Origin: Sphingomonas sp. Leaf412
Lineage (GTDB): Bacteria > Pseudomonadota > Alphaproteobacteria > Sphingomonadales > Sphingomonadaceae
Length of the DNA: 64,000 nucleotides
Assembly (NCBI RefSeq): GCF_001425405.1
Contig: NZ_LMQP01000001.1
Span: forward strand, 103,801-167,800
Reading direction: 5' to 3'
Shown here one piece after another: positions 1 through 64,000 of this stretch (the first letter of the stretch is position 1; the number at the start of each line of letters is the position of its first letter). A program made the translations under genes and the position numbers. Under the pieces are notes generated by a model. The model was not told the origin of the DNA and ran no database searches. It saw nothing but the letters and a program-made list of their open reading frames with translations.

Positions 1-376
1 AGACGCACCGCCTCCGCGCCTCCGCGTCTTCGCGCGAACAATGAAGCCATCGTCATGCCGGGCCCGTCCCGGGATCCACCGCGCCGCCAGCCCCACGCCA
101 TCGGGATCGCAACCCCGTGGCTTCCCAGACAAGCCCGCCACGACGCCCACGCATCGCCGCAGAAGCCACGACGAAGCCGAACGCCAAAAGACCGGTCACG
201 TCCCGAAGCGTCCCCGCCCCGGCCCGTCAGGCCCGACTCACACCATCTTGATGTTCCTGTTTTGTACACAAACAGCGTCGCGCTGTCAAGCGCCTCGGAG
301 CCTTCGCCCGCAAACAGCGTTACCCTCGCGCAACGATCTGCCCCGCCGCGGGCCGTCCCATCGAAAGCCTGACGAC
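1..376. other. non-coding leader with a palindromic repeat
   Basis: No convincing gene lies in this stretch; open frames crossing it lack codon bias or a ribosome site. Positions 51-80 carry a palindromic repeat of the form GTCATGCCGGG...CCCGGGATCCA, and a relative is found at 11180-11210. A comparatively AT-rich patch around 250-280 (TTGATG...TTTTGTACACAAAC) is the likeliest promoter area for the permease gene that starts at 377, but I cannot fix -35 and -10 boxes with confidence. Confidence 0.4.
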
Positions 377-1462
377 ATGACCATCTCCCGCCGCCACGTC
401 GAGAACGGCGGCCTCCTCCTCTTCCTCGCGATCGCCACGATCGCGCTGCTGCTCGTCGTCTCGGGCTTCGTCGGCGCCTTGCTGTCCGCGCTGCTGGTGG
501 CGCTGTTGTTCCAGCCGCTGTTCCAGCGGCTGCTGGCGCGGTGGCCCGACCGGCGCAACATGGCCGCGGCGGTCACCATGCTCATCATCACCGTCGCGGT
601 CGTCATCCCCGCGCTGGTCATCGCCAGCATGGTCGTGGACCAGGCCGCGGGCGTCTACGTCCAGATGCGCAGCGGACAGGTCGATGTCGCGCAATATTTC
701 CGCCAGGTCCACGATGCGCTGCCCGACCGGATGCAGCGGCTGCTCGACAGTTCGGGGTTCAACACGTTCGAGCGCGTGCAGGCCAAACTGTCCGAGGCGG
801 TCGGCAACAGCGTCAGCCTGATCGCGCGGCAGGCGCTGTCGATCGGCGCCAACGCCGCCGCCTTCCTGCTGGCGTTCGGCGTCGCGCTGTACGTCAGCTT
901 CTTCCTGTTGCGCGACGGCGAGCAGCTCGGCCCCGCGGTCGTCCGCGCGCTGCCGCTGGAACGCCCGGTGGCGGAGCGGCTGGCGGACAAGTTCGTCGCG
1001 GTCGTCCGCGCCACGATCAAGGGCTCGGGCGTCGTCGCGCTGGTACAGGGCGCATTGGGCGCGATCACCTTCGCCATCGTCGGCCTGCCCGCCGCGATGC
1101 TGTGGGGCCTGCTGATGGCGATCGCCGCATTGCTCCCTGCGGTCGGTCCCGCGATCGTGTGGGCGCCCGTCGCGGTCTACCTGCTGGCGACCGGCGCGAT
1201 CTGGCAGGCGGTGGTGGTCGTCGCCTCGGGCGTGCTGGTCATCGGCCTCGCCGACAACATCCTGCGCCCGATCCTGGTCGGTCGCGACACCGGCATCCCC
1301 GACTGGCTGGTGCTGGTGACGACGCTGGGCGGCATCGAACTGGTCGGCCTCGCCGGCATCGTCGTCGGCCCGCTGGCAGGCGCGCTGTTCATCACCGGGT
1401 GGCAGATATTGACGGAGCAGCGGGAGGGGGCGGCGAACCCGCCGTCAAGCGATCCCGGCTGA
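377..1462 (+). CDS. AI-2E family transporter (PerM-like permease)
   Basis: A 361-residue inner-membrane protein of the AI-2E/PerM family. The start chosen is MTISRRHVENGG, because the hydrophobic N-terminal helix pair (about residues 10-60) follows at once and the upstream extension of the frame is Arg/Pro-rich junk. A soluble segment (about 90-170) is followed by several membrane helices. The GLPAAMLWGLLMAIAALLP region and the C-terminal DNILRPILVGR motif with GIELVGLAGIVVGPL are hallmarks of the family. Members transport autoinducer-2 or act as small-molecule or ion antiporters; the substrate cannot be read from sequence. It is separated by about 100 bp from the convergent fumarase gene. 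Confidence 0.85.
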   Translation: MTISRRHVENGGLLLFLAIATIALLLVVSGFVGALLSALLVALLFQPLFQRLLARWPDRRNMAAAVTMLIITVAVVIPALVIASMVVDQAAGVYVQMRSGQVDVAQYFRQVHDALPDRMQRLLDSSGFNTFERVQAKLSEAVGNSVSLIARQALSIGANAAAFLLAFGVALYVSFFLLRDGEQLGPAVVRALPLERPVAERLADKFVAVVRATIKGSGVVALVQGALGAITFAIVGLPAAMLWGLLMAIAALLPAVGPAIVWAPVAVYLLATGAIWQAVVVVASGVLVIGLADNILRPILVGRDTGIPDWLVLVTTLGGIELVGLAGIVVGPLAGALFITGWQILTEQREGAANPPSSDPG

Positions 1463-1561
1463 CACGGGCGACCGGAAGATCACGGTGCCATCATCGGAAA
1501 GGCCGCCTCGCTAGCCGCCCCTTTCGTCGCGGGTCCATCGCCACGACCCGCGACGACATCC

Positions 1562-3082
1562 TCAAACCCCCGCCAGCAACCCCTCGCGCGCGATCTTCTC
1601 CCGCCACACCAGCGGCGCGAGCTGGTGGACGTTCTGCCCGTCCGCATCCACCGCCACGGTGACCGGGAAGTCCGCGACCTCGAACTCGTAGATCGCCTCC
1701 ATCCCCAGGTCCGCGAAGCCCACCACCTTCGATCCCTTGATCGCGCGCGCGACGAGGTATGCCGCGCCGCCAACCGCCATCAGGTACGCCGACTTGGCGT
1801 CGGCGATCGCCGCGGTCGCCGCCGGGCCGCGCTCCGCCTTGCCCACCATGGCCAGCAAGCCCTGGTCGAGCATCAGCCGCGTGAACTTGTCCATCCGCGT
1901 CGCCGTCGTCGGCCCCGCGGGCCCCACCACTTCCTCGCCCACCGGATCGACCGGCCCCACGTAATAGATCACGCGCCCGCGGAACGACACGGGCAGCTCC
2001 TCGCCCGCCGCCACCATGTCCGCGATCCGCTTGTGCGCCGCGTCGCGGCCCGTCAGCATCCTGCCGTTCAGCAGCAGCCGGTCGCCATGCTTCCACGTCG
2101 CGACGACATCGGGCGTCAGCGTGTCGAGGTCGACGCGGATCGCCGCCTTGTCCGGCGTCCAGTTCACGTCGGGCCATTCGTCCAGCTTCGGCGGCTCCAG
2201 GAACACCGGCCCCGATCCGTCCAGCGTGAAATGCGCGTGGCGCGTGGCGGCGCAATTGGGGATCATCGCGACCGGCTTGGACGCGGCATGCGTCGGCCAG
2301 TCCGCGATCTTGACGTCCAGGATGGTGCTGAGGCCGCCCAGCCCCTGCGCCCCGATGCCCAGCGCGTTGACCTTGTCGAACAATTCGATGCGCAGCGCCT
2401 CGATATCGTTCTTCGGCCCGCGCGCCTTCAGCTGCGCCATGTCGATCTGGCCCATCAGGCTTTCCTTGGCGAGCAGCATCGCCTTCTCCGCGGTGCCGCC
2501 GATGCCGATCCCCAGCATCCCGGGCGGACACCACCCCGCCCCCATCTGCGGCAACATCTCCAGCACCCAGTCGACGATCGAGTCGCTGGGGTTCATCATC
2601 TTGAATTTACTCTTGTTTTCCGAACCACCCCCCTTGGCGGCGACGTCGATGTGCACCTTGTCGCCCGGCACCATCTCGACGTGCAGCACGCTGGGCGTAT
2701 TGTCGCGCGTGTTGCGCCGCGTGAACGCGGGATCGGCCAGGATGGAGGCGCGCAGCTTGTTCTCCGGATGCAGGTACGCACGCCGCACGCCCTCGTCGAC
2801 GACCTCCTGCAACGACCGTGCGCTGTCCAGGAGGCATTGCTGCCCCCATTTCACGAACACCGTCACGATGCCCGTGTCCTGGCAGATCGGGCGATGCCCC
2901 TCCGCGCACATGCGGCTGTTGGTCAGGATCTGCGCGATCGCGTCCTTCGCCGCCGGGCTTTGCTCCGCGTCATAGGCGTCGCCCAGCGCGCGGATGTAAT
3001 CCCTCGGATGGAAATAGGAGATGTACTGGAGCGCGTCGGCCACGCTCTCGATCAGGTCGGTTTCGCGGATCAGGGTCGTCAT
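1562..3082 (-). CDS. fumA: class I fumarate hydratase (Fe-S)
   Basis: A 506-residue iron-sulfur fumarase (class I, FumA/FumB type) that interconverts fumarate and malate in the citric acid cycle. The cysteine contexts expected for the [4Fe-4S] cluster are visible: PICQDTG, GWCPPGMLGIG and NCAATRH. The C-terminal beta domain keeps GRVIYYVGPVDP and GPTTATRMDKFT. The start MTTLIRETD is preferred over an in-frame ATG seven codons upstream, because known fumarases begin close to this point. The length is that of the single-chain class I enzymes. It is transcribed alone on the minus strand, with the cyclic-di-GMP gene diverging upstream. Confidence 0.95.
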   Translation of the reverse strand: MTTLIRETDLIESVADALQYISYFHPRDYIRALGDAYDAEQSPAAKDAIAQILTNSRMCAEGHRPICQDTGIVTVFVKWGQQCLLDSARSLQEVVDEGVRRAYLHPENKLRASILADPAFTRRNTRDNTPSVLHVEMVPGDKVHIDVAAKGGGSENKSKFKMMNPSDSIVDWVLEMLPQMGAGWCPPGMLGIGIGGTAEKAMLLAKESLMGQIDMAQLKARGPKNDIEALRIELFDKVNALGIGAQGLGGLSTILDVKIADWPTHAASKPVAMIPNCAATRHAHFTLDGSGPVFLEPPKLDEWPDVNWTPDKAAIRVDLDTLTPDVVATWKHGDRLLLNGRMLTGRDAAHKRIADMVAAGEELPVSFRGRVIYYVGPVDPVGEEVVGPAGPTTATRMDKFTRLMLDQGLLAMVGKAERGPAATAAIADAKSAYLMAVGGAAYLVARAIKGSKVVGFADLGMEAIYEFEVADFPVTVAVDADGQNVHQLAPLVWREKIAREGLLAGV

Positions 3083-3196
3083 GCGTCGCGCATGTACGGC
3101 CACCGCGCGCGGTGGGCAACGCGTTCGATGCGGACGGCATTCGCAGGCCGGTGGGACCTAAGCGATTTGGCAACCATCGTCGCGCTAGGAGGCTGT

Positions 3197-5821
3197 ATGA
3201 GCGACGTTTTCCCAGCCGCCTCCGCGCCGGGACGCATCGGCCTGCGCATGGCGCTGGGCCTTGCGCCGACGCGCGACGACGCGGTCGCGGACGATCGCGA
3301 GGGCGCGCTGGCCGCGGCGGCGCCGCTGTGGCCGCTGGTGACGATCGTGGTCGTCGCGCTGCCGCTGCTGCTCGATGCCGCGGCGATCAGGGAACAGCGC
3401 TGGTGGCTTGCCGCCGCGATCGCGGTGGCGGGCGTCGCGGGGGCCGGCTTCGCGCTGGCGGGCTGGTTCCTGCTGAAAGGTCCCGGGCGGCGGCGCATGC
3501 GCGGCCATGCTCGGGTCGCGTGCCTGTCCGCCTGCACCGCCGGGATCGCGATCGTGCTGGTCGTGCTGGCGGCCGACGGCGCCGCGCTGGGCACGGCGGC
3601 GTTCCGCCTGGCCGCGGCGACCGCCGCGACGGGCGTCCTGCTCGTCACCGCGGGTGCGATCGGATCGCTGCGCGGCCCGGCCGTCGCCTTCGCGGTCGGC
3701 CTGGTCGCCGCGACGCTGGCCACCGCGGGTCCCGGGATCGCCGCCGTCGTGACCGGTGCGGTCGCGCTGGCCTTCGTCGCGGTCACCGTCCGCGTCGGGC
3801 GACAGCGCGTCGCCGCGCTGGGCGCGGTCCATGCCGCCCGCACCGCGGAACAGCGCGCGACCTGGCTGGTCACCGAATATGAAACGCACGGCCCCGGCTG
3901 GTTCTGGCAGACCGATCGCGACGGGCGCATCGCCTATCTGTCGGACAAGGTGGCGCGCGAGTTCGCGGCCTTCGGCGTGTCCGCCGCGGGCGAATCGCTG
4001 ACGGCCCTGTTCCGGCTCGACGCCGCCGCGACCGGAACCGCGCGCACGCTCGCCTTCCACCTGTCGTCGCGCACCTCGTTCGCCGATTACCCCGTCTGCC
4101 CCGCCGCGCCCGGTGGGGGCGAGCGGTGGTGGTCGATCTCCGGCCGTCCGCTGCTCGACGCCGACGGCCGCTTCCAGGGGTTCGTCGGCTCCGGTTCGGA
4201 CCTGACGCAGAAACGCCGGGCGGAGGCGGAGATCGCGCGGCTGGCGCTGTTCGACAGCCTGACCGGCCTCGCCAATCGGCAGCGGATGCGCCACTCGCTG
4301 GACCAGATCCTGTCGCCGCAATCGGGGCAGGGCACGACCGGCCTGCTCCTCCTCGACCTCGACCGGTTCAAGGCGGTGAACGATACCCAGGGGCACCAGG
4401 TCGGCGACGAGCTGCTGAAGCAGGTCGCGTCCCGGCTGCAACGCACCGTCGGCGATTCCGGACTGGTCGGCCGGCTCGGCGGCGACGAGTTCGAGGTGGT
4501 CGTCCCGCGGGAGGGGGACCCCGATCGGCTGGGCGCGCTGGCGGACGCGATCATCGCCGCTTTGTCGGAACCCTATTCGATCGACGACGTCACGCTGTCG
4601 ATCGGCTGTTCGATCGGGATCGCCATCGCGCCGCTGCACGGCGATACGCCCGAGGTACTGGTGCGCAACGCCGATTTGGCGCTCTACGCCGCGAAGGCGG
4701 ACGGGCGCGGGGTCCACCGCTTCTATCGCGACGCGTTGCTCGAAGGGGCGCAGAACCGGAAGCGGCTGGAGGACGACCTGCGCCATGCGCTGAAATCGGA
4801 CCAATTGTATCTCGCCTATCAACCCGTGGTGTCCACCGCGGACGAACGGATCGTCGGCTACGAGGCGCTGCTGCGCTGGGACCACCCGGAACGCGGGCCG
4901 ATCAGCCCGGCGGAATTCGTACCCGTGGCGGAGGAATGCGGCCTGATCGAGCCGATCGGCGAATGGGTCCTGCGCACCGCGGTGGCGCAGGCCGCGACAT
5001 GGCCCGGCGGCGTGCGCGTGGCGGTGAACGTCTCGCCGATCCAGTTCGCCAATGCCGCTTTGCCCGGCATCGTCACCAGCGCGATCGCGGCCGCGGGGCT
5101 CGCGCCCGACCGGCTGGAACTGGAGATAACCGAAGGCGTGTTCCTGAACGAGGATGCGTCGTCGGACCGCATGTTCCGCGCGCTCAAGGGCATCGGCGTG
5201 CGGCTGGCGCTCGACGATTTCGGCACCGGCTATTCGTCGCTCGGCTATCTGAAGAAGGCGCCGTTCGACAAGATCAAGATCGACCAGTCGTTCGTCCGCG
5301 GCGCGATCCAGCCGGGCAATCGCAACGCCGCGATCATCAAGGCGATCGTGAACCTGGCCGACACGCTCGGCATGGAAACCACCGCGGAAGGCGTCGAGCA
5401 GCAGGACGAGATCGCGCTGATCCGCGACCTGGGGTGCAGCCATATCCAGGGGTTCGTCTACGGTCGCCCGCAACGCTCGGACACCGTGCGCGACCAGCTG
5501 GCGCGCGCCGGCGGCGCCGCCGAACCGGTCGGTTTCAAGACCAGCCGCGCCGATCGCCAGTTGATGCTGCGCGCCGCCCGGCTGCAACTGGGCGAGGAAA
5601 GCGCCGAGGTCCGCGTCCGCGACCTGTCGGTCACCGGCGTCATGGTCGACGGCGTGGAATTCCCGGCGGAGGCGATCGGCTACCCCGTCACGATCGAACT
5701 GATCGAGGGCGAACCCTCGGCCGCCACGATCCGCTGGGCGGAGGACGGCCGCGCCGGCATCGCCTTCGACCACCCGTTCGACCTGGCCCGCTTCAACCAG
5801 CCGGTGCGCCGCGCCGCCTGA
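3197..5821 (+). CDS. membrane PAS-GGDEF-EAL-PilZ cyclic-di-GMP protein
   Basis: An 874-residue inner-membrane signalling protein. ATG 3197 follows a strong AGGAGG-like site (3187-3192). Several hydrophobic segments fill residues about 45-210. A PAS-like segment (about 230-340; GWFWQTDRDGRIAYLS) precedes a GGDEF domain with an intact GGDEF near residue 428. The EAL domain (from about 555) keeps EALLRW, VAVNVS, ELEITEG, DDFGTGYSS, DKIKID and AEGVEQ, so phosphodiesterase activity is likely. The C-terminus (about 780-874) is PilZ-like with DLSVTG (DxSxxG). The RxxD inhibitory site five residues before GGDEF reads GDSG, so cyclase feedback inhibition is probably lost. The canonical RxxxR of PilZ is also not evident. 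The dominant activity is not predictable. Confidence 0.92.
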   Translation: MSDVFPAASAPGRIGLRMALGLAPTRDDAVADDREGALAAAAPLWPLVTIVVVALPLLLDAAAIREQRWWLAAAIAVAGVAGAGFALAGWFLLKGPGRRRMRGHARVACLSACTAGIAIVLVVLAADGAALGTAAFRLAAATAATGVLLVTAGAIGSLRGPAVAFAVGLVAATLATAGPGIAAVVTGAVALAFVAVTVRVGRQRVAALGAVHAARTAEQRATWLVTEYETHGPGWFWQTDRDGRIAYLSDKVAREFAAFGVSAAGESLTALFRLDAAATGTARTLAFHLSSRTSFADYPVCPAAPGGGERWWSISGRPLLDADGRFQGFVGSGSDLTQKRRAEAEIARLALFDSLTGLANRQRMRHSLDQILSPQSGQGTTGLLLLDLDRFKAVNDTQGHQVGDELLKQVASRLQRTVGDSGLVGRLGGDEFEVVVPREGDPDRLGALADAIIAALSEPYSIDDVTLSIGCSIGIAIAPLHGDTPEVLVRNADLALYAAKADGRGVHRFYRDALLEGAQNRKRLEDDLRHALKSDQLYLAYQPVVSTADERIVGYEALLRWDHPERGPISPAEFVPVAEECGLIEPIGEWVLRTAVAQAATWPGGVRVAVNVSPIQFANAALPGIVTSAIAAAGLAPDRLELEITEGVFLNEDASSDRMFRALKGIGVRLALDDFGTGYSSLGYLKKAPFDKIKIDQSFVRGAIQPGNRNAAIIKAIVNLADTLGMETTAEGVEQQDEIALIRDLGCSHIQGFVYGRPQRSDTVRDQLARAGGAAEPVGFKTSRADRQLMLRAARLQLGEESAEVRVRDLSVTGVMVDGVEFPAEAIGYPVTIELIEGEPSAATIRWAEDGRAGIAFDHPFDLARFNQPVRRAA

Positions 5822-5939
5822 CCCGCGCGCCCTCTCCCCGCGCCGCTTCTCCCCGCCTCCCCCCACCCGCCCAGCCGGTGCCGCGCCGCGTGCGACGAAG
5901 GTCGGCCGGCGCACGTCCCGAAACGGGGCATCGTTAACG

Positions 5940-5989
5940 ACTCCCACACCACAATCCGTTAGTCGGACGGTCGGGTCCGGGGTGGGAGT
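5940..5989 (+). promoter_or_regulatory. leader hairpin that may mask the ribosome site
   Basis: ACTCCCAC (5940-5947) is complementary to GTGGGAGT (5982-5989). The right arm contains the only Shine-Dalgarno-like stretch (GGGAG, 5984-5988), ten bases before the ATG of the secretion ATPase gene at 5999, and is followed by TTTT. The hairpin could hold back translation or act as a weak attenuator. This is an inference from pairing alone. Confidence 0.3.
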
Positions 5990-5998
5990 TTTGCGGTC

Positions 5999-7777
5999 AT
6001 GAGCGTTCTGGGGTTTGCCGACGGCACGACCCGAATCGGGGCGGCGCTGGCGCGCTATCGCACCGCGATCGTCACCGTCGCGGTGCTCAGCGCGATCCTG
6101 AACGTGCTGGTCCTGGCGGGCTCCATCTACATGATGCTCGTGTACGATTCGGTGCTGCCCAGCCACAGCCTGCCGACGCTGTTCAGCCTGCTGGCGATGG
6201 TCGCGGTCGTATACGTGTTCCAGGGCGTGTTCGACGCGATGCGCACGCGCATCCTGACCGACGTCGGCAGCGCGCTGGACCAGGAACTGGCGCCGGAGGT
6301 GCAGCGGATGATGAGCGCCGCCGCATTGAAGGGCCATCGCGCGGGCGGCGACGGCATGACGCCGATGCGCGACCTGGACCAGATCCGATCCTTCATGTCC
6401 TCCGGCGGTCCCGCCGCGCTGCTCGACCTGCCGTGGATCCTGTTCTTCCTCGCCATCCTGACGATGCTCCACATCTGGCTCGGCGTGACCGCGCTGGCGG
6501 GCGCGATCGTCATGATCGGCTTCACCTTCCTGACCGAACGCGCGACGAAGAAGCCCTCGCGCCTCGTCGGACAGATCGTCGCCTGGCGGTCGGGCATGGC
6601 GGAAAGCAACCTGCGCCATGCCGAGGTGCTGACCGCATTAGGGATGCAGCGGCGGATGCGCGACCGCTGGGTAGCGGTGAACCAGCATCACCTCGCCGCG
6701 CAGGACCGCCTGTCGCGCGCGGTGGGCAGCATCGGCGGCGCCAGCCGCATCTTCCGCCTGTTCCTGCAATCGCTGATCCTGACCGTCGGCGCCTTGCTGG
6801 TCATCGACGGGAAGGCGTCGGGCGGCGTCATCTTCGCCTCCTCCATCCTGTCCGGCCGCGCGCTCGCGCCGATCGACACCGCCATCGCGAACTGGAAGGG
6901 CTTCACCGCCGCCCGGACCGGCTGGCATCGCCTCAATTCCATGTTCACCCATCTGCCCGCGCCCGCGGACGGCAACGTCGTCCTGCCCGCGCCGACGCGC
7001 GAGCTTTCGGTCGATCAACTCGCCATCGCGCCCCCGGGGGTGGAGCGGGTGACCGCGCAGGGCCTGACGTTCCGGCTGGCGGCGGGCGAGGCGATGGGCG
7101 TGATCGGGCCGAGCGCGGCGGGCAAGACCTCGCTCGCGCGCGCGCTGATCGGCGTGTGGCCGGCGGTGCGCGGCACGATCCGCCTCGACGGTGCGACCCC
7201 CGATCAATGGGATGCGGACGCGTTCGGCGCCTTCCTGGGCTACCTGCCGCAGACGGTCGAGCTGCTCGAGGGCACCGTGGCGCAGAACATCGCCCGCTTC
7301 GACGATGGCGCGACCTCGGACGAGGTCATCGCCGCCGCCACCGCCGCGGGCGTCCACGACATGATCGTGAAGCTGCCGGGCGGCTACGACACGCCGGTCG
7401 GTGCGGAGGGCGCGCAGCTGTCGGCCGGGCAGCGCCAGCGCATCGGCCTTGCCCGCGCGCTGTTCCGCGATCCCTTCGTCGTCCTGCTCGACGAACCCAA
7501 TTCCAACCTCGACGCCGCGGGCGAGGATGCGCTGGCCGCCGCCATCGCCGGTGTGCGCGGACGCGGCGGCATCGCGATCGTCATCGCGCACCGCCCCTCC
7601 GCACTGGCGCAGGTCAGCCACGTATTGTTCATGCGCGACGGCCGGATGGAGGCGTTCGGCCCGCGCGACGAGGTCATGAGCCGCATCATGAAGCCCCCAA
7701 CGCCTCTCAATGCCCCCCTCGATGCCCCGACTCGCCGCGGCCCGCAGGCCGTTTCCGGCGTGGAGAATGCCGCGTGA
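5999..7777 (+). CDS. type I secretion ABC transporter/ATPase (PrtD family)
   Basis: A 592-residue fused membrane-ATPase subunit of a type I secretion system, which drives one-step export of a protein across both membranes. N-terminal membrane helices span about residues 20-300. The nucleotide-binding domain has Walker A GPSAAGKTS, signature LSAGQRQR, Walker B VVLLDEP and a downstream H-loop IAHRP. There is no N-terminal peptidase (C39) domain, which fits the PrtD/AprD type that exports C-terminal-signal (RTX-like) substrates. It overlaps the adaptor gene by GTGA. In sphingan gene clusters the homologous genes are called atrD and atrB and lie beside the EPS genes, as here. No RTX substrate is encoded nearby. 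Confidence 0.93.
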   Translation: MSVLGFADGTTRIGAALARYRTAIVTVAVLSAILNVLVLAGSIYMMLVYDSVLPSHSLPTLFSLLAMVAVVYVFQGVFDAMRTRILTDVGSALDQELAPEVQRMMSAAALKGHRAGGDGMTPMRDLDQIRSFMSSGGPAALLDLPWILFFLAILTMLHIWLGVTALAGAIVMIGFTFLTERATKKPSRLVGQIVAWRSGMAESNLRHAEVLTALGMQRRMRDRWVAVNQHHLAAQDRLSRAVGSIGGASRIFRLFLQSLILTVGALLVIDGKASGGVIFASSILSGRALAPIDTAIANWKGFTAARTGWHRLNSMFTHLPAPADGNVVLPAPTRELSVDQLAIAPPGVERVTAQGLTFRLAAGEAMGVIGPSAAGKTSLARALIGVWPAVRGTIRLDGATPDQWDADAFGAFLGYLPQTVELLEGTVAQNIARFDDGATSDEVIAAATAAGVHDMIVKLPGGYDTPVGAEGAQLSAGQRQRIGLARALFRDPFVVLLDEPNSNLDAAGEDALAAAIAGVRGRGGIAIVIAHRPSALAQVSHVLFMRDGRMEAFGPRDEVMSRIMKPPTPLNAPLDAPTRRGPQAVSGVENAA

Positions 7778-9120
7778 CCGCCACCACCCTTCCCGCCGCC
7801 GCGACCCTGGGCGATCGCCAAATCATGGCCTTCGATCCCAATGCGCAGATGCGCGGCCGCCTCCGCCTGTCGCTGTCGCTGATCGCGGTCCTGGTCCTGG
7901 GCATCGGGCTGCTGATGGTGGTCGTGCCGATCGGCGGCGCGGTGATCGCGGGCGGGCAGGTCGGCGCCGAATCGCGCGTGAAGCGGATCGCGCATCCCGC
8001 CGGCGGGATCGTCACCGAATTGTACGTGGCCAACGGCGATCATGTGAAGAAGGGCGACGTGCTGATGCGCCTCGACGACAGCGTCACGGGCGTGCAGTCC
8101 GAACTGTCGTCGCTGTCGGTCGATCAATTGCTGGCGCAGCGCGCCCGGCTGGAGGCGGAACGCCTCGGCACGCCGTCCATCGCCTTTCCCGCGCAGCTGA
8201 CGCAGCGCCGCGACGCGGGCGCGGTGAAGGCGATGGCGGACGAGGAGAAGCTGTTCCGCATCCGCCGCGCGGAGGCCGGCGGCATGCGGGGACAGATCGC
8301 CGCCCGCAACGCGCAATACCGCAAGCAGATCGAGGGGTATGAGGCGCAGATCGTCGCGCTCAACCGCCAGACCGCGTTGATCGAACCCGAACGCCGCGGC
8401 GTGAAGGAATTGTGGGACAAGGGGCTGGTGACGATCGGCCGCCTGAACCAGCTGGAACGCACCGGCGCCGACCTTCAGGGTACGATCGCATCCTTGCGCG
8501 CGCAGATCGCGCAGACGCAGGCGCGGATCACCGAATCGAACGAGCAACTGCTCCAGATGAACGACACCCGCCGCGCCGACGCGGGGGCGCAGCTGGCGAC
8601 GGTGAACGGCACGCTGAACCAGGAACAGGTGCGCAGCGCCACCGCCGCCGACGCGCACGACCGCAACGTCATCCGCGCGCCTTATTCGGGCACGGTGGAC
8701 AAGGTCGCCTTCGCCGCGATCGGGGAAGTCGTGCGCCCGGCCGAAACGATCATGGAAATCGTCCCCGACCGCGACCGCATGATCGTGGAAGGCGTGGTCA
8801 GCCCCGCCGACATCGATCAGGTCCGCGAGGGGCAGGAGGCGCGCATCCGCTTCTCCGCCTTCAGCTCGCCCTCGACGCCCGAGATCCACGGCCGCGTCAC
8901 GGTCGTCGCGCCCGAACGCACGACGGATCAGGCCACGCGCCAGAGCTTCTACGCCGTCCGCATCGCGATCGACCAGCGCGACCTGGCGCGCAATCCCGAG
9001 ATGAAATTGCGCCCGGGGATGCCGGCGGAGGTGTTCATCCAGACCGGCAGCCGATCGATGCTGGGCTACATCACGAAGCCGCTGCGCGACCAGTTCGCGC
9101 GTGCCTTCCGCGACAATTGA
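7774..9120 (+). CDS. type I secretion periplasmic adaptor (HlyD/PrtE family)
   Basis: A 448-residue membrane-fusion protein linking the ABC transporter to the outer-membrane channel. One membrane helix (about residues 30-55) is followed by a biotinyl-lipoyl-like half (GIVTELYVANGDHVKKGDVLMRLDD), a long helical hairpin (about 110-300), and the HlyD C-terminal beta region (NVIRAPYSGTVDKVAF; ...PGMPAEVFI). GTG 7774 overlaps the upstream stop in a GTGA arrangement and is preferred. An internal ATG at 7825 (MAFDPNAQ) is the alternative and would still leave the helix intact. Confidence 0.92.
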   Translation: MTATTLPAAATLGDRQIMAFDPNAQMRGRLRLSLSLIAVLVLGIGLLMVVVPIGGAVIAGGQVGAESRVKRIAHPAGGIVTELYVANGDHVKKGDVLMRLDDSVTGVQSELSSLSVDQLLAQRARLEAERLGTPSIAFPAQLTQRRDAGAVKAMADEEKLFRIRRAEAGGMRGQIAARNAQYRKQIEGYEAQIVALNRQTALIEPERRGVKELWDKGLVTIGRLNQLERTGADLQGTIASLRAQIAQTQARITESNEQLLQMNDTRRADAGAQLATVNGTLNQEQVRSATAADAHDRNVIRAPYSGTVDKVAFAAIGEVVRPAETIMEIVPDRDRMIVEGVVSPADIDQVREGQEARIRFSAFSSPSTPEIHGRVTVVAPERTTDQATRQSFYAVRIAIDQRDLARNPEMKLRPGMPAEVFIQTGSRSMLGYITKPLRDQFARAFRDN

Positions 9121-9131
9121 GGAACCGTCCC

Positions 9132-10778
9132 GTGAAATCCATCACGCCGTTCGCCGCGATCCTGCTCGCGTCCACCGCTTCGGCGCAGGTTGCGCGCCCG
9201 GATGCCAGCACCGCCGCCGCCGCCGCCGCGGTCGCACCGCAGGGAACGGCGGCGCCCGCGCTGACCGTCGCGCGCGGCACGACGGCACGCGCGGATCGCC
9301 CCGTCCTGGCCTATCTCCCCGCGGAGGACGATTTCGGCGTCACCCACGGCGGCCCCGCCCCCGCCGTGACCTCGCTGCCCGAGGCGCTGGCGCTCGCCTA
9401 TCGCGGCAACCCGCGCCTGCTGGCCGCGCGCGCCGACGCGCGCTCCGCCGATTATCGCTACCCCGCCGCCCGGTCGCAGTTCGGCCCGACCCTGAACGTC
9501 AGCGGCGCGTACAATTTCAACCGCAACCGGACCGAGGTGCTGCCGGGCCGGTGGCTCGGCGCGCAGGGCTTCACGTCCACCGCGGGCGCGATACTGAACC
9601 AGCCCGTGCTGACCTTCGGCCGCAACAGCGCCGCCGCGGCGGGCGCGCTGGCCGAATCGCGCTTCGCCCGCGACTCGCTGCGCGTGACGGAGGCGGAGGT
9701 GATGCTGTCCGTCGTCGGCGCCTATGTCCGGCTGCAACGCGACGCCAATGCGGTCACGATCGCGCGCCAGAACCTGGAACTGCTCGACCGCCAGTATCGC
9801 GACAATGCGGAGCGGTTCCGCGTCCGCGACATCACGTCCAGCGACCTGCAACAGATCGAGACCCGCGTCGCCTTCGGCCGCGCGCAGGTCACCAACGCGC
9901 TGGGCCAGCTCGGCAGCGCGCAGGGCGCGTTCCTGCGCGACGTCGGTGCCCGCCCCGGCGCCCTTGCCGCCCCCGCCGCGATCGACGTGAAGGTCGCCTC
10001 GCTCGACCAGGCGCTGTCGGTGGCGGAGGTCAACGCCCCCCTGATCCGCGCCGCGCAGGCGCGCGAGAAGACATCGCGCGCCGCGCTGGAGGCCGCGAAG
10101 GCCGAATCGCGCCCGCGCCTCGACCTGCAAGGCACCGCCGACTACGGCAGCGTGTCGCAATATGACGACCGGCTGCGCACGACGCAGATCGTCGGCCGCG
10201 CCGTCCTGACCCAGCCGCTGATCGATTCCGGCCTGCGCAACGCCCGCCGGAACGAGGCGGCGCAGGCGAACCAGGCCGACTGGCGCCTGATCGACGACGC
10301 GGTCCGCACCACGCACCAGTCGGTGAACGAGGCGTGGAACGTCCTGACCTCCGCGCGCGCCTCGCTCGATCAATATGCCGCCGCGGTCGACGCGGCGCAG
10401 CGCGCCTACGACGGCGCGCAGTTGCAGCAGCGCGCGGGCGACCGCACCACGCTGGACGTGCTCGATCTCGCGCGCGACCTGCTCAACATCCGCCTCAGCT
10501 ACAACGCCGCGGTCGCCGACGAATATGTCGCGCGCGCCGCCTTGCTGGCGGCGATGGGGCAGCTGGAGGCGCCGCTGCTGATCCCGGGCATCGCCGGCTA
10601 CGACGCCGACGCGCATTTCGCGCGTGTGCGCGGCAAGGGCGACATCCCGCTGCTGACCCCCGCGCTCGCCGGGCTGGACGGCGCGCTGAACCGCGACACG
10701 ACGCGCGACCGCCCGGTCCGCGATCCCGCCGCGCTCGACGCGGTCGCCGCCCCCGTGCCGTTGCAGGCACCGCGTTAA
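9132..10778 (+). CDS. TolC family outer-membrane channel of the type I secretion system
   Basis: A 548-residue TolC-type outer-membrane efflux protein completing the secretion operon. A signal peptide ending near ...ASTASAQ starts from GTG 9132, 11 bases after the adaptor's stop. Two OEP repeats are visible, each with long coiled-coil helices (for example SLPEALALAYRGNPRLLAARADA and the matching half from about residue 290). The sequence QQRAGDRTTLDVLDLARDLL is typical of the second repeat. Residues about 20-60 form an Ala/Pro-rich low-complexity stretch after the signal, and the C-terminal 60 residues form an extension after the second repeat that appears unstructured. Confidence 0.9.
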   Translation: MKSITPFAAILLASTASAQVARPDASTAAAAAAVAPQGTAAPALTVARGTTARADRPVLAYLPAEDDFGVTHGGPAPAVTSLPEALALAYRGNPRLLAARADARSADYRYPAARSQFGPTLNVSGAYNFNRNRTEVLPGRWLGAQGFTSTAGAILNQPVLTFGRNSAAAAGALAESRFARDSLRVTEAEVMLSVVGAYVRLQRDANAVTIARQNLELLDRQYRDNAERFRVRDITSSDLQQIETRVAFGRAQVTNALGQLGSAQGAFLRDVGARPGALAAPAAIDVKVASLDQALSVAEVNAPLIRAAQAREKTSRAALEAAKAESRPRLDLQGTADYGSVSQYDDRLRTTQIVGRAVLTQPLIDSGLRNARRNEAAQANQADWRLIDDAVRTTHQSVNEAWNVLTSARASLDQYAAAVDAAQRAYDGAQLQQRAGDRTTLDVLDLARDLLNIRLSYNAAVADEYVARAALLAAMGQLEAPLLIPGIAGYDADAHFARVRGKGDIPLLTPALAGLDGALNRDTTRDRPVRDPAALDAVAAPVPLQAPR

Positions 10779-10838
10779 CCCTGCCGCTTCACGCGTCCTT
10801 TACCGGACCTGCGCGATACTGGCGGCTGGAGGTAGTTG

Positions 10839-11114
10839 ATGGCCCAGGCAGCACGATCGTACGAACAGGCTGAATCGCCCGCTTATGCGGTGACGCTGCC
10901 TCCCGCCGCGGCGGTGGTGCCGGTCGGCGACTCGCCGATCGAATGGTCCGCCTCCCCCGCGCGCGCGCTCCACGAACAATTGATGCGATCGTTCGCCGCC
11001 CCCGCCCCCGTCCGCCCGGACCGACTGCCGGTCGGCGCCCGCCTAGGGATCATCGGCGTCGCGACGCTGGTGCCGTGGATAGCGATCCTCGGCGGCTGGG
11101 CGCTGCTCGCCTAG
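10839..11114 (+). CDS. small hypothetical membrane protein
   Basis: A 91-residue protein of unknown function. ATG 10839 has a GGAGG-type ribosome site at 10828-10832. The N-terminal 65 residues are polar and Ala/Pro-rich. The last 23 (LGIIGVATLVPWIAILGGWA...) form one C-terminal membrane helix, so it is probably tail-anchored. It lies 60 bp after the TolC-type gene in the same direction and may be the last gene of that operon. It has no PEP-CTERM motif (no PEP box and no Arg cluster after the helix), so it is not an obvious exosortase substrate. Confidence 0.6.
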   Translation: MAQAARSYEQAESPAYAVTLPPAAAVVPVGDSPIEWSASPARALHEQLMRSFAAPAPVRPDRLPVGARLGIIGVATLVPWIAILGGWALLA

Positions 11115-11179
11115 GCCTGCCTGTGCCCCCGCGACGGCGGGGACGATCGCGAAGCACGGGCGGGCCGATACGAACACGC

Positions 11180-11210
11180 CGTCACCCCGGACGTGTTCCG
11201 GGATCCATCG
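11180..11210. repeat. palindromic repeat (GTCAYnCCGG family)
   Basis: CCCGGA-CGTGT-TCCGGG forms a six-pair hairpin, preceded by CGTCAC and followed by GATCCATCG. The copy at 51-80 has the same frame (CGTCAT, CCGGG...CCCGG, GATCCA). It lies in the gap between the small membrane-protein gene and the spike module. Confidence 0.45.
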
Positions 11211-11368
11211 TGCCACGAGGTCGGCGGCTTCTGCTCTCGCAGCGCGATGGGCTGCGACGTCGGTCCCTCCTTCGCCACGGCGCATCATCGTTCCTATTTT
11301 GTTCTGTCCTACATCCCCCCTTCCGGCATAGGTGCTGCGTCCTTCCCTGATGGAGAAAGGACCGACCG

Positions 11369-11638
11369 ATGCCGATCGACAATTTCGCGACCTTCGCCAC
11401 CGCCCCGAACGATCCCGCCCGCGATGCGGTGGCCGTGACGCCCAGCGACGTCGTCGCGCTTCCGGTCGTGCCGCGCGCGCTGTACGTCGGCACCGGCGGC
11501 ACCCTGGTGGTCCGCTGCATCGATTCGGTCGCCGACGTCACGCTGAAGAACGTCGCCGCGGGCCAGATCCTCGACCTGCGCGTCGGCCACGTCCGCGCCA
11601 CCGGCACGACCGCCGCCGACATCGTGGCGCTCGCCTGA
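11369..11638 (+). CDS. spike base protein, RCAP_Rcc01079-like (phage/GTA head spike)
   Basis: An 89-residue protein whose pattern (AVTPSDVVALP...RALYVGTGGTLVVR...TLKNVAAGQILDLRVGHVRATGTTAADIVAL) matches what I recall of the short spike-base proteins of phages and of the Rhodobacter gene transfer agent (GhsA, rcc01079). In that system they sit with a fibre/spike protein on the capsid and help bind capsular polysaccharide. The ATG has the purine-rich GGAGAAAGGA upstream. It overlaps the next gene by TGATG, so the two are almost certainly made together. No capsid, portal, terminase or tail genes are in the window. Recognition is from sequence pattern only. Confidence 0.65.
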   Translation: MPIDNFATFATAPNDPARDAVAVTPSDVVALPVVPRALYVGTGGTLVVRCIDSVADVTLKNVAAGQILDLRVGHVRATGTTAADIVALA

Positions 11639-13743
11639 TGCGCGGCGCCGCCTTCGGACTGGCGCTGCGTCCGCGACCGCGCCCGACGGGCATCGCCCCC
11701 GTCGCCCCCGTCACCGCGATCGATGCCGACGGGTGGTCCGCGCAATGGGCCGAAGCGCCCCCGCCCGTCTTCGCCCCCGACACCGCGCCGCAGACGATCG
11801 CGGTCGCGCGCGCGGGCTTCGACGCCGCGGCCCGGCCGACCGTCCACGTCGACGCGCGCGTCTTCACGCGGCGGCGGCGACTGGCCTATCCCGCCCATGC
11901 GGACGATACCCCGGCCACGGTGGCGCTGGACGATTACGTCTACGCCACCGACGCGATTCCGGGCGTCGCCAACAATTCGGTGGAAACCAGTCCGAAACCC
12001 GTCGCGGCCTGGGCGATGCCGCATCGCCGCGTCGTGGCGGACGCGATCGAGCTGGAGGCGGTGGCCTTCCACCGCAATGCCCGTGCCGGCCGGATGGTGG
12101 CGGCGGTCCGCTTCCTCGCGACCGACGGAACGACGACGGTGTCGCAGGTCGTCGCCGCCACCACGCTGTCGACGCGCGCGGGCGACCAGCAGCCGCTGCC
12201 GGTCTTCGCCTGCACGCTCGACGTCGCGGCGCTGGCACCGGGCCTGGTGACCGTCGATGCGGAAGTGTATCCGTGGATCGGCGGCGCCGCCTCGGTCCTG
12301 CGCAGCGCGGATCAGGGCGCGGCGCGCGATTTCTCGCCGCGCTATTTCCTGAAGAACGCCGCCCTCGCGGCCGCGCCGCCGCTGGCCTATGTCGCGACGA
12401 CGGGAAACGACGCGACCGGCGTGGTGTCGACGACCGCCGCGACCGCCGCCGCCGCGCCCTTCGCCAGCGTGAAGGGCGCGATCGACGCCGTCCATGCCGC
12501 TCATGCGGCCACCACCGGCGTCGACGGCGCGATCGTGCGGATCGGTGCGGGGACGTTCGTCCTGGCCGGCGCGACGGCGGCGCGGACGCAGCGGGTCGCG
12601 GCGCTGACGATCGAGCGCGATCCCGCCGTCGCGCGCGGCAGCGCGATCGTGACCTGGGGGGCGGCGGCCTTCGCCCCGCGCCTGTCGGCGGGACTGACCG
12701 CCCCGGTCGCGACCGGATGCCTGCGCTTCCGCGACCTGACCGTCCAGCGGACCGGCAGCGCATTTCTTCAAGGCGAGACGGCGGCGCGGCTGGACATCCA
12801 TTGGGAGGATGTCGCGCTCGATAACAATGCGGTGTCGGGAAGCTGGCTGACGCGGTCGGACAATTGGTTCTTCGGCGCGGTGATCGCGAACATGGCGGGG
12901 ACCACGCTGGGCGCGGGCGCCAACGGGGAACAACGGCTGCTGCGCGGGGTCGCCACCGACCTCGCGGATGCGGCATGGGAAAACTGGGTCACGCTCGCCT
13001 GCGCGCTGACGCGGCCCGGCAACGGCACGGTGCGCGATCCGTCGAAGGGGGCGATCGCGTTCCAGAACCGCTTCCTCAATCCCAATCCGGCGAACAGCCC
13101 GCTGACGGTGACCGCCGCCGCGGCCGGGGACACGATCACGGGCTTCTGGGCGGTGCAGAACCTGATCGAGGTCCTCCGCGCGACGGCGGGGCCGATGATC
13201 CGCATCTCGTCCGACGGCCCGGTGCACGGCCATACCGACCATTGCGGCCTGGCGCACAACACCGTCACCGGTCACGGATCGGCGGGGCGGTACAACGTCT
13301 TCTACGACAACAACACCAACGGAACCCGCCGCAACCACCGTCGCATGTGGCACCACGGCGACCTGGCGTCGCAGTTGAACGTGAAGGGCGACGTGGACAT
13401 CGCGGACGCGGCGGCGACGGGGCACATGGCGTATCAGCACGGCGTCGGCTGCCGCGGCAACTTCACGCAATTCCGCACCAATTCCGCGGGCCTGCATCTG
13501 GAAAGCCAGGCCTATGCCGGCGCGCGCAGCGTGATCGGCGCCAGCGCGACCACGCGCAACGACCCCGGCTTCGTCGATTATCGCGCCGCCACCGCGGCGG
13601 GGAACGGGGCCGGCGGCGGCGATTATCGCCTGCTGCCGGGCGGCGCCGCGCGCGGGCTGCTGCGCGAAGCGGTCCTCGGCCACGACCTGGCCGGGGGCGT
13701 CCGTCCCGCGGGCGGGGACCATGCCGCGGGGGCCTATACGTGA
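11638..13743 (+). CDS. right-handed parallel beta-helix protein, putative spike or polysaccharide-active protein
   Basis: A 701-residue protein translationally coupled to the spike-base gene. There is no signal peptide. Residues about 25-240 look like a structural N-terminal domain. At about 250 a typical beta-helix entry begins (YVATTGNDATG...PFASVKGAIDA...VRIGAGTFVLAG), followed by Asn/Gly-rich rungs. The end (NDPGFVDYRA...GGDYRLLPGGAARG) is typical of such helices in tailspikes, pectate-lyase-like enzymes and epimerases. It could be the fibre part of a gene-transfer-agent-like spike. Alternatively it could be an exported polysaccharide lyase using the neighbouring secretion system, since sphingan loci also encode a lyase-like protein (GelR/SpsR). 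The cleavage residues cannot be assigned. Confidence 0.6.
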   Translation: MRGAAFGLALRPRPRPTGIAPVAPVTAIDADGWSAQWAEAPPPVFAPDTAPQTIAVARAGFDAAARPTVHVDARVFTRRRRLAYPAHADDTPATVALDDYVYATDAIPGVANNSVETSPKPVAAWAMPHRRVVADAIELEAVAFHRNARAGRMVAAVRFLATDGTTTVSQVVAATTLSTRAGDQQPLPVFACTLDVAALAPGLVTVDAEVYPWIGGAASVLRSADQGAARDFSPRYFLKNAALAAAPPLAYVATTGNDATGVVSTTAATAAAAPFASVKGAIDAVHAAHAATTGVDGAIVRIGAGTFVLAGATAARTQRVAALTIERDPAVARGSAIVTWGAAAFAPRLSAGLTAPVATGCLRFRDLTVQRTGSAFLQGETAARLDIHWEDVALDNNAVSGSWLTRSDNWFFGAVIANMAGTTLGAGANGEQRLLRGVATDLADAAWENWVTLACALTRPGNGTVRDPSKGAIAFQNRFLNPNPANSPLTVTAAAAGDTITGFWAVQNLIEVLRATAGPMIRISSDGPVHGHTDHCGLAHNTVTGHGSAGRYNVFYDNNTNGTRRNHRRMWHHGDLASQLNVKGDVDIADAAATGHMAYQHGVGCRGNFTQFRTNSAGLHLESQAYAGARSVIGASATTRNDPGFVDYRAATAAGNGAGGGDYRLLPGGAARGLLREAVLGHDLAGGVRPAGGDHAAGAYT

Positions 13744-14022
13744 CGAACGGCGCCGCGGATGCGGTCCGACGCATTCGCGGCGCTGGCCTTCGCGCGCGCG
13801 GAAGTGCAAAGGGGTTGGAAAGAATCATGCGATTATAGGGGAGGGCCGGAAGCAACGCGGCGGTCCACCCACGACGGGTCGGGCACCCGAGGGGAGAACG
13901 CAACGCCATGTCCGCCACCGCGCATCGGAACGACGCCCGTGCTCCAGGTTCCCGTTAACCCAGGCGGCGGAACGGCGCCTCCGGCCGCCGGCGCCTCGCT
14001 CCAGATCCGCGAAGGACGCCGC
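13744..14022. other. leader before the EPS priming transferase, with a possible mini-ORF
   Basis: A 279-base gap that opens the EPS locus. A 16-codon ORF (ATG 13908, stop TAA 13956-13958) follows a GGGGAG at 13891-13896. It could be a leader peptide, or the true start of the transferase separated from its body by a frameshift. The in-frame extension of the transferase through this region is Arg/Pro-rich and unlike a protein. An AT-rich GATTATAGG lies at 13831-13839. Confidence 0.3.
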
Positions 14023-15357
14023 GTGGCGTGGGACAAGCAGCGCATCCGCGTGCTGCTGTACCTGGGCCTACTGCTCTGCGACATCGCCGCGATCCGCGCC
14101 GGTTTCGCGATCGGCCGCTCGGTCCGCAACTGGGAATGGCTGGCCCCGAACGGGGTGGAGCTTGGCTGGCTGATCCTGCCGATCCACATCCTGGTCGGCC
14201 TGCGCAACGGCGCCTATGCGCACGAAGCGCTGTTCAAGCGGTCCGAATCGCTGCGCCGCGCCTCCTCCGCCTTCCTGATCGCGACCAGTGCGATCGCGCT
14301 GCTGATCTTCTTCCAATACGCCGGGCCTCTGGTGTCGCGGATCGCGTTCGGCGTGGCGATCGTCAGCACCCTGTTCTTCATCATGCTGCTGCGCATGACC
14401 TTCTCGGTCCTGTTCGTGCAGCCGGTGCGCGGCGGGCTGATGGGCGAATTGCAGATCGTCGACGGCGTGGCGCCCGCGCCCGGCGCGCGGCACGTGTTCG
14501 ATGCGCGCGCCGCCGGGGTGTCGCCCGATATCGACGATCCCGACATGCTGTCGCGGCTGGCGCTCCTGATCGAACCCTACGACCGCGTCGTCGTCGCGGC
14601 GACGGAGGAGCGCCGCCACGAATGGGCGCTGCTGATGAAGGCGTACAACGTCACCAGCGAGATCCAGCTGGATCAGGGCAGCCCGCTGGGCGCGATCGGC
14701 ATCTCGCGCTTCCACGGTACCGATACCGTCGTGGTGGCGCGGGGGCCGATGTCGCTCGGCAACCGGCTGAAGAAACGCCTCATGGACCTGGCGATCGCGG
14801 GCGCCGCGGTGCTGGTCGCCGGCCCGCTGCTGCTGATCGTGGCGATCGCGATAAAGTGGGACAGTCCCGGCCCGGTCCTGTTCGCGCAGGTCCGCCTGGG
14901 GCGCGGCAACAAGCGGTTCCGCATCCTGAAGTTCCGCTCGATGCACGTGGCGAAGACGGATCACGACGGCAACCGCTCGGCGTCGAAGGACGACGACCGC
15001 ATCACCCGCGTCGGCCGCATCATCCGCATGACCAGCATCGACGAACTGCCGCAATTGTTCAACGTGCTGAAGGGCGACATGAGCATCGTCGGCCCGCGCC
15101 CGCACGCGCTGGGCAGCCTGGCGGGCGACAAATTGTTCTGGCAGGTGTCGCAGAAATATTGGCTGCGCCACACGCTGAAGCCCGGCATCACCGGGCTGGC
15201 GCAGATCCGCGGCTTCCGCGGCGCGACGCACGAACAATCGGACCTGGAAAACAGGCTCCAGGCCGATCTGGAGTATATCAACGGCTGGCGCCTGTGGCGC
15301 GACGTCGCGATCATCTTCAACACGCTGAAGGTGATCGTCCACCCGAAGGCGTTCTGA
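14023..15357 (+). CDS. undecaprenyl-phosphate sugar transferase (EPS priming enzyme, GelB/SpsB-like)
   Basis: A 444-residue membrane enzyme that transfers the first sugar phosphate to undecaprenyl phosphate, starting repeat-unit assembly. Four N-terminal helices (about residues 8-130) and a short middle domain precede the bacterial sugar transferase domain (about 245-444): KKRLMDLAIA, SPGPVLFAQVRLGRGNKRF, LKFRSMH, IDELPQLFNVLKGDMSIVGPRP and KPGITGLAQIRGFRG. The start is uncertain. GTG 14023 has AAGGA six bases upstream and places the first helix at the N-terminus; GTG 13939 is an alternative. In sphingan producers the orthologue (GelB/SpsB) uses UDP-glucose; the sugar used here is inferred by analogy. 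Confidence 0.88.
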   Translation: MAWDKQRIRVLLYLGLLLCDIAAIRAGFAIGRSVRNWEWLAPNGVELGWLILPIHILVGLRNGAYAHEALFKRSESLRRASSAFLIATSAIALLIFFQYAGPLVSRIAFGVAIVSTLFFIMLLRMTFSVLFVQPVRGGLMGELQIVDGVAPAPGARHVFDARAAGVSPDIDDPDMLSRLALLIEPYDRVVVAATEERRHEWALLMKAYNVTSEIQLDQGSPLGAIGISRFHGTDTVVVARGPMSLGNRLKKRLMDLAIAGAAVLVAGPLLLIVAIAIKWDSPGPVLFAQVRLGRGNKRFRILKFRSMHVAKTDHDGNRSASKDDDRITRVGRIIRMTSIDELPQLFNVLKGDMSIVGPRPHALGSLAGDKLFWQVSQKYWLRHTLKPGITGLAQIRGFRGATHEQSDLENRLQADLEYINGWRLWRDVAIIFNTLKVIVHPKAF

Positions 15358-15381
15358 CGCGCCTCCCGGCGCTGGGGCTTT

Positions 15382-15454
15382 GCCGGCCCTCGCCCCCGCC
15401 CCGCCTCCCATTCACGATACTGACGTGGGAGGCGGGGCGGGGGCGAGGGCCGGC
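15382..15454. terminator. 29-bp perfect inverted repeat between convergent genes
   Basis: Positions 15382-15410 and 15426-15454 are exact reverse complements over 29 bases, separated by a 15-base loop. The stem is almost pure G/C. It lies between the stop of the priming transferase (15357) and the stop of the convergent glycosyltransferase (15483), so a bidirectional transcription stop is the natural reading. It may be one copy of a dispersed palindromic element, but I see no second copy in the window. Confidence 0.6.
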
Positions 15455-15482
15455 CAGGCATCATGCCCGTGAGGGCATCGGA

Positions 15483-16493
15483 TCACCGCCCCGGCGTCGC
15501 CTCCGCCAGCGTGCGCAGGTAATCGACCAGCGCCGCCGGATCGGTCGTCGCCGACCGCGCCGGCCGTTCCCGCGCCGCGATCAGCGCGGCGGCGAATTGC
15601 GCGTCGGTGTCGGCGCGCTGGATCAGCCCGCGCTCCTCGAACGCGTCGACGATCTCGGACTGGTGGTCGTCGTAATGCTCCCCGCGCGCGAAGGCGCGCG
15701 GCACCGCGATGACCTGGCACCACGCGCGCAACGCGGTGATGAGCGATCCCGTGCCGCCGTGGCACACCACGATGCTCGCCCGCTCCAGCAGCGCCTTCAC
15801 CTCGTCGAACGGCAATCCCTCGACCGATCGCACGCCGGGCATCGCGTGGCCGCCGTCGCCGTGCTGGACCACGATCTCCTCGGGGATCAACCCGTCGTCG
15901 CGCGCCTTCTCGACCAGCCGCACCAGCCGGTCGAACGGCAACGTCGCGCCCACGGTGGCGAACAGCAGCGGCGCCTTGGCGGGGGCGGCGCCCTCCTCGA
16001 TGCGGAACGGATCGAACACCAGCGCGCCCGGCCACGCCGCGCCGCTTTCCGCCGATTGCGCGATGCGCACGTGCGCGAACCGCCCCGCCAGCTTCGCGAA
16101 CGCGGACGGCGCGCGGAAGCGGGCGAACGAATCGACCAGCACCACCTTGGCGCCCCGCATCCGCGCGAAGATCATGACGAACAGCTGCGATCCCGCCCCC
16201 GTGGTGATGAACAGGTCGGGCGGGCGCCGCGCGATGATGCGCCACGACGCCACGATGCTGCGCCATGCACCCGACAGCATCGCGCCGCGATCCCCCAGCC
16301 GCGCCTGTCCCAGCGCGAAGTGCGGCACGAAATGGACCTCCTCCTCCGCCGCGATGGACCGGCCGAGCGCGGTGTCCTCGGTCACGATATAGTGCGGATA
16401 GTCCTGCCAGACCGGTTTCAGGTCCAGGATCTGGCGGACGTGGCCGCCGCCGGAGGCGGCCAGACAGATCAGGGGCTTGCGCGCCGACGGCAT
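15483..16493 (-). CDS. EPS glycosyltransferase (GelK/SpsK-like, Alg14-Alg13 type)
   Basis: A 336-residue glycosyltransferase of the GT-B/GT28-like type. The N-terminal half resembles Alg14 (LICLAASGGGHVRQILDL...; FITTGAGSQLFVMIFARMRGAK). The C-terminal half resembles Alg13/MurG (LFATVGATLPFDRLVRLVEKA; VVCHGGTGSLITALRAWCQVIAVPR). In sphingan loci the protein with this layout is the glucuronosyltransferase GelK/SpsK, which adds glucuronic acid to the lipid-linked glucose. That donor is an inference here. The start MPSARKPLICL is chosen because the Alg14-like strand follows immediately. It is divergent from the PPIase gene. Confidence 0.8.
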   Translation of the reverse strand: MPSARKPLICLAASGGGHVRQILDLKPVWQDYPHYIVTEDTALGRSIAAEEEVHFVPHFALGQARLGDRGAMLSGAWRSIVASWRIIARRPPDLFITTGAGSQLFVMIFARMRGAKVVLVDSFARFRAPSAFAKLAGRFAHVRIAQSAESGAAWPGALVFDPFRIEEGAAPAKAPLLFATVGATLPFDRLVRLVEKARDDGLIPEEIVVQHGDGGHAMPGVRSVEGLPFDEVKALLERASIVVCHGGTGSLITALRAWCQVIAVPRAFARGEHYDDHQSEIVDAFEERGLIQRADTDAQFAAALIAARERPARSATTDPAALVDYLRTLAEATPGR

Positions 16494-16636
16494 CGTGTAT
16501 CCAATAGCTGGCGCGACGCGGGGGGCATCGCGGGGGGTTTCATGAAGTCTCAAGAATGCGTCCCTATCGCACAAGGCGTGAAACGTCTGTAATGACGCGT
16601 GCCGTCGATCAGCCATACTCTTTCAGGACATCCGCG

Positions 16637-17500
16637 ATGAACCGTTCCGCCACGCTATTGCTCGCCTGTGTCGCCCTCGCCGCCTGCGGCAAGGGTGGCG
16701 ACGCCGCCCCGGAGGGCCAGGTCGCCGCGACCGTGGACGGAAAGGAGATCACCGCGTCGGAGGTCCGCATGGAACTGGGCCAGGCGGGCGCGGACCCGCA
16801 GCTCGCCGCGCAGCAGCAGCCCGCCGCCCTGCGCGCCGTCGTCAACCGCAAGCTGCTGGCCGACGCCGCGGTCGACAAGGGCCTCGACAAGACGCCGGAG
16901 GGGGCGATGATGTTGCAGAAGGCGCGCGAACTGGCGCTGATCCAGATGCTGCAAGGCAGCATCGCGCGCGGCGTGCCGAAGGTCGGGCCCGGGCAGGCCA
17001 CCGACTATGTCCGCGACAATCCGCAACTGTTCGCACAGCGCCGCGTGATCCTGCTCGACCAGATCCAGGCGCCGCAGGTGCCGCCCGCGATCCTGAAGCA
17101 GATGGCGCCGATCGAGACGATGGAGGGGATCGTCGCGCTGCTGGAGGCGAACAAGATCCCGTTCCGCCGCGGCAACGGCGCGATCGACCCGTTGCAGATC
17201 GATCCCAAGGCGCTGAAGTCGATCACCGACCTTGGCGAGGGCAAGGTGTTCGTGACGCCGGGGCCGCAGGGGATCCAGATCGGGCGCATCACCGGCTACA
17301 AGGACGCGCCGCTGACGGGCGAGGAGGCGCAGCGCGCCGCGCTGGCCGTGCTGGGCCAGCAGCAGACCGTGGGTCAGGTGCGGTCGCAGTTCGACACGAT
17401 CATCAAGGACGGGCAGAAGGACGTGAAGATCAACGCCGCCTACGAACCCAAGGGCGGCAAGCCGACGAAGACGCCCGCCCCCGCCGACGCCGCCAAATAG
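16637..17500 (+). CDS. EpsD-type peptidyl-prolyl cis-trans isomerase lipoprotein
   Basis: A 287-residue periplasmic lipoprotein. The signal MNRSATLLLACVALAAC ends in a lipobox (LAAC). The SurA/PpiC-like chaperone region follows (VAATVDGKEITASEVRMEL; ALRAVVNRKLLADAAVDKGLDKTPEG), which is characteristic of EpsD-family foldases found in exosortase-linked EPS clusters. The parvulin-type catalytic part (about 120-240) is divergent. The C-terminal tail is Lys/Pro-rich. It starts a run of same-strand genes that continues to 24694 and probably helps fold or assemble the export channel. Confidence 0.82.
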   Translation: MNRSATLLLACVALAACGKGGDAAPEGQVAATVDGKEITASEVRMELGQAGADPQLAAQQQPAALRAVVNRKLLADAAVDKGLDKTPEGAMMLQKARELALIQMLQGSIARGVPKVGPGQATDYVRDNPQLFAQRRVILLDQIQAPQVPPAILKQMAPIETMEGIVALLEANKIPFRRGNGAIDPLQIDPKALKSITDLGEGKVFVTPGPQGIQIGRITGYKDAPLTGEEAQRAALAVLGQQQTVGQVRSQFDTIIKDGQKDVKINAAYEPKGGKPTKTPAPADAAK

Positions 17501-17529
17501 GCCGGTCGATCCGCGAAGCATCCGACGCC

Positions 17530-18861
17530 ATGACCGTCACCGAACAGGTATCCGCCCCCCGGCGCGACGCCGTCCCGCCGCTCGTCCCTCCGGGCGACGA
17601 CGCGGGCCGGCGCGCGCCGCCGGCCTCGCCCACCCTCGCGCGCGTGCTCGCCGGCGAATTGTGCAGCGGCTGCGGCCTGTGCGCGGGGGTGTCGGGCGGG
17701 GGCATCGAACTGGAAACGGTCGCGCCGGGCTACACCCGTCCGCGGCAGATCGCGCCGATCGACGCCGCGGCGGAGGCGACGATCGCGGCCGCCTGCCCGG
17801 GGGCGAAGGTGGCGCCGTGGGTGGGGCCGCAGGCCGCCGGCCGCCCCTGGGGCGATGCGCCGCACGTCGATCCCTATTGGGGTCCGTATCACAGCTGCGA
17901 GACCGGCCACGCCACCGATCCCGAGGTCCGCTTCGTCGGATCGTCGGGCGGGGTGGCCAGCGCGCTGCTGATCGCCGCGATCGAATCGGGCACGGTCGAC
18001 GCCGCGCTGCACCTGATCGCCGATCCCGACCGGCCGACGCGCAACGTCCTGCACTGGTCGACCACGCGCGCGCAGGTGCTGGCGGGTGCCGGATCGCGCT
18101 ATGCCGCCTCGTCCCCACTGGCGCAGATCGACGCCGCCTTGGCGAGCGGGCGCCGCTTCGCCTTCGTGGGCAAGCCGTGCGACGTATCCGCCTTGCGCCA
18201 GCTGGCGACGCGCGATCCGCGCGTGGACGCGCTGATCCCGCTGAAGATCGCCTTCTTCTGCGGCGGCATCCCCAGCCATGCGGGATCCGACCGGATCGTG
18301 CGCGCGATGGGGCTCGATCCCGCGGGCGTCGCGCGCTTCCGCTATCGCGGCCACGGCTGGCCCGGCACCGCGCGCGCCGACATGGCGGACGGCACGCACG
18401 GCGAGATGAGCTACGCCGACAGCTGGGGCGGCCACCTGTCGAAGGAAGTGCAGTTCCGCTGCAAGATCTGCCCCGATGCGATCGGCGGCGTCGCCGACGT
18501 CGCGGTGGCGGACGCGTGGTACGGCGACGACGCGGGCTATCCCAGTTTCGATGAGCAGGAGGGGCGCAGCCTGGTGATGGCGCGCACGCCCGCGGGCGTG
18601 GCGGCGGTGGCCGCGGCGCGCGACGGCGGCCGCATCGTCACCGCTCCCCTGCCGATAGGCGACATCATCCGGATGCAGCCGTCGCAGGCGAACCGGAAGC
18701 GGTTGATCGCCCCCCGCCTGGCCGCCTGCGCCGCATTGTTCCGCCCGCGGCCGGATGTGTCGGGGCTGAAGGTCCAGGACGCGTTCCGGCTGGGCCGCAT
18801 GGGATATGCGTTCAAGCAATTCGTGGGCACCGCCCGGCGTATCATCATGGGGCGGCGATGA
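17530..18861 (+). CDS. coenzyme F420 hydrogenase/dehydrogenase beta-subunit-like Fe-S flavoprotein
   Basis: A 443-residue protein of the FrhB/FdhB family. A Cys-rich motif at about residues 40-50 (CSGCGLC) and a later RCKICPD (about 315) can ligate iron-sulfur clusters. The central FVGSSGGVASALL and FAFVGKPCDVSALRQL are typical of the family. FrhB-family proteins in EPS loci are common but poorly understood. No F420 biosynthesis or partner subunits are seen, so the F420 name should not be taken literally. It overlaps the barrel-protein reading frame by ATGA, although the likely start of that gene is further down. A role in modifying a sugar or lipid intermediate is speculation. Confidence 0.75.
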   Translation: MTVTEQVSAPRRDAVPPLVPPGDDAGRRAPPASPTLARVLAGELCSGCGLCAGVSGGGIELETVAPGYTRPRQIAPIDAAAEATIAAACPGAKVAPWVGPQAAGRPWGDAPHVDPYWGPYHSCETGHATDPEVRFVGSSGGVASALLIAAIESGTVDAALHLIADPDRPTRNVLHWSTTRAQVLAGAGSRYAASSPLAQIDAALASGRRFAFVGKPCDVSALRQLATRDPRVDALIPLKIAFFCGGIPSHAGSDRIVRAMGLDPAGVARFRYRGHGWPGTARADMADGTHGEMSYADSWGGHLSKEVQFRCKICPDAIGGVADVAVADAWYGDDAGYPSFDEQEGRSLVMARTPAGVAAVAAARDGGRIVTAPLPIGDIIRMQPSQANRKRLIAPRLAACAALFRPRPDVSGLKVQDAFRLGRMGYAFKQFVGTARRIIMGRR

Positions 18862-18938
18862 ATTTCCGGCATTCCGCGGCGCTTCCTTCGGACCGGGGGA
18901 TGGGATATGAGCGGGCTTTGGGGTTCGGGCGGAAACAT

Positions 18939-20162
18939 ATGATGGGTATCAGGACGTCCGCATGGACGGCGTCGCTGGCGACGCTGGCGGTGGCCGCGAC
19001 GCCGGGCACCGCGTCGGCGCAGCCGCGGCGCGAGGCGATCACGCAGCTGGAGGCGTCGCTGGCCGTGCGCCACGACAGCAACGTCGCGCGATCGGATGCG
19101 CAACGCGCGCTCGAACGCAACCTGACGCGCGCGGATCAGCGCGCGACCCCGTCGCTGGACCTGATCGTGTCGCGCCCGCTGGGCCGCAACACCTTCACGA
19201 TCAACGCCTCCGCCGGCTACGATTTCTACCGCCGCAACAAGCGGCTGAACCGCGAGCGGCTGTCGTTCGGCGGGGTGTCCAACCTGATGGCCGGTCCCGT
19301 GACGCTGGACCTGTCGGCGAACTTCGCCCGGCGGCAAAGCGACCCGGGCGACATCGTGCCGCTGCTGATCCCGGGCGCGGACAGCATCCGCAACACCGAG
19401 ACGACGCAGGACTATAATGCGTCGGCGAAGTTCGGCACGTCGCCCTACGGGCTGAAGCCGATGGCCAGCTTCGGCTATTCGCGCGGCACCAATTCCAATG
19501 ATCGCCGGTCGATCGCGAACTACGATTCCACCCGCTACGGCGGCGGCGTCGCCTATGATTCGCCCGCATTGGGGTCGTTCACCGCGCAATATCTGCGCAA
19601 CCAGACCGATTACCCCGATCGCCCCGCCATCTTCACGCAGAGCGGGTTCACCACCGACCGCTTCGAACTGACCGGGAAGCGCGAACTGGGGGCGATCATC
19701 ACGGCGTCGGCGGGCGTGTCCTGGATCAGCCTGAAGCCCGACGACGACGGCACCGAATCGTTCGACAGCGTCGGGTACAACGTGTCGATCACCGCGGTTC
19801 CGACGCCGGATCTTCAGGTCACGGGCAATTTCTCGCGCGACGTGTCCCCGTCGCTGGGGACCGACGCGCTGTACCAGGTCGGGAACAATTACTCGATCGG
19901 CGCCACCTATCAGCTGTCGCGCGCGCATTCCCTGTCGGTGCGCGGCGTGCTGGACGACCGCAACTATGCGGGCGCAGGCCGCGTGTTCGGCATCGCGTTA
20001 ACCGAATCCGTTCAGCGTCAGGTCAGCGCCACCTGGGCTATAGACAGCGGTCGCCCGCTCAGCGTCGCCCTCGATGTCGGATATCAGGACCGCGAAGCCA
20101 ACGGCACGTTCTTCGACTATAACAGCTTCTACGCCGGCATCCGAACCAGCGTGAGGATTTGA
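18939..20162 (+). CDS. outer-membrane beta-barrel protein of the EPS locus
   Basis: A 407-residue exported protein. The start at ATG 18939 or 18942 gives a clean signal peptide (MGIRTSAWTASLATLAVAATPGTASAQ); the longer frame from 18858 would bury it. After the signal, alternating amphipathic strands rich in Tyr, Asn, Ser and Arg (YDFYRRNKRLNRERLSFGG; FGYSRGTNSNDRR; AQYLRNQTDYPDRP) indicate a 14-18-stranded barrel that ends in an aromatic/charged terminal strand. Position next to the Wza-type gene corresponds to the GelF/SpsF slot in sphingan loci, where the product is thought to aid polysaccharide secretion. Confidence 0.75.
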   Translation: MMGIRTSAWTASLATLAVAATPGTASAQPRREAITQLEASLAVRHDSNVARSDAQRALERNLTRADQRATPSLDLIVSRPLGRNTFTINASAGYDFYRRNKRLNRERLSFGGVSNLMAGPVTLDLSANFARRQSDPGDIVPLLIPGADSIRNTETTQDYNASAKFGTSPYGLKPMASFGYSRGTNSNDRRSIANYDSTRYGGGVAYDSPALGSFTAQYLRNQTDYPDRPAIFTQSGFTTDRFELTGKRELGAIITASAGVSWISLKPDDDGTESFDSVGYNVSITAVPTPDLQVTGNFSRDVSPSLGTDALYQVGNNYSIGATYQLSRAHSLSVRGVLDDRNYAGAGRVFGIALTESVQRQVSATWAIDSGRPLSVALDVGYQDREANGTFFDYNSFYAGIRTSVRI

Positions 20163-21019
20163 TGGAGCCTATCGCAATCATGGTCCGCGTCCGCATGTTC
20201 ACCCTTCCCGGCCTCGCCGCGACGTTGCTGTCGACCGCCGCCGTGGCGCAGCAGCCGCGCCCGACGGCGCCCGCCACCCCCGCCGCCGCCGCGCCCGCCG
20301 CGGTGCCCCCGGCGCCGCTCGCCGACGGCTATGTGCTGGGCACCGGCGACGTGGTGGAGGTGTCGGTGCTCGGCCGCGCCGAATTCGCCGCGCGCGTGCA
20401 GGTGCAGGCCGACGGCACGATCCAGCTGCCGTACTTGCGCTCGGTCCCGGCCGCGAACATGACCGTGCTCCAGCTGCGCGACGATATCCGCAAGCGGTTG
20501 CAGGCGGGCGGCTTCTACACCGATCCGGTCGTGGCGGTCACCGTCGCGACCTACACCAGCCGCTACGTCACGGTACTGGGGCAGGTCAGCCAGCCGGGCC
20601 TCGTGCCCGTCGACCGCGCCTATCGCGTGTCGGAAATCCTCGCCCGCGTGGGCGGGGCGCAGGCCAGCGCGGCGGACGCGATCCAGCTGCGACGCGCCGA
20701 CGGATCGACCCTGTCCCTGCCGATCGCCACGATCGCCAGCGGCGGCCCGGATCAGGACCCGTACGTCACGCCCGGCGACAAGCTGTTCCTGCCGGAGGCG
20801 CCGATCTTCTACATCTCGGGCGCGATCAACGGCCAGGGCGCGTACAAGGTCGACAGGGAAATGACCGTGCGCAAGGCACTGGCCCGCGCCGGCGGCGTGA
20901 CCGATCGCGGCTCGGACAAGAAGGTGAAGGTCTTCCGTAACGGTCAGGAGGTCAAGATCGGCCTCGACGAACCGATCATGGGCGGCGATTCGATCAAGGT
21001 CGGCGAGCGGTTCTTCTGA
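20162..21019 (+). CDS. outer-membrane polysaccharide export protein (Wza/GelD-like)
   Basis: A 285-residue periplasmic/outer-membrane export protein. ATG 20162 overlaps the previous stop (TGATG) and has GAGGA four bases upstream. The signal peptide (…GLAATLLSTAAVAQ) is followed by an Ala/Pro linker, the Poly_export domain (LGTGDVVEVSVLGR...VQADGTIQLPYL; FYTDPVVAVTVATYTSRYVTVLGQV) and SLBB-type repeats (VDRAYRVSEILARVGG; FYISGAINGQGAYKVDREMTVRKALARAGG). There is no lipobox Cys after the signal, unlike Wza of E. coli. This is the expected partner of the Wzz-type protein encoded next. Confidence 0.9.
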   Translation: MEPIAIMVRVRMFTLPGLAATLLSTAAVAQQPRPTAPATPAAAAPAAVPPAPLADGYVLGTGDVVEVSVLGRAEFAARVQVQADGTIQLPYLRSVPAANMTVLQLRDDIRKRLQAGGFYTDPVVAVTVATYTSRYVTVLGQVSQPGLVPVDRAYRVSEILARVGGAQASAADAIQLRRADGSTLSLPIATIASGGPDQDPYVTPGDKLFLPEAPIFYISGAINGQGAYKVDREMTVRKALARAGGVTDRGSDKKVKVFRNGQEVKIGLDEPIMGGDSIKVGERFF

Positions 21020-21050
21020 TCGTGACGCGCAACACTGACGGGGTGACCCC

Positions 21051-22391
21051 ATGAGCATCGCACAATTCTTCCGCATCCTGTGGGCACGCCGCTGGATCAT
21101 CCTGGCGACGACGCTGAGCTGCTTCGTCGCGGCGGTGCTCGTCGCGCGCAGCTTCCCGCCGCGCTACCAGGCCAGCTCGCGCGTGATGCTGAACATGTTC
21201 AAGCCCGATCCGGTCACCGGCGAGGCGATCTCCTCCGGCTTCAGCCGCGCCTATGTGAAGACGCAGGGCGAGCTGATCCGCGACTATCGCATCTCGGGCC
21301 GGGTCGTGGACGACCTCGGCTGGATGGCCGATCCGGCGTTGCAGGCGGCCTATGCGCGGCGCGACCCGTCCGACACGCGCGACTTCCGCCGCTGGCTGGC
21401 GCAGCGCGTGTCCGACAACACCAGCACCGGCCTGGTCGATGCCAGCAACATCCTGGAAATCCAGTTCGTGTCCAACTCGCCCGAACAATCGGCGCGGATC
21501 GCGGACACCGTCCGGCAGGCGTATGTCGACCAGGCGCTCAGCTTCAAGCGCGACGATGCGGCGAACAATGCGGACTGGTTCCGCAAGCAGGCGTCGCGCA
21601 TCCGCGCCGAACTGACCGCGGCCGAAGCGCGCAAGACCGCGTTCGAACGCTCCAACGGCATCGTGCTGGCGGAAAACGACACCGACACCGATTCGACCCG
21701 TCTCAACGCGCTCGCCTCGTCCTCGCCCGCGCCCGCCGCGGCACAGATCGCCGCCGCGCAGGCGACGGTCTCGCCGCAGCTGGAACAGGCCAATGCCGCG
21801 ATCGCGAACGCGGAAAAGGTGCTGGGCCCCAACAATCCCGAACTGCTCGCGATGAAGCGTCAGCGTCAGGCGATCCTGTCCACGGTCGCGTCCGCGCAGC
21901 GGTCGGCGCCCGCCGTCGCCGCCGCGGGGCCGTCGATCACCAACCTGTATTCGGCGCAGCAGGCGAAGGTGCTGGCGCAGCGCGGCAAGGTGGCGGAGGC
22001 GCAGCAGCTGAGCGCCGACGTGCGCGTGCTGCGCGATCAATATGCCAAGACGTCGGCACGCGCCGCCGAATTGCAGCAGCAGGGCCAGTCGGACGAAACC
22101 GGCCTCGAACTGCTGGGCAGCGCGGTCGTCCCGACCTCGGCCGAATTCCCGAAATGGCCGCTCGTGATCTTCGGATCGCTGGGCCTGGGCTTCGCGCTGG
22201 GCCTGCTCGCGTCGCTGGTCGTCGAACTGCTCGGCCGTCGCGTGCGCAGCAGCGAGGATCTGGGCTTCCGCGACGTCCCGCTGCTGGGCGTGATGGGCAA
22301 GGCGAAGAGCGGGGCACGGGGCGGACGCGGCGGCAATTTCCTGGCGCGCCTGCTGCCGTTCCGCCGCACCGCGACCGAGGGGGGATATTAA
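21051..22391 (+). CDS. chain-length determinant / polysaccharide co-polymerase (Wzz/GelC-like)
   Basis: A 446-residue inner-membrane protein with two helices (about residues 15-35 and 365-385) flanking a large periplasmic coiled-coil domain, the standard PCP-2 layout. FKPDPVTGEAISSGFSRAYVKTQGELIRDYRI matches the Wzz region. The region after the first helical part is Ala/Gln-rich. There is no kinase domain fused to its C-terminus; that part is encoded separately by the next gene, as in the GelC/GelE and SpsC/SpsE pairs. Confidence 0.88.
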   Translation: MSIAQFFRILWARRWIILATTLSCFVAAVLVARSFPPRYQASSRVMLNMFKPDPVTGEAISSGFSRAYVKTQGELIRDYRISGRVVDDLGWMADPALQAAYARRDPSDTRDFRRWLAQRVSDNTSTGLVDASNILEIQFVSNSPEQSARIADTVRQAYVDQALSFKRDDAANNADWFRKQASRIRAELTAAEARKTAFERSNGIVLAENDTDTDSTRLNALASSSPAPAAAQIAAAQATVSPQLEQANAAIANAEKVLGPNNPELLAMKRQRQAILSTVASAQRSAPAVAAAGPSITNLYSAQQAKVLAQRGKVAEAQQLSADVRVLRDQYAKTSARAAELQQQGQSDETGLELLGSAVVPTSAEFPKWPLVIFGSLGLGFALGLLASLVVELLGRRVRSSEDLGFRDVPLLGVMGKAKSGARGGRGGNFLARLLPFRRTATEGGY

Positions 22392-22395
22392 GGCC

Positions 22396-23100
22396 ATGGA
22401 TACAGCGACCATCTCGCCCGAACCGGCGATCGCGACGCGCGCGTCCGCCGACGCGGGCGCCCGCTTCCGGCTGTCGACCGACCTGCACCTCCTGTCCGAA
22501 CCGGCGGGCGTGCGCGCCGAATCGATCCGCGTCCTGCGCACCCACCTGATCGCGCAGCACCTGCGCGACGGGCGCCGCTCGCTCGCGGTCTGCGCCCCGG
22601 AGGAGGGCACGGGCTGTTCGTACGTGGCCGCCAATCTGGCGGTCGGCCTGGCGCAGACGGGCGTGAAGACGCTGCTGATCGACGGCAACATGCGTTCGCC
22701 GGGCCTGGAAGGGTTCTTCCAGCCCGCGGCCGCCGGCCCCGGCCTGTACGACTGCCTGTCGCGCGACGACCTGGCGGTACGTTCCGCCATCCACGAGGAC
22801 GTGATCCCCGGCCTGTCGCTGCTGTTCGCGGGACAGGCCGCACCGGAGGCGCAGGAGCTGCTGGGCGGCGCCGGGTTCAAGGCGCTGATCGACGCCTGCG
22901 TCCGCGACTACGACCTCACGATCATCGACACGCCTCCCGCGAACACCTTCGCCGATGCGCGCCGCATCGCGTCGGTCATGCGCTACGCGATGGTCGTGGC
23001 GCAGCGGAACAAGAGCTACGTCCGCGACATGCGCACGCTGATCGAGGAACTGACCGCGGACCGCGTCCGCGTGGTCGGTTCGTACCTCAATGACATCTGA
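22396..23100 (+). CDS. BY-kinase-like ATPase (GelE/CpsD type) with altered Walker A
   Basis: A 234-residue cytoplasmic partner of the co-polymerase, four bases downstream of it. The fold markers are present: RVLRTHL, VAANLAVGLAQTGVKTLLIDG (Walker A' region) and LTIIDTPP (Walker B). The P-loop, however, reads EEGTGCSYVAANL, with Cys where BY-kinases have the catalytic Lys (GxGKS/T). There is also no Tyr-rich tail; the protein ends VVGSYLNDI. It may therefore bind nucleotide poorly or act as a structural regulator. The same substitution may occur in some sphingomonad relatives; I cannot check that here. Confidence 0.82.
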   Translation: MDTATISPEPAIATRASADAGARFRLSTDLHLLSEPAGVRAESIRVLRTHLIAQHLRDGRRSLAVCAPEEGTGCSYVAANLAVGLAQTGVKTLLIDGNMRSPGLEGFFQPAAAGPGLYDCLSRDDLAVRSAIHEDVIPGLSLLFAGQAAPEAQELLGGAGFKALIDACVRDYDLTIIDTPPANTFADARRIASVMRYAMVVAQRNKSYVRDMRTLIEELTADRVRVVGSYLNDI

Positions 23101-23993
23101 CGCGCTTCCCGCGCGCGGCTGGCGGACCGCCGATCCGGGCAGCGCGCGCGGGGTCCTCGTCCGCCACTGGCCGTTGATCGCGGGCCTGCTGCTCCTGGCG
23201 ATCCCGACGCTCGTCAACATCGGGAAGCAGACCTGGTCGACCGAGATGGGCGCGCACGGCCCGATCGTGCTCGCCACCGGCCTGTGGCTGTTCAGCTACA
23301 ACAAGCTGCGCTTCGACGGCGCGGCCGGGGCCGGGCGCCTGTTGTGGGTCCCCCCCGCTCCTCTTCGCCTTCGCGCTGTACACGTTCGGCCGCGCCTACG
23401 ACTTCATCAGCCTGGAGGCCGCGGGCCTGTACATCGTCTTCGCGGTGGTGCTGTACCTCCTGGCCGGATGGTCGGAATGGAAGCGCAACCTGTTCCCCCT
23501 GTTCTACATCGGCTTCGTCATCCCCCCGCCGGGCTGGGTGATCGACCGCATCACCGCCCCGCTCCAGACCTTCGTGTCCTTCGCCGCGGTCCATATCCTG
23601 ACGCCGCTGGGCTATCCGATCTCGCGCGAGGGCGTGTCGCTGACCGTGGCGCAATATCAATTGCTGGTGGAGGATGCCTGCGCGGGCATGAACTCGCTCA
23701 TGGGCCTGACCGCGATCAGCCTGTTCTACATCTACCTCATGCATCGCGCGTCGTGGCGCTATGCCGGGATGATGGTCGCGCTGATCGTGCCGATCGCGGT
23801 GTTCGTGAACATCCTGCGCGTCCTGGCGCTGATCCTCATCACCTATTATTTCGGCAACGCCGCGGCGCAGGGGTTCCTGCACGTCACGACGGGCCTGGTC
23901 CTCTTCACCCTGGCGATCGCGCTGATGTTCCTCGTCGACATGATGTTCCAGGCGATCGTGACCCGCCGTCGCGGCGCGGGGGCGGCGGCATGA
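23090..23993 (+). pseudogene. exosortase (XrtV-like), disrupted by a frameshift in a C7 tract
   Basis: The product would be an about 300-residue polytopic exosortase. ATG 23090 overlaps the ATPase stop by 11 bases. The frame runs to about 23349, then a run of seven C (23350-23356) shifts it. Removing one C restores WVPPLLFAFALYTFGR and the rest through 23993. Catalytic Cys (VEDACAGMNSL), Arg (NILRVLALIL) and His (GFLHVTTGL) are all present in the downstream frame. As written the gene is broken; this may be a sequencing error, phase variation or true loss. Exosortases process PEP-CTERM proteins, and none is encoded in the window. The V-type assignment is tentative. Confidence 0.8.
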
Positions 23994-24694
23994 TCGGCCG
24001 GCGCGACCTGTTCGTCGGCGCGGGCTGCGCGGCGGCGCTGGGCGGGGCGGAATTCCTCCGCCCGCGCCGCACGCTGCGGCTGTTGCCGGAGGGCGAGGAG
24101 ATGACCGGCGTCATCCCCGGCCGCTTCGCCGCCTGGTCGATCGGCGAGGGCGGCGACATCGTCATGCCCGAAACCCCGGGCAGCCTCGCCTCCCGCCTCT
24201 ACAGCGACCGCGTCGCGCGCACGTACCGGCGGGACGCGCCGCAGGTCGACGACGTCATGCTTCTGGCCGCCTATGGCGCGGCGCAGAGCGACCTGCTCCA
24301 GCTCCACCGGCCGGAGGTATGCTATCCCGCCGTCGGCTTCACGATCGTCGACCGCCGGCTGGTGTCGCTCCCGCTCGCGACCGGGGTGACCGTTCCGGCG
24401 GTCCTGCTGTCGGCGCAGGCCGGATCGCGGACCGAGGACGTGGCCTATTGGACCCGCCTGGGCGAGGCGATGCCGCAGACCGCGGGCGACCAGCGCTGGG
24501 CACGGCTCGAATCGGCGATGGCGGGCTATGTCGGCGACGGCGTCCTGATCCGCGCCTCGATGGTGCGGCAGGGCGATACCCCCGGGTACGACACGCTCCA
24601 GCAGTTCCTGTCGCAGATGGTCCTGGGCACCGCGCCGCGCGATCGCCCCGCCCTGATCGGCAGCATGCGCGCGACGGCGCTGCAACGGGCATAA
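23990..24694 (+). CDS. exosortase-associated EpsI family protein
   Basis: A 234-residue EpsI/DUF3485-type protein. ATG 23990 overlaps the exosortase stop (ATGA). The N-terminus RRDLFVGAGCAAALGGAEF is a Tat-like or anchoring hydrophobic segment. Downstream, LHRPEVCYPAVGFTIVDRR carries the Cys context common to EpsI proteins. In other bacteria EpsI is fused to, or encoded next to, exosortase and is needed for EPS. By accident of the upstream frameshift, the first frame of the exosortase reads on without a stop into this gene. Confidence 0.82.
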   Translation: MIGRRDLFVGAGCAAALGGAEFLRPRRTLRLLPEGEEMTGVIPGRFAAWSIGEGGDIVMPETPGSLASRLYSDRVARTYRRDAPQVDDVMLLAAYGAAQSDLLQLHRPEVCYPAVGFTIVDRRLVSLPLATGVTVPAVLLSAQAGSRTEDVAYWTRLGEAMPQTAGDQRWARLESAMAGYVGDGVLIRASMVRQGDTPGYDTLQQFLSQMVLGTAPRDRPALIGSMRATALQRA

Positions 24695-24747
24695 CGCGCG
24701 CGGCGCCCCCGCCCGCAAATCATTTCGCACCCGCAGCAATCGGGCAG

Positions 24748-24772
24748 GGAACGGTGCCGTCCCGCATCGGTT
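24748..24772 (+). promoter_or_regulatory. EcfG-type general-stress promoter for the trehalose operon
   Basis: GGAAC (24748-24752) and GGTT (24769-24772) are 16 bases apart, close to the alphaproteobacterial EcfG consensus GGAAC-N16/17-CGTT. The start of transcription would fall almost at ATG 24781, implying a very short or absent 5' leader. Trehalose genes are known EcfG targets in several alphaproteobacteria. The match is seen in sequence; the sigma factor is inferred. Confidence 0.5.
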
Positions 24773-24780
24773 GACCCGTC

Positions 24781-25542
24781 ATGCTGGATCCGCTGCCGCA
24801 CCGACCCGATCTCGACGCGCCCTCCGTCCCGACCGACGCGACGGTCAGCCTGTTCTTCGACCTTGACGGCACGTTGATCGATCTGGCCGCGCGGCCGGAC
24901 GCGGTCGTCGTCTCCGCCGCGCTTCTCGCCGCGCTCGCCCGCCTTTCGGCGCGTCGTCCCGGCCGGGTCGCGATCCTCAGCGGCCGGTCGATCGCGCAGC
25001 TGGACGACCTGCTCGGCCCCTTCGCGCGGTCCGTCGCGGTCGCGGGCAGTCATGGCGCGGAGCGGCGCGCGCCCGCCGCGGCGGCGATCGCGGCCACCGT
25101 CCCGCCCGCGCTCGCCGCGGCCCACGCCGATCTCGCCGCCGTCGCGGACCGTCACGGCCTGCTGCTCGAACGCAAGTCGTTGGGCACCGCGCTCCATTTC
25201 CGCGATACGCCCGCTTTGGAGGGCGTGGCCGACGATGCGGCACGCGATGTCGCCCATCGCCACGGACTGGTGCTCCAGCGGGGTAAGATGATGGTCGAGG
25301 TCCGCGCCCCGGGGGACAAGGGCGCCGCGCTGACGGCGCTCCTCGCCACCCCCGCCATGGCCGGGACCCGGCCGCTGTTCTTCGGCGACGACGTGACCGA
25401 CGAGGACGGGTTCGTCGCCGCCTACGATGCGGGCGGCGCGGGCGTGCTGGTCGGTCCGCCCCGCATCACCGCCGCGCGCCATCGCCTGCCCGATCCGGCA
25501 GCGGTGCGCGCGTGGATCGAACGCGCGGGGGGCGACGCATGA
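24781..25542 (+). CDS. otsB: trehalose-6-phosphate phosphatase
   Basis: A 253-residue HAD-superfamily phosphatase that dephosphorylates trehalose-6-phosphate. Motif I is FFDLDGTLID, motif II lies in VAILSGRSIAQL, and motif IV is FFGDDVTDEDGF; GSHGAERR belongs to the cap region. It is the first gene of an operon with a GH15 hydrolase and OtsA, overlapping the next gene by ATGA. No Shine-Dalgarno sequence precedes ATG 24781, consistent with the predicted leaderless transcript. Confidence 0.94.
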   Translation: MLDPLPHRPDLDAPSVPTDATVSLFFDLDGTLIDLAARPDAVVVSAALLAALARLSARRPGRVAILSGRSIAQLDDLLGPFARSVAVAGSHGAERRAPAAAAIAATVPPALAAAHADLAAVADRHGLLLERKSLGTALHFRDTPALEGVADDAARDVAHRHGLVLQRGKMMVEVRAPGDKGAALTALLATPAMAGTRPLFFGDDVTDEDGFVAAYDAGGAGVLVGPPRITAARHRLPDPAAVRAWIERAGGDA

Positions 25543-27317
25543 GCGGGATGAATCTGTGGCCGATCGGCAATTGCCAGGTGTCGGCGCTGGTCGACGATAC
25601 CGGCCGGTTCGTGTGGGGCTGCGTGCCGCGCGTGGACGGCGACCCGGCCTTTTGCGCCCTGCTCGACCGCGACGATCCGGGTACCGGCTTCTGGTCGATC
25701 GAACTCGACGGCAACGTCCGCACGACGCAGCACTACCTGCGCAACACCGCGATCCTGGTGACACGGCACGAGGATGCGGGCGGGAACGCGGTGGAGGTGG
25801 TGGACTTCTGCCCCCGCTTCATGCGCGACGGCCGCGCCTATCGCCCCACCGCCTTCGCCCGCATCGTCCGCCCGGTATCGGGCAGCCCGCGGATCCGCGT
25901 CGTCGCGCGGGTCGCGACCGACTGGGGGAAGCCGACCGACACGACGCAGGGGTCGAACCACATCCGCTTCCTGATGCGCGACCAGACGTTGCGGCTGACC
26001 ACAGACGCGCCGATCGACCACCTCCGGCTGGAGGATCATTTCCGCATCGAACGTCCGCTGCACTTCTTCCTCGGCCCCGACGAAAGCTTCGCGGGCCGCC
26101 TCGACGATACGATGTCGCAGATGCTGGAACGCACGGCGGAGGAATGGCGCCTGTGGGTCCGCGGCCTCGCGACCCCGCTGGAATGGCAGGACGTCGTCAT
26201 CCGCGCCGCGATCACGCTGAAACTGTGCCAGCACGAACCGACCGGCGCGATCGTCGCCGCGCTGACGACCTCGCTACCCGAACATGCCGATTCGGGCCGC
26301 AACTGGGACTATCGCTACTGCTGGATCCGCGACGCCTATTACACGGTGCAGGCGCTCAACCGCCTCGGCGCGCTGGACGTGCTGGAAGGGTATCTGGGCT
26401 ACCTGCGCAACATCGTCGACGCGTCGAAGGGCGGGCATATCCAGCCGCTGTACGGCGTCGGCGGGGAAGCGACGCTGACGGAGCGGGAGGCGGACACGTT
26501 GCCCGGCTATCGCGGCATGGGGCCGGTGCGCGTCGGCAACCAGGCGTATGAACAGGTGCAGCACGACGCCTACGGCCAGATCGTGCTGTCCAACGTGCAG
26601 GCGTTCTTCGACCACCGCCTGCTGCGCATGGCGACGGTGGCGGACTTCCATTCGCTGGAGGAGGTGGGCGAACGCGCATGGGCGACCTATGACAAGCCCG
26701 ACGCCGGCCTGTGGGAATTGCGGACGAAGGCGCATGTCCACACCTATTCCGCCGCGATGTGCTGGGCCGCCTGCGACCGGCTCGGCAATGCGGCGCAGGT
26801 GCTGGGCCTCGCCGATCGCGCCGCCTTCTGGAACGACCGCGCCGCCACGATGCGCGCCGCGATCGAGGCCGCGGCGTGGCGCCCCGATACGCAGCGCATG
26901 TCCGCGACCTTCGGCGGCGACGATCTGGACGCCAGCATCATCCAGCTGCTCGACCTGCGCTTCCTGGCGCCGGAGGATCGCCGCTTCCGCTCGACCCTGT
27001 ACGCGGTAGAGGAGGGCCTGCGCCGCGAAAGCTTCATGCTGCGCTACGCGACGGAGGATGATTTCGGCCTCCCCCACACCGCGTTCAACGTCTGCACCTT
27101 CTGGCTGATCGAGGCGCTGCACGCCACCGGTCGCACCAACGACGCGCGCGTGCTGTTCGAGGAGATGGTGTCGCGCCGCACCCCCGCGGGGCTGTTGTCG
27201 GAGGATATCGACCCGGCATCGGGCGAATTGTGGGGCAATTATCCGCAGACGTATTCGCTCGTCGGCCTCATCAACTGCGCGGTGATGCTCAGCCGTCCGT
27301 GGACCGCGGTGCGATGA
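25539..27317 (+). CDS. glycoside hydrolase family 15 protein
   Basis: A 592-residue GH15 protein (glucoamylase/trehalase-like). The N-terminal beta-sandwich (about 1-220; LWPIGNCQVSALVDDTGRFVWGCVPR) precedes the (alpha/alpha)6 catalytic barrel. RNWDYRYCWIRDAYYTV contains the first conserved acidic region, and LLSEDIDPASGELWGNYPQTYS the second. There is no signal peptide, so it acts in the cytoplasm. Being encoded between the two trehalose-synthesis enzymes, with overlaps on both sides, it probably hydrolyses trehalose or maltodextrin. Substrate is not decided by sequence. The start at ATG 25539 is chosen by coupling to the otsB stop. Confidence 0.88.
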   Translation: MSGMNLWPIGNCQVSALVDDTGRFVWGCVPRVDGDPAFCALLDRDDPGTGFWSIELDGNVRTTQHYLRNTAILVTRHEDAGGNAVEVVDFCPRFMRDGRAYRPTAFARIVRPVSGSPRIRVVARVATDWGKPTDTTQGSNHIRFLMRDQTLRLTTDAPIDHLRLEDHFRIERPLHFFLGPDESFAGRLDDTMSQMLERTAEEWRLWVRGLATPLEWQDVVIRAAITLKLCQHEPTGAIVAALTTSLPEHADSGRNWDYRYCWIRDAYYTVQALNRLGALDVLEGYLGYLRNIVDASKGGHIQPLYGVGGEATLTEREADTLPGYRGMGPVRVGNQAYEQVQHDAYGQIVLSNVQAFFDHRLLRMATVADFHSLEEVGERAWATYDKPDAGLWELRTKAHVHTYSAAMCWAACDRLGNAAQVLGLADRAAFWNDRAATMRAAIEAAAWRPDTQRMSATFGGDDLDASIIQLLDLRFLAPEDRRFRSTLYAVEEGLRRESFMLRYATEDDFGLPHTAFNVCTFWLIEALHATGRTNDARVLFEEMVSRRTPAGLLSEDIDPASGELWGNYPQTYSLVGLINCAVMLSRPWTAVR

Positions 27318-28705
27318 GCCGCCTCGTCGTCATCTCCAACCGCGTCCAGCAGTTGAACCAGGGCGCCGGCGGCAACCAGGGCGGGCTGGCGGTGGCGTTG
27401 CTGGCGGCGCTGCGCGAACGCGGCGGCGTGTGGTTCGGGTGGAGCGGCGGGACGACCGAAACCTTCGACGGCGCCATCACCTACGAACGCGAAGGGCCGA
27501 CGACGACCGCGGTGATCGACCTGGAAGACCAGGACATCGACGAATATTACAACGGCTTCGCGAACCGGACATTGTGGCCGCTGTTCCACTATCGCGTCGA
27601 CCTGACCGAGTTCGAACGCGACTTCAACAGCGGCTATGCCCGCGTCAACCGCCGCTTCGCCGACACCGTCCGCCCGCTGATCGAGGACGAGGACGTGGTC
27701 TGGGTCCACGATTACCACCTGGTCCCGCTGGGGGAGGAACTGCGCACCCGCGGCGTCACCAACCGCATCGGCTTCTTCCTCCACATCCCCTGGCCGCCGA
27801 CCGACCTGCTGGTATCGCTGCCCAGCCACCGCCGGCTGGTGGAGGCGCTGTTCGCCTACGACGTGGTGGGGTTCCAGACCGCCGACTGGCTGGAGAATTT
27901 CCGCCATTACGTCGTGACGCAACTGGGCGGCACGATCGGCAGCGACGGGCATGTCACCGTCGGCGACCGCACGATCCGCGCCATCCCCGCCCCGATCGGG
28001 ATCGAGACCGCGGAGTTCGAGGCCGCCGCCGCGACGCAGGGCGCCATCTTCGCGCGCGACCGGATGTACATGTCCGCGACGGGGCGCAGCCTGATCGTCG
28101 GCGTCGACCGGCTCGACTATTCGAAGGGCCTGCCCGAACGGTTCGCGGGCTACGAACGCTTCCTCGCCTCGCACCCCGATCGCCGCGGCCTGGTGTACAT
28201 GCTCCAGATCGCGCCGCCCAGCCGCGAGAAGGTGGATACGTATCAGGAGATCCGCGCCACGCTGGACGGCCTGTCGGGCCGCATCAACGGCGAATATGCC
28301 GACATCGACTGGACCCCTTTGCGCTACGTGAACAAGGGGTTTCCCCGCGCGGAGCTGGCGGGCGTGTATCGCGCAGCGCGCATCGCGCTGGTCACGCCGC
28401 TGCGCGACGGCATGAACCTGGTGGCGAAGGAATTCGTCGCCGCGCAGGATCCGCGCGATCCCGGCGTCCTGATCCTGTCGCGCTTCGCGGGCGCCGCGGC
28501 GCAGCTGACCGGGGCGGTGCTGGTGAACCCGCACAGCGCGGAGGAGATGTCCGACGCATTGGCCACCGCGCTGGAAATGCCGCGCGAGGAACGCATCCGC
28601 CGCTGGGAGGTGCTGATCGACAACGTCCGGCGCGAGGACGTCCACTGGTGGTGCGACCTGTTCCTGAACGCGCTGGAGGACGTCCACGTCGGCGAACCCG
28701 CCTGA
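27314..28705 (+). CDS. otsA: trehalose-6-phosphate synthase
   Basis: A 463-residue GT20 glycosyltransferase making trehalose-6-phosphate from UDP-glucose and glucose-6-phosphate. SRLVVISNRVQQ and GGLAVALLAAL form the N-terminal loop. VWVHDYHLVPL, FFLHIPWPPTDLL, GVDRLDYSKGLPERF, and PLRDGMNLVAKEFVAAQ are the classic OtsA motifs. It overlaps the GH15 gene by ATGA. It is followed at 28714 by a hairpin repeat that can end the transcript. Confidence 0.95.
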   Translation: MSRLVVISNRVQQLNQGAGGNQGGLAVALLAALRERGGVWFGWSGGTTETFDGAITYEREGPTTTAVIDLEDQDIDEYYNGFANRTLWPLFHYRVDLTEFERDFNSGYARVNRRFADTVRPLIEDEDVVWVHDYHLVPLGEELRTRGVTNRIGFFLHIPWPPTDLLVSLPSHRRLVEALFAYDVVGFQTADWLENFRHYVVTQLGGTIGSDGHVTVGDRTIRAIPAPIGIETAEFEAAAATQGAIFARDRMYMSATGRSLIVGVDRLDYSKGLPERFAGYERFLASHPDRRGLVYMLQIAPPSREKVDTYQEIRATLDGLSGRINGEYADIDWTPLRYVNKGFPRAELAGVYRAARIALVTPLRDGMNLVAKEFVAAQDPRDPGVLILSRFAGAAAQLTGAVLVNPHSAEEMSDALATALEMPREERIRRWEVLIDNVRREDVHWWCDLFLNALEDVHVGEPA

Positions 28706-28713
28706 TTATTCGT

Positions 28714-28796
28714 GTTCCCGCGAAAGCGGGAACCTAGGGTTACGCAGAACGACGGCCGGCGGCTCTTTCTGCTCTGGGCTCCTGCGTTCGCAGGAG
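28714..28796. repeat. paired REP-like hairpins (BIME-type)
   Basis: Two hairpins face each other: GTTCCCGC-GAAA-GCGGGAAC (28714-28733) followed by CTAGGGTTACGCAG, and CTCCTGC-GTTC-GCAGGAG (28779-28796) preceded by CTGGG. A second pair with the same layout is at 59971-60043, and a related unit at 33388-33405. The pair separates the convergent otsA and MscS genes and may end both transcripts. Confidence 0.6.
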
Positions 28797-28808
28797 CACG
28801 GGCGACCG

Positions 28809-29867
28809 CTACTCCAACATCACCCGCCGCCGCGGCAACGCCTCCGGCATCTCGGCGCGCAGCCACGCCAGCATCGCCTCGCGCACGTCGGCGCGCAGGT
28901 CGAACGCGGTCGATGCATCCTTCGCGGTCATCAGCGCGCGGACCTCGATCGCGTCCGCCTTCATGTCGGTGACCTGAAGGTTGAAGAAACGCCGGTCCCA
29001 GCGCGGATTGGCCTGCACGACCTCGGCCAGCTTCTCCCGCATCCGCGCCACGTCCGTCGCGGGGTCCAGGTGCCAGAACACGCTGCCCAGCAACTGGCTC
29101 GTCTCGCGCGTCCAGTTCTGGAAGCTCTGCTCCAGGAACTTGGCCACCGGCACGACCAGGCGGCGGTCGTCCCACAGCCGGATGACGATGAAGGTCAGCC
29201 GGATCTCCTCGATCCGCCCCCATTCGTTGTCGACGATGACGACGTCGTCCAGCCGGATCGGTTCGGTGAACGCCATCTGGATGCCCGCGATCAGGTTCTT
29301 GAGCGCGGGTTGCGCCGCCGCGCCCACGACCAGGCCGACGATCCCCGCCGACGCCATCAGCGTGACGCCCAGCGTCCGGATGCCCGGCACGCTCAGCAGC
29401 ATCAGGCACAGGGTCACGAACATGATGAACAGGCTGCCGATCCGGCCCAGGATGCCTGCGCGCGTACGGCGGCGGCGCGCGCGCAGATTGTCCTCCACGC
29501 TGATGTCCGCGCGGATCGTCACCACGTCCACCACCGCGCGCCATCCCGCCAGCACCATCCACCCGATCAGCGCCGGGATCGCCAGCCCCGTGATCTGGCG
29601 GAACCACGCCGGTGGCTCCGCATCGGGGTGCAGGAACCGCCCCGCCACCGCGACGCCCACCGCGACCAGGACCCAGCGCAGCGGCGGCGCCATCCGCGCG
29701 ACGATCGCATCGTCCGCGCTGCCGGGGGTCCGCCGCGCGGCATGGGTCGCGATGCGCACGATCGCGACGTGCAGGATCAGCGCGGCCAGGATCGCCGCGG
29801 CGAAGATCGCGGCGTGGCCGGCCACATTGGTCCAGGGGATCGCATCCCAGTCGATTCGTCCGGTCAT
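28809..29867 (-). CDS. MscS family mechanosensitive ion channel
   Basis: A 352-residue membrane protein. Three to five hydrophobic helices fill the first 190 residues. The Gly/Ala-rich pore helix (LMASAGIVGLVVGAAAQPALKNLIAGIQMAF) leads into the beta domain (EPIRLDDVVIVDNEWGRIEEIRLTFIVIRLWDDRRLVVP), which defines MscS. The pore helix and C-terminal alpha/beta part are intact. It opens on membrane tension to release solutes after hypo-osmotic shock. Convergent placement next to the trehalose operon suggests an osmotic-stress neighbourhood. The start MTGRIDWDAIPW is preferred to an ATG three codons upstream. Confidence 0.9.
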   Translation of the reverse strand: MTGRIDWDAIPWTNVAGHAAIFAAAILAALILHVAIVRIATHAARRTPGSADDAIVARMAPPLRWVLVAVGVAVAGRFLHPDAEPPAWFRQITGLAIPALIGWMVLAGWRAVVDVVTIRADISVEDNLRARRRRTRAGILGRIGSLFIMFVTLCLMLLSVPGIRTLGVTLMASAGIVGLVVGAAAQPALKNLIAGIQMAFTEPIRLDDVVIVDNEWGRIEEIRLTFIVIRLWDDRRLVVPVAKFLEQSFQNWTRETSQLLGSVFWHLDPATDVARMREKLAEVVQANPRWDRRFFNLQVTDMKADAIEVRALMTAKDASTAFDLRADVREAMLAWLRAEMPEALPRRRVMLE

Positions 29868-29903
29868 CGCCGCCAACCGAACGGCGGCGCCCGCGGTTCC
29901 CGC

Positions 29904-30374
29904 TTATTCGGCGGCCTGCGCCAGGGCGTCGACGTCGCCCGGCAGCGCCCAGTGCAGGTCGCCCTTGTCCAGCACGCGGCCGTCGTGGCTCATCACCGCG
30001 ACCTGCCGGATCGGACGGCCGTCGCGCACGTCGACCAGGATTGGGAACGCGGGGCATCCGGTTTCCCACCGTTCGCCCCATTGCCGCAACGCGATCATCG
30101 TGGGCAGCAGCGCGAACCCCTTGGGCGTCAGGTTGTAGACGATCTTGCGCCGGTCCTCCGGCACGGACGCGCGCTCCATGATGCCGTGCTCGACGAACCG
30201 CGCCAGCCGGTTGGCCAGGATGTTGCGCGCGATCCCCAGCTCCTGCTGGAATTCCTCGAAATGGTGCAGTCCGTTGAACGCCGCGCGCAGGATCAGGAAC
30301 GCCCAGCGCTCGCCCATCGACTCCAGCGCCGCGGGCAGGCTGCATTCCTTCAGGTTTTCACGCACCTCGCCCAA
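29904..30374 (-). CDS. HxlR family transcriptional regulator
   Basis: A 156-residue winged-helix regulator. CSLPAALESMGERWAFLILRAAFNGLHHFEEFQQELGIARNILANRL...LTPKGFAL is a textbook HxlR domain. TTG 30374 is chosen because GAGGAG lies six bases upstream of it. A frame opening at 30503 would cover the gene's own promoter (-10 at 30443-30448). The C-terminal 50 residues (PILVDVRDGRPIRQVAVMSHDGRVLDKGDL) form an extension seen in a subgroup of the family. It probably represses itself and perhaps the divergent gene through the palindrome at 30463-30478. Members sense quinones, aldehydes or reactive electrophiles. Confidence 0.88.
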   Translation of the reverse strand: MGEVRENLKECSLPAALESMGERWAFLILRAAFNGLHHFEEFQQELGIARNILANRLARFVEHGIMERASVPEDRRKIVYNLTPKGFALLPTMIALRQWGERWETGCPAFPILVDVRDGRPIRQVAVMSHDGRVLDKGDLHWALPGDVDALAQAAE

Positions 30375-30442
30375 CGGCGTCTCCTCGTCCGCAAAAAGGG
30401 TAGCGCCGCGCCCCGATGGCGCAAGCGCAAAAGCCCGTCCCA

Positions 30443-30470
30443 ATAATAGGTTGCAAATCCGTACTCGCAA
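30443..30470 (-). promoter_or_regulatory. promoter of the HxlR gene
   Basis: Read on the minus strand, -35 TTGCGA (30470-30465) and -10 TATTAT (30448-30443) are 16 bases apart. Transcription would begin near 30436, upstream of TTG 30374. The -35 box lies inside the operator-like palindrome. Confidence 0.5.
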
Positions 30471-30496
30471 GTGCGAGTTTCCCCTTGCAACTCGCA
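30463..30496. promoter_or_regulatory. probable HxlR operator
   Basis: ACTCGCA-AG-TGCGAGT (30463-30478) is a perfect seven-base dyad. A third half-site ACTCGCA lies at 30490-30496. The dyad overlaps the -35 box of the HxlR gene and sits between it and the divergent secreted-protein gene, so autorepression and control of both genes is the simple reading. Confidence 0.5.
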
Positions 30497-30545
30497 TCCG
30501 CAATATCTAGGTAGCGATCAGCAACCGACCCCAGGGAGGCTTTCC

Positions 30546-30875
30546 ATGTTCCGCAGCTTCGTTTCCGCCGTCATCACCTCCGCCGCCCTCCTCGCCGCCG
30601 CCGGCGTGCAGGCGCAGACGTCCGGCTATTACGTCGCGACCCCGGCGGCGAAGCCGGCGAAGGATCGCCTCATCACCCGCTCCACCGCGTGGCAGTTGCA
30701 GAACGGCGCCTTCGTCGCCGCCCGCGCGCCGGAGCGCGATCTGGTGCTGTGCCAGCTCGTCGCGCGCGACATCGGCGCGCTGTCCTCGTTCAGCGCGGGC
30801 GGCAAGGCCTATGACGCGGCGCAGCTGGGCAAGTGCAACGGCAAGGCCGCGACGACCGCCGTCGCCAGCAACTGA
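30546..30875 (+). CDS. small secreted protein of unknown function
   Basis: A 109-residue exported protein. AGGGAGG (30533-30539) precedes ATG 30546. The signal peptide is MFRSFVSAVITSAALLAAAGVQAQ. The mature part (about 85 residues) has two Cys (DLVLCQLVAR and LGKCNGK) that could form one disulfide. YYVATPAAKPAKDRLITRSTAWQL and APERDLVLCQLVARDIGALSSF resemble a small family conserved in sphingomonads and Caulobacter (I recall it as CC_3452-like; tentative). It is divergent from the HxlR regulator and may be controlled by it. A rho-independent terminator follows. Confidence 0.75.
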   Translation: MFRSFVSAVITSAALLAAAGVQAQTSGYYVATPAAKPAKDRLITRSTAWQLQNGAFVAARAPERDLVLCQLVARDIGALSSFSAGGKAYDAAQLGKCNGKAATTAVASN

Positions 30876-30926
30876 TTCCCCCCTCCCCCCGGACGCGCCG
30901 CGCGCCCGGCCCTCCTTCCGTCACGA

Positions 30927-30962
30927 TCCCCCGTCGCCCCGCGCGGCGGGGGACGTTTTTTG
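30927..30962 (+). terminator. rho-independent terminator
   Basis: A G/C-rich hairpin (TCCCCC ... GGGGGA) is followed by six T, downstream of the small secreted-protein gene and before the rsh gene. Confidence 0.6.
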
Positions 30963-31011
30963 TTGGCCATTGTTGTTGCAATGCACCGATGCGCCGCCCC
31001 ATGCTGATCCC

Positions 31012-33126
31012 GTGCTGAGACAATACCAGCTGGTCGACCGGGTCCTGGCCTACGACCCGAACGCCGACGAGGCGATGCTGAACCGCGCCTACGTCTTCTC
31101 GGTCAACGCGCACGGGACGCAGAAGCGCGCCAGCGGCGATCCGTATTTCAGCCACCCGATCGAGGTGGCGGGCATCCTGACCGAATTGCGGCTGGACGAC
31201 GAGACGATCGCGACCGCGATCCTGCACGACACGGTGGAGGACACCGTCGCCACGTCGGAGGAGATCGAACGCATCTTCGGCGGCAACGTCGCCCGCCTGG
31301 TCGACGGCGTGACGAAGCTGAGCAAGATCGAGGCGCAGACCGAGAACGAGCGCGCGGCGGAGAATCTGCGCAAGTTCCTGCTGGCGATGTCGGGCGACAT
31401 CCGCGTCCTGCTGGTGAAGCTGGCCGACCGGCTCCACAACATGCGCACGCTCCATCACATCGCGAAGCCGGAGAAGCGCCGCCGCATCGCGAAGGAGACG
31501 ATGGACATCTACGCCCCGCTCGCGGAGCGGATCGGCATGTACGAATTCATGAAGGAGATGCAGACGCTCGCCTTCCGGCAGCTCGAACCCGAGGCGTACG
31601 AATCGATCGATCGCCGGCTGGCGCAATTGCAGGAGGGCGGCGGGGACCGGATCGCGAAGATCGGCTCGGGCCTGAAACTGCTGCTGGCGCGCAGCGGGAT
31701 CGAGGCGGAGGTGTCGGGGCGCGAGAAGCATCCCTTCTCGATCTGGCGCAAGATGCAGGAACGCCACATCAGCTTCGAACAGCTGAGCGACATCATGGCG
31801 TTCCGCGTGCTCGTGCCGACGGAGGAGGATTGCTACCGCGCCTTGGGCCTCGTCCACCGCCGCTGGCCGATGGTGCCCGGCCGGTTCAAGGACTACATCT
31901 CGACCCCCAAGCGCAACGGCTATCGCTCGCTCCACACCAGCGTGATCCACGCCGAGAATCGCCGCATCGAGATCCAGATCCGCACGCCCGAAATGCATGC
32001 GGAGGCGGAATTCGGCCTCGCCGCGCACTGGGCGTACAAGCAGGCGGGCGACCACCGGCCGCCGGTGCAGCCCGACAGCAAGCCCGGCTGGATCGCGGAC
32101 CTGGTCGAGATCCTCGACACCGCCGCCACGCCGGAGGAGCTGCTCGAACACACCCGCATGGCGATGTATCAGGATCGCATCTTCGCCTTCACGCCGAAGG
32201 GGGAGCTGATCCAGCTGCCCAAGGGCGCGACCCCGATCGACTTCGCCTATGCGGTCCACACCGATCTGGGCGATCAGGCGGTGGGGGCGAAGGTGAACGG
32301 CCGCGTCGTGCCGTTGCGGACGGTGCTGGAGAACGGCGACCAGGTGCAGGTGCTGCGCTCGAACGCGCAGGTGCCGCAGGCCAACTGGCTGAACTTCGCG
32401 ATCACCGGAAAGGCGCTGGCCGCGATCCGCCGCCACCTGCGCCATGTGGAGCGCGACGAGCAGGTGACGCTGGGACGCAAATTGTACGACGATATCGTCG
32501 CGCGCCTGCCCGCGACGCTGGGGCCGGGCGCGCTCGACGCCGCGCTGAAACGGATGAACCTGCCCGACGAAGGCGCGCTGATGCAGGCGATCGCGCGCCG
32601 GACGCTGACCGACGGGCAGGTGATGGAGGCGCTGATGCCCGGATCGGCCGCGGCCGAAACCGCGACCGCGCCGCAATCCTCCGCCATCTCGATCAAGGGG
32701 CTGACCGCGGGGGTCGCCTACGAACTGGGCACCTGCTGCCACCCCGTGCCCGGCGACCGCATCGTCGGCTTGCGCCGCCCCGACGCGGGGATCGAGGTGC
32801 ATTCGATCGACTGCGCGACGCTCGCCGATCTCGCCGAGCGGTCGGACGAGGAGACCGACTGGATCGACGTGCAATGGGGCGACAAGACCGAAGGCGCGAC
32901 GGCGCGCATCTCGGTCGAGGTGAAGAACGAACCCGGCGCGCTGGGCGCGCTGGCGACGATCATCGGGCAGCACAAGGCGAACATCATCAACCTGCGCCTC
33001 GACACCCGCGACACGCAATTCCACGCGAACACGATCGACGTCGAGGTCCACGACGCCCACCAGCTCATGCGCCTCCTCGCCGCACTCCGCGCGACCGACG
33101 TGGTGAACGCGGCGGAACGCATCTAG
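31012..33126 (+). CDS. rsh: bifunctional (p)ppGpp synthetase/hydrolase (RelA/SpoT homologue)
   Basis: A 704-residue long Rsh. The HD hydrolase domain (YFSHPIEVA, ILHDTVEDT, KLADRLHNMRTL) is intact. The synthetase domain has RFKDYISTPKRNGYRSLHT with the RxKD form typical of bifunctional enzymes. TGS (IFAFTPKGELIQLPKGATPIDFAYAVHTDLGD), a zinc-finger-like Cys-containing segment (GTCCHPVPGD) and a C-terminal ACT domain follow. GTG 31012 gives the usual LRQYQLVDRV start; there is no in-frame ATG nearby and no clear ribosome site. It sets the stringent response, and in alphaproteobacteria is usually the only such enzyme. Confidence 0.94.
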   Translation: MLRQYQLVDRVLAYDPNADEAMLNRAYVFSVNAHGTQKRASGDPYFSHPIEVAGILTELRLDDETIATAILHDTVEDTVATSEEIERIFGGNVARLVDGVTKLSKIEAQTENERAAENLRKFLLAMSGDIRVLLVKLADRLHNMRTLHHIAKPEKRRRIAKETMDIYAPLAERIGMYEFMKEMQTLAFRQLEPEAYESIDRRLAQLQEGGGDRIAKIGSGLKLLLARSGIEAEVSGREKHPFSIWRKMQERHISFEQLSDIMAFRVLVPTEEDCYRALGLVHRRWPMVPGRFKDYISTPKRNGYRSLHTSVIHAENRRIEIQIRTPEMHAEAEFGLAAHWAYKQAGDHRPPVQPDSKPGWIADLVEILDTAATPEELLEHTRMAMYQDRIFAFTPKGELIQLPKGATPIDFAYAVHTDLGDQAVGAKVNGRVVPLRTVLENGDQVQVLRSNAQVPQANWLNFAITGKALAAIRRHLRHVERDEQVTLGRKLYDDIVARLPATLGPGALDAALKRMNLPDEGALMQAIARRTLTDGQVMEALMPGSAAAETATAPQSSAISIKGLTAGVAYELGTCCHPVPGDRIVGLRRPDAGIEVHSIDCATLADLAERSDEETDWIDVQWGDKTEGATARISVEVKNEPGALGALATIIGQHKANIINLRLDTRDTQFHANTIDVEVHDAHQLMRLLAALRATDVVNAAERI

Positions 33127-33487
33127 CGCCAGCCGGGAGAGGGGACGGTATCGCACCGACAGGAACGCCCGTTCAACGAACAAGCCTGTCCTACACGCCG
33201 CGAACCTCATATGCTTCGCGCCGACCGCTCTTTCCCATCGCCGAACCGATCCACCACCGCGTCCAGCCCACAATACCGCGCCAGCGCCTCAACATTCGCA
33301 ACATTCGCGATTCCCGACGCAGCGAAAACAGTCACTTACGCGATTCGCGATTCACCAGGATGGCGGTCGCCACCGCCCCTCCCTGTGCTCCCGCGAAGGC
33401 GGGAGCCCAGACTGGGTCCCCGCCTTGGGTCCCATCAAAGTATTACTTTGATGGGTGCCCTTCGCGGGGACACACTGACATGGCCAT
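33127..33487. other. 361-base gap: repeat element and one doubtful short ORF
   Basis: Nothing here is supported as a gene. The left half (33200-33360) is less GC-rich than its surroundings and carries tandem ACATTCGC and GCGATTC units. A 42-codon minus-strand frame (GTG at 33335, stop at 33207) looks protein-like (VANVEALARYCGLDAVVDRF) but has no ribosome site. The right half holds the hairpins described at 33388-33471. Confidence 0.4.
33388..33471. repeat. nested palindromic repeat element
   Basis: Hairpin CTCCCGC-GAAG-GCGGGAG (33388-33405) matches the REP-like units at 28714 and 59971. It is followed by a long palindrome: GTCCCCGC (33416-33423) pairs with GCGGGGAC (33464-33471), and inside it CCCATCAAAGTA (33431-33442) pairs perfectly with TACTTTGATGGG (33444-33455) around one base. 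The AT-rich inner arm is unusual for this genome. The element lies downstream of both converging genes. Confidence 0.6.
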
Positions 33488-34411
33488 TCACCCCGCCGCG
33501 CGCCGCAACCGGTCGTTGATCGCCGCGCCCATCCCCCCCGCCGGCACCGGCGCCACCGCGATCCGCACCCGGTCACTGGCATCCGCGCGGTGGAGCGCAT
33601 CGAACAATCGCGCCGCCGCCTCCACCGGATCGCCCGCCGCCGACAGGTTATCGTCCCCCGCCACCGCACCGAACCCGATCAGCCACTCGTCGCCGTCCCG
33701 CTCGACCGCGTCCAGCCGCACCGGCTTGCGCGGCGCATAATGATGCGCCAGCTGCCCCGGCGCGCTGACATGCGCGGTGCGCCCCGGCGCGACGGGCAGG
33801 ACCGCGGCCAGCATCTCCTGCGTGACGGGACCGGGGCGCAGGATCGTCCGCCCCGCCACGATCGTCGATTCCACCCCCGCCGCGCACGCGCCGTCGTCCA
33901 GGATCAACGGCACCCTGTTGCCCATGCTCCCGGCGACATGCGCCGCCCGCGTCGGGCTGATATGGTTGCTGGCATTGGCCGACGGCGCCGCCAGCGGCAC
34001 GCCGCTCGCCGTCAGCAGCGCGCGCATCGCGCGATGCGCGGGCACCCGGATCGCCACCGTCCCCAGCCCCGCCGTCACCGCGCCCGCCAGCCCCGCATCG
34101 CCCCGCAACGGCAGCACCAGAGTCAGCGGCCCCGGCCAGAAACGCGCCGCCAGCATCCGCGCATCCTCGTCCAGCACCGCCAGCCGCCCCGCCGCCGCCA
34201 CGTCCAGCACATGCACGATCAACGGATTGAACGACGGCCGCCCCTTCGCCGCATAGATGCGCGCCACCGCCTCGGGCACCCGCGCATCGGCGGCGAGGCC
34301 GTACACCGTCTCGGTCGGCACCGCGACGATCCCGCCCCGCGCGATCGCGGCGGCGGCGCGCGCGACCGCGTCTTGGTCGAAGCCAAGGATTTCGGGTGCT
34401 TGAGCGGCCAT
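33488..34411 (-). CDS. tsaC: L-threonylcarbamoyladenylate synthase (Sua5/YrdC)
   Basis: A 307-residue Sua5-type enzyme making threonylcarbamoyl-AMP for the t6A modification of ANN-decoding tRNAs. The YrdC domain has GGIVAVPTETVYGLAADA, KGRPSFNPLIVHV, RFWPGPLTLVL and PLAAPSANASNHISPT. The C-terminal Sua5 domain (about 225-307) follows the linker HVSAPGQLAHHYAPRKPV, a signature of the longer Sua5 class. It is encoded alone on the minus strand and is divergent from the acyl-CoA dehydrogenase gene, with 37 bases between starts. Confidence 0.94.
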   Translation of the reverse strand: MAAQAPEILGFDQDAVARAAAAIARGGIVAVPTETVYGLAADARVPEAVARIYAAKGRPSFNPLIVHVLDVAAAGRLAVLDEDARMLAARFWPGPLTLVLPLRGDAGLAGAVTAGLGTVAIRVPAHRAMRALLTASGVPLAAPSANASNHISPTRAAHVAGSMGNRVPLILDDGACAAGVESTIVAGRTILRPGPVTQEMLAAVLPVAPGRTAHVSAPGQLAHHYAPRKPVRLDAVERDGDEWLIGFGAVAGDDNLSAAGDPVEAAARLFDALHRADASDRVRIAVAPVPAGGMGAAINDRLRRAAG

Positions 34412-34448
34412 CGACCGCGGCTATAGCGGGAGGAGAACGGAGAGAGAA

Positions 34449-36089
34449 ATGACCTATACCGCCCCCGTCGCCGAGCAGCGCTTCGTCCTCGCCCATATCG
34501 CCGATACCGGCGTCGATTCCGACACGATCGACGCGGTGCTGGAGGGGATCGCGGGGCTGGCGGAGGGCGAATGGGCCCCGCTGGCGCGCCGCGGCGACAC
34601 GAACGGGCCGACATGGTCGCCCGACGGCGTGACGATGCCCGCGGGCTATGCCGCCGCCTATCGCGCCTATGTCGACGGCGGCTGGGGCACGATCGGCGTG
34701 GGCGAGGATCACGGCGGGCAGGGCCTGCCCTTCGTCGTGCAGGCCGCGGTGCTGGAAACGCTGGGCGGCGCCAACATGGGCTTCGCGCTCGCCCCGATCC
34801 TGACGGTCGGCGCGATCGAGGCGTTGTCCCACCACGGCTCGCCCGCGCAGCAGGCGACGTACCTGCCGAAACTGGCGACCGGCGAATGGACCGGCACGAT
34901 GAACCTGACCGAGCCGCAGGCGGGCAGCGACGTCGGCGCCCTGCGGACGACCGCGACCCCGCGCGGCGACGGCACGTTCCTGCTGAAGGGGACGAAGATC
35001 TACATCAGCTTCGGCGACCACGACCTGACCGACAATATCGTCCACCTCGTCCTCGCCCGCACGCCGGGTGCGCCGGAGGGAACGCGCGGCATCTCGCTCT
35101 TCCTCGTCCCCAAGGTCCGGCTGGACGGCACGCCCAACGACGTGCGCGTGGTGTCGATCGAGCACAAGATGGGCCTCCACGCCTCCCCCACCTGCGTCCT
35201 GTCCTTCGGCGACGCGGACGATTGCATCGGCGAGTTGATCGGCGCGGAGTTCGGGGGCATCCGCGCGATGTTCACGATGATGAACAATGCGCGGCTGAAC
35301 GTGGGTCTTCAGGGCGTGCAGGTCGCGGAGGGCGCGACGCAGAAGGCGGCCGACTATGCGCGCGAACGCGTGCAGGGCGTGCGCGAGGGGAAGCCCGCCG
35401 CGATCGTCGGCCACCCCGACGTGCGCCGCATGCTGATGCGGATGAAGGCGCAGACTCAGGCTGCGCGCGCCTTGGTCTATTACGCCTGCGCGCAGGTCGA
35501 CCGCGCCGCCGCGGGCGACGCCGCGGCCCGCGACCGGCTGGAGATCATGACCCCGCTGGCCAAGGCGCATGCGACCGACATCGGCAACGAGGTCGCGTCG
35601 CTCGGCATCCAGGTCCACGGCGGGATGGGCTTCATCGAGGAGACCGGCGCGGCGCAATTCTTCCGCGATGCGCGCATCACGCCGATCTACGAAGGCACCA
35701 ACGGCATCCAGGCCGCGGACCTCGTGGGGCGCAAGCTGTCGCTGTCCAACGGCGCCGCCTTCGCGACGCTGATCGCGGACATGCGGTCGGAGGCGCACCA
35801 CCCGCGCCTGATCGCGCTGGTCGACGCGTGCGAGGAAGTGGGTCGCCGGTTGCAGACCGCCGACACCGACGAGCGGCAGGCGGCGAGCTACCCCTTCCTG
35901 ACGATGCTGTCGGTCGCGGCCTGCGGCTGGCTGCTGGAAAAGCTCGCCCGCACCGACGACGCCGACGACGTCCGCCGCGCGGTGGCGGCCTTCTATCTGG
36001 AGCAGGTCGTCCCCGAGGCCCTGGGACTGGAAGCCGCGGCCAGCGCGCCGGCCGCGCAATTGTACGCACTGGCGGCGGAGGACTTCTGA
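34449..36089 (+). CDS. acyl-CoA dehydrogenase (DmdC/long-form family)
   Basis: A 546-residue flavoprotein of the acyl-CoA dehydrogenase superfamily. YVDGGWGTIGVGEDHGGQGLPFVVQ, GTMNLTEPQAGSDVGALRTTA and IQVHGGMGFIEETGAAQFFRDARITPIYEGTNGIQAADLVGRKL place it in the subfamily that includes DmdC and E. coli AidB-like long forms. The Glu of YEGTNGIQ is at the catalytic-base position. A C-terminal domain of about 110 residues follows the usual fold. It oxidises an acyl-CoA to the 2-enoyl form; chain preference cannot be told. It is monocistronic and followed at once by a palindromic repeat. Confidence 0.9.
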   Translation: MTYTAPVAEQRFVLAHIADTGVDSDTIDAVLEGIAGLAEGEWAPLARRGDTNGPTWSPDGVTMPAGYAAAYRAYVDGGWGTIGVGEDHGGQGLPFVVQAAVLETLGGANMGFALAPILTVGAIEALSHHGSPAQQATYLPKLATGEWTGTMNLTEPQAGSDVGALRTTATPRGDGTFLLKGTKIYISFGDHDLTDNIVHLVLARTPGAPEGTRGISLFLVPKVRLDGTPNDVRVVSIEHKMGLHASPTCVLSFGDADDCIGELIGAEFGGIRAMFTMMNNARLNVGLQGVQVAEGATQKAADYARERVQGVREGKPAAIVGHPDVRRMLMRMKAQTQAARALVYYACAQVDRAAAGDAAARDRLEIMTPLAKAHATDIGNEVASLGIQVHGGMGFIEETGAAQFFRDARITPIYEGTNGIQAADLVGRKLSLSNGAAFATLIADMRSEAHHPRLIALVDACEEVGRRLQTADTDERQAASYPFLTMLSVAACGWLLEKLARTDDADDVRRAVAAFYLEQVVPEALGLEAAASAPAAQLYALAAEDF

Positions 36090-36100
36090 CGCCCCGCCTC

Positions 36101-36176
36101 CGTCATTGCGAGCGGAGCGAAGCAATCCACCGCCACGCGCGACCCGCTGGATTGCTTCGCTCCGCTCGTAATGACG
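36101..36176. repeat. palindromic repeat (CGTCATTGCGAGC family), copy 1
   Basis: CGTCATTGCGAGCGGAGCGA… (36101-36129) and its reverse complement (36148-36176, one mismatch) form a 29-bp stem with an 18-base loop. It lies between the stops of two convergent genes (36089 and 36181). A related copy is at 55930-56005. Confidence 0.65.
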
Positions 36177-36180
36177 AAAC

Positions 36181-38376
36181 TCAAGCGACCACCGGCAACT
36201 TCGCCATGTGCTTCTCCAGCGTCACCGGATAATCCCGCACCCGCACGCCGGTGGCGTTGTAGATCGCGTTCGCGACCGCCGCCGCCACGCCGCAGATGCC
36301 CAGCTCGCCGACACCCTTCGCCTTCATCGGCGATGTCGTCGGGTCGACCTCGTCCAGGAACACGACCTCCTGATGCGGGATGTCGGCATGGACGGGCACC
36401 TCATATCCCGCCAGGTCGTGGTTGACGAAGAAGCCGAAGCGCCTGTCGACCGCCAGTTCCTCCATCAACGCCGCGCCGACGCCCATCGTCATCGCGCCGA
36501 TCACCTGGCTGCGCGCCGACTTGGGGTTCAGGATGCGCCCCGCCGAACATACCGCAAGCATCCGCCGGATGCGGATTTCGCCGGTCAGCGAATGGACCGC
36601 CGCCTCGACGAAATGCGCGCCGAAGGTCGACTGCTGCTGCTCCTTGGCGAGGTCGCCATATTCCATCTTGTCCTCGACGCTCAGCGTACCCGCGTCGGAC
36701 AGGCTGACGCTGCGCCCCGCCGACGTCACCTTCCCGCCCTCGAACACCACATCCGTGGCGTTGAAGCCCAGCTTCTGCGCCACCGCCTCGCGCAGCTTCA
36801 CGCACGCGGCGTAGACGCCCGCGGTCGCGCTGTTCGCGCCCCATTGACCACCCGATCCGGCCGACACGGGGAAGGACGAATCGCCCAGCTTCACCGACAC
36901 GCGATCCAGCGGTACGCCCATCATCTCCGCCGCGGTCTGCGCGATGATCGTATAGCTGCCCGTCCCGATGTCGGTCATGTCGGTCTCGACCGTCACGCGA
37001 CCATCGGCGAGGCGCACGCGCGCCGCCGACGTCATGTTCATGTTGTTGCGGAACGCCGACGCGACGCCCATGCCGACCAGCCATTGCCCGTCGCGCACGC
37101 TGGCGGGCTTGGCGTTGCGCCGCGCCCAGCCGAACTTGTCGGCGCCCTGTCGCAGGCATTCGACCAGCTTGCGCTGCGAGAACCTTCGTCCCGGCTTCTC
37201 CGGATCGACCTGCGTGTCGTTGGCGACGCGGAACGCGACCGGGTCCATGCCCAGCTTCTCGGCCATCTCGTCCATCGCCATTTCCAGCGCCATCAGGCCC
37301 GGCGCCTCGCCCGGCGCGCGCATGGCGTTGCCCTCGGGCAGATCCAGCACCGCCAGCCGCAGCGACGTCAGCCGGTTAGCCCCCGCATAAAGCAGCCGCG
37401 TCTGCGCCACCGCATTCTCCGGCCCGCCGTTCGGCTGGTCGCCCGATCCGCTCTCGTGCGCGATCGCGAGGATCGTGCCGTCCTTCGCGCATCCGATGCG
37501 GATACGCTGGTCGGTGGCGGGGCGGTGCGTGGTGTTGTTGGCGATCAACGGCCGTTGCAGCGCCACCTTCACCGGCCGCTTCGCTTCGCGCGCGGCCAGC
37601 GCCGCCAGGACCACGTCGGCGCGCAGGAACAGTTTCCCGCCGAAACCGCCGCCGACATAGGGCGAATCGACCCGGACATTCTCCTTCGCGATGCCCAGCG
37701 TCTTGGCCAGGTCGCCCGCGGCCCATGCGATCATCTGGTTCGAGGTCCAGACCGTCAGCTTCTCCCCCTCCCACGCCGCGATACTGGCGTGGGGCTCCAT
37801 CATCGCATGGCTGTGGTCGGGCGTCGTATACTTCCGGTCCAGCGTCACCGCCGCCTTCGCGAACGCCGCGCCGAAATCGCCGACGCGCACGACTGGCGGG
37901 GACATCTTGTCATCCGCCTTCAACGGCGCGGTTTCCAGCGCCTTGTCGAGGTCGAACTTCCCGCTGCCGCGCGCATAGTCGACACGGACCAGCCCCGCGG
38001 CATGGCGCGCCTGCTCGAACGTCTCCGCGACCACGATCGCGACCGCCTGGTGATAATGCGCGACCTCCGGCCCGGCCAGCAGGGGCGCGGTGTTGAAATC
38101 GCCCTTCGTCAGCGTGCCGGCATTGCGGTGCGTGACGATCGCGATGACACCGGGCGCGGCTTGCGCGGCGGACAGGTCGATGGCCGAAATCCGTCCCTTT
38201 GCGATCCCCGCGCCGACGATATAGCCGTACGCCTGGTTCGCCGCGACATCGTGGCGTTCATAGGCATAGGGCGCGGTCCCCGTCGTCTTCGCCGGGCCGT
38301 CGATCCGGTCGACCGGCTTGCCGACGATCGTCATCCGGTCGATCGGGTTCGTGCCCGCGGGCGTGGTGAACTTCAT
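36181..38376 (-). CDS. paoC: molybdopterin-binding subunit of aldehyde oxidoreductase (PaoC-like)
   Basis: A 731-residue large subunit of the xanthine dehydrogenase family, binding the molybdenum cofactor (MCD type in PaoC). Visible elements include [57 protein letters not shown], and [24 protein letters not shown], whose GE carries the catalytic Glu. The protein has no signal peptide, consistent with co-export with the Tat-signalled small subunit. It is the last gene of a three-gene operon and overlaps the FAD subunit by ATGA. Confidence 0.9.
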
Positions 38377-39323
38377 GCCTTCGACTCCGCCAGAACGGCT
38401 GCGATCGTGCGTTCGACAAGGGGCACCTTGAACGCATTGTCCTGCGTCGGGCGCGCGCCGGCTAGCAGGCGCCCGGCCACCGCCTTCGCCCCCTGCGGCA
38501 ATGCCGCGTCCGCCGCCTCGACACGCCACGGCCGCGGCGCGATGCCGCCGACCGCCAGCTGCCCGGTCCCGTCCTTGCGGATCACCGCCGCGACGCTGAC
38601 CAGCGCGAAGGCGTAGGACGCGCGATCGCGCACCTTGTGATAGATGTGCGTGCCTTCCACCGGCCGGGGCAGCGTCACCGCCGTCACCAGTTCGCCGCGG
38701 GCAAGCGCGGTCTCGACATGCGGCGTGTCGCCCCACAGGCGGTGGAAGTCCGCCATCGGGATCGACCGCGTCGCGCCCGCCGCATCGACCGTCTCGACCG
38801 TGGCATCCAGCGCGCGCAGCGCCACCGCCATGTCGCCGGGATAGGTCGCGATGCACGCGTCCGACGTGCCGATCACCCCCAGTTGCCGCGAATAGCCGCC
38901 GATCGCGGCGCAGCCCGACCCCGGCCTGCGCTTGTTGCACGCCTGGTTGGTGTCGTAGAAATACGGGCAGCGAGTCCGTTGGAGCAGATTGCCCGCGGTC
39001 GTCGCCTTGTTGCGCAACTGCCCCGACGCGCCCGCCACGATCGCGCGCGTCAGGACGGCGTAATCCCTGCGCACGCGCATGTCGCTCGCCAGCGCGGTAT
39101 TGCTGACCAGCGCGCCGATGCGCAGCCCGCCGTCGCCGGTCTTCTCGATCCGGTCCAGCTTCAGGTCCTGCACATCGATCAGGTGCGCGGGCGCCTCGAT
39201 CTCCAGCTTCATCAGGTCGAGCAGGTTGGTGCCCCCCGCGATGAACTTCGCATCCGGCGTCCGCGCCACCGCCGCGGCAGCCTCCGCGGGCGTCTTCGCG
39301 CGCTGATAGGTAAAGGGCTTCAT
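38373..39323 (-). CDS. paoB: FAD-binding subunit of aldehyde oxidoreductase (PaoB-like)
   Basis: A 316-residue medium subunit. The FAD-binding motif [17 protein letters not shown] and [34 protein letters not shown] are clear. The last segment has the extra Cys-rich insertion that in PaoB binds a [4Fe-4S] cluster, which most xanthine dehydrogenase FAD subunits lack. The CO-dehydrogenase flavoprotein C-terminal domain follows ([29 protein letters not shown]). It overlaps both flanking genes by ATGA, so the three subunits are translated together. Confidence 0.9.
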
Positions 39324-39976
39324 GCCGTGACTCCGGCGACGTCGGCCATCGCGTCGGCGATGTTGGAATAGGCGCCGCAGCGGCAGATATTGCCGCTCAT
39401 CCGCTCGCGCATCTCGGTCGTCGTCAGCGGGCTGGCGCGCGTGACGTCGGCGGTCACGTGGCTCGGGCTGCCCGCCTTGATCTCGTCCAGCACCGCCACC
39501 GCGGAGCAGATCTGGCCCGGCGTACAATAGCCGCATTGATAGCCGTCGTGCTTCACGAACGCGGCCTGCATCGGGTGCAGCTTGCCGGGGGTGCCCAGCC
39601 CCTCGATCGTCGTGATCGAATCGCCCTGGTGCTGCACCGCCAGGCTGAGGCAGGAATTGATCCGCTTCCCGTCGACCAGCACGGTGCACGCGCCGCACTG
39701 GCCATGGTCGCACCCCTTCTTCGTCCCCGTCAGGCGGAGATGCTCGCGCAAGGCGTCCAGCAACGTCGTGCGGGTGTCGAGGACCAGCGAGCGGCGCGTG
39801 CCGTTGACCGTCATCGACACCGGCATCGTCGCCCCCGCCGCGGCCGGTGCGGCCGCGGCCACCGCGGGGGCGGCGGTGATCGCCACCGACGCGGCCCCGC
39901 CCGCGATCATGCCCCGGCGCGAGATCGCGAGGCTCCCCGTATCGTCCATGCCGCCGTCACTCCCGGATTTCTTCAT
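39320..39976 (-). CDS. paoA: 2Fe-2S subunit of aldehyde oxidoreductase (PaoA-like), Tat-exported
   Basis: A 218-residue small subunit. An N-terminal twin-arginine signal ([25 protein letters not shown]) directs the folded complex to the periplasm. Two [2Fe-2S] clusters are marked by [22 protein letters not shown] and [15 protein letters not shown]...[12 protein letters not shown]. It starts the PaoABC-type operon. Substrates of such enzymes are aromatic and other aldehydes; detoxification is the usual role. No Moco-insertion chaperone (PaoD) gene lies next to it. Confidence 0.92.
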
Positions 39977-40075
39977 CGGTTCCCAACGCTCTATCGCACG
40001 TCCGGTGCCGTCCCGTATCGAAACGTCCCGTTTTTAGCGGCTGGCGCAAGCCCGCACGGCGCGCAAGGTCGCGCC

Positions 40076-40594
40076 ATGACCCGATTCGCGCTGTTCCTGA
40101 TCCTGCTGCTGTCGCCCGCGTCCGCACAGGCGCGCGCCGCGGGCGTGCCCGACGTGCATACGATCCTCGACGTCGGCCGCCCGCTGGGGCCGGGCGACTA
40201 TGTGTGGGAGGACGACGGCGAGACGACCGGCCCCGCGCGCATCGTCGTCGACGTCACGAAACGGCGGCTGTACGTCTATCGCGGCGGCGTGGAGATCGGC
40301 CGCTCCTATATCGTCATCGGCCCGCCGGAGCAGCCGACGCCCACGGGCCGCTTCCCGATCTTGCAGAAGCATGCGGACCACTATTCCAGCACCTACGACA
40401 ATGCCCCGATGCCGTACATGTTGCGGCTGACCTGGGGCGGGGTGGCGATCCACGGCAGCCCGGTGGAGGAGGATTGGGTCACGCACGGCTGCATCGGCGT
40501 CCCCACCGCCTTCGCCCGCATCCTCTACGCGAACGCGCGCAAGGGCGACGAGGTGATCGTCACCCGCCGCTGGCTCCCCAACGCCTACGATTGA
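40076..40594 (+). CDS. L,D-transpeptidase (YkuD domain)
   Basis: A 172-residue secreted YkuD-type protein. Signal peptide MTRFALFLILLLSPASAQARA. The catalytic segment HGSPVEEDWVTHGCIGVPT has the His and Cys of L,D-transpeptidases. The substrate-strand IVVDVTKRRLYVYRGGVEIGRSYIVIG precedes it. Such enzymes make 3-3 peptidoglycan crosslinks or attach outer-membrane proteins to peptidoglycan. It is divergent from the aldehyde oxidoreductase operon; the 99-base gap holds both promoters, but I cannot point to boxes. Confidence 0.9.
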   Translation: MTRFALFLILLLSPASAQARAAGVPDVHTILDVGRPLGPGDYVWEDDGETTGPARIVVDVTKRRLYVYRGGVEIGRSYIVIGPPEQPTPTGRFPILQKHADHYSSTYDNAPMPYMLRLTWGGVAIHGSPVEEDWVTHGCIGVPTAFARILYANARKGDEVIVTRRWLPNAYD

Positions 40595-40625
40595 CGCGCA
40601 CGCCGCCGACCCGCACCGTCCGCGG

Positions 40626-41351
40626 ATGGACGATGGCCTGGACTGGCGGATCGAGCGGGCGTGCGCCGCGGCCTTTCCGCCCGTGCGATGCGAGACGGTC
40701 GACACGTGGGCCGTCGCCGTATCGGGCGGCCCGCGCCGCCGGATCAATTCGGCCAGCCCGCTCGGCCCCGACGCGACGCTCGATACCGCGACGGTGGCGC
40801 GGATCGCCGCGATCTACGCCGGGCAGGTCGCGCGGGTCCGCGTGCCGGATCTGGTCGCCGTCGACGCCGCGCTCGACGCGGCGGGGTTCGCGCCGCCCGA
40901 CGGACGGACGCGGACATTGGGACGACCACTGGATCGAGCGCCCGTACCGGACGCCGGCGTCATCCTGACCACCGCCCCGGACGCGGCATGGCTGGCGACG
41001 CGATCCACGCTGTCGCTGGCGATCGACGGCATGGCGGAGGATTACGCCGCACCGCTCGCACGGCTCGCGATACCCGCGGCCTTCGCGCGGATCGACGATC
41101 GTGCGGTCGCCTATGCCGCGGTGGCGGACGGCGTGCTGGTGCTGGAGGCAGTGGCGACGCATCCCGACGCGCGGCGGCAGGGGCGGGCGCGGCACTGCGT
41201 GGCGTCCCTGCTGCACTGGGGCGCGGGCGCGGGTGCGACATATGCGGCGTTGCAGGTCGCGGCCGACAATGCCCGCGCCATCGCGCTCTATCGCGGACTC
41301 GGCTTCCTGTGCGATCACTATGGCTATCATTATCGGGAGAGGGTGGGATGA
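40626..41351 (+). CDS. GNAT family N-acetyltransferase
   Basis: A 241-residue acetyltransferase. The acetyl-CoA loop is in VATHPDARRQGRARHCVASLLHWGAG, followed by YAALQVAADNARAIALYRGLGF, the typical C-terminal GNAT motif B. The N-terminal 110 residues form a second, weaker GNAT-like or capping domain (CAAAFPPVRCETVDTWAV). The substrate is unknown. It overlaps the epoxide hydrolase gene by ATGA, forming a two-gene unit. Confidence 0.85.
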   Translation: MDDGLDWRIERACAAAFPPVRCETVDTWAVAVSGGPRRRINSASPLGPDATLDTATVARIAAIYAGQVARVRVPDLVAVDAALDAAGFAPPDGRTRTLGRPLDRAPVPDAGVILTTAPDAAWLATRSTLSLAIDGMAEDYAAPLARLAIPAAFARIDDRAVAYAAVADGVLVLEAVATHPDARRQGRARHCVASLLHWGAGAGATYAALQVAADNARAIALYRGLGFLCDHYGYHYRERVG

Positions 41352-42316
41352 GCGAACTGCGCATGATCGATGCGGGCGCCGTGCGCCTGCGCGCCGGGGT
41401 GGAGGGGGACGGGCCGCTGGTCCTGATGGTCCACGGCTTTCCGGAAAGCTGGTATTCGTGGCGGCACCAGATCGGCCCGGTCGCGGCGGCGGGGTTCACC
41501 GCCTGCGCGATCGACGTGCGCGGCTATGGCGGGTCGGACAAGCCCGCCGATATCGCGGCCTACGACATGGAATCCCTGGTCGGCGATCTCGTCGGCGTGG
41601 CCGATGCGCTGCGGCCGGGCGAGCCTGCGATCCTGGTCGGGCACGACTGGGGCGCGCCGATCGTGTGGCACGGCGCGCTGACCCGGCCCGATCGCTTCCG
41701 CGCGGTGGCGGCATTGTCGGTGCCGTTCATGGGGGTGGCGAAGCGGCCGTTCACCGATGTCTTCCGCGAGGCGTTCACGAAAAAGGGCCGCTTCTTCTAC
41801 CAGGAATATTTCCAGCAGCCCGGCGTCGCGGAGGGCGAACTGGAACCCGACGTGCGCGATTTCCTGCGCAAGTTCATCTACGCGATCAGCGGCGACGCCC
41901 CCGCGGGCGCATGGCCGGAAAAGCCGCATGGCGCGCCGTTGCTGCAAGGATTGCAGGACCCGGCGCCCTTCCCGGCCTGGCTGACCGACGCGGACCTCGA
42001 TTATTACGTGGCGCAGTTCGAGGGGTCGGGGCTTCGCGGTCCGCTGAACCGCTATCGCAACCACGAACGCGACTTCGCCTGGACGCAAGCGTTCGCCGGA
42101 CGGCGGATCGAGCAGCCCGCCTTGTTCATCGGGGGGACGAAGGATCCGGCCTCGACGCTGTTCGGCGCGGTCCCCGATCCGGTCGCGGCGATGGCGCCGC
42201 ACGTGCCGAATCTGGAAGGGCATATGCTGGACGGCTGCGGCCACTGGACGCAGCAGGAGCGACCGGCGGAGGTGACGCGGCTGCTGCTCGACTGGCTGGG
42301 GCGGCTACGACCATAA
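41348..42316 (+). CDS. alpha/beta hydrolase, epoxide hydrolase type
   Basis: A 322-residue soluble hydrolase. HGFPESWYSWRHQIGPVAAAGF has the HGxP oxyanion motif. GHDWGAPIVWHGALTRPDRFRAV carries the Asp nucleophile. The cap domain includes a pair of Tyr candidates (about residues 155-220), and GCGHWTQQERP bears the catalytic His. The pattern matches soluble epoxide hydrolases rather than esterases (Asp, not Ser, nucleophile). Physiological substrate unknown. Confidence 0.9.
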   Translation: MSELRMIDAGAVRLRAGVEGDGPLVLMVHGFPESWYSWRHQIGPVAAAGFTACAIDVRGYGGSDKPADIAAYDMESLVGDLVGVADALRPGEPAILVGHDWGAPIVWHGALTRPDRFRAVAALSVPFMGVAKRPFTDVFREAFTKKGRFFYQEYFQQPGVAEGELEPDVRDFLRKFIYAISGDAPAGAWPEKPHGAPLLQGLQDPAPFPAWLTDADLDYYVAQFEGSGLRGPLNRYRNHERDFAWTQAFAGRRIEQPALFIGGTKDPASTLFGAVPDPVAAMAPHVPNLEGHMLDGCGHWTQQERPAEVTRLLLDWLGRLRP

Positions 42317-42370
42317 GCGCACGCCCCCTTTCCCCTGCCTCGCCAACGGCGTAAGGCGCCGGAACAGACC

Positions 42371-43267
42371 ATGACGATCGCCGCGCCCCTGCTCCCCCCC
42401 GCCGACTGGCGGGATTTCCTCGCGCTGACGAAGCCGCGGGTGATGACATTGGTCGTCTTCACCGGCCTGTGCGGGATGCTGGCCGCGCCGGTGCAGATCG
42501 CGCCCGTCCTCGCCTTCACCGCCATCCTGTGCATCGCGCTGGGCGCGGGCGCGGCCGGCGCGCTGAACCAATGGTATGAGGCGGATATCGACGCGGTGAT
42601 GAAACGTACCGCCGGGCGCCCGCTGCCCGCGGGACGGATGGACCGGCAGGCGGCGCTACATTTCGGCGTGGGGCTGTCCGCCTTTTCCGTGATCCTGATG
42701 GGATTGGCGGTAAACCTCGCCGCGGCGGCGATCCTGCTGGTGTCGATCCTCTTCTACGTCCTCATCTACACCGTGTGGTTGAAGCGGCGGACACCGCAGA
42801 ACATCGTCATCGGCGGCGCGGCGGGGGCCTTCCCCCCGCTGATCGGTTGGGCCGCGGCGACGGGGCAGGTCGCGCTGCTGCCGGTGCTGCTGTTCAGCCT
42901 GGTGTTCCTGTGGACCCCGCCGCATTTCTGGGCGCTCGCGCTGTTCATGGAGGCGGATTACGCGAAGGCGGGCGTGCCGATGCTGCCCGTCGTGGCGGGG
43001 GAGAAGGTCACGCGGCGGCAGATCGGGCTGTACACTATCCCGATGGCGATCGTCGCGATCGCGCCGTGGCCGCTGGGCCTGACCGGCGCGATCTACGGCA
43101 TCACCGCGGTCGTGCTGACCGCCGCGTTCGGCGTTCTGGCCGCCCTGGTCGCGGCCGGCGCAAAGGCATCGAAGCCGATGGGATATGAGAAGAAGCTCTT
43201 CGCCTTCTCGATCCTCTACCTCTTCATCATTTTCGGGGCGCTGGTCGCCGACAGGTGGCTGGCATGA
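42371..43267 (+). CDS. ctaB: protoheme IX farnesyltransferase
   Basis: A 298-residue UbiA-family membrane enzyme converting heme B to heme O for cytochrome oxidase. [40 protein letters not shown] (first Asp-rich motif) and the second acidic loop near [19 protein letters not shown] are clear. About nine membrane helices. It begins the oxidase assembly group and overlaps the 44-residue gene by ATGA. The subunit I and II genes that normally precede it in sphingomonads are not upstream here. Confidence 0.95.
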
Positions 43268-43398
43268 CCGATCACGACGACATCATCCGCAAGCGGCAGA
43301 AGGCGCGCGCCATCGTCATGGGGCTGCTGCTGGGCGGGTTCGTGGTGCTGATCTTCTTCATCACCATCGCCAAGATCAACCAGGGCATGGGTACATGA
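43264..43398 (+). CDS. 44-residue membrane protein between ctaB and ctaG
   Basis: A short protein ([20 protein letters not shown]…NQGMGT) with a charged N-terminus and one membrane helix (about residues 17-38). It overlaps ctaB by ATGA at its start and ctaG by ATGA at its end, so it is surely translated. Similar tiny single-helix proteins (CoxF/DUF-type) occupy this place in alphaproteobacterial oxidase operons. Its helical anchor suggests an assembly accessory; no catalytic residues are present. Confidence 0.85.
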
Positions 43399-43928
43399 AC
43401 CGCACCACGCGCACCGCGATCCTCGCGGTCCTCGGCATCTGCTTCATGACCGGCCTCGCCTTCGCCAGCGTGCCGCTCTACCGCATGTTCTGCGAAGTGA
43501 CGGGCCTGAACGGCACGACGGGGCGCGGCAACACGGCGCCCGGCGGCGTCCACAAGTCGATCCGCATCGCCTTCGACAGCAACACCAGCGCGAAGCTGCC
43601 GTGGCGGTTCGAGCCCGAGCAGGAGAGCGAGACCGTCGACATTGGCGCGCGCGACATGGCGTTCTTCACCGCCACGAACCGCGGCGCGCAGGCGGTCACG
43701 GGCACCGCCACGTACAACGTCACCCCCGCGGTGGCGGGCAAATATTTCACGAAGATCCAGTGTTTCTGCTTCACGGAACAGACGCTGAAGCCCGGCGAGA
43801 CGCAACGGATGCCGGTGATCTATTTCGTCGATCCCAGGATCCTGACCGATCCCGACACGCGGGACATCGACACCATCACGCTCAGCTACACGTTTTACCC
43901 GGTGGATTCCGCGAAGACGGCAAGCTAA
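43395..43928 (+). CDS. ctaG: cytochrome c oxidase assembly protein (Cox11)
   Basis: A 177-residue copper chaperone for the CuB site of oxidase subunit I. One N-terminal helix anchors it. VPLYRMFCEVTG and YFTKIQCFCFTEQTLKPGE contain the conserved Cys residues (CFCF motif) that carry copper. The C-terminal immunoglobulin-like domain is complete (MPVIYFVDP...ITLSYTFY). ATG 43395 is set by the ATGA overlap with the preceding short gene. Confidence 0.95.
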   Translation: MNRTTRTAILAVLGICFMTGLAFASVPLYRMFCEVTGLNGTTGRGNTAPGGVHKSIRIAFDSNTSAKLPWRFEPEQESETVDIGARDMAFFTATNRGAQAVTGTATYNVTPAVAGKYFTKIQCFCFTEQTLKPGETQRMPVIYFVDPRILTDPDTRDIDTITLSYTFYPVDSAKTAS

Positions 43929-43960
43929 GCGAAGCGCAAGACACGAACGGGGAAGCCACG

Positions 43961-44872
43961 ATGGCCGGCGCCAAGAACCACGATTACCACATCCTGCCCC
44001 CCAGCCCCTGGCCGCTGATCGGATCGGTCGCCGCCTTCATCATGGCGGCGGGCGGCATCATGTACATGCATCAGGCGACCGGCGGCGGCTGGGTGTTCCT
44101 GATCGGCTTCGCCGCGGTGCTGATGACCTTCTACGGCTGGTGGCACCAGGTGATCCGGGAGGCGCATGCGGGCGACCACACCCCGGTCGTGCAGCTGCAT
44201 TTCCGCTACGGCATGATCCTGTTCATCGCGTCGGAGGTCATGTTCTTCGTCGGCTGGTTCTGGGCCTTCTTCGACTTCGCCCTGTTCCCGACCGCGATGC
44301 AGATCGTCGACGGTCAGGTCGAACGCGCGGCCGAGGGGGCTGCCGCGATCGCGGCGCAATGGCCGCCCAAGGGGCTGGAGGTCATCAACGCCTTCGAACT
44401 GCCGCTGCTCAACACGCTGATCCTGCTGTGTTCGGGCACCACCATCACCTGGGCGCACCACGCGTTGATCCACGATCAGCGCGGTGGCGAGAAGAAGGGG
44501 TTCTGGGGCCTGCTGGGCGTCGGCGACCGCGACGGCGTGCTGAAGGGCCTGTGGCTCACGGTCGCGCTGGGCACGCTGTTCACCTCGATCCAGGCGTATG
44601 AATACGCCCACGCGCCCTTCCCGTTCAAGGGCATCAACTATTCCGCCGCCTTCTTCATGGCGACGGGCTTCCACGGCTTCCACGTCCTGGTCGGCACGAT
44701 CTTCCTGATCGTGTGCCTGATCCGCGCGTACCGGGGCGACTTCACGCCGAAGCAGCATTTCGGGTTCGAGGCGGCGGCCTGGTACTGGCATTTCGTCGAC
44801 GTGGTGTGGCTGTTCCTGTTCGTCACCGTCTACGTCTGGGGCGGCTGGGGCGCGCCGGTCCACGGCGGCTAA
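43961..44872 (+). CDS. ctaE: cytochrome c oxidase subunit III
   Basis: A 303-residue membrane subunit with seven helices. HDYHILPPSPWPLIGSV, QLHFRYGMILFIASEVMFFVGWFWAFF, TTITWAHHALIH, FHGFHVLVGTIFLIV and EAAAWYWHFVDVVWLFLF are the standard conserved segments of aa3-type oxidase subunit III. A 30-residue insert after the third helix (about 110-140) is in the usual alphaproteobacterial place. It follows ctaG by 32 bases. Confidence 0.95.
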   Translation: MAGAKNHDYHILPPSPWPLIGSVAAFIMAAGGIMYMHQATGGGWVFLIGFAAVLMTFYGWWHQVIREAHAGDHTPVVQLHFRYGMILFIASEVMFFVGWFWAFFDFALFPTAMQIVDGQVERAAEGAAAIAAQWPPKGLEVINAFELPLLNTLILLCSGTTITWAHHALIHDQRGGEKKGFWGLLGVGDRDGVLKGLWLTVALGTLFTSIQAYEYAHAPFPFKGINYSAAFFMATGFHGFHVLVGTIFLIVCLIRAYRGDFTPKQHFGFEAAAWYWHFVDVVWLFLFVTVYVWGGWGAPVHGG

Positions 44873-44875
44873 TCG

Positions 44876-45253
44876 ATGGATGACGATCGGGCGCTGCCGG
44901 CGCCGCGCCCGATCGACACCGGCCTGAAGGGCGCGTGCCCGCGGTGCGGGGAGAAGACCGTGTTCGCTGGCTTCGCGCGCTTCGCCGACACCTGTCCCGC
45001 CTGCGGGCTCCGCTTCTCCGAATTCAACGTCGGCGACGGGCCCGCGGCGTTCCTGACCCTCATCATCGGCACGATCGTCGTCGCGCTGGCGATCACGGTC
45101 GAGCTGAGCTTCACCCCGCCGTGGTGGGTCCACGTCCTGTTGTGGGTGCCCCTGACCCTGGCGGGCGTGATGGCCAGCCTGCGCCTCGCGAAGGGCTGGC
45201 TGCTCGCGCTGGAATATCGCAACGCCGCGCGCGAGGGGCGGATCGAGCCGTGA
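44876..45253 (+). CDS. DUF983 family protein
   Basis: A 125-residue protein. A zinc-ribbon-like N-terminus (CPRCGEKTVFAGFARFADTCPACGLRF) is followed by two membrane helices (about 55-80 and 85-105). DUF983 genes commonly lie between subunit III and SURF1 in alphaproteobacteria, and a part in oxidase assembly is suspected. Its stop overlaps the SURF1 start (GTGA). Confidence 0.88.
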   Translation: MDDDRALPAPRPIDTGLKGACPRCGEKTVFAGFARFADTCPACGLRFSEFNVGDGPAAFLTLIIGTIVVALAITVELSFTPPWWVHVLLWVPLTLAGVMASLRLAKGWLLALEYRNAAREGRIEP

Positions 45254-45858
45254 GGCGCGTTCCCGTCGTCGCCACATTGGTCGTCGGCATCGCGATCGCG
45301 GCGATGATCGCGCTCGGCCTGTGGCAGCTGCTCGTGCGCCTGCCCGAAAAGGAAGCGTATCTGGCGCAGCTCGCCGCCAATCCCGCGCGCCCGCCGGTCG
45401 CCTTTCCACTCGCCCCCGACGAACGCCTGCTGTTCCGCCGCACATTCCTCGACTGCATGCCCCCCGTCCGGACCGCACGCGCGGGCGCGGGGGGCGCGGG
45501 GTTCCGCATCATCGCGACCTGCGCGAACGGGGCGAAGGTGCAGTTGGGCACGACGCGCGATCCGCTGGCGACCGTGGCCTGGGGCGGCGGAAGCGTCACC
45601 GGCTGGGTCAGCCATGCGCCCGATTCCACCCCGCTGATCGCCCGGCTGGTCGGTGCCGCGACGCCGCAGGCGATGCTGCTCGTCGCCGACGCGCCGCGCG
45701 CGGGGCTGAAGGCCAACACGCGCCCCGACGTCGGCCTCGTCCCCAACAACCACCTCGCCTATGGCGTGCAATGGTTCCTGTTCGCGGGCGTGGCGGGCAT
45801 CATCTACGCGGTCGCGCTGCGGCGGCGGACGGTTGCGGCGGCGCGCCCGCACGGGTAG
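45250..45858 (+). CDS. SURF1 family oxidase assembly protein
   Basis: A 202-residue protein with helices at both ends (about 5-25 and 170-190), typical of SURF1/Shy1, which helps place heme A in cytochrome oxidase. LGLWQLLVRLPEKEAYLAQL near the N-terminus and PNNHLAYGVQWFLFAGVAGIIYAVAL at the C-terminus match the family. The start is GTG 45250 in a GTGA overlap. It is shorter than many SURF1 proteins (about 230-300), and the middle beta domain is divergent. Confidence 0.88.
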   Translation: MRRVPVVATLVVGIAIAAMIALGLWQLLVRLPEKEAYLAQLAANPARPPVAFPLAPDERLLFRRTFLDCMPPVRTARAGAGGAGFRIIATCANGAKVQLGTTRDPLATVAWGGGSVTGWVSHAPDSTPLIARLVGAATPQAMLLVADAPRAGLKANTRPDVGLVPNNHLAYGVQWFLFAGVAGIIYAVALRRRTVAAARPHG

Positions 45859-45867
45859 CGAGCCGCG

Positions 45868-47265
45868 ATGCGCTACGTCAGCACCCGCGGGACCGCGCCC
45901 GCGCTCGACTTCCGGGAAGTCACGCTCGCCGGCCTCGCCTCCGACGGGGGACTGTACGTGCCCGAGACGTGGCCGACCCTCACGCCCGACCGGATCGCAG
46001 CGCTGGCGGGCCTGTCCTACGTCGACACCGCGGTCGCGGTCATGGCCCCGTTCGTCGCGGGCGTCATGGACGAGGGCGAGTTGCGCGACCTGTGCACCGC
46101 CGCCTACGGCCGCTTCAGCCACGCCGCGGTCACCCCGCTGGTACAGCTCGATCACGACCAGTGGCTGCTGGAACTGTTCCACGGCCCCACGCTGGCGTTC
46201 AAGGACGTGGCGCTCCAATTGCTGGGGCTGCTGTTCGAACGCTTCCTGACCGGCACGAACGATCACCTGACGATCGTCGGCGCGACCAGCGGCGACACCG
46301 GCTCCGCCGCGATCGACGCGGTCGCGGGCCGCAGCGGCATCGACATCTTCATGCTGCACCCCGAAGGCCGGGTCAGCGAGGTGCAGCGGCGGCAGATGAC
46401 CACCGTCGGCGCGCCCAACGTCCACAACATCGCGATCCGCGGCGATTTCGACACCGCGCAGGCGCTGGTGAAGGCCATGTTCAACGACCCCGCCTTCTCC
46501 TCCCGCTTTCGGCTGAGCGCGGTCAATTCCATCAACTGGGCGCGGTTGATGGCGCAGGTGGTCTATTATTTCTACGCCGCGGTCCGTCTCGGCGCACCGG
46601 ATCGCGCGGTCGCGTTCAGCGTGCCGACCGGCAATTTCGGCGACGTCTTCGCCGGCTATGTCGCCGCGCGGATGGGCCTGCCGGTCGCCAAGCTGGTCGT
46701 GGCGACCAACGTCAACGACATCCTGGCGCGCGCGCTGGCCGACGGCGACTATTCCAGCCGGCAGGTCGTCGCCACCCCGACCCCGTCGATGGATATCCAG
46801 GTGTCGAGCAATTTCGAACGCCTGCTGTTCGACCTCGGCGCGCGCGACGGCCATGCGCTGGCGGCGCAGATGCAGGGGTTCGAAGCGACCCGCGCGATGC
46901 GGCTGACCAATGCGCAGCGCGACGGCGCGAGCGGCCTGTTCGTGCCCGAGCGCGTGGACGTCGACGACATGGCGCTGGCGATGCGCTGGGCCAGCGACGA
47001 TGCAGGCCAGACGATCGACCCGCACACCGCGATCGCGCTGTCCGCCGCACGGCGGCAGGCGGTCGAGGGCGTTCCGATGGTGACGCTCGCCACCGCGCAT
47101 CCCGCGAAGTTCCGCGACGCGGTGGAGCGGGCGACCGGCCAGCGCCCCGGCCTGCCCGCCCGCGTCGGCGACCTGTTCGATCGCGAGGAACGCTGCGTCA
47201 CGCTCGACGCCACGTTCGACGCAGTCGGCGCCTATATCGCCGAGCGGGCGACGCCGAGGGCCTGA
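45868..47265 (+). CDS. thrC: threonine synthase
   Basis: A 465-residue PLP enzyme converting O-phosphohomoserine to threonine. The PLP lysine is in GPTLAFKDVALQLLG. TIVGATSGDTGSAAIDAVAG, FSVPTGNFGDVFAGYVAARMGLPVAKLVVATNVNDI and MDIQVSSNFERLLFDL are typical of the long (E. coli/yeast-like) class. It follows SURF1 by nine bases, and the arrangement of oxidase assembly genes followed by thrC is common in sphingomonads. Confidence 0.95.
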   Translation: MRYVSTRGTAPALDFREVTLAGLASDGGLYVPETWPTLTPDRIAALAGLSYVDTAVAVMAPFVAGVMDEGELRDLCTAAYGRFSHAAVTPLVQLDHDQWLLELFHGPTLAFKDVALQLLGLLFERFLTGTNDHLTIVGATSGDTGSAAIDAVAGRSGIDIFMLHPEGRVSEVQRRQMTTVGAPNVHNIAIRGDFDTAQALVKAMFNDPAFSSRFRLSAVNSINWARLMAQVVYYFYAAVRLGAPDRAVAFSVPTGNFGDVFAGYVAARMGLPVAKLVVATNVNDILARALADGDYSSRQVVATPTPSMDIQVSSNFERLLFDLGARDGHALAAQMQGFEATRAMRLTNAQRDGASGLFVPERVDVDDMALAMRWASDDAGQTIDPHTAIALSAARRQAVEGVPMVTLATAHPAKFRDAVERATGQRPGLPARVGDLFDREERCVTLDATFDAVGAYIAERATPRA

Positions 47266-48134
47266 TGCAGCTCGTCACCCTCGTCGGCGAACCGTGGCGC
47301 GACTATGCGCTGCTGGATTCCGGGCACGGCCGCAAACTGGAACGCTACGGCCGCTACCGCTTCGTCCGGCCGGAGGCGCAGGCCTTGTGGGCGCCCGCGC
47401 AGGACGATTGGTCCGCCGACGCCGAATTCGTGCCCGGCAGCGACGAGGACGGCGGCGGCCAGTGGCAATATGCCCGGTCGATCCCCCGCGACGGGTGGGA
47501 ACTGGCGTGGCACGACGTCCGCTTCACCGCGCAGACGACGCCGTTCCGGCACCTGGGCTTCTTCCCCGACATGGCGCCCGTATGGACGTGGATGCAGGCG
47601 CACGTCGCTGACATGGCGACGCCCGAATGCCTGAACCTGTTCGGCTATACCGGCGTCGGCACGCTGGCGATGGCCAGCACCGGCGCGAAGATGGTGCATG
47701 TGGATGCCAGCAAGAAGTCGGTCGAGGCGGCCCGCGCCAACGCGCGCTTGTCGGGATTGGCGGAGGCGCCGGTCCGCTGGATGATCGACGACGCCGCGAA
47801 ATTCACCGCGCGCGAGGTGCGGCGCGGGCGGCGTTACGACGGCATCCTGCTCGATCCGCCGAAGTACGGCCGCGGCCCGACGGGCGAGGTCTGGCGGCTG
47901 GAGGAGCATCTGCCCGCGCTGATCGCGGATTGCCGCCGGCTGCTGGACGCCGAATCGCGCTTCCTGTTCCTGACCGTCTACGCCGTGCGCATGTCCGCGC
48001 TGGCGATAGGGGAGATGCTGCGACAGGCGTTCGCGGACCTGCCCGGCACGGTGGAGGCGGGCGAACTTGCGGTGCGCGAGGAAGCGCGCGGCATCGCGCT
48101 GCCGACCGCGATCTTCGCGCGCTGGAGCCGGTAG
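47265..48134 (+). CDS. class I SAM-dependent methyltransferase (rRNA methyltransferase-like)
   Basis: A 289-residue methyltransferase coupled to thrC by TGATG. LNLFGYTGVGTLAMASTGAKMVHVDASKKSVEAARANARLSGL is the SAM-binding motif I-II region. The catalytic-type ILLDPPKYGRGPTGE resembles the RlmI/RlmK-like (YccW) family, which methylates cytosine or guanine in 23S rRNA. It lacks the N-terminal PUA domain of RlmI. The target base is not determined here. Confidence 0.85.
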   Translation: MQLVTLVGEPWRDYALLDSGHGRKLERYGRYRFVRPEAQALWAPAQDDWSADAEFVPGSDEDGGGQWQYARSIPRDGWELAWHDVRFTAQTTPFRHLGFFPDMAPVWTWMQAHVADMATPECLNLFGYTGVGTLAMASTGAKMVHVDASKKSVEAARANARLSGLAEAPVRWMIDDAAKFTAREVRRGRRYDGILLDPPKYGRGPTGEVWRLEEHLPALIADCRRLLDAESRFLFLTVYAVRMSALAIGEMLRQAFADLPGTVEAGELAVREEARGIALPTAIFARWSR

Positions 48135-48210
48135 CCGTCCGCTCCGCGCCCGCCGCGCGACCCGGATCCGCTTGTGCATCCGCGCCCCCGCCCGTGCGTT
48201 GACCCCACGC

Positions 48211-49761
48211 ATGACGATCCTCATCCCCGTTCTGGGCGACCAATTGTCGCACGGCCTCGCCTCGCTGCGCGACGTCGCGCCCGACGATGCGGTCGTGCTG
48301 ATGATGGAGGTGGCGGACGAGACGACCTACGTCCGCCATCACCAGCGCAAGATCGCGCTGGTCCTGTCCGCGATGCGCCATTTCGCGGACGAGCTGCGCG
48401 CGAAGGGCTGGACCGTCGACTACGTCCGCCTCGACGCGAAGGGCAACACCGGCAGCTTCGGCGGCGAGGTCGCGCGCGCGGCGAAACGCCACCGCGCCAC
48501 CGCGATCCGCGTCGTGGAGCCGGGCGAATGGCGCGTGAAGGAGGCGATGGAGGGCTGGCAGACCGAAACCGGCCTGCCGGTCGACATCCTGCCCGACGAT
48601 CGCTTCATCTGCTCCACGCTCGAATTCCAGACCTGGGCGCAGGCGCGCAACGAGCTGACGATGGAATTCTTCTACCGCGACATGCGGCGGAAGACCGGCC
48701 TGCTGATGACCGCGGACGGAAAGCCGGAGGGCGGACAGTGGAACCTGGACAAGGAAAACCGCGCGCCCCCGAAACGCGGGCTGAACTATCCCGAACCGAT
48801 GCGCTTCACGCCCGACGACGTGACGGACGAGGTGATGGCGCTGGTGGCCACCCGCTTCGACACGCATTTCGGCCGGCTGGAGGGATTCGCGCTGCCCGTC
48901 ACGGCGACGCAGGCGCGCCGCGCGCTGGCGCATTTCGTCCGCACCGCCTTGCCCGATTTCGGCACCTATCAGGACGCGATGGTGACCGGGCAGGACTGGC
49001 TCTACCACAGCTGGCTCAGCCCCGCGTTGAACCTCGGCCTGCTGACCGCGATCGAGGTCGCGCAGGCGGCGGCGGATGCGTACGAGGCGGGCGACGTGCC
49101 CCTGAACGCGGCGGAGGGCTTCATCCGCCAGGTCATCGGCTGGCGCGAATATGTCCGCGGTTACTATTGGCTGGAAATGCCCGAGGTCGCGGAGGCCAAC
49201 GCGCTGAAGGCGACGCGTGCGCTGCCCGAACTCTACTGGACCGGCGACACCGACATGCTGTGCCTGTCGGAGGCGGTCCGCAACACGCGCGACCACGGCT
49301 ATGCGCACCATATCCAGCGGCTGATGGTGCTGGGCAATTTCGCGATGCTGGCGGGCGTCGACCCAAGGCATGTCTCGGACTGGTTCCTGGTCGTCTACGT
49401 CGACGCCTATGAGTGGGTGGAGCTGCCCAACGTCATCGGGATGAGCCAGCACGCCGACGCCGGGCGACTGGCGACGAAGCCCTATGCCGGCGGCGGCGCG
49501 TACATCAACCGCATGTCGGACCATTGCGGGACGTGCCGCTACGACGTGAAGAAGAAGGTCGGCCCCGACGCCTGCCCCTTCAACGCCTTGTACTGGCATT
49601 TCCTGTCGCGCCACGAACGCCGGTTCCGCCGCAACCGGCGGATGGTGCAGATGTACGCCAACTGGGACCGGATGAAGCCCGACGTGCGCGACGCCTATCT
49701 GGCCAGCGCCGACGCCTTCCTCGCCACGCTGGAGGACGCGGCCCCCGGCTGGGCGCGCTGA
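48211..49761 (+). CDS. Fe-S bacterial cryptochrome/photolyase (PhrB type)
   Basis: A 516-residue FAD protein of the FeS-BCP/CryPro class, the prokaryotic (6-4) photolyases. The Rossmann-type N-terminal domain (ILIPVLGDQLSHGLASL) binds an antenna. The C-terminal FAD domain has LSPALNLGLLTAIEV...AAEGFIRQVIGWREYVRGYYW and GYAHHIQRLMVLGNFAML. Four Cys appear suited to the [4Fe-4S] cluster: DHCGTCRYDVKKKVGPDACPF and an earlier Cys (RFICST). No other DNA-repair gene is adjacent. It has its own unit, 76 bases after the methyltransferase gene. Confidence 0.93.
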   Translation: MTILIPVLGDQLSHGLASLRDVAPDDAVVLMMEVADETTYVRHHQRKIALVLSAMRHFADELRAKGWTVDYVRLDAKGNTGSFGGEVARAAKRHRATAIRVVEPGEWRVKEAMEGWQTETGLPVDILPDDRFICSTLEFQTWAQARNELTMEFFYRDMRRKTGLLMTADGKPEGGQWNLDKENRAPPKRGLNYPEPMRFTPDDVTDEVMALVATRFDTHFGRLEGFALPVTATQARRALAHFVRTALPDFGTYQDAMVTGQDWLYHSWLSPALNLGLLTAIEVAQAAADAYEAGDVPLNAAEGFIRQVIGWREYVRGYYWLEMPEVAEANALKATRALPELYWTGDTDMLCLSEAVRNTRDHGYAHHIQRLMVLGNFAMLAGVDPRHVSDWFLVVYVDAYEWVELPNVIGMSQHADAGRLATKPYAGGGAYINRMSDHCGTCRYDVKKKVGPDACPFNALYWHFLSRHERRFRRNRRMVQMYANWDRMKPDVRDAYLASADAFLATLEDAAPGWAR

Positions 49762-49853
49762 CGAACCGCCGCCGGCATTTCCTTCCCCGTCCGGACGCGT
49801 CGACCGGGTAAAGTGGGGCAGACAGCGCCGCCCCCGGCGCGATAAGGCACGGC

Positions 49854-53398
<3,545 letters not shown>

Positions 53399-53399
<1 letters not shown>

Positions 53400-54049
53400 T
53401 GCTGGTCCTGTCGGGCATCGCGATCATCGCTTTGGGATTCCTTCTGCGCTTCAACCCCCTGCTCGTGATCGTCGTCGCCGCCTTCGCCACCGGCCTCGCC
53501 GCGGGGCTGGACCCGCTTGCGATCCTCGCGCGCTTCGGGAAGGCGTTCAACGACACGCGCTACGTCACCGCCATCTACATGGTCCTGCCCGTCATCGGCC
53601 TGCTGGAACGGTTCGGGTTGCAGGATCGCGCGCGCGGGCTGGTCGCGGGGCTGCGCGGGCTGACCGTGGGGCGGCTGCTCGCGGGCTACCTGCTGTTCCG
53701 GCAGGTCAGCGCCGCGCTCGGCCTGACCGCCATCGCCGGACCGGCGCAGACCGTCCGCCCCCTCGTCGCCCCGATGGCGGAGGCGGCGGCGGCGGCGCAG
53801 GGGAACGACGACCCCGACCATGTTCGCGCATTGGCGGCGGCGACCGACAATATCGGCCTGTTCTTCGGCGAGGACATCTTCATCGCGATCGGATCGATCC
53901 TGCTGATGAAGGGAGTGCTGGAGGGGTACGGCATCGTCCTGGCGCCGTTCCAGCTGTCGGTCTGGGCGATCCCGACCGCGATCGCCGCCTTCGCGATCCA
54001 CGGTTTCCGGCTCTGGCTGCTCGATCGCAGGCTGGGCCGCAGCCGATGA
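53399..54049 (+). CDS. DUF969 family membrane protein
   Basis: A 216-residue polytopic inner-membrane protein with about five helices. MLVLSGIAIIALGFLLRFNPLLVIVVAAFATGLAAGLDPLAILARFGKAFNDTRYVT and DNIGLFFGEDIFIAIGSILLMKGVLEGYG match DUF969. DUF969 and DUF979 nearly always occur together, often with enzymes of pyroglutamyl-peptide or 5-oxoproline use. A two-part transporter of such a compound is the simplest proposal. Overlaps at both ends couple it to its neighbours. Confidence 0.88.
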
Positions 54050-54951
54050 TCGGCCTCGGCTTCGTCTATACCGTCGCCGGGCTGGTGTTCGCGGGGGTCG
54101 CCCTTCTCGGCGCGCACGACCGGCGCTGGGCCAATGCCGCGTTCCATGCGCTGATCGCCGCGTCCTTCCTGGCGGGCGACCGCATCGGCGATCTCGGCAA
54201 CGGCCTGCTGGTGCTGGCGCTGGTGGGCGTCGCCACGTCGGGCAGGATGCGCCGCGGCGAACCGGCGGCGGAGGGCACGACCGACCTGCGAAAGCCGCTG
54301 ATCGCGCTGGCGCTCGTCATCCCCGCCTGCGCCTTGCTGGGCACGCTGGCGGCAGAGCGGATGCCGACGCTGATCGATCCCAAACAGGCGACGTTGGTCG
54401 CGCTGACCGCGGGCGTGCTGGTGGCCATGCTGCTGTGCCACCTGATCCTGCGCCCCGCCCCGCTCGCGGGCCTGCGCGCCGGACGACGCCTGCTGGACGA
54501 GATCGGCTGGGCCGCGGTCCTGCCGCAACTCCTCGCCAGCCTCGGCGCGGTGTTCGCGCTGGCGGGGGTGGGGGAGGTCGTCGGCGGGTTGGTCGGACAG
54601 GCGATCCCGGCGGGCAGCATCGCGGGCGCGGTCGTCGCCTACGGCCTCGGCATGGCGCTGTTCACGATCGTGATGGGCAACGCCTTCGCCGCCTTCCCCG
54701 TCATGGCCGCGGCGGTGGGCGTGCCGCTGCTGATCCGGCAATATGGCGGCGACCCCGCCCCGGTTGCGGCGGTGGGGATGCTGGCGGGCTTCTGCGGCAC
54801 GTTGCTGACCCCGATGGCGGCGAATTTCAACATCGTGCCCGCCGCGCTGCTGGAATTGCGCGACCGCTACGGCGTGATCCGCGCGCAGGTGGCGACCGCA
54901 GTGCCGCTGCTCGGCTTCAACCTGTTGCTGTTATGGTGGGTGGTGAGATGA
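54046..54951 (+). CDS. DUF979 family membrane protein
   Basis: A 301-residue polytopic membrane protein with about nine helices, coupled to DUF969 and to DUF2891 by ATGA overlaps. VYTVAGLVFAGVALLGAHDRRWANAAFHALIAASFLAGDRIGD and GVGEVVGGLVGQAIPAGSIAGAVVAYGLGMALFTIVMGNAFAAFPVM match DUF979. Likely the partner half of the carrier formed with DUF969. No ATPase domain, so any transport is probably secondary. Confidence 0.88.
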   Translation: MIGLGFVYTVAGLVFAGVALLGAHDRRWANAAFHALIAASFLAGDRIGDLGNGLLVLALVGVATSGRMRRGEPAAEGTTDLRKPLIALALVIPACALLGTLAAERMPTLIDPKQATLVALTAGVLVAMLLCHLILRPAPLAGLRAGRRLLDEIGWAAVLPQLLASLGAVFALAGVGEVVGGLVGQAIPAGSIAGAVVAYGLGMALFTIVMGNAFAAFPVMAAAVGVPLLIRQYGGDPAPVAAVGMLAGFCGTLLTPMAANFNIVPAALLELRDRYGVIRAQVATAVPLLGFNLLLLWWVVR

Positions 54952-55946
54952 TCGATCCCGACACGGCCGCGCGCTTCGCCCGCATCACGCTGGCGCATGT
55001 CGGGCGCGAATATCCGCACAAGCTGGACCACGTCCTGTCGGGGCCGCAGGATGCCGCGACCCCGTCCGCGCTCCACCCGATCTTCCACGGCAGCTTCGAC
55101 TGGCACAGCTGCGTCCACGCGTGGTGGCAATTGCTGACGCTCCTGCGCCGCGCCCCCGACATGCCCGAGGCAGCGGCGGTCAACACCCGCGCCGACGCGA
55201 TGCTGACCCCCGCGCTGGTGGCGGGCGAACTGGCCTATCTCGACCGCCCCGACAGCGGGGGGTTCGAGCGGCCCTACGGCTGGGGCTGGCTCCTCGCGCT
55301 GCATGACGAGGCCGCACGCCACGATGCAGGCTGGGGGGATGCGCTGGAGCCGCTCGCCCGCGCCTTCGCCACGCGGTTCGCGGGCTACCTGCCGAAACTG
55401 ACCTACGCCGTCCGCGCCGGCACGCACGGCAACACCGCCTTCGCGCTGGTGCTGGCGCACGACTGGGCGACGACGCACGATCCCGCGCTCGCCGCGCTGA
55501 TCGGCGAACGCGCACGGGACTGGTTCGCGACCGACCGCGCGTGCCAGGCGTGGGAACCATCGGGCGATGACTTCCTGTCGCCCGCGCTGGTCGAGGCGCT
55601 GTTGATGAGCCGCATCCTGCCCGCCGACGCGTTCGCGACGTGGTTCGACGCCTTCCTTCCCGACCTGGCGGGCGGCGAACCCGCGACGCTGTTCACCCCC
55701 GCCACCGTGTCGGACCGCAGCGACGGAAAGATCGCGCACCTCGACGGCCTGAACCTCAGCCGCGCGTGGTGCTGGCGCGGCATCGCCAGCGCGCTCGGCC
55801 CCGGCCACCCGGTCGCGTCGCCCGCGCTGCACGCGGCGGAGGCGCATCTCGCCGCCAGCCTGCCGCACCTCGACGACGATTACGCGGGCGCGCACTGGCT
55901 CGCGACCTTCGCGCTGCTGGCGACCACCGCGTCATTGCGAGCGTAG
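54948..55946 (+). CDS. DUF2891 family protein
   Basis: A 332-residue cytoplasmic protein. HPIFHGSFDWHSCVHAWWQL, SGGFERPYGWGWLLALHDEA, YAVRAGTHGNTAFALVLAHDW and WEPSGDDFLSPALVEALLMSRIL are hallmarks of DUF2891, an all-helical (alpha/alpha)6-like fold rich in Trp and His. Its enzymatic role is unknown. The gene is the last of the 5-oxoprolinase operon. The stop codon and the last four residues (SLRA) come from the palindromic repeat at 55930-56005, so the repeat has replaced the original end of the protein. Confidence 0.85.
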   Translation: MIDPDTAARFARITLAHVGREYPHKLDHVLSGPQDAATPSALHPIFHGSFDWHSCVHAWWQLLTLLRRAPDMPEAAAVNTRADAMLTPALVAGELAYLDRPDSGGFERPYGWGWLLALHDEAARHDAGWGDALEPLARAFATRFAGYLPKLTYAVRAGTHGNTAFALVLAHDWATTHDPALAALIGERARDWFATDRACQAWEPSGDDFLSPALVEALLMSRILPADAFATWFDAFLPDLAGGEPATLFTPATVSDRSDGKIAHLDGLNLSRAWCWRGIASALGPGHPVASPALHAAEAHLAASLPHLDDDYAGAHWLATFALLATTASLRA

Positions 55947-56005
55947 CGAAGCAACCCAGGGTGCCGCGCGCCACACGGGATTGCCGCGCTACGCTCGCAA
56001 TGACG
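55930..56005. repeat. palindromic repeat (CGTCATTGCGAGC family), copy 2
   Basis: CGTCATTGCGAGCGTAGCGA… (55930-55958) and CTACGCTCGCAATGACG at the far end (to 56005) form an imperfect 29-bp stem. The left arm encodes the C-terminus and stop of DUF2891. The right arm ends three bases before the stop of the convergent DUF188 gene (56009). Related to 36101-36176. Confidence 0.65.
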
Positions 56006-56008
56006 GCG

Positions 56009-56461
56009 TCACCGCCGCAACCGCACGAGTGCCGCATCGAGCGCGGACAGGAACCGCGACCGATCCTCCTTCGCGAACGGCTTCGGCCCGCCGATCTGCT
56101 CGCCGCCTGCGCGCAGGTCGCTCATGATCGCGCGCACCGCCACCGCATTGCCGATCGAGCTGGACGTAAACGCCTTCCCCGTCGGCGACAGGACCGTCGC
56201 CCCCGCCTTCACGCACCGATCCGCGAGCAATATATCCGCGGTCACCACCACCGCCGCCGTATCCGCGCGTTCCGCGATCCAGTCGTCCGCCGCATCGAAC
56301 CCGTCGTCCACGACGACGCGCGTCACCAGCGGATGCGCGGGAATGCGCAGATGCTGGTTGCTGACGATCGTCACCGGCACCGCCAGCCGCCACGCGACGC
56401 GATAGATCTCGTCCTTCACCGGGCAGGCGTCGGCGTCGACGAGGATGCGGATCGTGGTCAT
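56009..56461 (-). CDS. DUF188 (YaiI/YqxD) family protein
   Basis: A 150-residue PIN-like protein. RILVDADACPVKDEIYRVA is the family signature with conserved Asp residues, and VVVDDGFDAADDWIAERADTAAVVVTADILLADRCVKAGATVLSPTGKAF follows the usual pattern. The acidic cluster would suit a metal-dependent nuclease, but activity is not proven for the family. The start MTTIRILVDAD is chosen seven codons inside the longest frame. It is convergent with DUF2891 across the repeat. Confidence 0.92.
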   Translation of the reverse strand: MTTIRILVDADACPVKDEIYRVAWRLAVPVTIVSNQHLRIPAHPLVTRVVVDDGFDAADDWIAERADTAAVVVTADILLADRCVKAGATVLSPTGKAFTSSSIGNAVAVRAIMSDLRAGGEQIGGPKPFAKEDRSRFLSALDAALVRLRR

Positions 56462-56557
56462 TCCCCTCCATGCCACGCGCATACGGGGGTGCGAAGCATT
56501 TGACGCGTGACGCGCGCGACGGATCGTCTAGGTTCCCGCGCGATCAAGGGGATTTCC

Positions 56558-59500
56558 ATGACCGTCACGCATCGTACCCTCACCGCCATCGCGCTCGCGC
56601 TGTTCGCGGGCCACCTGTCCGCACAGGTCGCGCCCCCGGTCGAAAAGCCGGTGGAGAAGACGCAGGCGCCCGAGAACGAGGCGACGGCCCCGATGCCCGC
56701 CCCCACCGGCGCACCCGTCGCCCCCGCGCCGACCGCGACTCCCGCGCCCGCCGCGGCGAAGAAGCCCGCAAAATGGGACGTCAACGCCCCCCGCGGCCTG
56801 ACGACGCGGACGGCGCGGATCGCGGTGGACGAAGGCAGCTGGATGAACGTCGACGTCTCCCCCGACGGCCGCACGCTCGCCTTCGACCTGCTCGGCGACA
56901 TCTACACGATGCCGATCGCGGGCGGCACGCCGACCCGCATCGCGGAAGGGCTGACGTTCGAGCATCAGCCGCGCTTCTCCCCCGACGGCCGCCGCATCGC
57001 CTTCACCTCCGATCGCGGCGGCGGCGACAACATCTGGGTCATGAACACCGACGGCAGCGACAAGAGGCAGGTGACGAAGGAGGACTTCCGCCTGCTGAAC
57101 CAGCCGACGTGGAGCCCCGACGGCCGCTTCATCGCGGCGAAGAAGCATTTCACCACCGGCCGCTCGCTCGGCACGGGCGAGGTCTGGCTGTACCACGTGT
57201 CGGGTGGCGGCGGGGTGCAGCTGGTCAAGCGCGCCAGCGAGCAATTGCAGAAGGAACTGGGCGAGCCGATCTACGCCGCCGACGGGAAGAGCATCTTCTA
57301 CACCCGCAACGTCTCCCCCGGCCCCATTTTCGAATATGCGCAGAATTCGCGCACCAGCCTGTTCGAGATCGAACGCTACGACATCGACAGCGGGGAAGTG
57401 ACCACCGCGGTTTCCGGCGTCGGCGGCTCGGTCCGCCCGACGCCTTCGCGCGACGGGAAGCGCATCGCCTTCGTCCGCCGCGACAACAACGTGTCGAAGC
57501 TGTGGGTCAAGGACCTCGCCACCGGCGTGGAACGCATCGTCTACGGCCCGCTCGACCGCGACGTGCAGGAGACCTGGGCCGTGACCGGCGTGTACCCCAA
57601 TTTCGCCTGGACGCCGGGCGACAGGGAAATCGTGTTCTGGGCCGGCGGCAAGCTGCGCCGCGTCAATGCGGACGGATCGGGCGCGGCGGTGATCCCGTTC
57701 CGCATCGACGACACCCGCACGATCGTCGCCGCGACGCATCCGCAGGTGGCGGTCGCGCCCGATCGCTTCGCGACGAAGATGCCGCGCTGGGCCAGCGTCT
57801 CGCCCGACGGCCGCACCGTGGTGTTCGAGACGCTGGGCAGATTGTGGACGAAGCCGGTCGCGGGCGGCACCGCGCGGCGGCTGACGCGCGGCACCGACGA
57901 ACTGGAACTGTTCCCGGCCTGGTCGCGTGACGGGAAACGGATCGTGTTCGTCGGCTGGACCGACGCGGGGCTGGGTCAGGTCCGCACGATCGCGGCGACC
58001 GGCGGCACGGCGAAGGCGGTCACCACGGCGGCGGGCCATTACACCCGCCCGCAATTCTCCCCCGATGGCCAGACGATCGTGTTCGAACAGGGCGCGGGCG
58101 GCGGGCTGACCGCGGCGCGCGGCGCGGCGGGCACCGGCGTCTACCGCGTCGCCGCCACGGGCGGCACCCCCGTACTGGTGACGAAGGACGGGTCGACGCC
58201 GCAATTCGGCGCGACCAGCGATCGCGTCTTCCTCGTCGCGCGCGAAAAGGACAAGCGCCAGTTGGTCAGCACCGACCTGAACGGACAGGACCGCCGCGTC
58301 CACGCCGCGGGCGAGCTGGTCAACGACTATCAGGTCTCGCCGAAGGGCGATCATGTCGCCTTCCGCCAGAATTACGAGGCGTTCGTGATGCCGCTCCTCC
58401 CCGGCCGCCAGTCGGTCGACGCGGACATGAAGGGCGGCCCCCTGCCCGTCACCCGCGTCAGCGCGGACGGCGCGGACTTCATCCACTGGTCGAATGACGG
58501 GCGGCAGGTGCACTGGAGCGCCGGCCCGACGCTGTTCACCGCCGAAACCGCCGCGCTCTTCCGCGCCGCCCCCGCGGGCGAGGACGCGCCGAAATTCGTC
58601 GCCCCGCGCACCGGCATTTCGCTGTCGATGGACATCGCCGCCGACAAGCCGACGCGCACCGTCGCGCTCACCGGCGCGCGCGTCGTGACGATGGCGAGCG
58701 CGGACGGCGGCATCGTCGACGACGCCACGATCCTGATCCGCGGCGACCGCATCGTCGCGGTCGGCCCGCGTGCCGGCATCGCCGTGCCCGCGGGCGCGAC
58801 GACGGTGGACGTAACCGGCAAGACGATCATCCCCGGTCTGGTCGACGCGCACGCGCACGGCCCGCAGGGGGAGGACGAGGTCGTACCGCAGCAGAACTGG
58901 TCCGCGATGGCCAATCTCGCGCTAGGCACCACCACCGTCCACGACCCGTCGTCGCGCTCCGCGGAGATCTTCCCCGCCGCGGAGATGCAGCAGGCGGGCA
59001 TGATCCTGGCCCCGCGCACCTTCTCGACCGGCGAGATCGTGTACGGCGCGAAGGCGGCGGACGTGTACGCGCAGATCGATACCTACGAGGACGCGCTGGC
59101 GGTCGTCCGCCGGCTGAAGGCGCAGGGCGCGCGCAGCGTGAAGAACTACAACCAGCCGCGCCGCGAACAGCGCCAGATGGTCGTCGCCGCCGCGCAGGCG
59201 GAGGGGATGGAGGTCGTGCCCGAGGGCGGCTCGCTCTACACGCTGGACATGTCCCTCGTGCAGGACGGCAATTCCACCGTCGAGCACAATGTCCCGCTGG
59301 AGCATTTCTACGCCGACGTGGTCGACCTGTGGGCGCAGAGCGGCGTCGGCTACACCCCCACGCTGGTCGTCGCCTATGGCGGCCCCGCAGGCGACCCGTA
59401 CTGGCGCGCGCACAGCGACGTGTGGCGCCACCCCCTGCTGTCGCGCCACGCGCCGCCCGCGCTGCTCGCGGCGCAGAACGCGCGGCGGGAGATCGCGCCG

Positions 59501-59959
59501 GAGGAGGATTACGTCGACGGCGCCACCGCGCGCGAGGCGAAGAAGCTGGCGATGAAGGGCATCCCCGTCGCGATCGGCGCGCACGGGCAGCAGCCGGGGC
59601 TGGGCGCGCATTGGGAGATGTGGAGCTTCGCCCGCGGCGGCTTCACCCCCGTCGAGGCGTTGCGCGCGGGCACGATCGCGGCGGCGACCTCGCTCGGCTA
59701 TGCGAAGGACGTCGGCTCGCTGGAGGCGGGGAAGCTCGCCGACCTCGTCGTCCTGAACGCCGATCCCACGACCGACATCCGCAACAGCGACAAGGTGGCG
59801 CAGGTGATGCTGGGCGGCCGCCTGTACGACGCCGCGACGCTGAACGAGGTGGCGACGGGGACGCGCAAGCGCCTGCCCTATTGGTGGGAGGGCGCGACCG
59901 GCGGCGCGGATACGGGCGCGAAGGCCACGGTCGGCCATGGGCACGGTGACGTGGACTGA
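56558..59959 (+). CDS. secreted PD40 beta-propeller/amidohydrolase fusion protein
   Basis: A 1133-residue exported protein. A signal peptide (MTVTHRTLTAIALALFAGHLSAQ) and a Pro/Ala-rich linker (about 25-80) precede a long PD40/TolB-like propeller (about 90-700) with recurring SPDGRxIAF motifs. An amidohydrolase domain (about 715-1100) follows: IIPGLVDAHAHGP with the HxH metal site, GTTTVHDP, EHNVPLEH, IGAHGQQPG, and GSLEAGKLADLVVLNADPTTDIRN. Proteins of this layout are common in sphingomonads and related to imidazolonepropionase/Xaa-Pro dipeptidase-type hydrolases. Substrate unknown. Confidence 0.9.
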   Translation: MTVTHRTLTAIALALFAGHLSAQVAPPVEKPVEKTQAPENEATAPMPAPTGAPVAPAPTATPAPAAAKKPAKWDVNAPRGLTTRTARIAVDEGSWMNVDVSPDGRTLAFDLLGDIYTMPIAGGTPTRIAEGLTFEHQPRFSPDGRRIAFTSDRGGGDNIWVMNTDGSDKRQVTKEDFRLLNQPTWSPDGRFIAAKKHFTTGRSLGTGEVWLYHVSGGGGVQLVKRASEQLQKELGEPIYAADGKSIFYTRNVSPGPIFEYAQNSRTSLFEIERYDIDSGEVTTAVSGVGGSVRPTPSRDGKRIAFVRRDNNVSKLWVKDLATGVERIVYGPLDRDVQETWAVTGVYPNFAWTPGDREIVFWAGGKLRRVNADGSGAAVIPFRIDDTRTIVAATHPQVAVAPDRFATKMPRWASVSPDGRTVVFETLGRLWTKPVAGGTARRLTRGTDELELFPAWSRDGKRIVFVGWTDAGLGQVRTIAATGGTAKAVTTAAGHYTRPQFSPDGQTIVFEQGAGGGLTAARGAAGTGVYRVAATGGTPVLVTKDGSTPQFGATSDRVFLVAREKDKRQLVSTDLNGQDRRVHAAGELVNDYQVSPKGDHVAFRQNYEAFVMPLLPGRQSVDADMKGGPLPVTRVSADGADFIHWSNDGRQVHWSAGPTLFTAETAALFRAAPAGEDAPKFVAPRTGISLSMDIAADKPTRTVALTGARVVTMASADGGIVDDATILIRGDRIVAVGPRAGIAVPAGATTVDVTGKTIIPGLVDAHAHGPQGEDEVVPQQNWSAMANLALGTTTVHDPSSRSAEIFPAAEMQQAGMILAPRTFSTGEIVYGAKAADVYAQIDTYEDALAVVRRLKAQGARSVKNYNQPRREQRQMVVAAAQAEGMEVVPEGGSLYTLDMSLVQDGNSTVEHNVPLEHFYADVVDLWAQSGVGYTPTLVVAYGGPAGDPYWRAHSDVWRHPLLSRHAPPALLAAQNARREIAPEEDYVDGATAREAKKLAMKGIPVAIGAHGQQPGLGAHWEMWSFARGGFTPVEALRAGTIAAATSLGYAKDVGSLEAGKLADLVVLNADPTTDIRNSDKVAQVMLGGRLYDAATLNEVATGTRKRLPYWWEGATGGADTGAKATVGHGHGDVD

Positions 59960-59970
59960 GGGTGGCCGCG

Positions 59971-60043
59971 TTCCTGCGAAAGCAGGAACCCAGGGCCGCA
60001 GGCGACACCGTTCGTGACTCCGGGTTCCTGCGTGCGCAGGAAC
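59971..60043. repeat. paired REP-like hairpins (BIME-type), copy 2
   Basis: TTCCTGC-GAAA-GCAGGAA (59971-59988) is followed by CCCAGGG, and GTTCCTGCG-TG-CGCAGGAAC (60024-60043) is preceded by CCGG. This is the same opposed-pair layout as at 28714-28796. It lies 11 bases after the amidohydrolase stop and about 35 before the next gene. Confidence 0.6.
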
Positions 60044-60077
60044 ACGGCGCGCGCATGAAGGAAGGACCGACACCAGA

Positions 60078-61307
60078 ATGACCGAACGCTTCGATATCGT
60101 CATCGTCGGCGCGGGACACGGCGGCGCGCAGGCCGCGATCGCGTTGCGGCAGCAGGGTTTCGCGGGCACGATCGCGCTGATCGGCGACGAGCCCGACCCG
60201 CCCTACGAACGCCCGCCGCTGTCGAAGGACTATCTGGCGCGGGACAAGCCGTTCGAACGCATCCTGATCCGCCCCGAATCCTTCTGGCGCGACCGCGACG
60301 TGACGATGCTGCTGGGCCGGCGAGTCGCGGCGGTCGATGCGGCGGCGCATCGCGTGACCCTCGCCGACGGGACCCCGATCGATTACGGCATTCTGATCTG
60401 GGCGACCGGCGGCACACCCCGCCGGCTGACCTGTTCGGGCCACGACCTGACCGGCGTCCACGCCGTGCGCACCCGCGCCGACGTCGACCGGCTGATGGCC
60501 GAACTGCCCGCGACGACCCGCGTCGTCGTCGTCGGCGGCGGCTATATCGGGCTGGAGGCCGCGGCGGTCCTGACGAAGCTGGGCAAGCACGTGACGGTAT
60601 TGGAGGCCGCCGACCGCGTGCTGGCGCGCGTCGCGGGCGAGCCGCTGTCGCGCTTCTACGAGGGGGAACATCGCGCGCACGGCGTCGACCTCCGGCTGGG
60701 CGCGACGGTCGACTGCATCCTCGGCGCCGACGGCCGCGCCACCGGCGTCCGCCTGGCCGACGGCGAGACGCTGGCGGCGCAGATGGTCGTCGTCGGCATC
60801 GGCGTCGTTCCCGCGGTGGAGCACCTGCTGGCGGCGGGGGCCGACGGCGACAACGGGGTGAGGGTCGACGCGCAGTGCCGCACCTCGCTGCCCGATGTCT
60901 TCGCGATCGGCGATTGCGCGCTCCACGCCAACGATTTCGCGGACGGCGCGTCGATCCGGCTGGAATCGGTGCAGAACGCCAACGATCAGGCGACCGTCGC
61001 CGCGCGCGCGATCCTGGGCGGGACCGATCCCTATCATGCGGTCCCGTGGTTCTGGTCCAACCAGTACGACCTGAAGTTGCAGACCGTCGGCCTGTCGACC
61101 GGCCACGACCGCGCGATCCTGCGCGGCGATCCGGCGACGCGCAGCTTCTCGCTCGTCTACCTGCGCGACGGACGCGTGATCGCGCTCGACTGCGTCAACG
61201 CCGTAAAGGACTACGTGCAGGGCAAGGCACTGGTGACCGGCCGGGTCGCCGCGGACCCGGCGTCGCTCGCCGACGCGGCGACGCCGTTGAAATCGCTCGT
61301 GGGGTAA
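60078..61307 (+). CDS. FAD-dependent NAD(P)H:ferredoxin-type reductase
   Basis: A 409-residue flavoprotein of the rhodocoxin/putidaredoxin-reductase family. The FAD motif is [19 protein letters not shown](P)H motif [17 protein letters not shown], second FAD motif [25 protein letters not shown] is typical of the class, and the C-terminal domain ends with [11 protein letters not shown]. It feeds electrons to a ferredoxin and on to a P450 or dioxygenase, neither of which is in the window. It appears monocistronic, with AAGGA (60059-60063) upstream of the start. Confidence 0.92.
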
Positions 61308-61388
61308 CCGCCGTCATGCCGGATCGCAGGGACCGCGATCCCCCGGGTTAACCGGTTGATATCCCGCCGCCGATAGGAATCGTCGCGA

Positions 61389-62915
61389 ATGCGCGACCGA
61401 TTCCCAGCCCCGGCCCCGTGCCGCCCGAGTCGCACGCTCGGCCTGGTCGCCCTGGGCGTGGGCGTGGCGGGCGCCGCGGTCGACAGCGCCTGGCCCGGCC
61501 TCGCCGCCGTCGCCGCGCTCGCGGCGCTGTCGTGGCGGCGCCCCGCCCCGGCGGCGGCGACGCCGGACGCCCCCCCGATCGCGCCCCCGCGGGAGGAGGT
61601 GCATCCCGTCAGCGGCCTGCCGACGCGCGAACCTTTGCTTGCGACGATGGCGGCCGACGCGCGCGGCACGCTGGGCGTGCTGGCGTTCCGCGACTACGAC
61701 CGGCTGTGCGCCTTCGACCCGCAGGCCGGCGACCGCGTCCTGCGCGTGCTGGCCGACCGGGTACGCGCGATGCTGCCGCCGTCGCGCACGATCGCGCATG
61801 TCGACCGCGGCCACCTGGCGATCTGGATCGATGCGGCATTGGCGCCCGACGCCGCCGAGCGCGAACTGAAGGCCGCAGTGTACGCGCTGGGCACGTTGGT
61901 CGCGGACGACAGCGGCGCGATCCTGCCGGAGGTGGCGCTGCGTCACGTCGCGTTCGATCGCGCGGCGGAGACGGCGGACGTGGCGCTGGCGCGCACGATC
62001 GCCTCCTTCGCGGTGGTGGACCTCGACGGCGATGCCGCCCCGGCGCAGCAGGTGATCCAGGCGCGCGACCGTTTCCTGCTGGAACAGGACCTGCGCCAGG
62101 CGCTGGCGCGCGCCGAACTGCGCCTCGCCTATCAACCGCTGATCGATGCAGGCGAGGGGCGGGTCTGCGGGGCGGAAGCGCTGCTGCGCTGGGATCGTGC
62201 GGGCGGCGCGGTGCCGCCGGCGCAGTTCGTGCCGATCATGGAAAGCGCGGGGCTGGCGCGGGACATCGGCCTGTGGGTGATGAACGCCGCGTTGCGCCAG
62301 ACCGCGGACTGGGCGCAGCCCGGCCTGTCCCCGTTGCGGATCGCGGTGAACGTGTCGGGGCAGCAGATGACCGACGACGACCTGCCCGCGGTCGTCGCGC
62401 GGATGCTGGCGCGCCACGGCATTCCGGCCGACGCGCTGGAGGTGGAACTGACCGAAAGCGTCGCGCTGGACGATACCGGCCAGGCCGCGCGGCTGGTCCG
62501 CGCCTTGCGGACGCAGGGCGTGGCGGTTGCGATCGACGATTTCGGCACCGGCTTTTCCAGCCTCAGCACGATGCGCCGCCTGACCTTCGACAAGATCAAG
62601 ATCGACCGCGAATTCGTCACCGACGTCCACCGCCGCCGCGAAAGCCAGGCGATCTGCCAGAGCGTCATCGCGCTCGGCCGCGGCCTCGGCATCCGCGTGC
62701 TGGCGGAGGGGGTGGAACAGCGGGCGGAGGTCGAATGGCTCCGCCGCCACGGCTGCCGCTATTTCCAGGGCTATTATTTCTCCCGCCCGCTCGCCCCCGC
62801 CGATTTCGCGTCCTTCGCCGCGGATACCGGCCGTCTCGCCATCCTGCTCGCCGACGACGTCGCATCGCTGCGCCGCGATATCGTCGCCCGCGATTCCGTG
62901 AGGTTCCACGCATGA
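61389..62915 (+). CDS. EAL-domain c-di-GMP phosphodiesterase with degenerate GGDEF
   Basis: A 508-residue membrane protein. Two short N-terminal helices are followed by a GGDEF-like domain (about 75-210) in which the signature is degenerate (DRGHL in the place of GGDEF), so it has no cyclase activity. The EAL domain (about 230-490) keeps EALLRW, IAVNVSGQQ, ELTESVAL, DDFGTGFSSL, DKIKIDREF and AEGVEQ, so it should hydrolyse c-di-GMP. Its stop overlaps nothing, but the LysM lipoprotein gene begins four bases before that stop (ATGA-type overlap at 62912-62915). Confidence 0.9.
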   Translation: MRDRFPAPAPCRPSRTLGLVALGVGVAGAAVDSAWPGLAAVAALAALSWRRPAPAAATPDAPPIAPPREEVHPVSGLPTREPLLATMAADARGTLGVLAFRDYDRLCAFDPQAGDRVLRVLADRVRAMLPPSRTIAHVDRGHLAIWIDAALAPDAAERELKAAVYALGTLVADDSGAILPEVALRHVAFDRAAETADVALARTIASFAVVDLDGDAAPAQQVIQARDRFLLEQDLRQALARAELRLAYQPLIDAGEGRVCGAEALLRWDRAGGAVPPAQFVPIMESAGLARDIGLWVMNAALRQTADWAQPGLSPLRIAVNVSGQQMTDDDLPAVVARMLARHGIPADALEVELTESVALDDTGQAARLVRALRTQGVAVAIDDFGTGFSSLSTMRRLTFDKIKIDREFVTDVHRRRESQAICQSVIALGRGLGIRVLAEGVEQRAEVEWLRRHGCRYFQGYYFSRPLAPADFASFAADTGRLAILLADDVASLRRDIVARDSVRFHA

Positions 62916-63646
62916 CCCGTCGTACCGCCGCCCCGTTGGGCCTGATGCTGCTCCTCGCCGCCTGTTCGGGGGGAGATCGCCCGGCGCCCCCCGGCACCGC
63001 CGCCTCCGCGCCCGCCGCCGCGCCCGACACGATCCTGTCGCTGCTCGACCAGGGCGACGTCGGCGCCGCACGCAAGCTGCTGAAGGCGGCGCTGAAGCGC
63101 GAACCGATGAACCCGTCGCTGCTGGTGCTGAAGGATTCGATCGACCGCGATGCGAAGGAGATGCTCGGCCCCGACAGCTACGGCTATACCGTGCAGCCGG
63201 GCGAGACGATGACGCTGCTGGCGCAACGATTGCTGGGCAACCGGCTGAAGGCGTATCAGCTGGCGCGCTACAACGGCATCGATCGCCCCGCGTCGCTGGC
63301 GGCGGGGCAGGCGATCCGTATTCCGGGCACCCCGCCGCGCCGCGCCGATCCGCCGCGTACCGCCGAACCACGCGCGCCTGCCCGGTCCCCCCGCCCGCCC
63401 GCCGCGACCGCGCCGGCAAGGCCGTCTGCGCCCCGCCCGCCCGCCCCCACGGCCGCCCCCGCCGCCAACCCCGCCGCCGCACGACAGGCGCGCGCCGCGG
63501 GCCTCGCCGCTTTGAACCAGGGAAAGGTGAACGTCGCGGTCGCCCAGCTTCGCCGCGCCGCCGCGCTCGATCCGGGCAACCCCGTCATCGCACGCGACCT
63601 GTCCCGTGCCCAGCGCATCGCCGCCACGGTCCGCACCCGCCGCTAA
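62912..63646 (+). CDS. LysM-domain lipoprotein
   Basis: A 244-residue lipoprotein. The signal MTRRTAAPLGLMLLLAAC has a lipobox (LAAC). A short TPR-like helical pair (about 40-75) is followed by a LysM domain (about 85-140; YTVQPGETMTLLAQRLLGNRLKAYQLARYNGI), a Pro/Ala-rich linker, and a second TPR-like repeat (LNQGKVNVAVAQLRRAAALDPGNPVI). LysM binds peptidoglycan glycan chains, so it probably bridges outer membrane and wall. It is translated with the phosphodiesterase gene. Confidence 0.86.
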   Translation: MTRRTAAPLGLMLLLAACSGGDRPAPPGTAASAPAAAPDTILSLLDQGDVGAARKLLKAALKREPMNPSLLVLKDSIDRDAKEMLGPDSYGYTVQPGETMTLLAQRLLGNRLKAYQLARYNGIDRPASLAAGQAIRIPGTPPRRADPPRTAEPRAPARSPRPPAATAPARPSAPRPPAPTAAPAANPAAARQARAAGLAALNQGKVNVAVAQLRRAAALDPGNPVIARDLSRAQRIAATVRTRR

Positions 63647-63682
63647 GCCTTTGGTTACGCCTGCCCCGTTAGGCTCGGGCGC

Positions 63683-64000
63683 ATGGAAATGCTGGGTCGA
63701 TACCGGATCGAGGGGAAACTGGGCGACGGCGCGATGGCCGACGTCTACCATGCGCGCGACACCGGCATCGGCCGGTCGGTCGCGATCAAGGTCCTCAAAC
63801 CCGACCTCGCGCGCGATCCCGAACTCAGCCGCCGCTTCCTGCGCGAGGCGCAGGCCGCGGGCGGGCTGAACCACCCCGGCATCGCCACGATCTACGACGT
63901 CGGGATCGAACGCGGCATCGCCTATATCGCGATGGAGCTGGTGGAAGGGCAACCGCTCGATGCCGTGCTGGCCGCGCACGGCCGCCTGCCGCACGAACGC
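63683..64000 (+). CDS. Ser/Thr protein kinase, N-terminal part (cut by the window end)
   Basis: The first 106 codons of a Hanks-type kinase. Glycine loop LGDGAMADVYHARD, ATP lysine in SVAIKVLKPDL and the C-helix Glu region RFLREAQAAGGLNHPGIATIYDVG are present, followed by AYIAMELVEGQPL at the hinge. No stop occurs before the window ends. ATG 63683 is 36 bases after the lipoprotein stop, so it may belong to the same unit. Everything beyond residue 106 is unseen. Confidence 0.88.
   Translation, partial: MEMLGRYRIEGKLGDGAMADVYHARDTGIGRSVAIKVLKPDLARDPELSRRFLREAQAAGGLNHPGIATIYDVGIERGIAYIAMELVEGQPLDAVLAAHGRLPHER

Follow-up and report, generated by a model that had tools for sequence, protein, structure and literature searches.

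Among described systems, the closest counterpart of the locus considered here is the head spike of RcGTA, the gene transfer agent (GTA) of Rhodobacter capsulatus, with its base Rcc01079 (GhsA) and its fibre Rcc01080 (GhsB). RcGTA also has a detachable tailspike, TspA, which combines an N-terminal beta-sandwich with a right-handed beta-helix and acts on biofilm polysaccharide; the available portion of its description has TspA attached to the baseplate and absent from megatron-encoding Alphaproteobacteria outside the Rhodobacterales (PMC13420450). A further point of reference is WceF of Pantoea stewartii, for which the accessible text gives a Tat signal (PMC7949094). On the question of whether GTAs direct their DNA to close relatives, Kogay and Zhaxybayeva hold, in the section of their article available to us, that co-encoded, specific polysaccharide receptors could bring this about, and that receptor-only cheaters could exploit such targeting (PMC10883770).

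Here we describe a gene pair from a window of 64,000 nucleotides of Sphingomonas sp. Leaf412, which is very probably the head-spike locus of a Sphingomonadales GTA, equivalent to ghsA/ghsB, with the adjoining exopolysaccharide (EPS) as its likeliest receptor.

The base gene and its coupled fibre

The pair comprises the following features (window coordinates):

11369..11638, plus strand: head-spike base protein of the GhsA/Rcc01079 family, 89 aa (NF048002, PDB 6tb9, structure model)
11638..13743, plus strand: predicted head-spike fibre, 701 aa, with an anchoring N-terminus, beta-strand domains and a right-handed beta-helix (coupling, structure model)
11638..11673, plus strand: fibre codons 1-12, a peptide presumed to dock in the base pentamer (N-terminal pattern; binding by analogy with RcGTA)

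The first-pass annotation had placed the 89-residue protein with the spike-base proteins, and profile searches bear this out: it scores 105.4 bits against the NCBIfam model NF048002 ('spike base protein, RCAP_Rcc01079 family'), well above the cut-off of 28, and is the sole match to that model in the Leaf412 genome. It also matches PHROG 12296 and, among PDB sequences, chain E3 of 6tb9 ('Head spike base Rcc01079') with an E-value of 3e-10. Its structure (pLDDT 89.9) is predicted to be the spike-base jelly-roll fold, the model comparing with RcGTA 6tb9 at TM 0.86/0.91 and with the second best structure, 8cjz, at TM 0.71/0.73.

The stop codon of the base gene (TGA) and the start codon of the fibre gene (ATG) overlap by one base at 11638, in keeping with the coupling proposed by the first-pass annotation; a scan for promoters and terminators found nothing above chance. 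For the fibre, NCBIfam and PHROG searches gave no match at the limits used, PDB sequences none up to E 1, and Pfam a single sub-threshold match (14.1 bits against 25); it is by description that we liken it to Rcc01080. The beta-helix initially assigned to this protein agrees with a medium-confidence model (mean pLDDT 61, the last 159 residues being very low). Since a Foldseek search with this model returned nothing at E 0.001 or better, the beta-helix call depends on a second-look aligner (VIA-align 2), in which residues 221-605 align with PL6 lyases at Z 16.5 and with tailspikes at Z 14.8; structure alignment with Pantoea WceF gives Z 11.8. With medium confidence, we predict that the fibre consists of beta-strand domains and a right-handed beta-helix of the lyase or tailspike kind. 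Three of its residues, E511, R551 and K583, are invariant in the 10 rows of the alignment.

The fibre begins with MRGAAFGLAL, which resembles the docking peptide of the RcGTA head fibre as given in the available text (PMC7296036). Scored as [FYLIMV]G[FYLIMV] inside the first 16 residues, the docking pattern is present in 66 of 83 fibres, as against 5/83, 4/83 and 4/83 for three control windows. By analogy with RcGTA, we envisage a particle in which five jelly-roll bases would sit on each capsid pentamer and one fibre chain would insert its hydrophobic/glycine N-terminal peptide into the pentamer of bases, while the fibre body would project outward, bind the polysaccharide coat of recipients and perhaps trim it. 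The GTA structural genes lie 12 kb upstream, and the EPS made directly downstream would be the likeliest receptor, so that particle ligand and cell receptor would travel as neighbours.

Genomic context in Leaf412 and its relatives

The first-pass annotation reported no other phage genes, which holds inside the window but not for the contig (C1): a GTA head-tail cluster lies at C1:88606-102922, its end 879 bases ahead of the window's first base and approximately 12 kb upstream of the pair, so that the seeming absence comes from the window edge falling just past it. The cluster encodes the terminase, portal, protease, HK97 capsid, connector, tail tube, GTA-gp10, distal tail and a megatron-related protein; its final gene we take to be a small-terminase-like ORF. 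The megatron-related ORF (770 aa, 384 bits) falls under the NF048004 cut-off of 800, and PF13547 is absent; in complete relatives the megatron-related frames, at about 720-900 aa, are likewise shorter than the 1299-position profile.

Across Sphingomonadales, the bases are found either in GTA clusters or detached from them, the latter mostly beside polysaccharide genes. In 22 spike-bearing genomes, five bases lie in the GTA cluster directly 3' of the capsid gene and 17 elsewhere; in a set of 98 base loci, 31 are likewise in-cluster and 67 detached. At 77 of the 98 loci the base and fibre frames have 1 or 4 bases in common, and fibre types 1, 2, 3 (that of the window) and 10 are common to in-cluster and detached copies. 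A coupled fibre frame follows 66/67 detached bases and 17/31 in-cluster ones, the latter count including L087, one of four 'type 5 fibres' of the automatic finder that we take to be connector genes; the other three (L105, L118, L131) stand outside the counts. Full-length GTA capsids are encoded by 12 of the 17 detached-base genomes, while G102 has no capsid, G076 a capsid fragment and G046 merely a 28% match. GTA markers occur in 19/22 strong-spike genomes versus 82/127 others, a weak association (Fisher p 0.049), and a recognised spike base is missing from most GTA-bearing relatives. For instance, the same-genus genome G091 has a GTA cluster and no match to NF048002; the 59.7 kb around that cluster hold no match to the EPS or type I proteins of the window, and it therefore offers no empty site.

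The pair is flanked in the window by the following genes:

5999..10778, plus strand: type I secretion-like ABC, membrane-fusion and TolC genes (relatives near 16/67 detached bases)
14023..15357, plus strand: EPS priming glycosyltransferase, ORF open from 13759 (PF02397 at C1:118573-119139, window 14773-15339)
15483..16493, minus strand: GT28/Alg13-14-like glycosyltransferase (BLAST relative of L064:11841-12977, which carries PF04101)
16658..24694, plus strand: EPS assembly and export genes (PF02563, Wza, at window 20321-20545)

Hence the pair does lie directly before the EPS priming enzyme, as first described, with the PF02397 transferase and then the PF02563 wza gene downstream. The other genes of the 16658..24694 block are presumably EpsD-like, beta-barrel, Wzz, tyrosine kinase, exosortase-like and EpsI-like, and we take the locus to be of the exosortase type; homologues of the block occur with their order kept at four loci of relatives (L065, L067, L071, L075). 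The genes upstream, which we name type I secretion-like from reading their sequence, probably lie outside the spike system: the matches near 16/67 detached bases include the window itself, all three components are found only in the window and L078, and identity outside the window is 27-39%. The proposal that this system exports the fibre as an EPS device was not borne out, given this sparse linkage, the lack in the fibre of the RTX nonapeptide repeat (GGxGxDx[LIVFYM]x) and the lack of a strongly hydrophobic N-terminus in a hydropathy scan (top 15-residue mean nearby, 0.97).

Counted over whole genomes, PF02563 (wza-type) genes lie within 11 kb of 12/17 detached bases, with 0.39 expected under a uniform null that leaves insertion hot spots out and hence leaves room for a hot-spot effect; the linkage is seen at 0/19 GTA clusters and 0/5 in-cluster bases. 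Over the 98 loci, polysaccharide families adjoin 55/67 detached and 0/31 in-cluster bases, a figure that is partly circular because its family list, the second we used, was drawn from families recurring at detached loci, which is not true of the whole-genome count. We quote this list since our first location rule, which defined an 'EPS' class of 53 loci, admitted EpsD-like matches and thereby took in five loci without a listed family. The 12/67 detached loci devoid of listed families include some cut by contig ends. The wza-linked pairs include that of Alteraurantiacibacter aquimixticola (L143), a culturable environmental strain; its base is identical to the one at L042, which belongs to a genome encoding a GTA capsid. 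PF02397 priming transferases lie within 11 kb of 2/17 detached bases (7/17 within 20 kb), and in three weaker base-bearing genomes (G075, G067, G017) the base is not near wza.

Alternative readings of the pair

The first-pass annotation offered as one of its readings a GTA spike locus with the main cluster elsewhere, and with this the base family and fold, the coupled fibre and the GTA cluster all agree, as do the same-family bases inside relatives' GTA clusters and the polysaccharide genes at most detached copies. The alternative that survives best retains the head spike as genuine and makes its receptor a different surface glycan from the product of the adjacent locus, which we consider unlikely. 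In its favour, a single fibre type can occur at detached loci as well as inside GTA clusters. Moreover, rhamnose genes accompany 11/20 fibres of type 0 versus 4/35 others (Fisher p 0.001), but with one independent pair on supported branches (seven on all branches), such that the covariation is not separable from shared descent; for the window's type 3 the figures are 2/4 versus 13/51 (p 0.30). Set against this are the recurrent polysaccharide linkage and the R. capsulatus precedent, by analogy with which we infer that the product of the neighbouring locus is the receptor.

It is far less probable that the pair is a domesticated extracellular device outside any particle, binding or cleaving the organism's own EPS as WceF does stewartan. 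The position directly before EPS genes and the resemblance of the fibre model to WceF and PL6 lyases would suit such a device, as would the commoner coupled fibre at detached bases and two detached-base genomes (G041, G079) that keep a wza-linked base and fibre while having no GTA marker. However, the base, a relative of which binds the RcGTA capsid, is kept with the fibre; the fibre overlaps the base gene and starts with the docking pattern rather than being free of a virion anchor; and that pattern occurs at similar frequency in detached fibres (42/53 'EPS', 11/13 'other') and in-cluster ones (13/17). The fibre also has neither the RTX repeat nor a strongly hydrophobic N-terminus; for WceF the accessible text describes a Tat signal (PMC7949094). 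Nor is the fibre family a lone EPS lyase, being found with the base, in GTA clusters and in phages.

Homologues in true phages bear on another reading, in which a prophage or mobile element landed in the EPS locus and left the pair behind or carried it in, the linkage having no function. Eleven phage records have a base match, and one base copy (L148) adjoins a gene that we take to be a small terminase. In Synechococcus phages Yong-M4-211 and Ssp-JY42, a protein matches the fibre body at 37% identity across 81% of the query, and a protein of phage T5S1-k141_653015 matches the fibre HMM over 25-695; all three are annotated as hypothetical, come from records other than the 11 base-bearing ones, and presumably lie in or beside phage tail regions. 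Fibre-body homologues with another N-terminus in G023 and G011 are, in our reading, prophage tail fibres. Nevertheless, with both frames open, a GTA cluster present and wza linkage far above expectation in detached-base genomes while nil at GTA clusters, we regard a prophage remnant as highly improbable.

A broader and more tentative possibility is that many of the GTA head spikes of Sphingomonadales, and perhaps of Alphaproteobacteria in general, sit beside the genes for their polysaccharide receptor. Such a lock-and-key cassette would pass on ligand and receptor as a unit and steer DNA sharing to kin, with the spike body, which here might be an EPS depolymerase, freely swapped on a conserved base. 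As the spike genes lie mostly in the particle cluster or in a polysaccharide locus, kin-targeting becomes directly testable.

Comparison with described spikes

The pair is like the RcGTA spike in base family and predicted fold. According to the available texts, both fibres have an N-terminus alternating hydrophobic residues and glycine, and both spike loci are separate from the main GTA cluster and adjoin polysaccharide genes (PMC7296036, PMC10218006, PMC6209664). A spike beside receptor-type genes is already published for R. capsulatus; here the arrangement recurs across Sphingomonadales. The differences are that the 701-residue fibre has a predicted beta-helix, whereas the RcGTA fibre is described, in the text available, as flexible and 325 aa long, and that Leaf412 belongs to another bacterial order, with its GTA cluster 12 kb away and an EPS locus read as exosortase-type. 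With WceF it shares a tailspike-like beta-helix, here predicted, encoded in an EPS locus; the available part of that report (PMC7949094) describes no coupling to a capsid-binding base, whereas the fibre here overlaps the base gene. In layout the fibre model resembles TspA, but that layout would be borne on a head-spike anchor here and, as far as the accessible description goes, on the baseplate in TspA. The pair suggests that the heads of sphingomonad GTAs may instead bear an EPS-active beta-helix, these bacteria belonging to a part of the class that the same partial source reports as lacking TspA.

The spike pair and the gene transfer agent cluster of the same genome

The pair in the window is, with high probability, a gene transfer agent (GTA) head spike whose large fibre has a predicted beta-helix fold; it adjoins the genes of its likely receptor. 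It comprises two open reading frames:

11369-11638, + strand: spike-base protein, 89 aa (NF048002)
11638-13743, + strand: fibre, 701 aa

The first-pass annotation had likened the 89-residue protein to spike-base proteins, and profile searches bear this out: it scores 105.4 bits against NF048002 (the RCAP_Rcc01079 family; cut-off 28), matches PHROG 12296, and in a PDB sequence search recovers 6tb9, 'Head spike base Rcc01079' (E 3e-10). A structure model of the base built from 30 sequences (pLDDT 89.9) likewise has 6tb9 as its best structural match (TM 0.86/0.91), followed by the 'Spike Base Protein' of the Carin1 phage (8cjz; TM 0.71/0.73). No other protein of the Sphingomonas sp. Leaf412 genome matches NF048002. 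The proposed translational coupling agrees with the one nucleotide shared by the base stop and the fibre start.

It had also been claimed that the window contains no phage genes besides the pair, and that the main cluster of a GTA might lie elsewhere. A capsid search of the genome found an HK97 capsid at position 97332 of the same contig (NZ_LMQP01000001.1, here C1), on which the window begins at 103801. Reading C1:84000-103900 for GTA genes revealed a cluster whose end falls 879 bases short of the window, at a distance of 12.2 kb from the pair. A GTA cluster thus lies on the same contig, and the apparent lack of other phage genes is an edge effect, true of the window only. The features of the cluster are:

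C1:88606-102922, - strand: GTA cluster with terminase, portal, protease, capsid, head-tail connector, tail tube, GTA-gp10, distal-tail fusion and megatron-related genes
within C1:88606-102922, - strand: GTA-gp10 (PF11836)
L032:7900-10179 (locus of the GTA cluster), - strand: tail-sheath/distal-tail fusion (tail-sheath TIM barrel PF23844, PF23845; PF09343; TIGR02217, Rcc01695 family)
within the cluster, - strand: small terminase, and genes between the distal tail and the megatron (our reading)

The megatron-related frame reaches 384 bits where the cut-off is 800, and the genome has no PF13547 (GTA_TIM) match; such frames are also short in complete relatives (about 720-900 aa). A lower-GC ORF of 164 aa (L032:16522-17016) lies between the terminase and portal genes. 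The GTA cluster of G091, a genome of the same genus, looks interrupted: its protease and capsid genes are separated by roughly 2.3 kb of additional DNA (L238:1908-4201) containing an ORF that we take to be an IS transposase.

Linkage of detached spike bases to polysaccharide genes

NF048002 is found in 30 of the 149 family genomes including that of the window, with 26 above the cut-off and 22 at 90 bits or more. When the position of the pair was compared across relatives, as initially proposed, using these 22 and leaving out the 8 weaker ones, five bases lay in the GTA cluster immediately after the capsid gene, three of them with a coupled fibre frame. A PF02563 (wza) gene occurs within 11 kb of 12 of the 17 detached bases, against 0.39 expected under uniform placement (P about 1e-16, with a null that ignores hot spots), and at 11.03 kb from a thirteenth, that of G009. 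No such gene is as close as 11 kb to any of the five in-cluster bases or to any of 19 GTA clusters; nor is there a base within 11 kb of wza in G075, G067 and G017, the three weaker genomes tested. Linkage to the PF02397 priming transferase is looser (2/17 detached bases within 11 kb, 7/17 within 20 kb, 0/5 in-cluster).

The GTA markers TIGR02217 and PF11836 occur in 101 and 99 of the 149 genomes as against 30 with NF048002, indicating that a recognised spike base is missing from most GTA genomes. TIGR02217 is present in 19/22 spike genomes versus 82/127 others (Fisher p 0.049). In a capsid search, 17 of the 22 gave a full-length GTA capsid, G076 gave a fragment and G046 a 28% match; nothing was recovered from G102, G079 or G041. 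A second spike base of G046, divergent and scoring 66 bits, is carried on its 23-kb contig 6 (L062). The 142-aa ORF directly after it is a head-tail connector in our reading, and the contig also has a GTA-gp10 match (49 bits).

A wider set of 98 loci was assembled from a named-genome scan that retained 80 of 104 relatives, the window and 21 earlier loci, minus four duplicates; at least three further pairs of loci (L050/L100, L051/L108, L042/L143) look like duplicates of a single genome, and contig ends keep 19 loci below 19 kb. A first location rule labelled 31 as in GTA clusters, 53 as EPS and 14 as other. By a second list of 19 recurrent polysaccharide families, including Wzc, Wza, Wzy, Wzx, glycosyltransferases, and rhamnose and UDP-glucose dehydrogenase genes (most representatives Pfam-scanned, a few labels our own), at least one family is present at 55 of the 67 detached loci and two or more at 49, but at none of the 31 in-cluster loci. 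A coupled fibre frame follows the base at 66/67 detached versus 17/31 in-cluster loci. The EPS gene order of the window is common to L065, L067, L071 and L075, all titled Sphingobium. Spike and polysaccharide genes are linked in these genomes, and the product of the adjoining genes is the spike's likely receptor. After the EPS locus, window 24781-28705 encodes a trehalose-phosphatase, a glucoamylase-like protein and a trehalose-phosphate synthase (our reading).

Fibre fold and diversity

The 701-aa fibre matches no family above cut-off in family profile searches and nothing in a PDB sequence search to E 1. It begins MRGAAFGLAL. Among the compared loci, 83 have a fibre frame of at least 60 aa starting -4 to +6 bases from the base stop (15 dropped: 14 in-cluster, 1 other), overlapping the base by one base in 71 loci and by four in 6. 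A hydrophobic-Gly-hydrophobic pattern marks the first 16 residues of 66/83 fibres, against 5/83, 4/83 and 4/83 in three control windows, and is about equally frequent in in-cluster (13/17) and detached fibres (42/53 EPS, 11/13 other).

The beta-helix fold claimed for this protein is favoured by a medium-quality model (mean pLDDT 61; residues 1-21 and 543-701 below 50). Foldseek gave no match at E 0.001; on its list, VIA-align 2 matched model residues 221-605 at Z 16.5 to PL6 alginate lyases (rmsd 3.2, 244 aligned), at Z 14.8 to 8oq0, a phage tailspike depolymerase, and at Z 11.8 to WceF. Residues 25-211, modelled for the most part as strands and loops, may be read as a beta-sandwich. E511, R551 and K583 are invariant across ten rows of relatives and might have a catalytic role.

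The fibres fall into many types. Types 1, 2, 3 (that of the window) and 10 are each shared by in-cluster and detached copies, which ties the detached fibres to the particle. Fibres are longer at EPS loci, with a median of 677 aa (n=53) compared with 314 aa in GTA clusters (n=17; Mann-Whitney p 1e-4; p 1e-3 without L087, L094 and three repeats, n=51 vs 14, the loci not being independent). The fibre body recurs in phages Yong-M4-211 and Ssp-JY42 (37% identity over 81%). A whole-protein search found relatives in 12/149 genomes including its own, of which four were fetched. In G038 and G072 (L241 and L242), a fibre-related frame of 918-942 aa, at about 9400-12200 when read in the direction of the fibre, directly follows the GTA capsid with no spike base recognised beside it, possibly a second way of decorating the head. 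The relatives in G023 and G011, on a different N-terminus and with no match of GTA or EPS reference proteins nearby, read as probable phage tail fibres.

History of the spike and known systems

A tree of 104 bases, short sequences with many forks unresolved and a midpoint root, unites the 30 in-cluster family rows and three rows labelled other in a single 33-member clade (support 98/81) that is placed among detached rows. On it the EPS label requires 12 changes, against 34.9 when shuffled, and fibre type 40. The record titled Bacillus sp. 2B10 (L088) is probably a mislabelled or mixed assembly: its base groups with that of an uncultured Sphingomonas (support 100/91, short branches). Across the class, bases match in 11 of 385 genomes, four of them in the window's family; seven loci were fetched from six genomes outside it, leaving out G448 (below cut-off). 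Wzz- and tyrosine-kinase-like genes lie near L150, with Wza, and L151, with a priming transferase. The base of L152 is within a GTA cluster; neither polysaccharide-type genes nor a GTA cluster were seen at fetched loci L147, L148, L149 and L153.

The head spikes were reportedly described by Westbye in 2016. Literature searches found, for GTA head spikes in sphingomonads, only a paper on GafA regulation (PMC9638019) and, for GTAs with Sphingomonadales and capsule, nothing, most subscription papers being outside their scope; a survey of where spikes are encoded may already be in print. In Rhodobacter capsulatus, the head spike has a single fibre of 325 aa seated on five bases (PMC7296036). PMC6209664 and PMC8601537 place the spike genes of this GTA (RcGTA) apart from its main cluster, with relatives of base and fibre in RcapNL and RcapMu. 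TspA, a detachable RcGTA tailspike of beta-sandwich and beta-helix, degrades biofilm, according to a 2026 preprint (PMC13420450).
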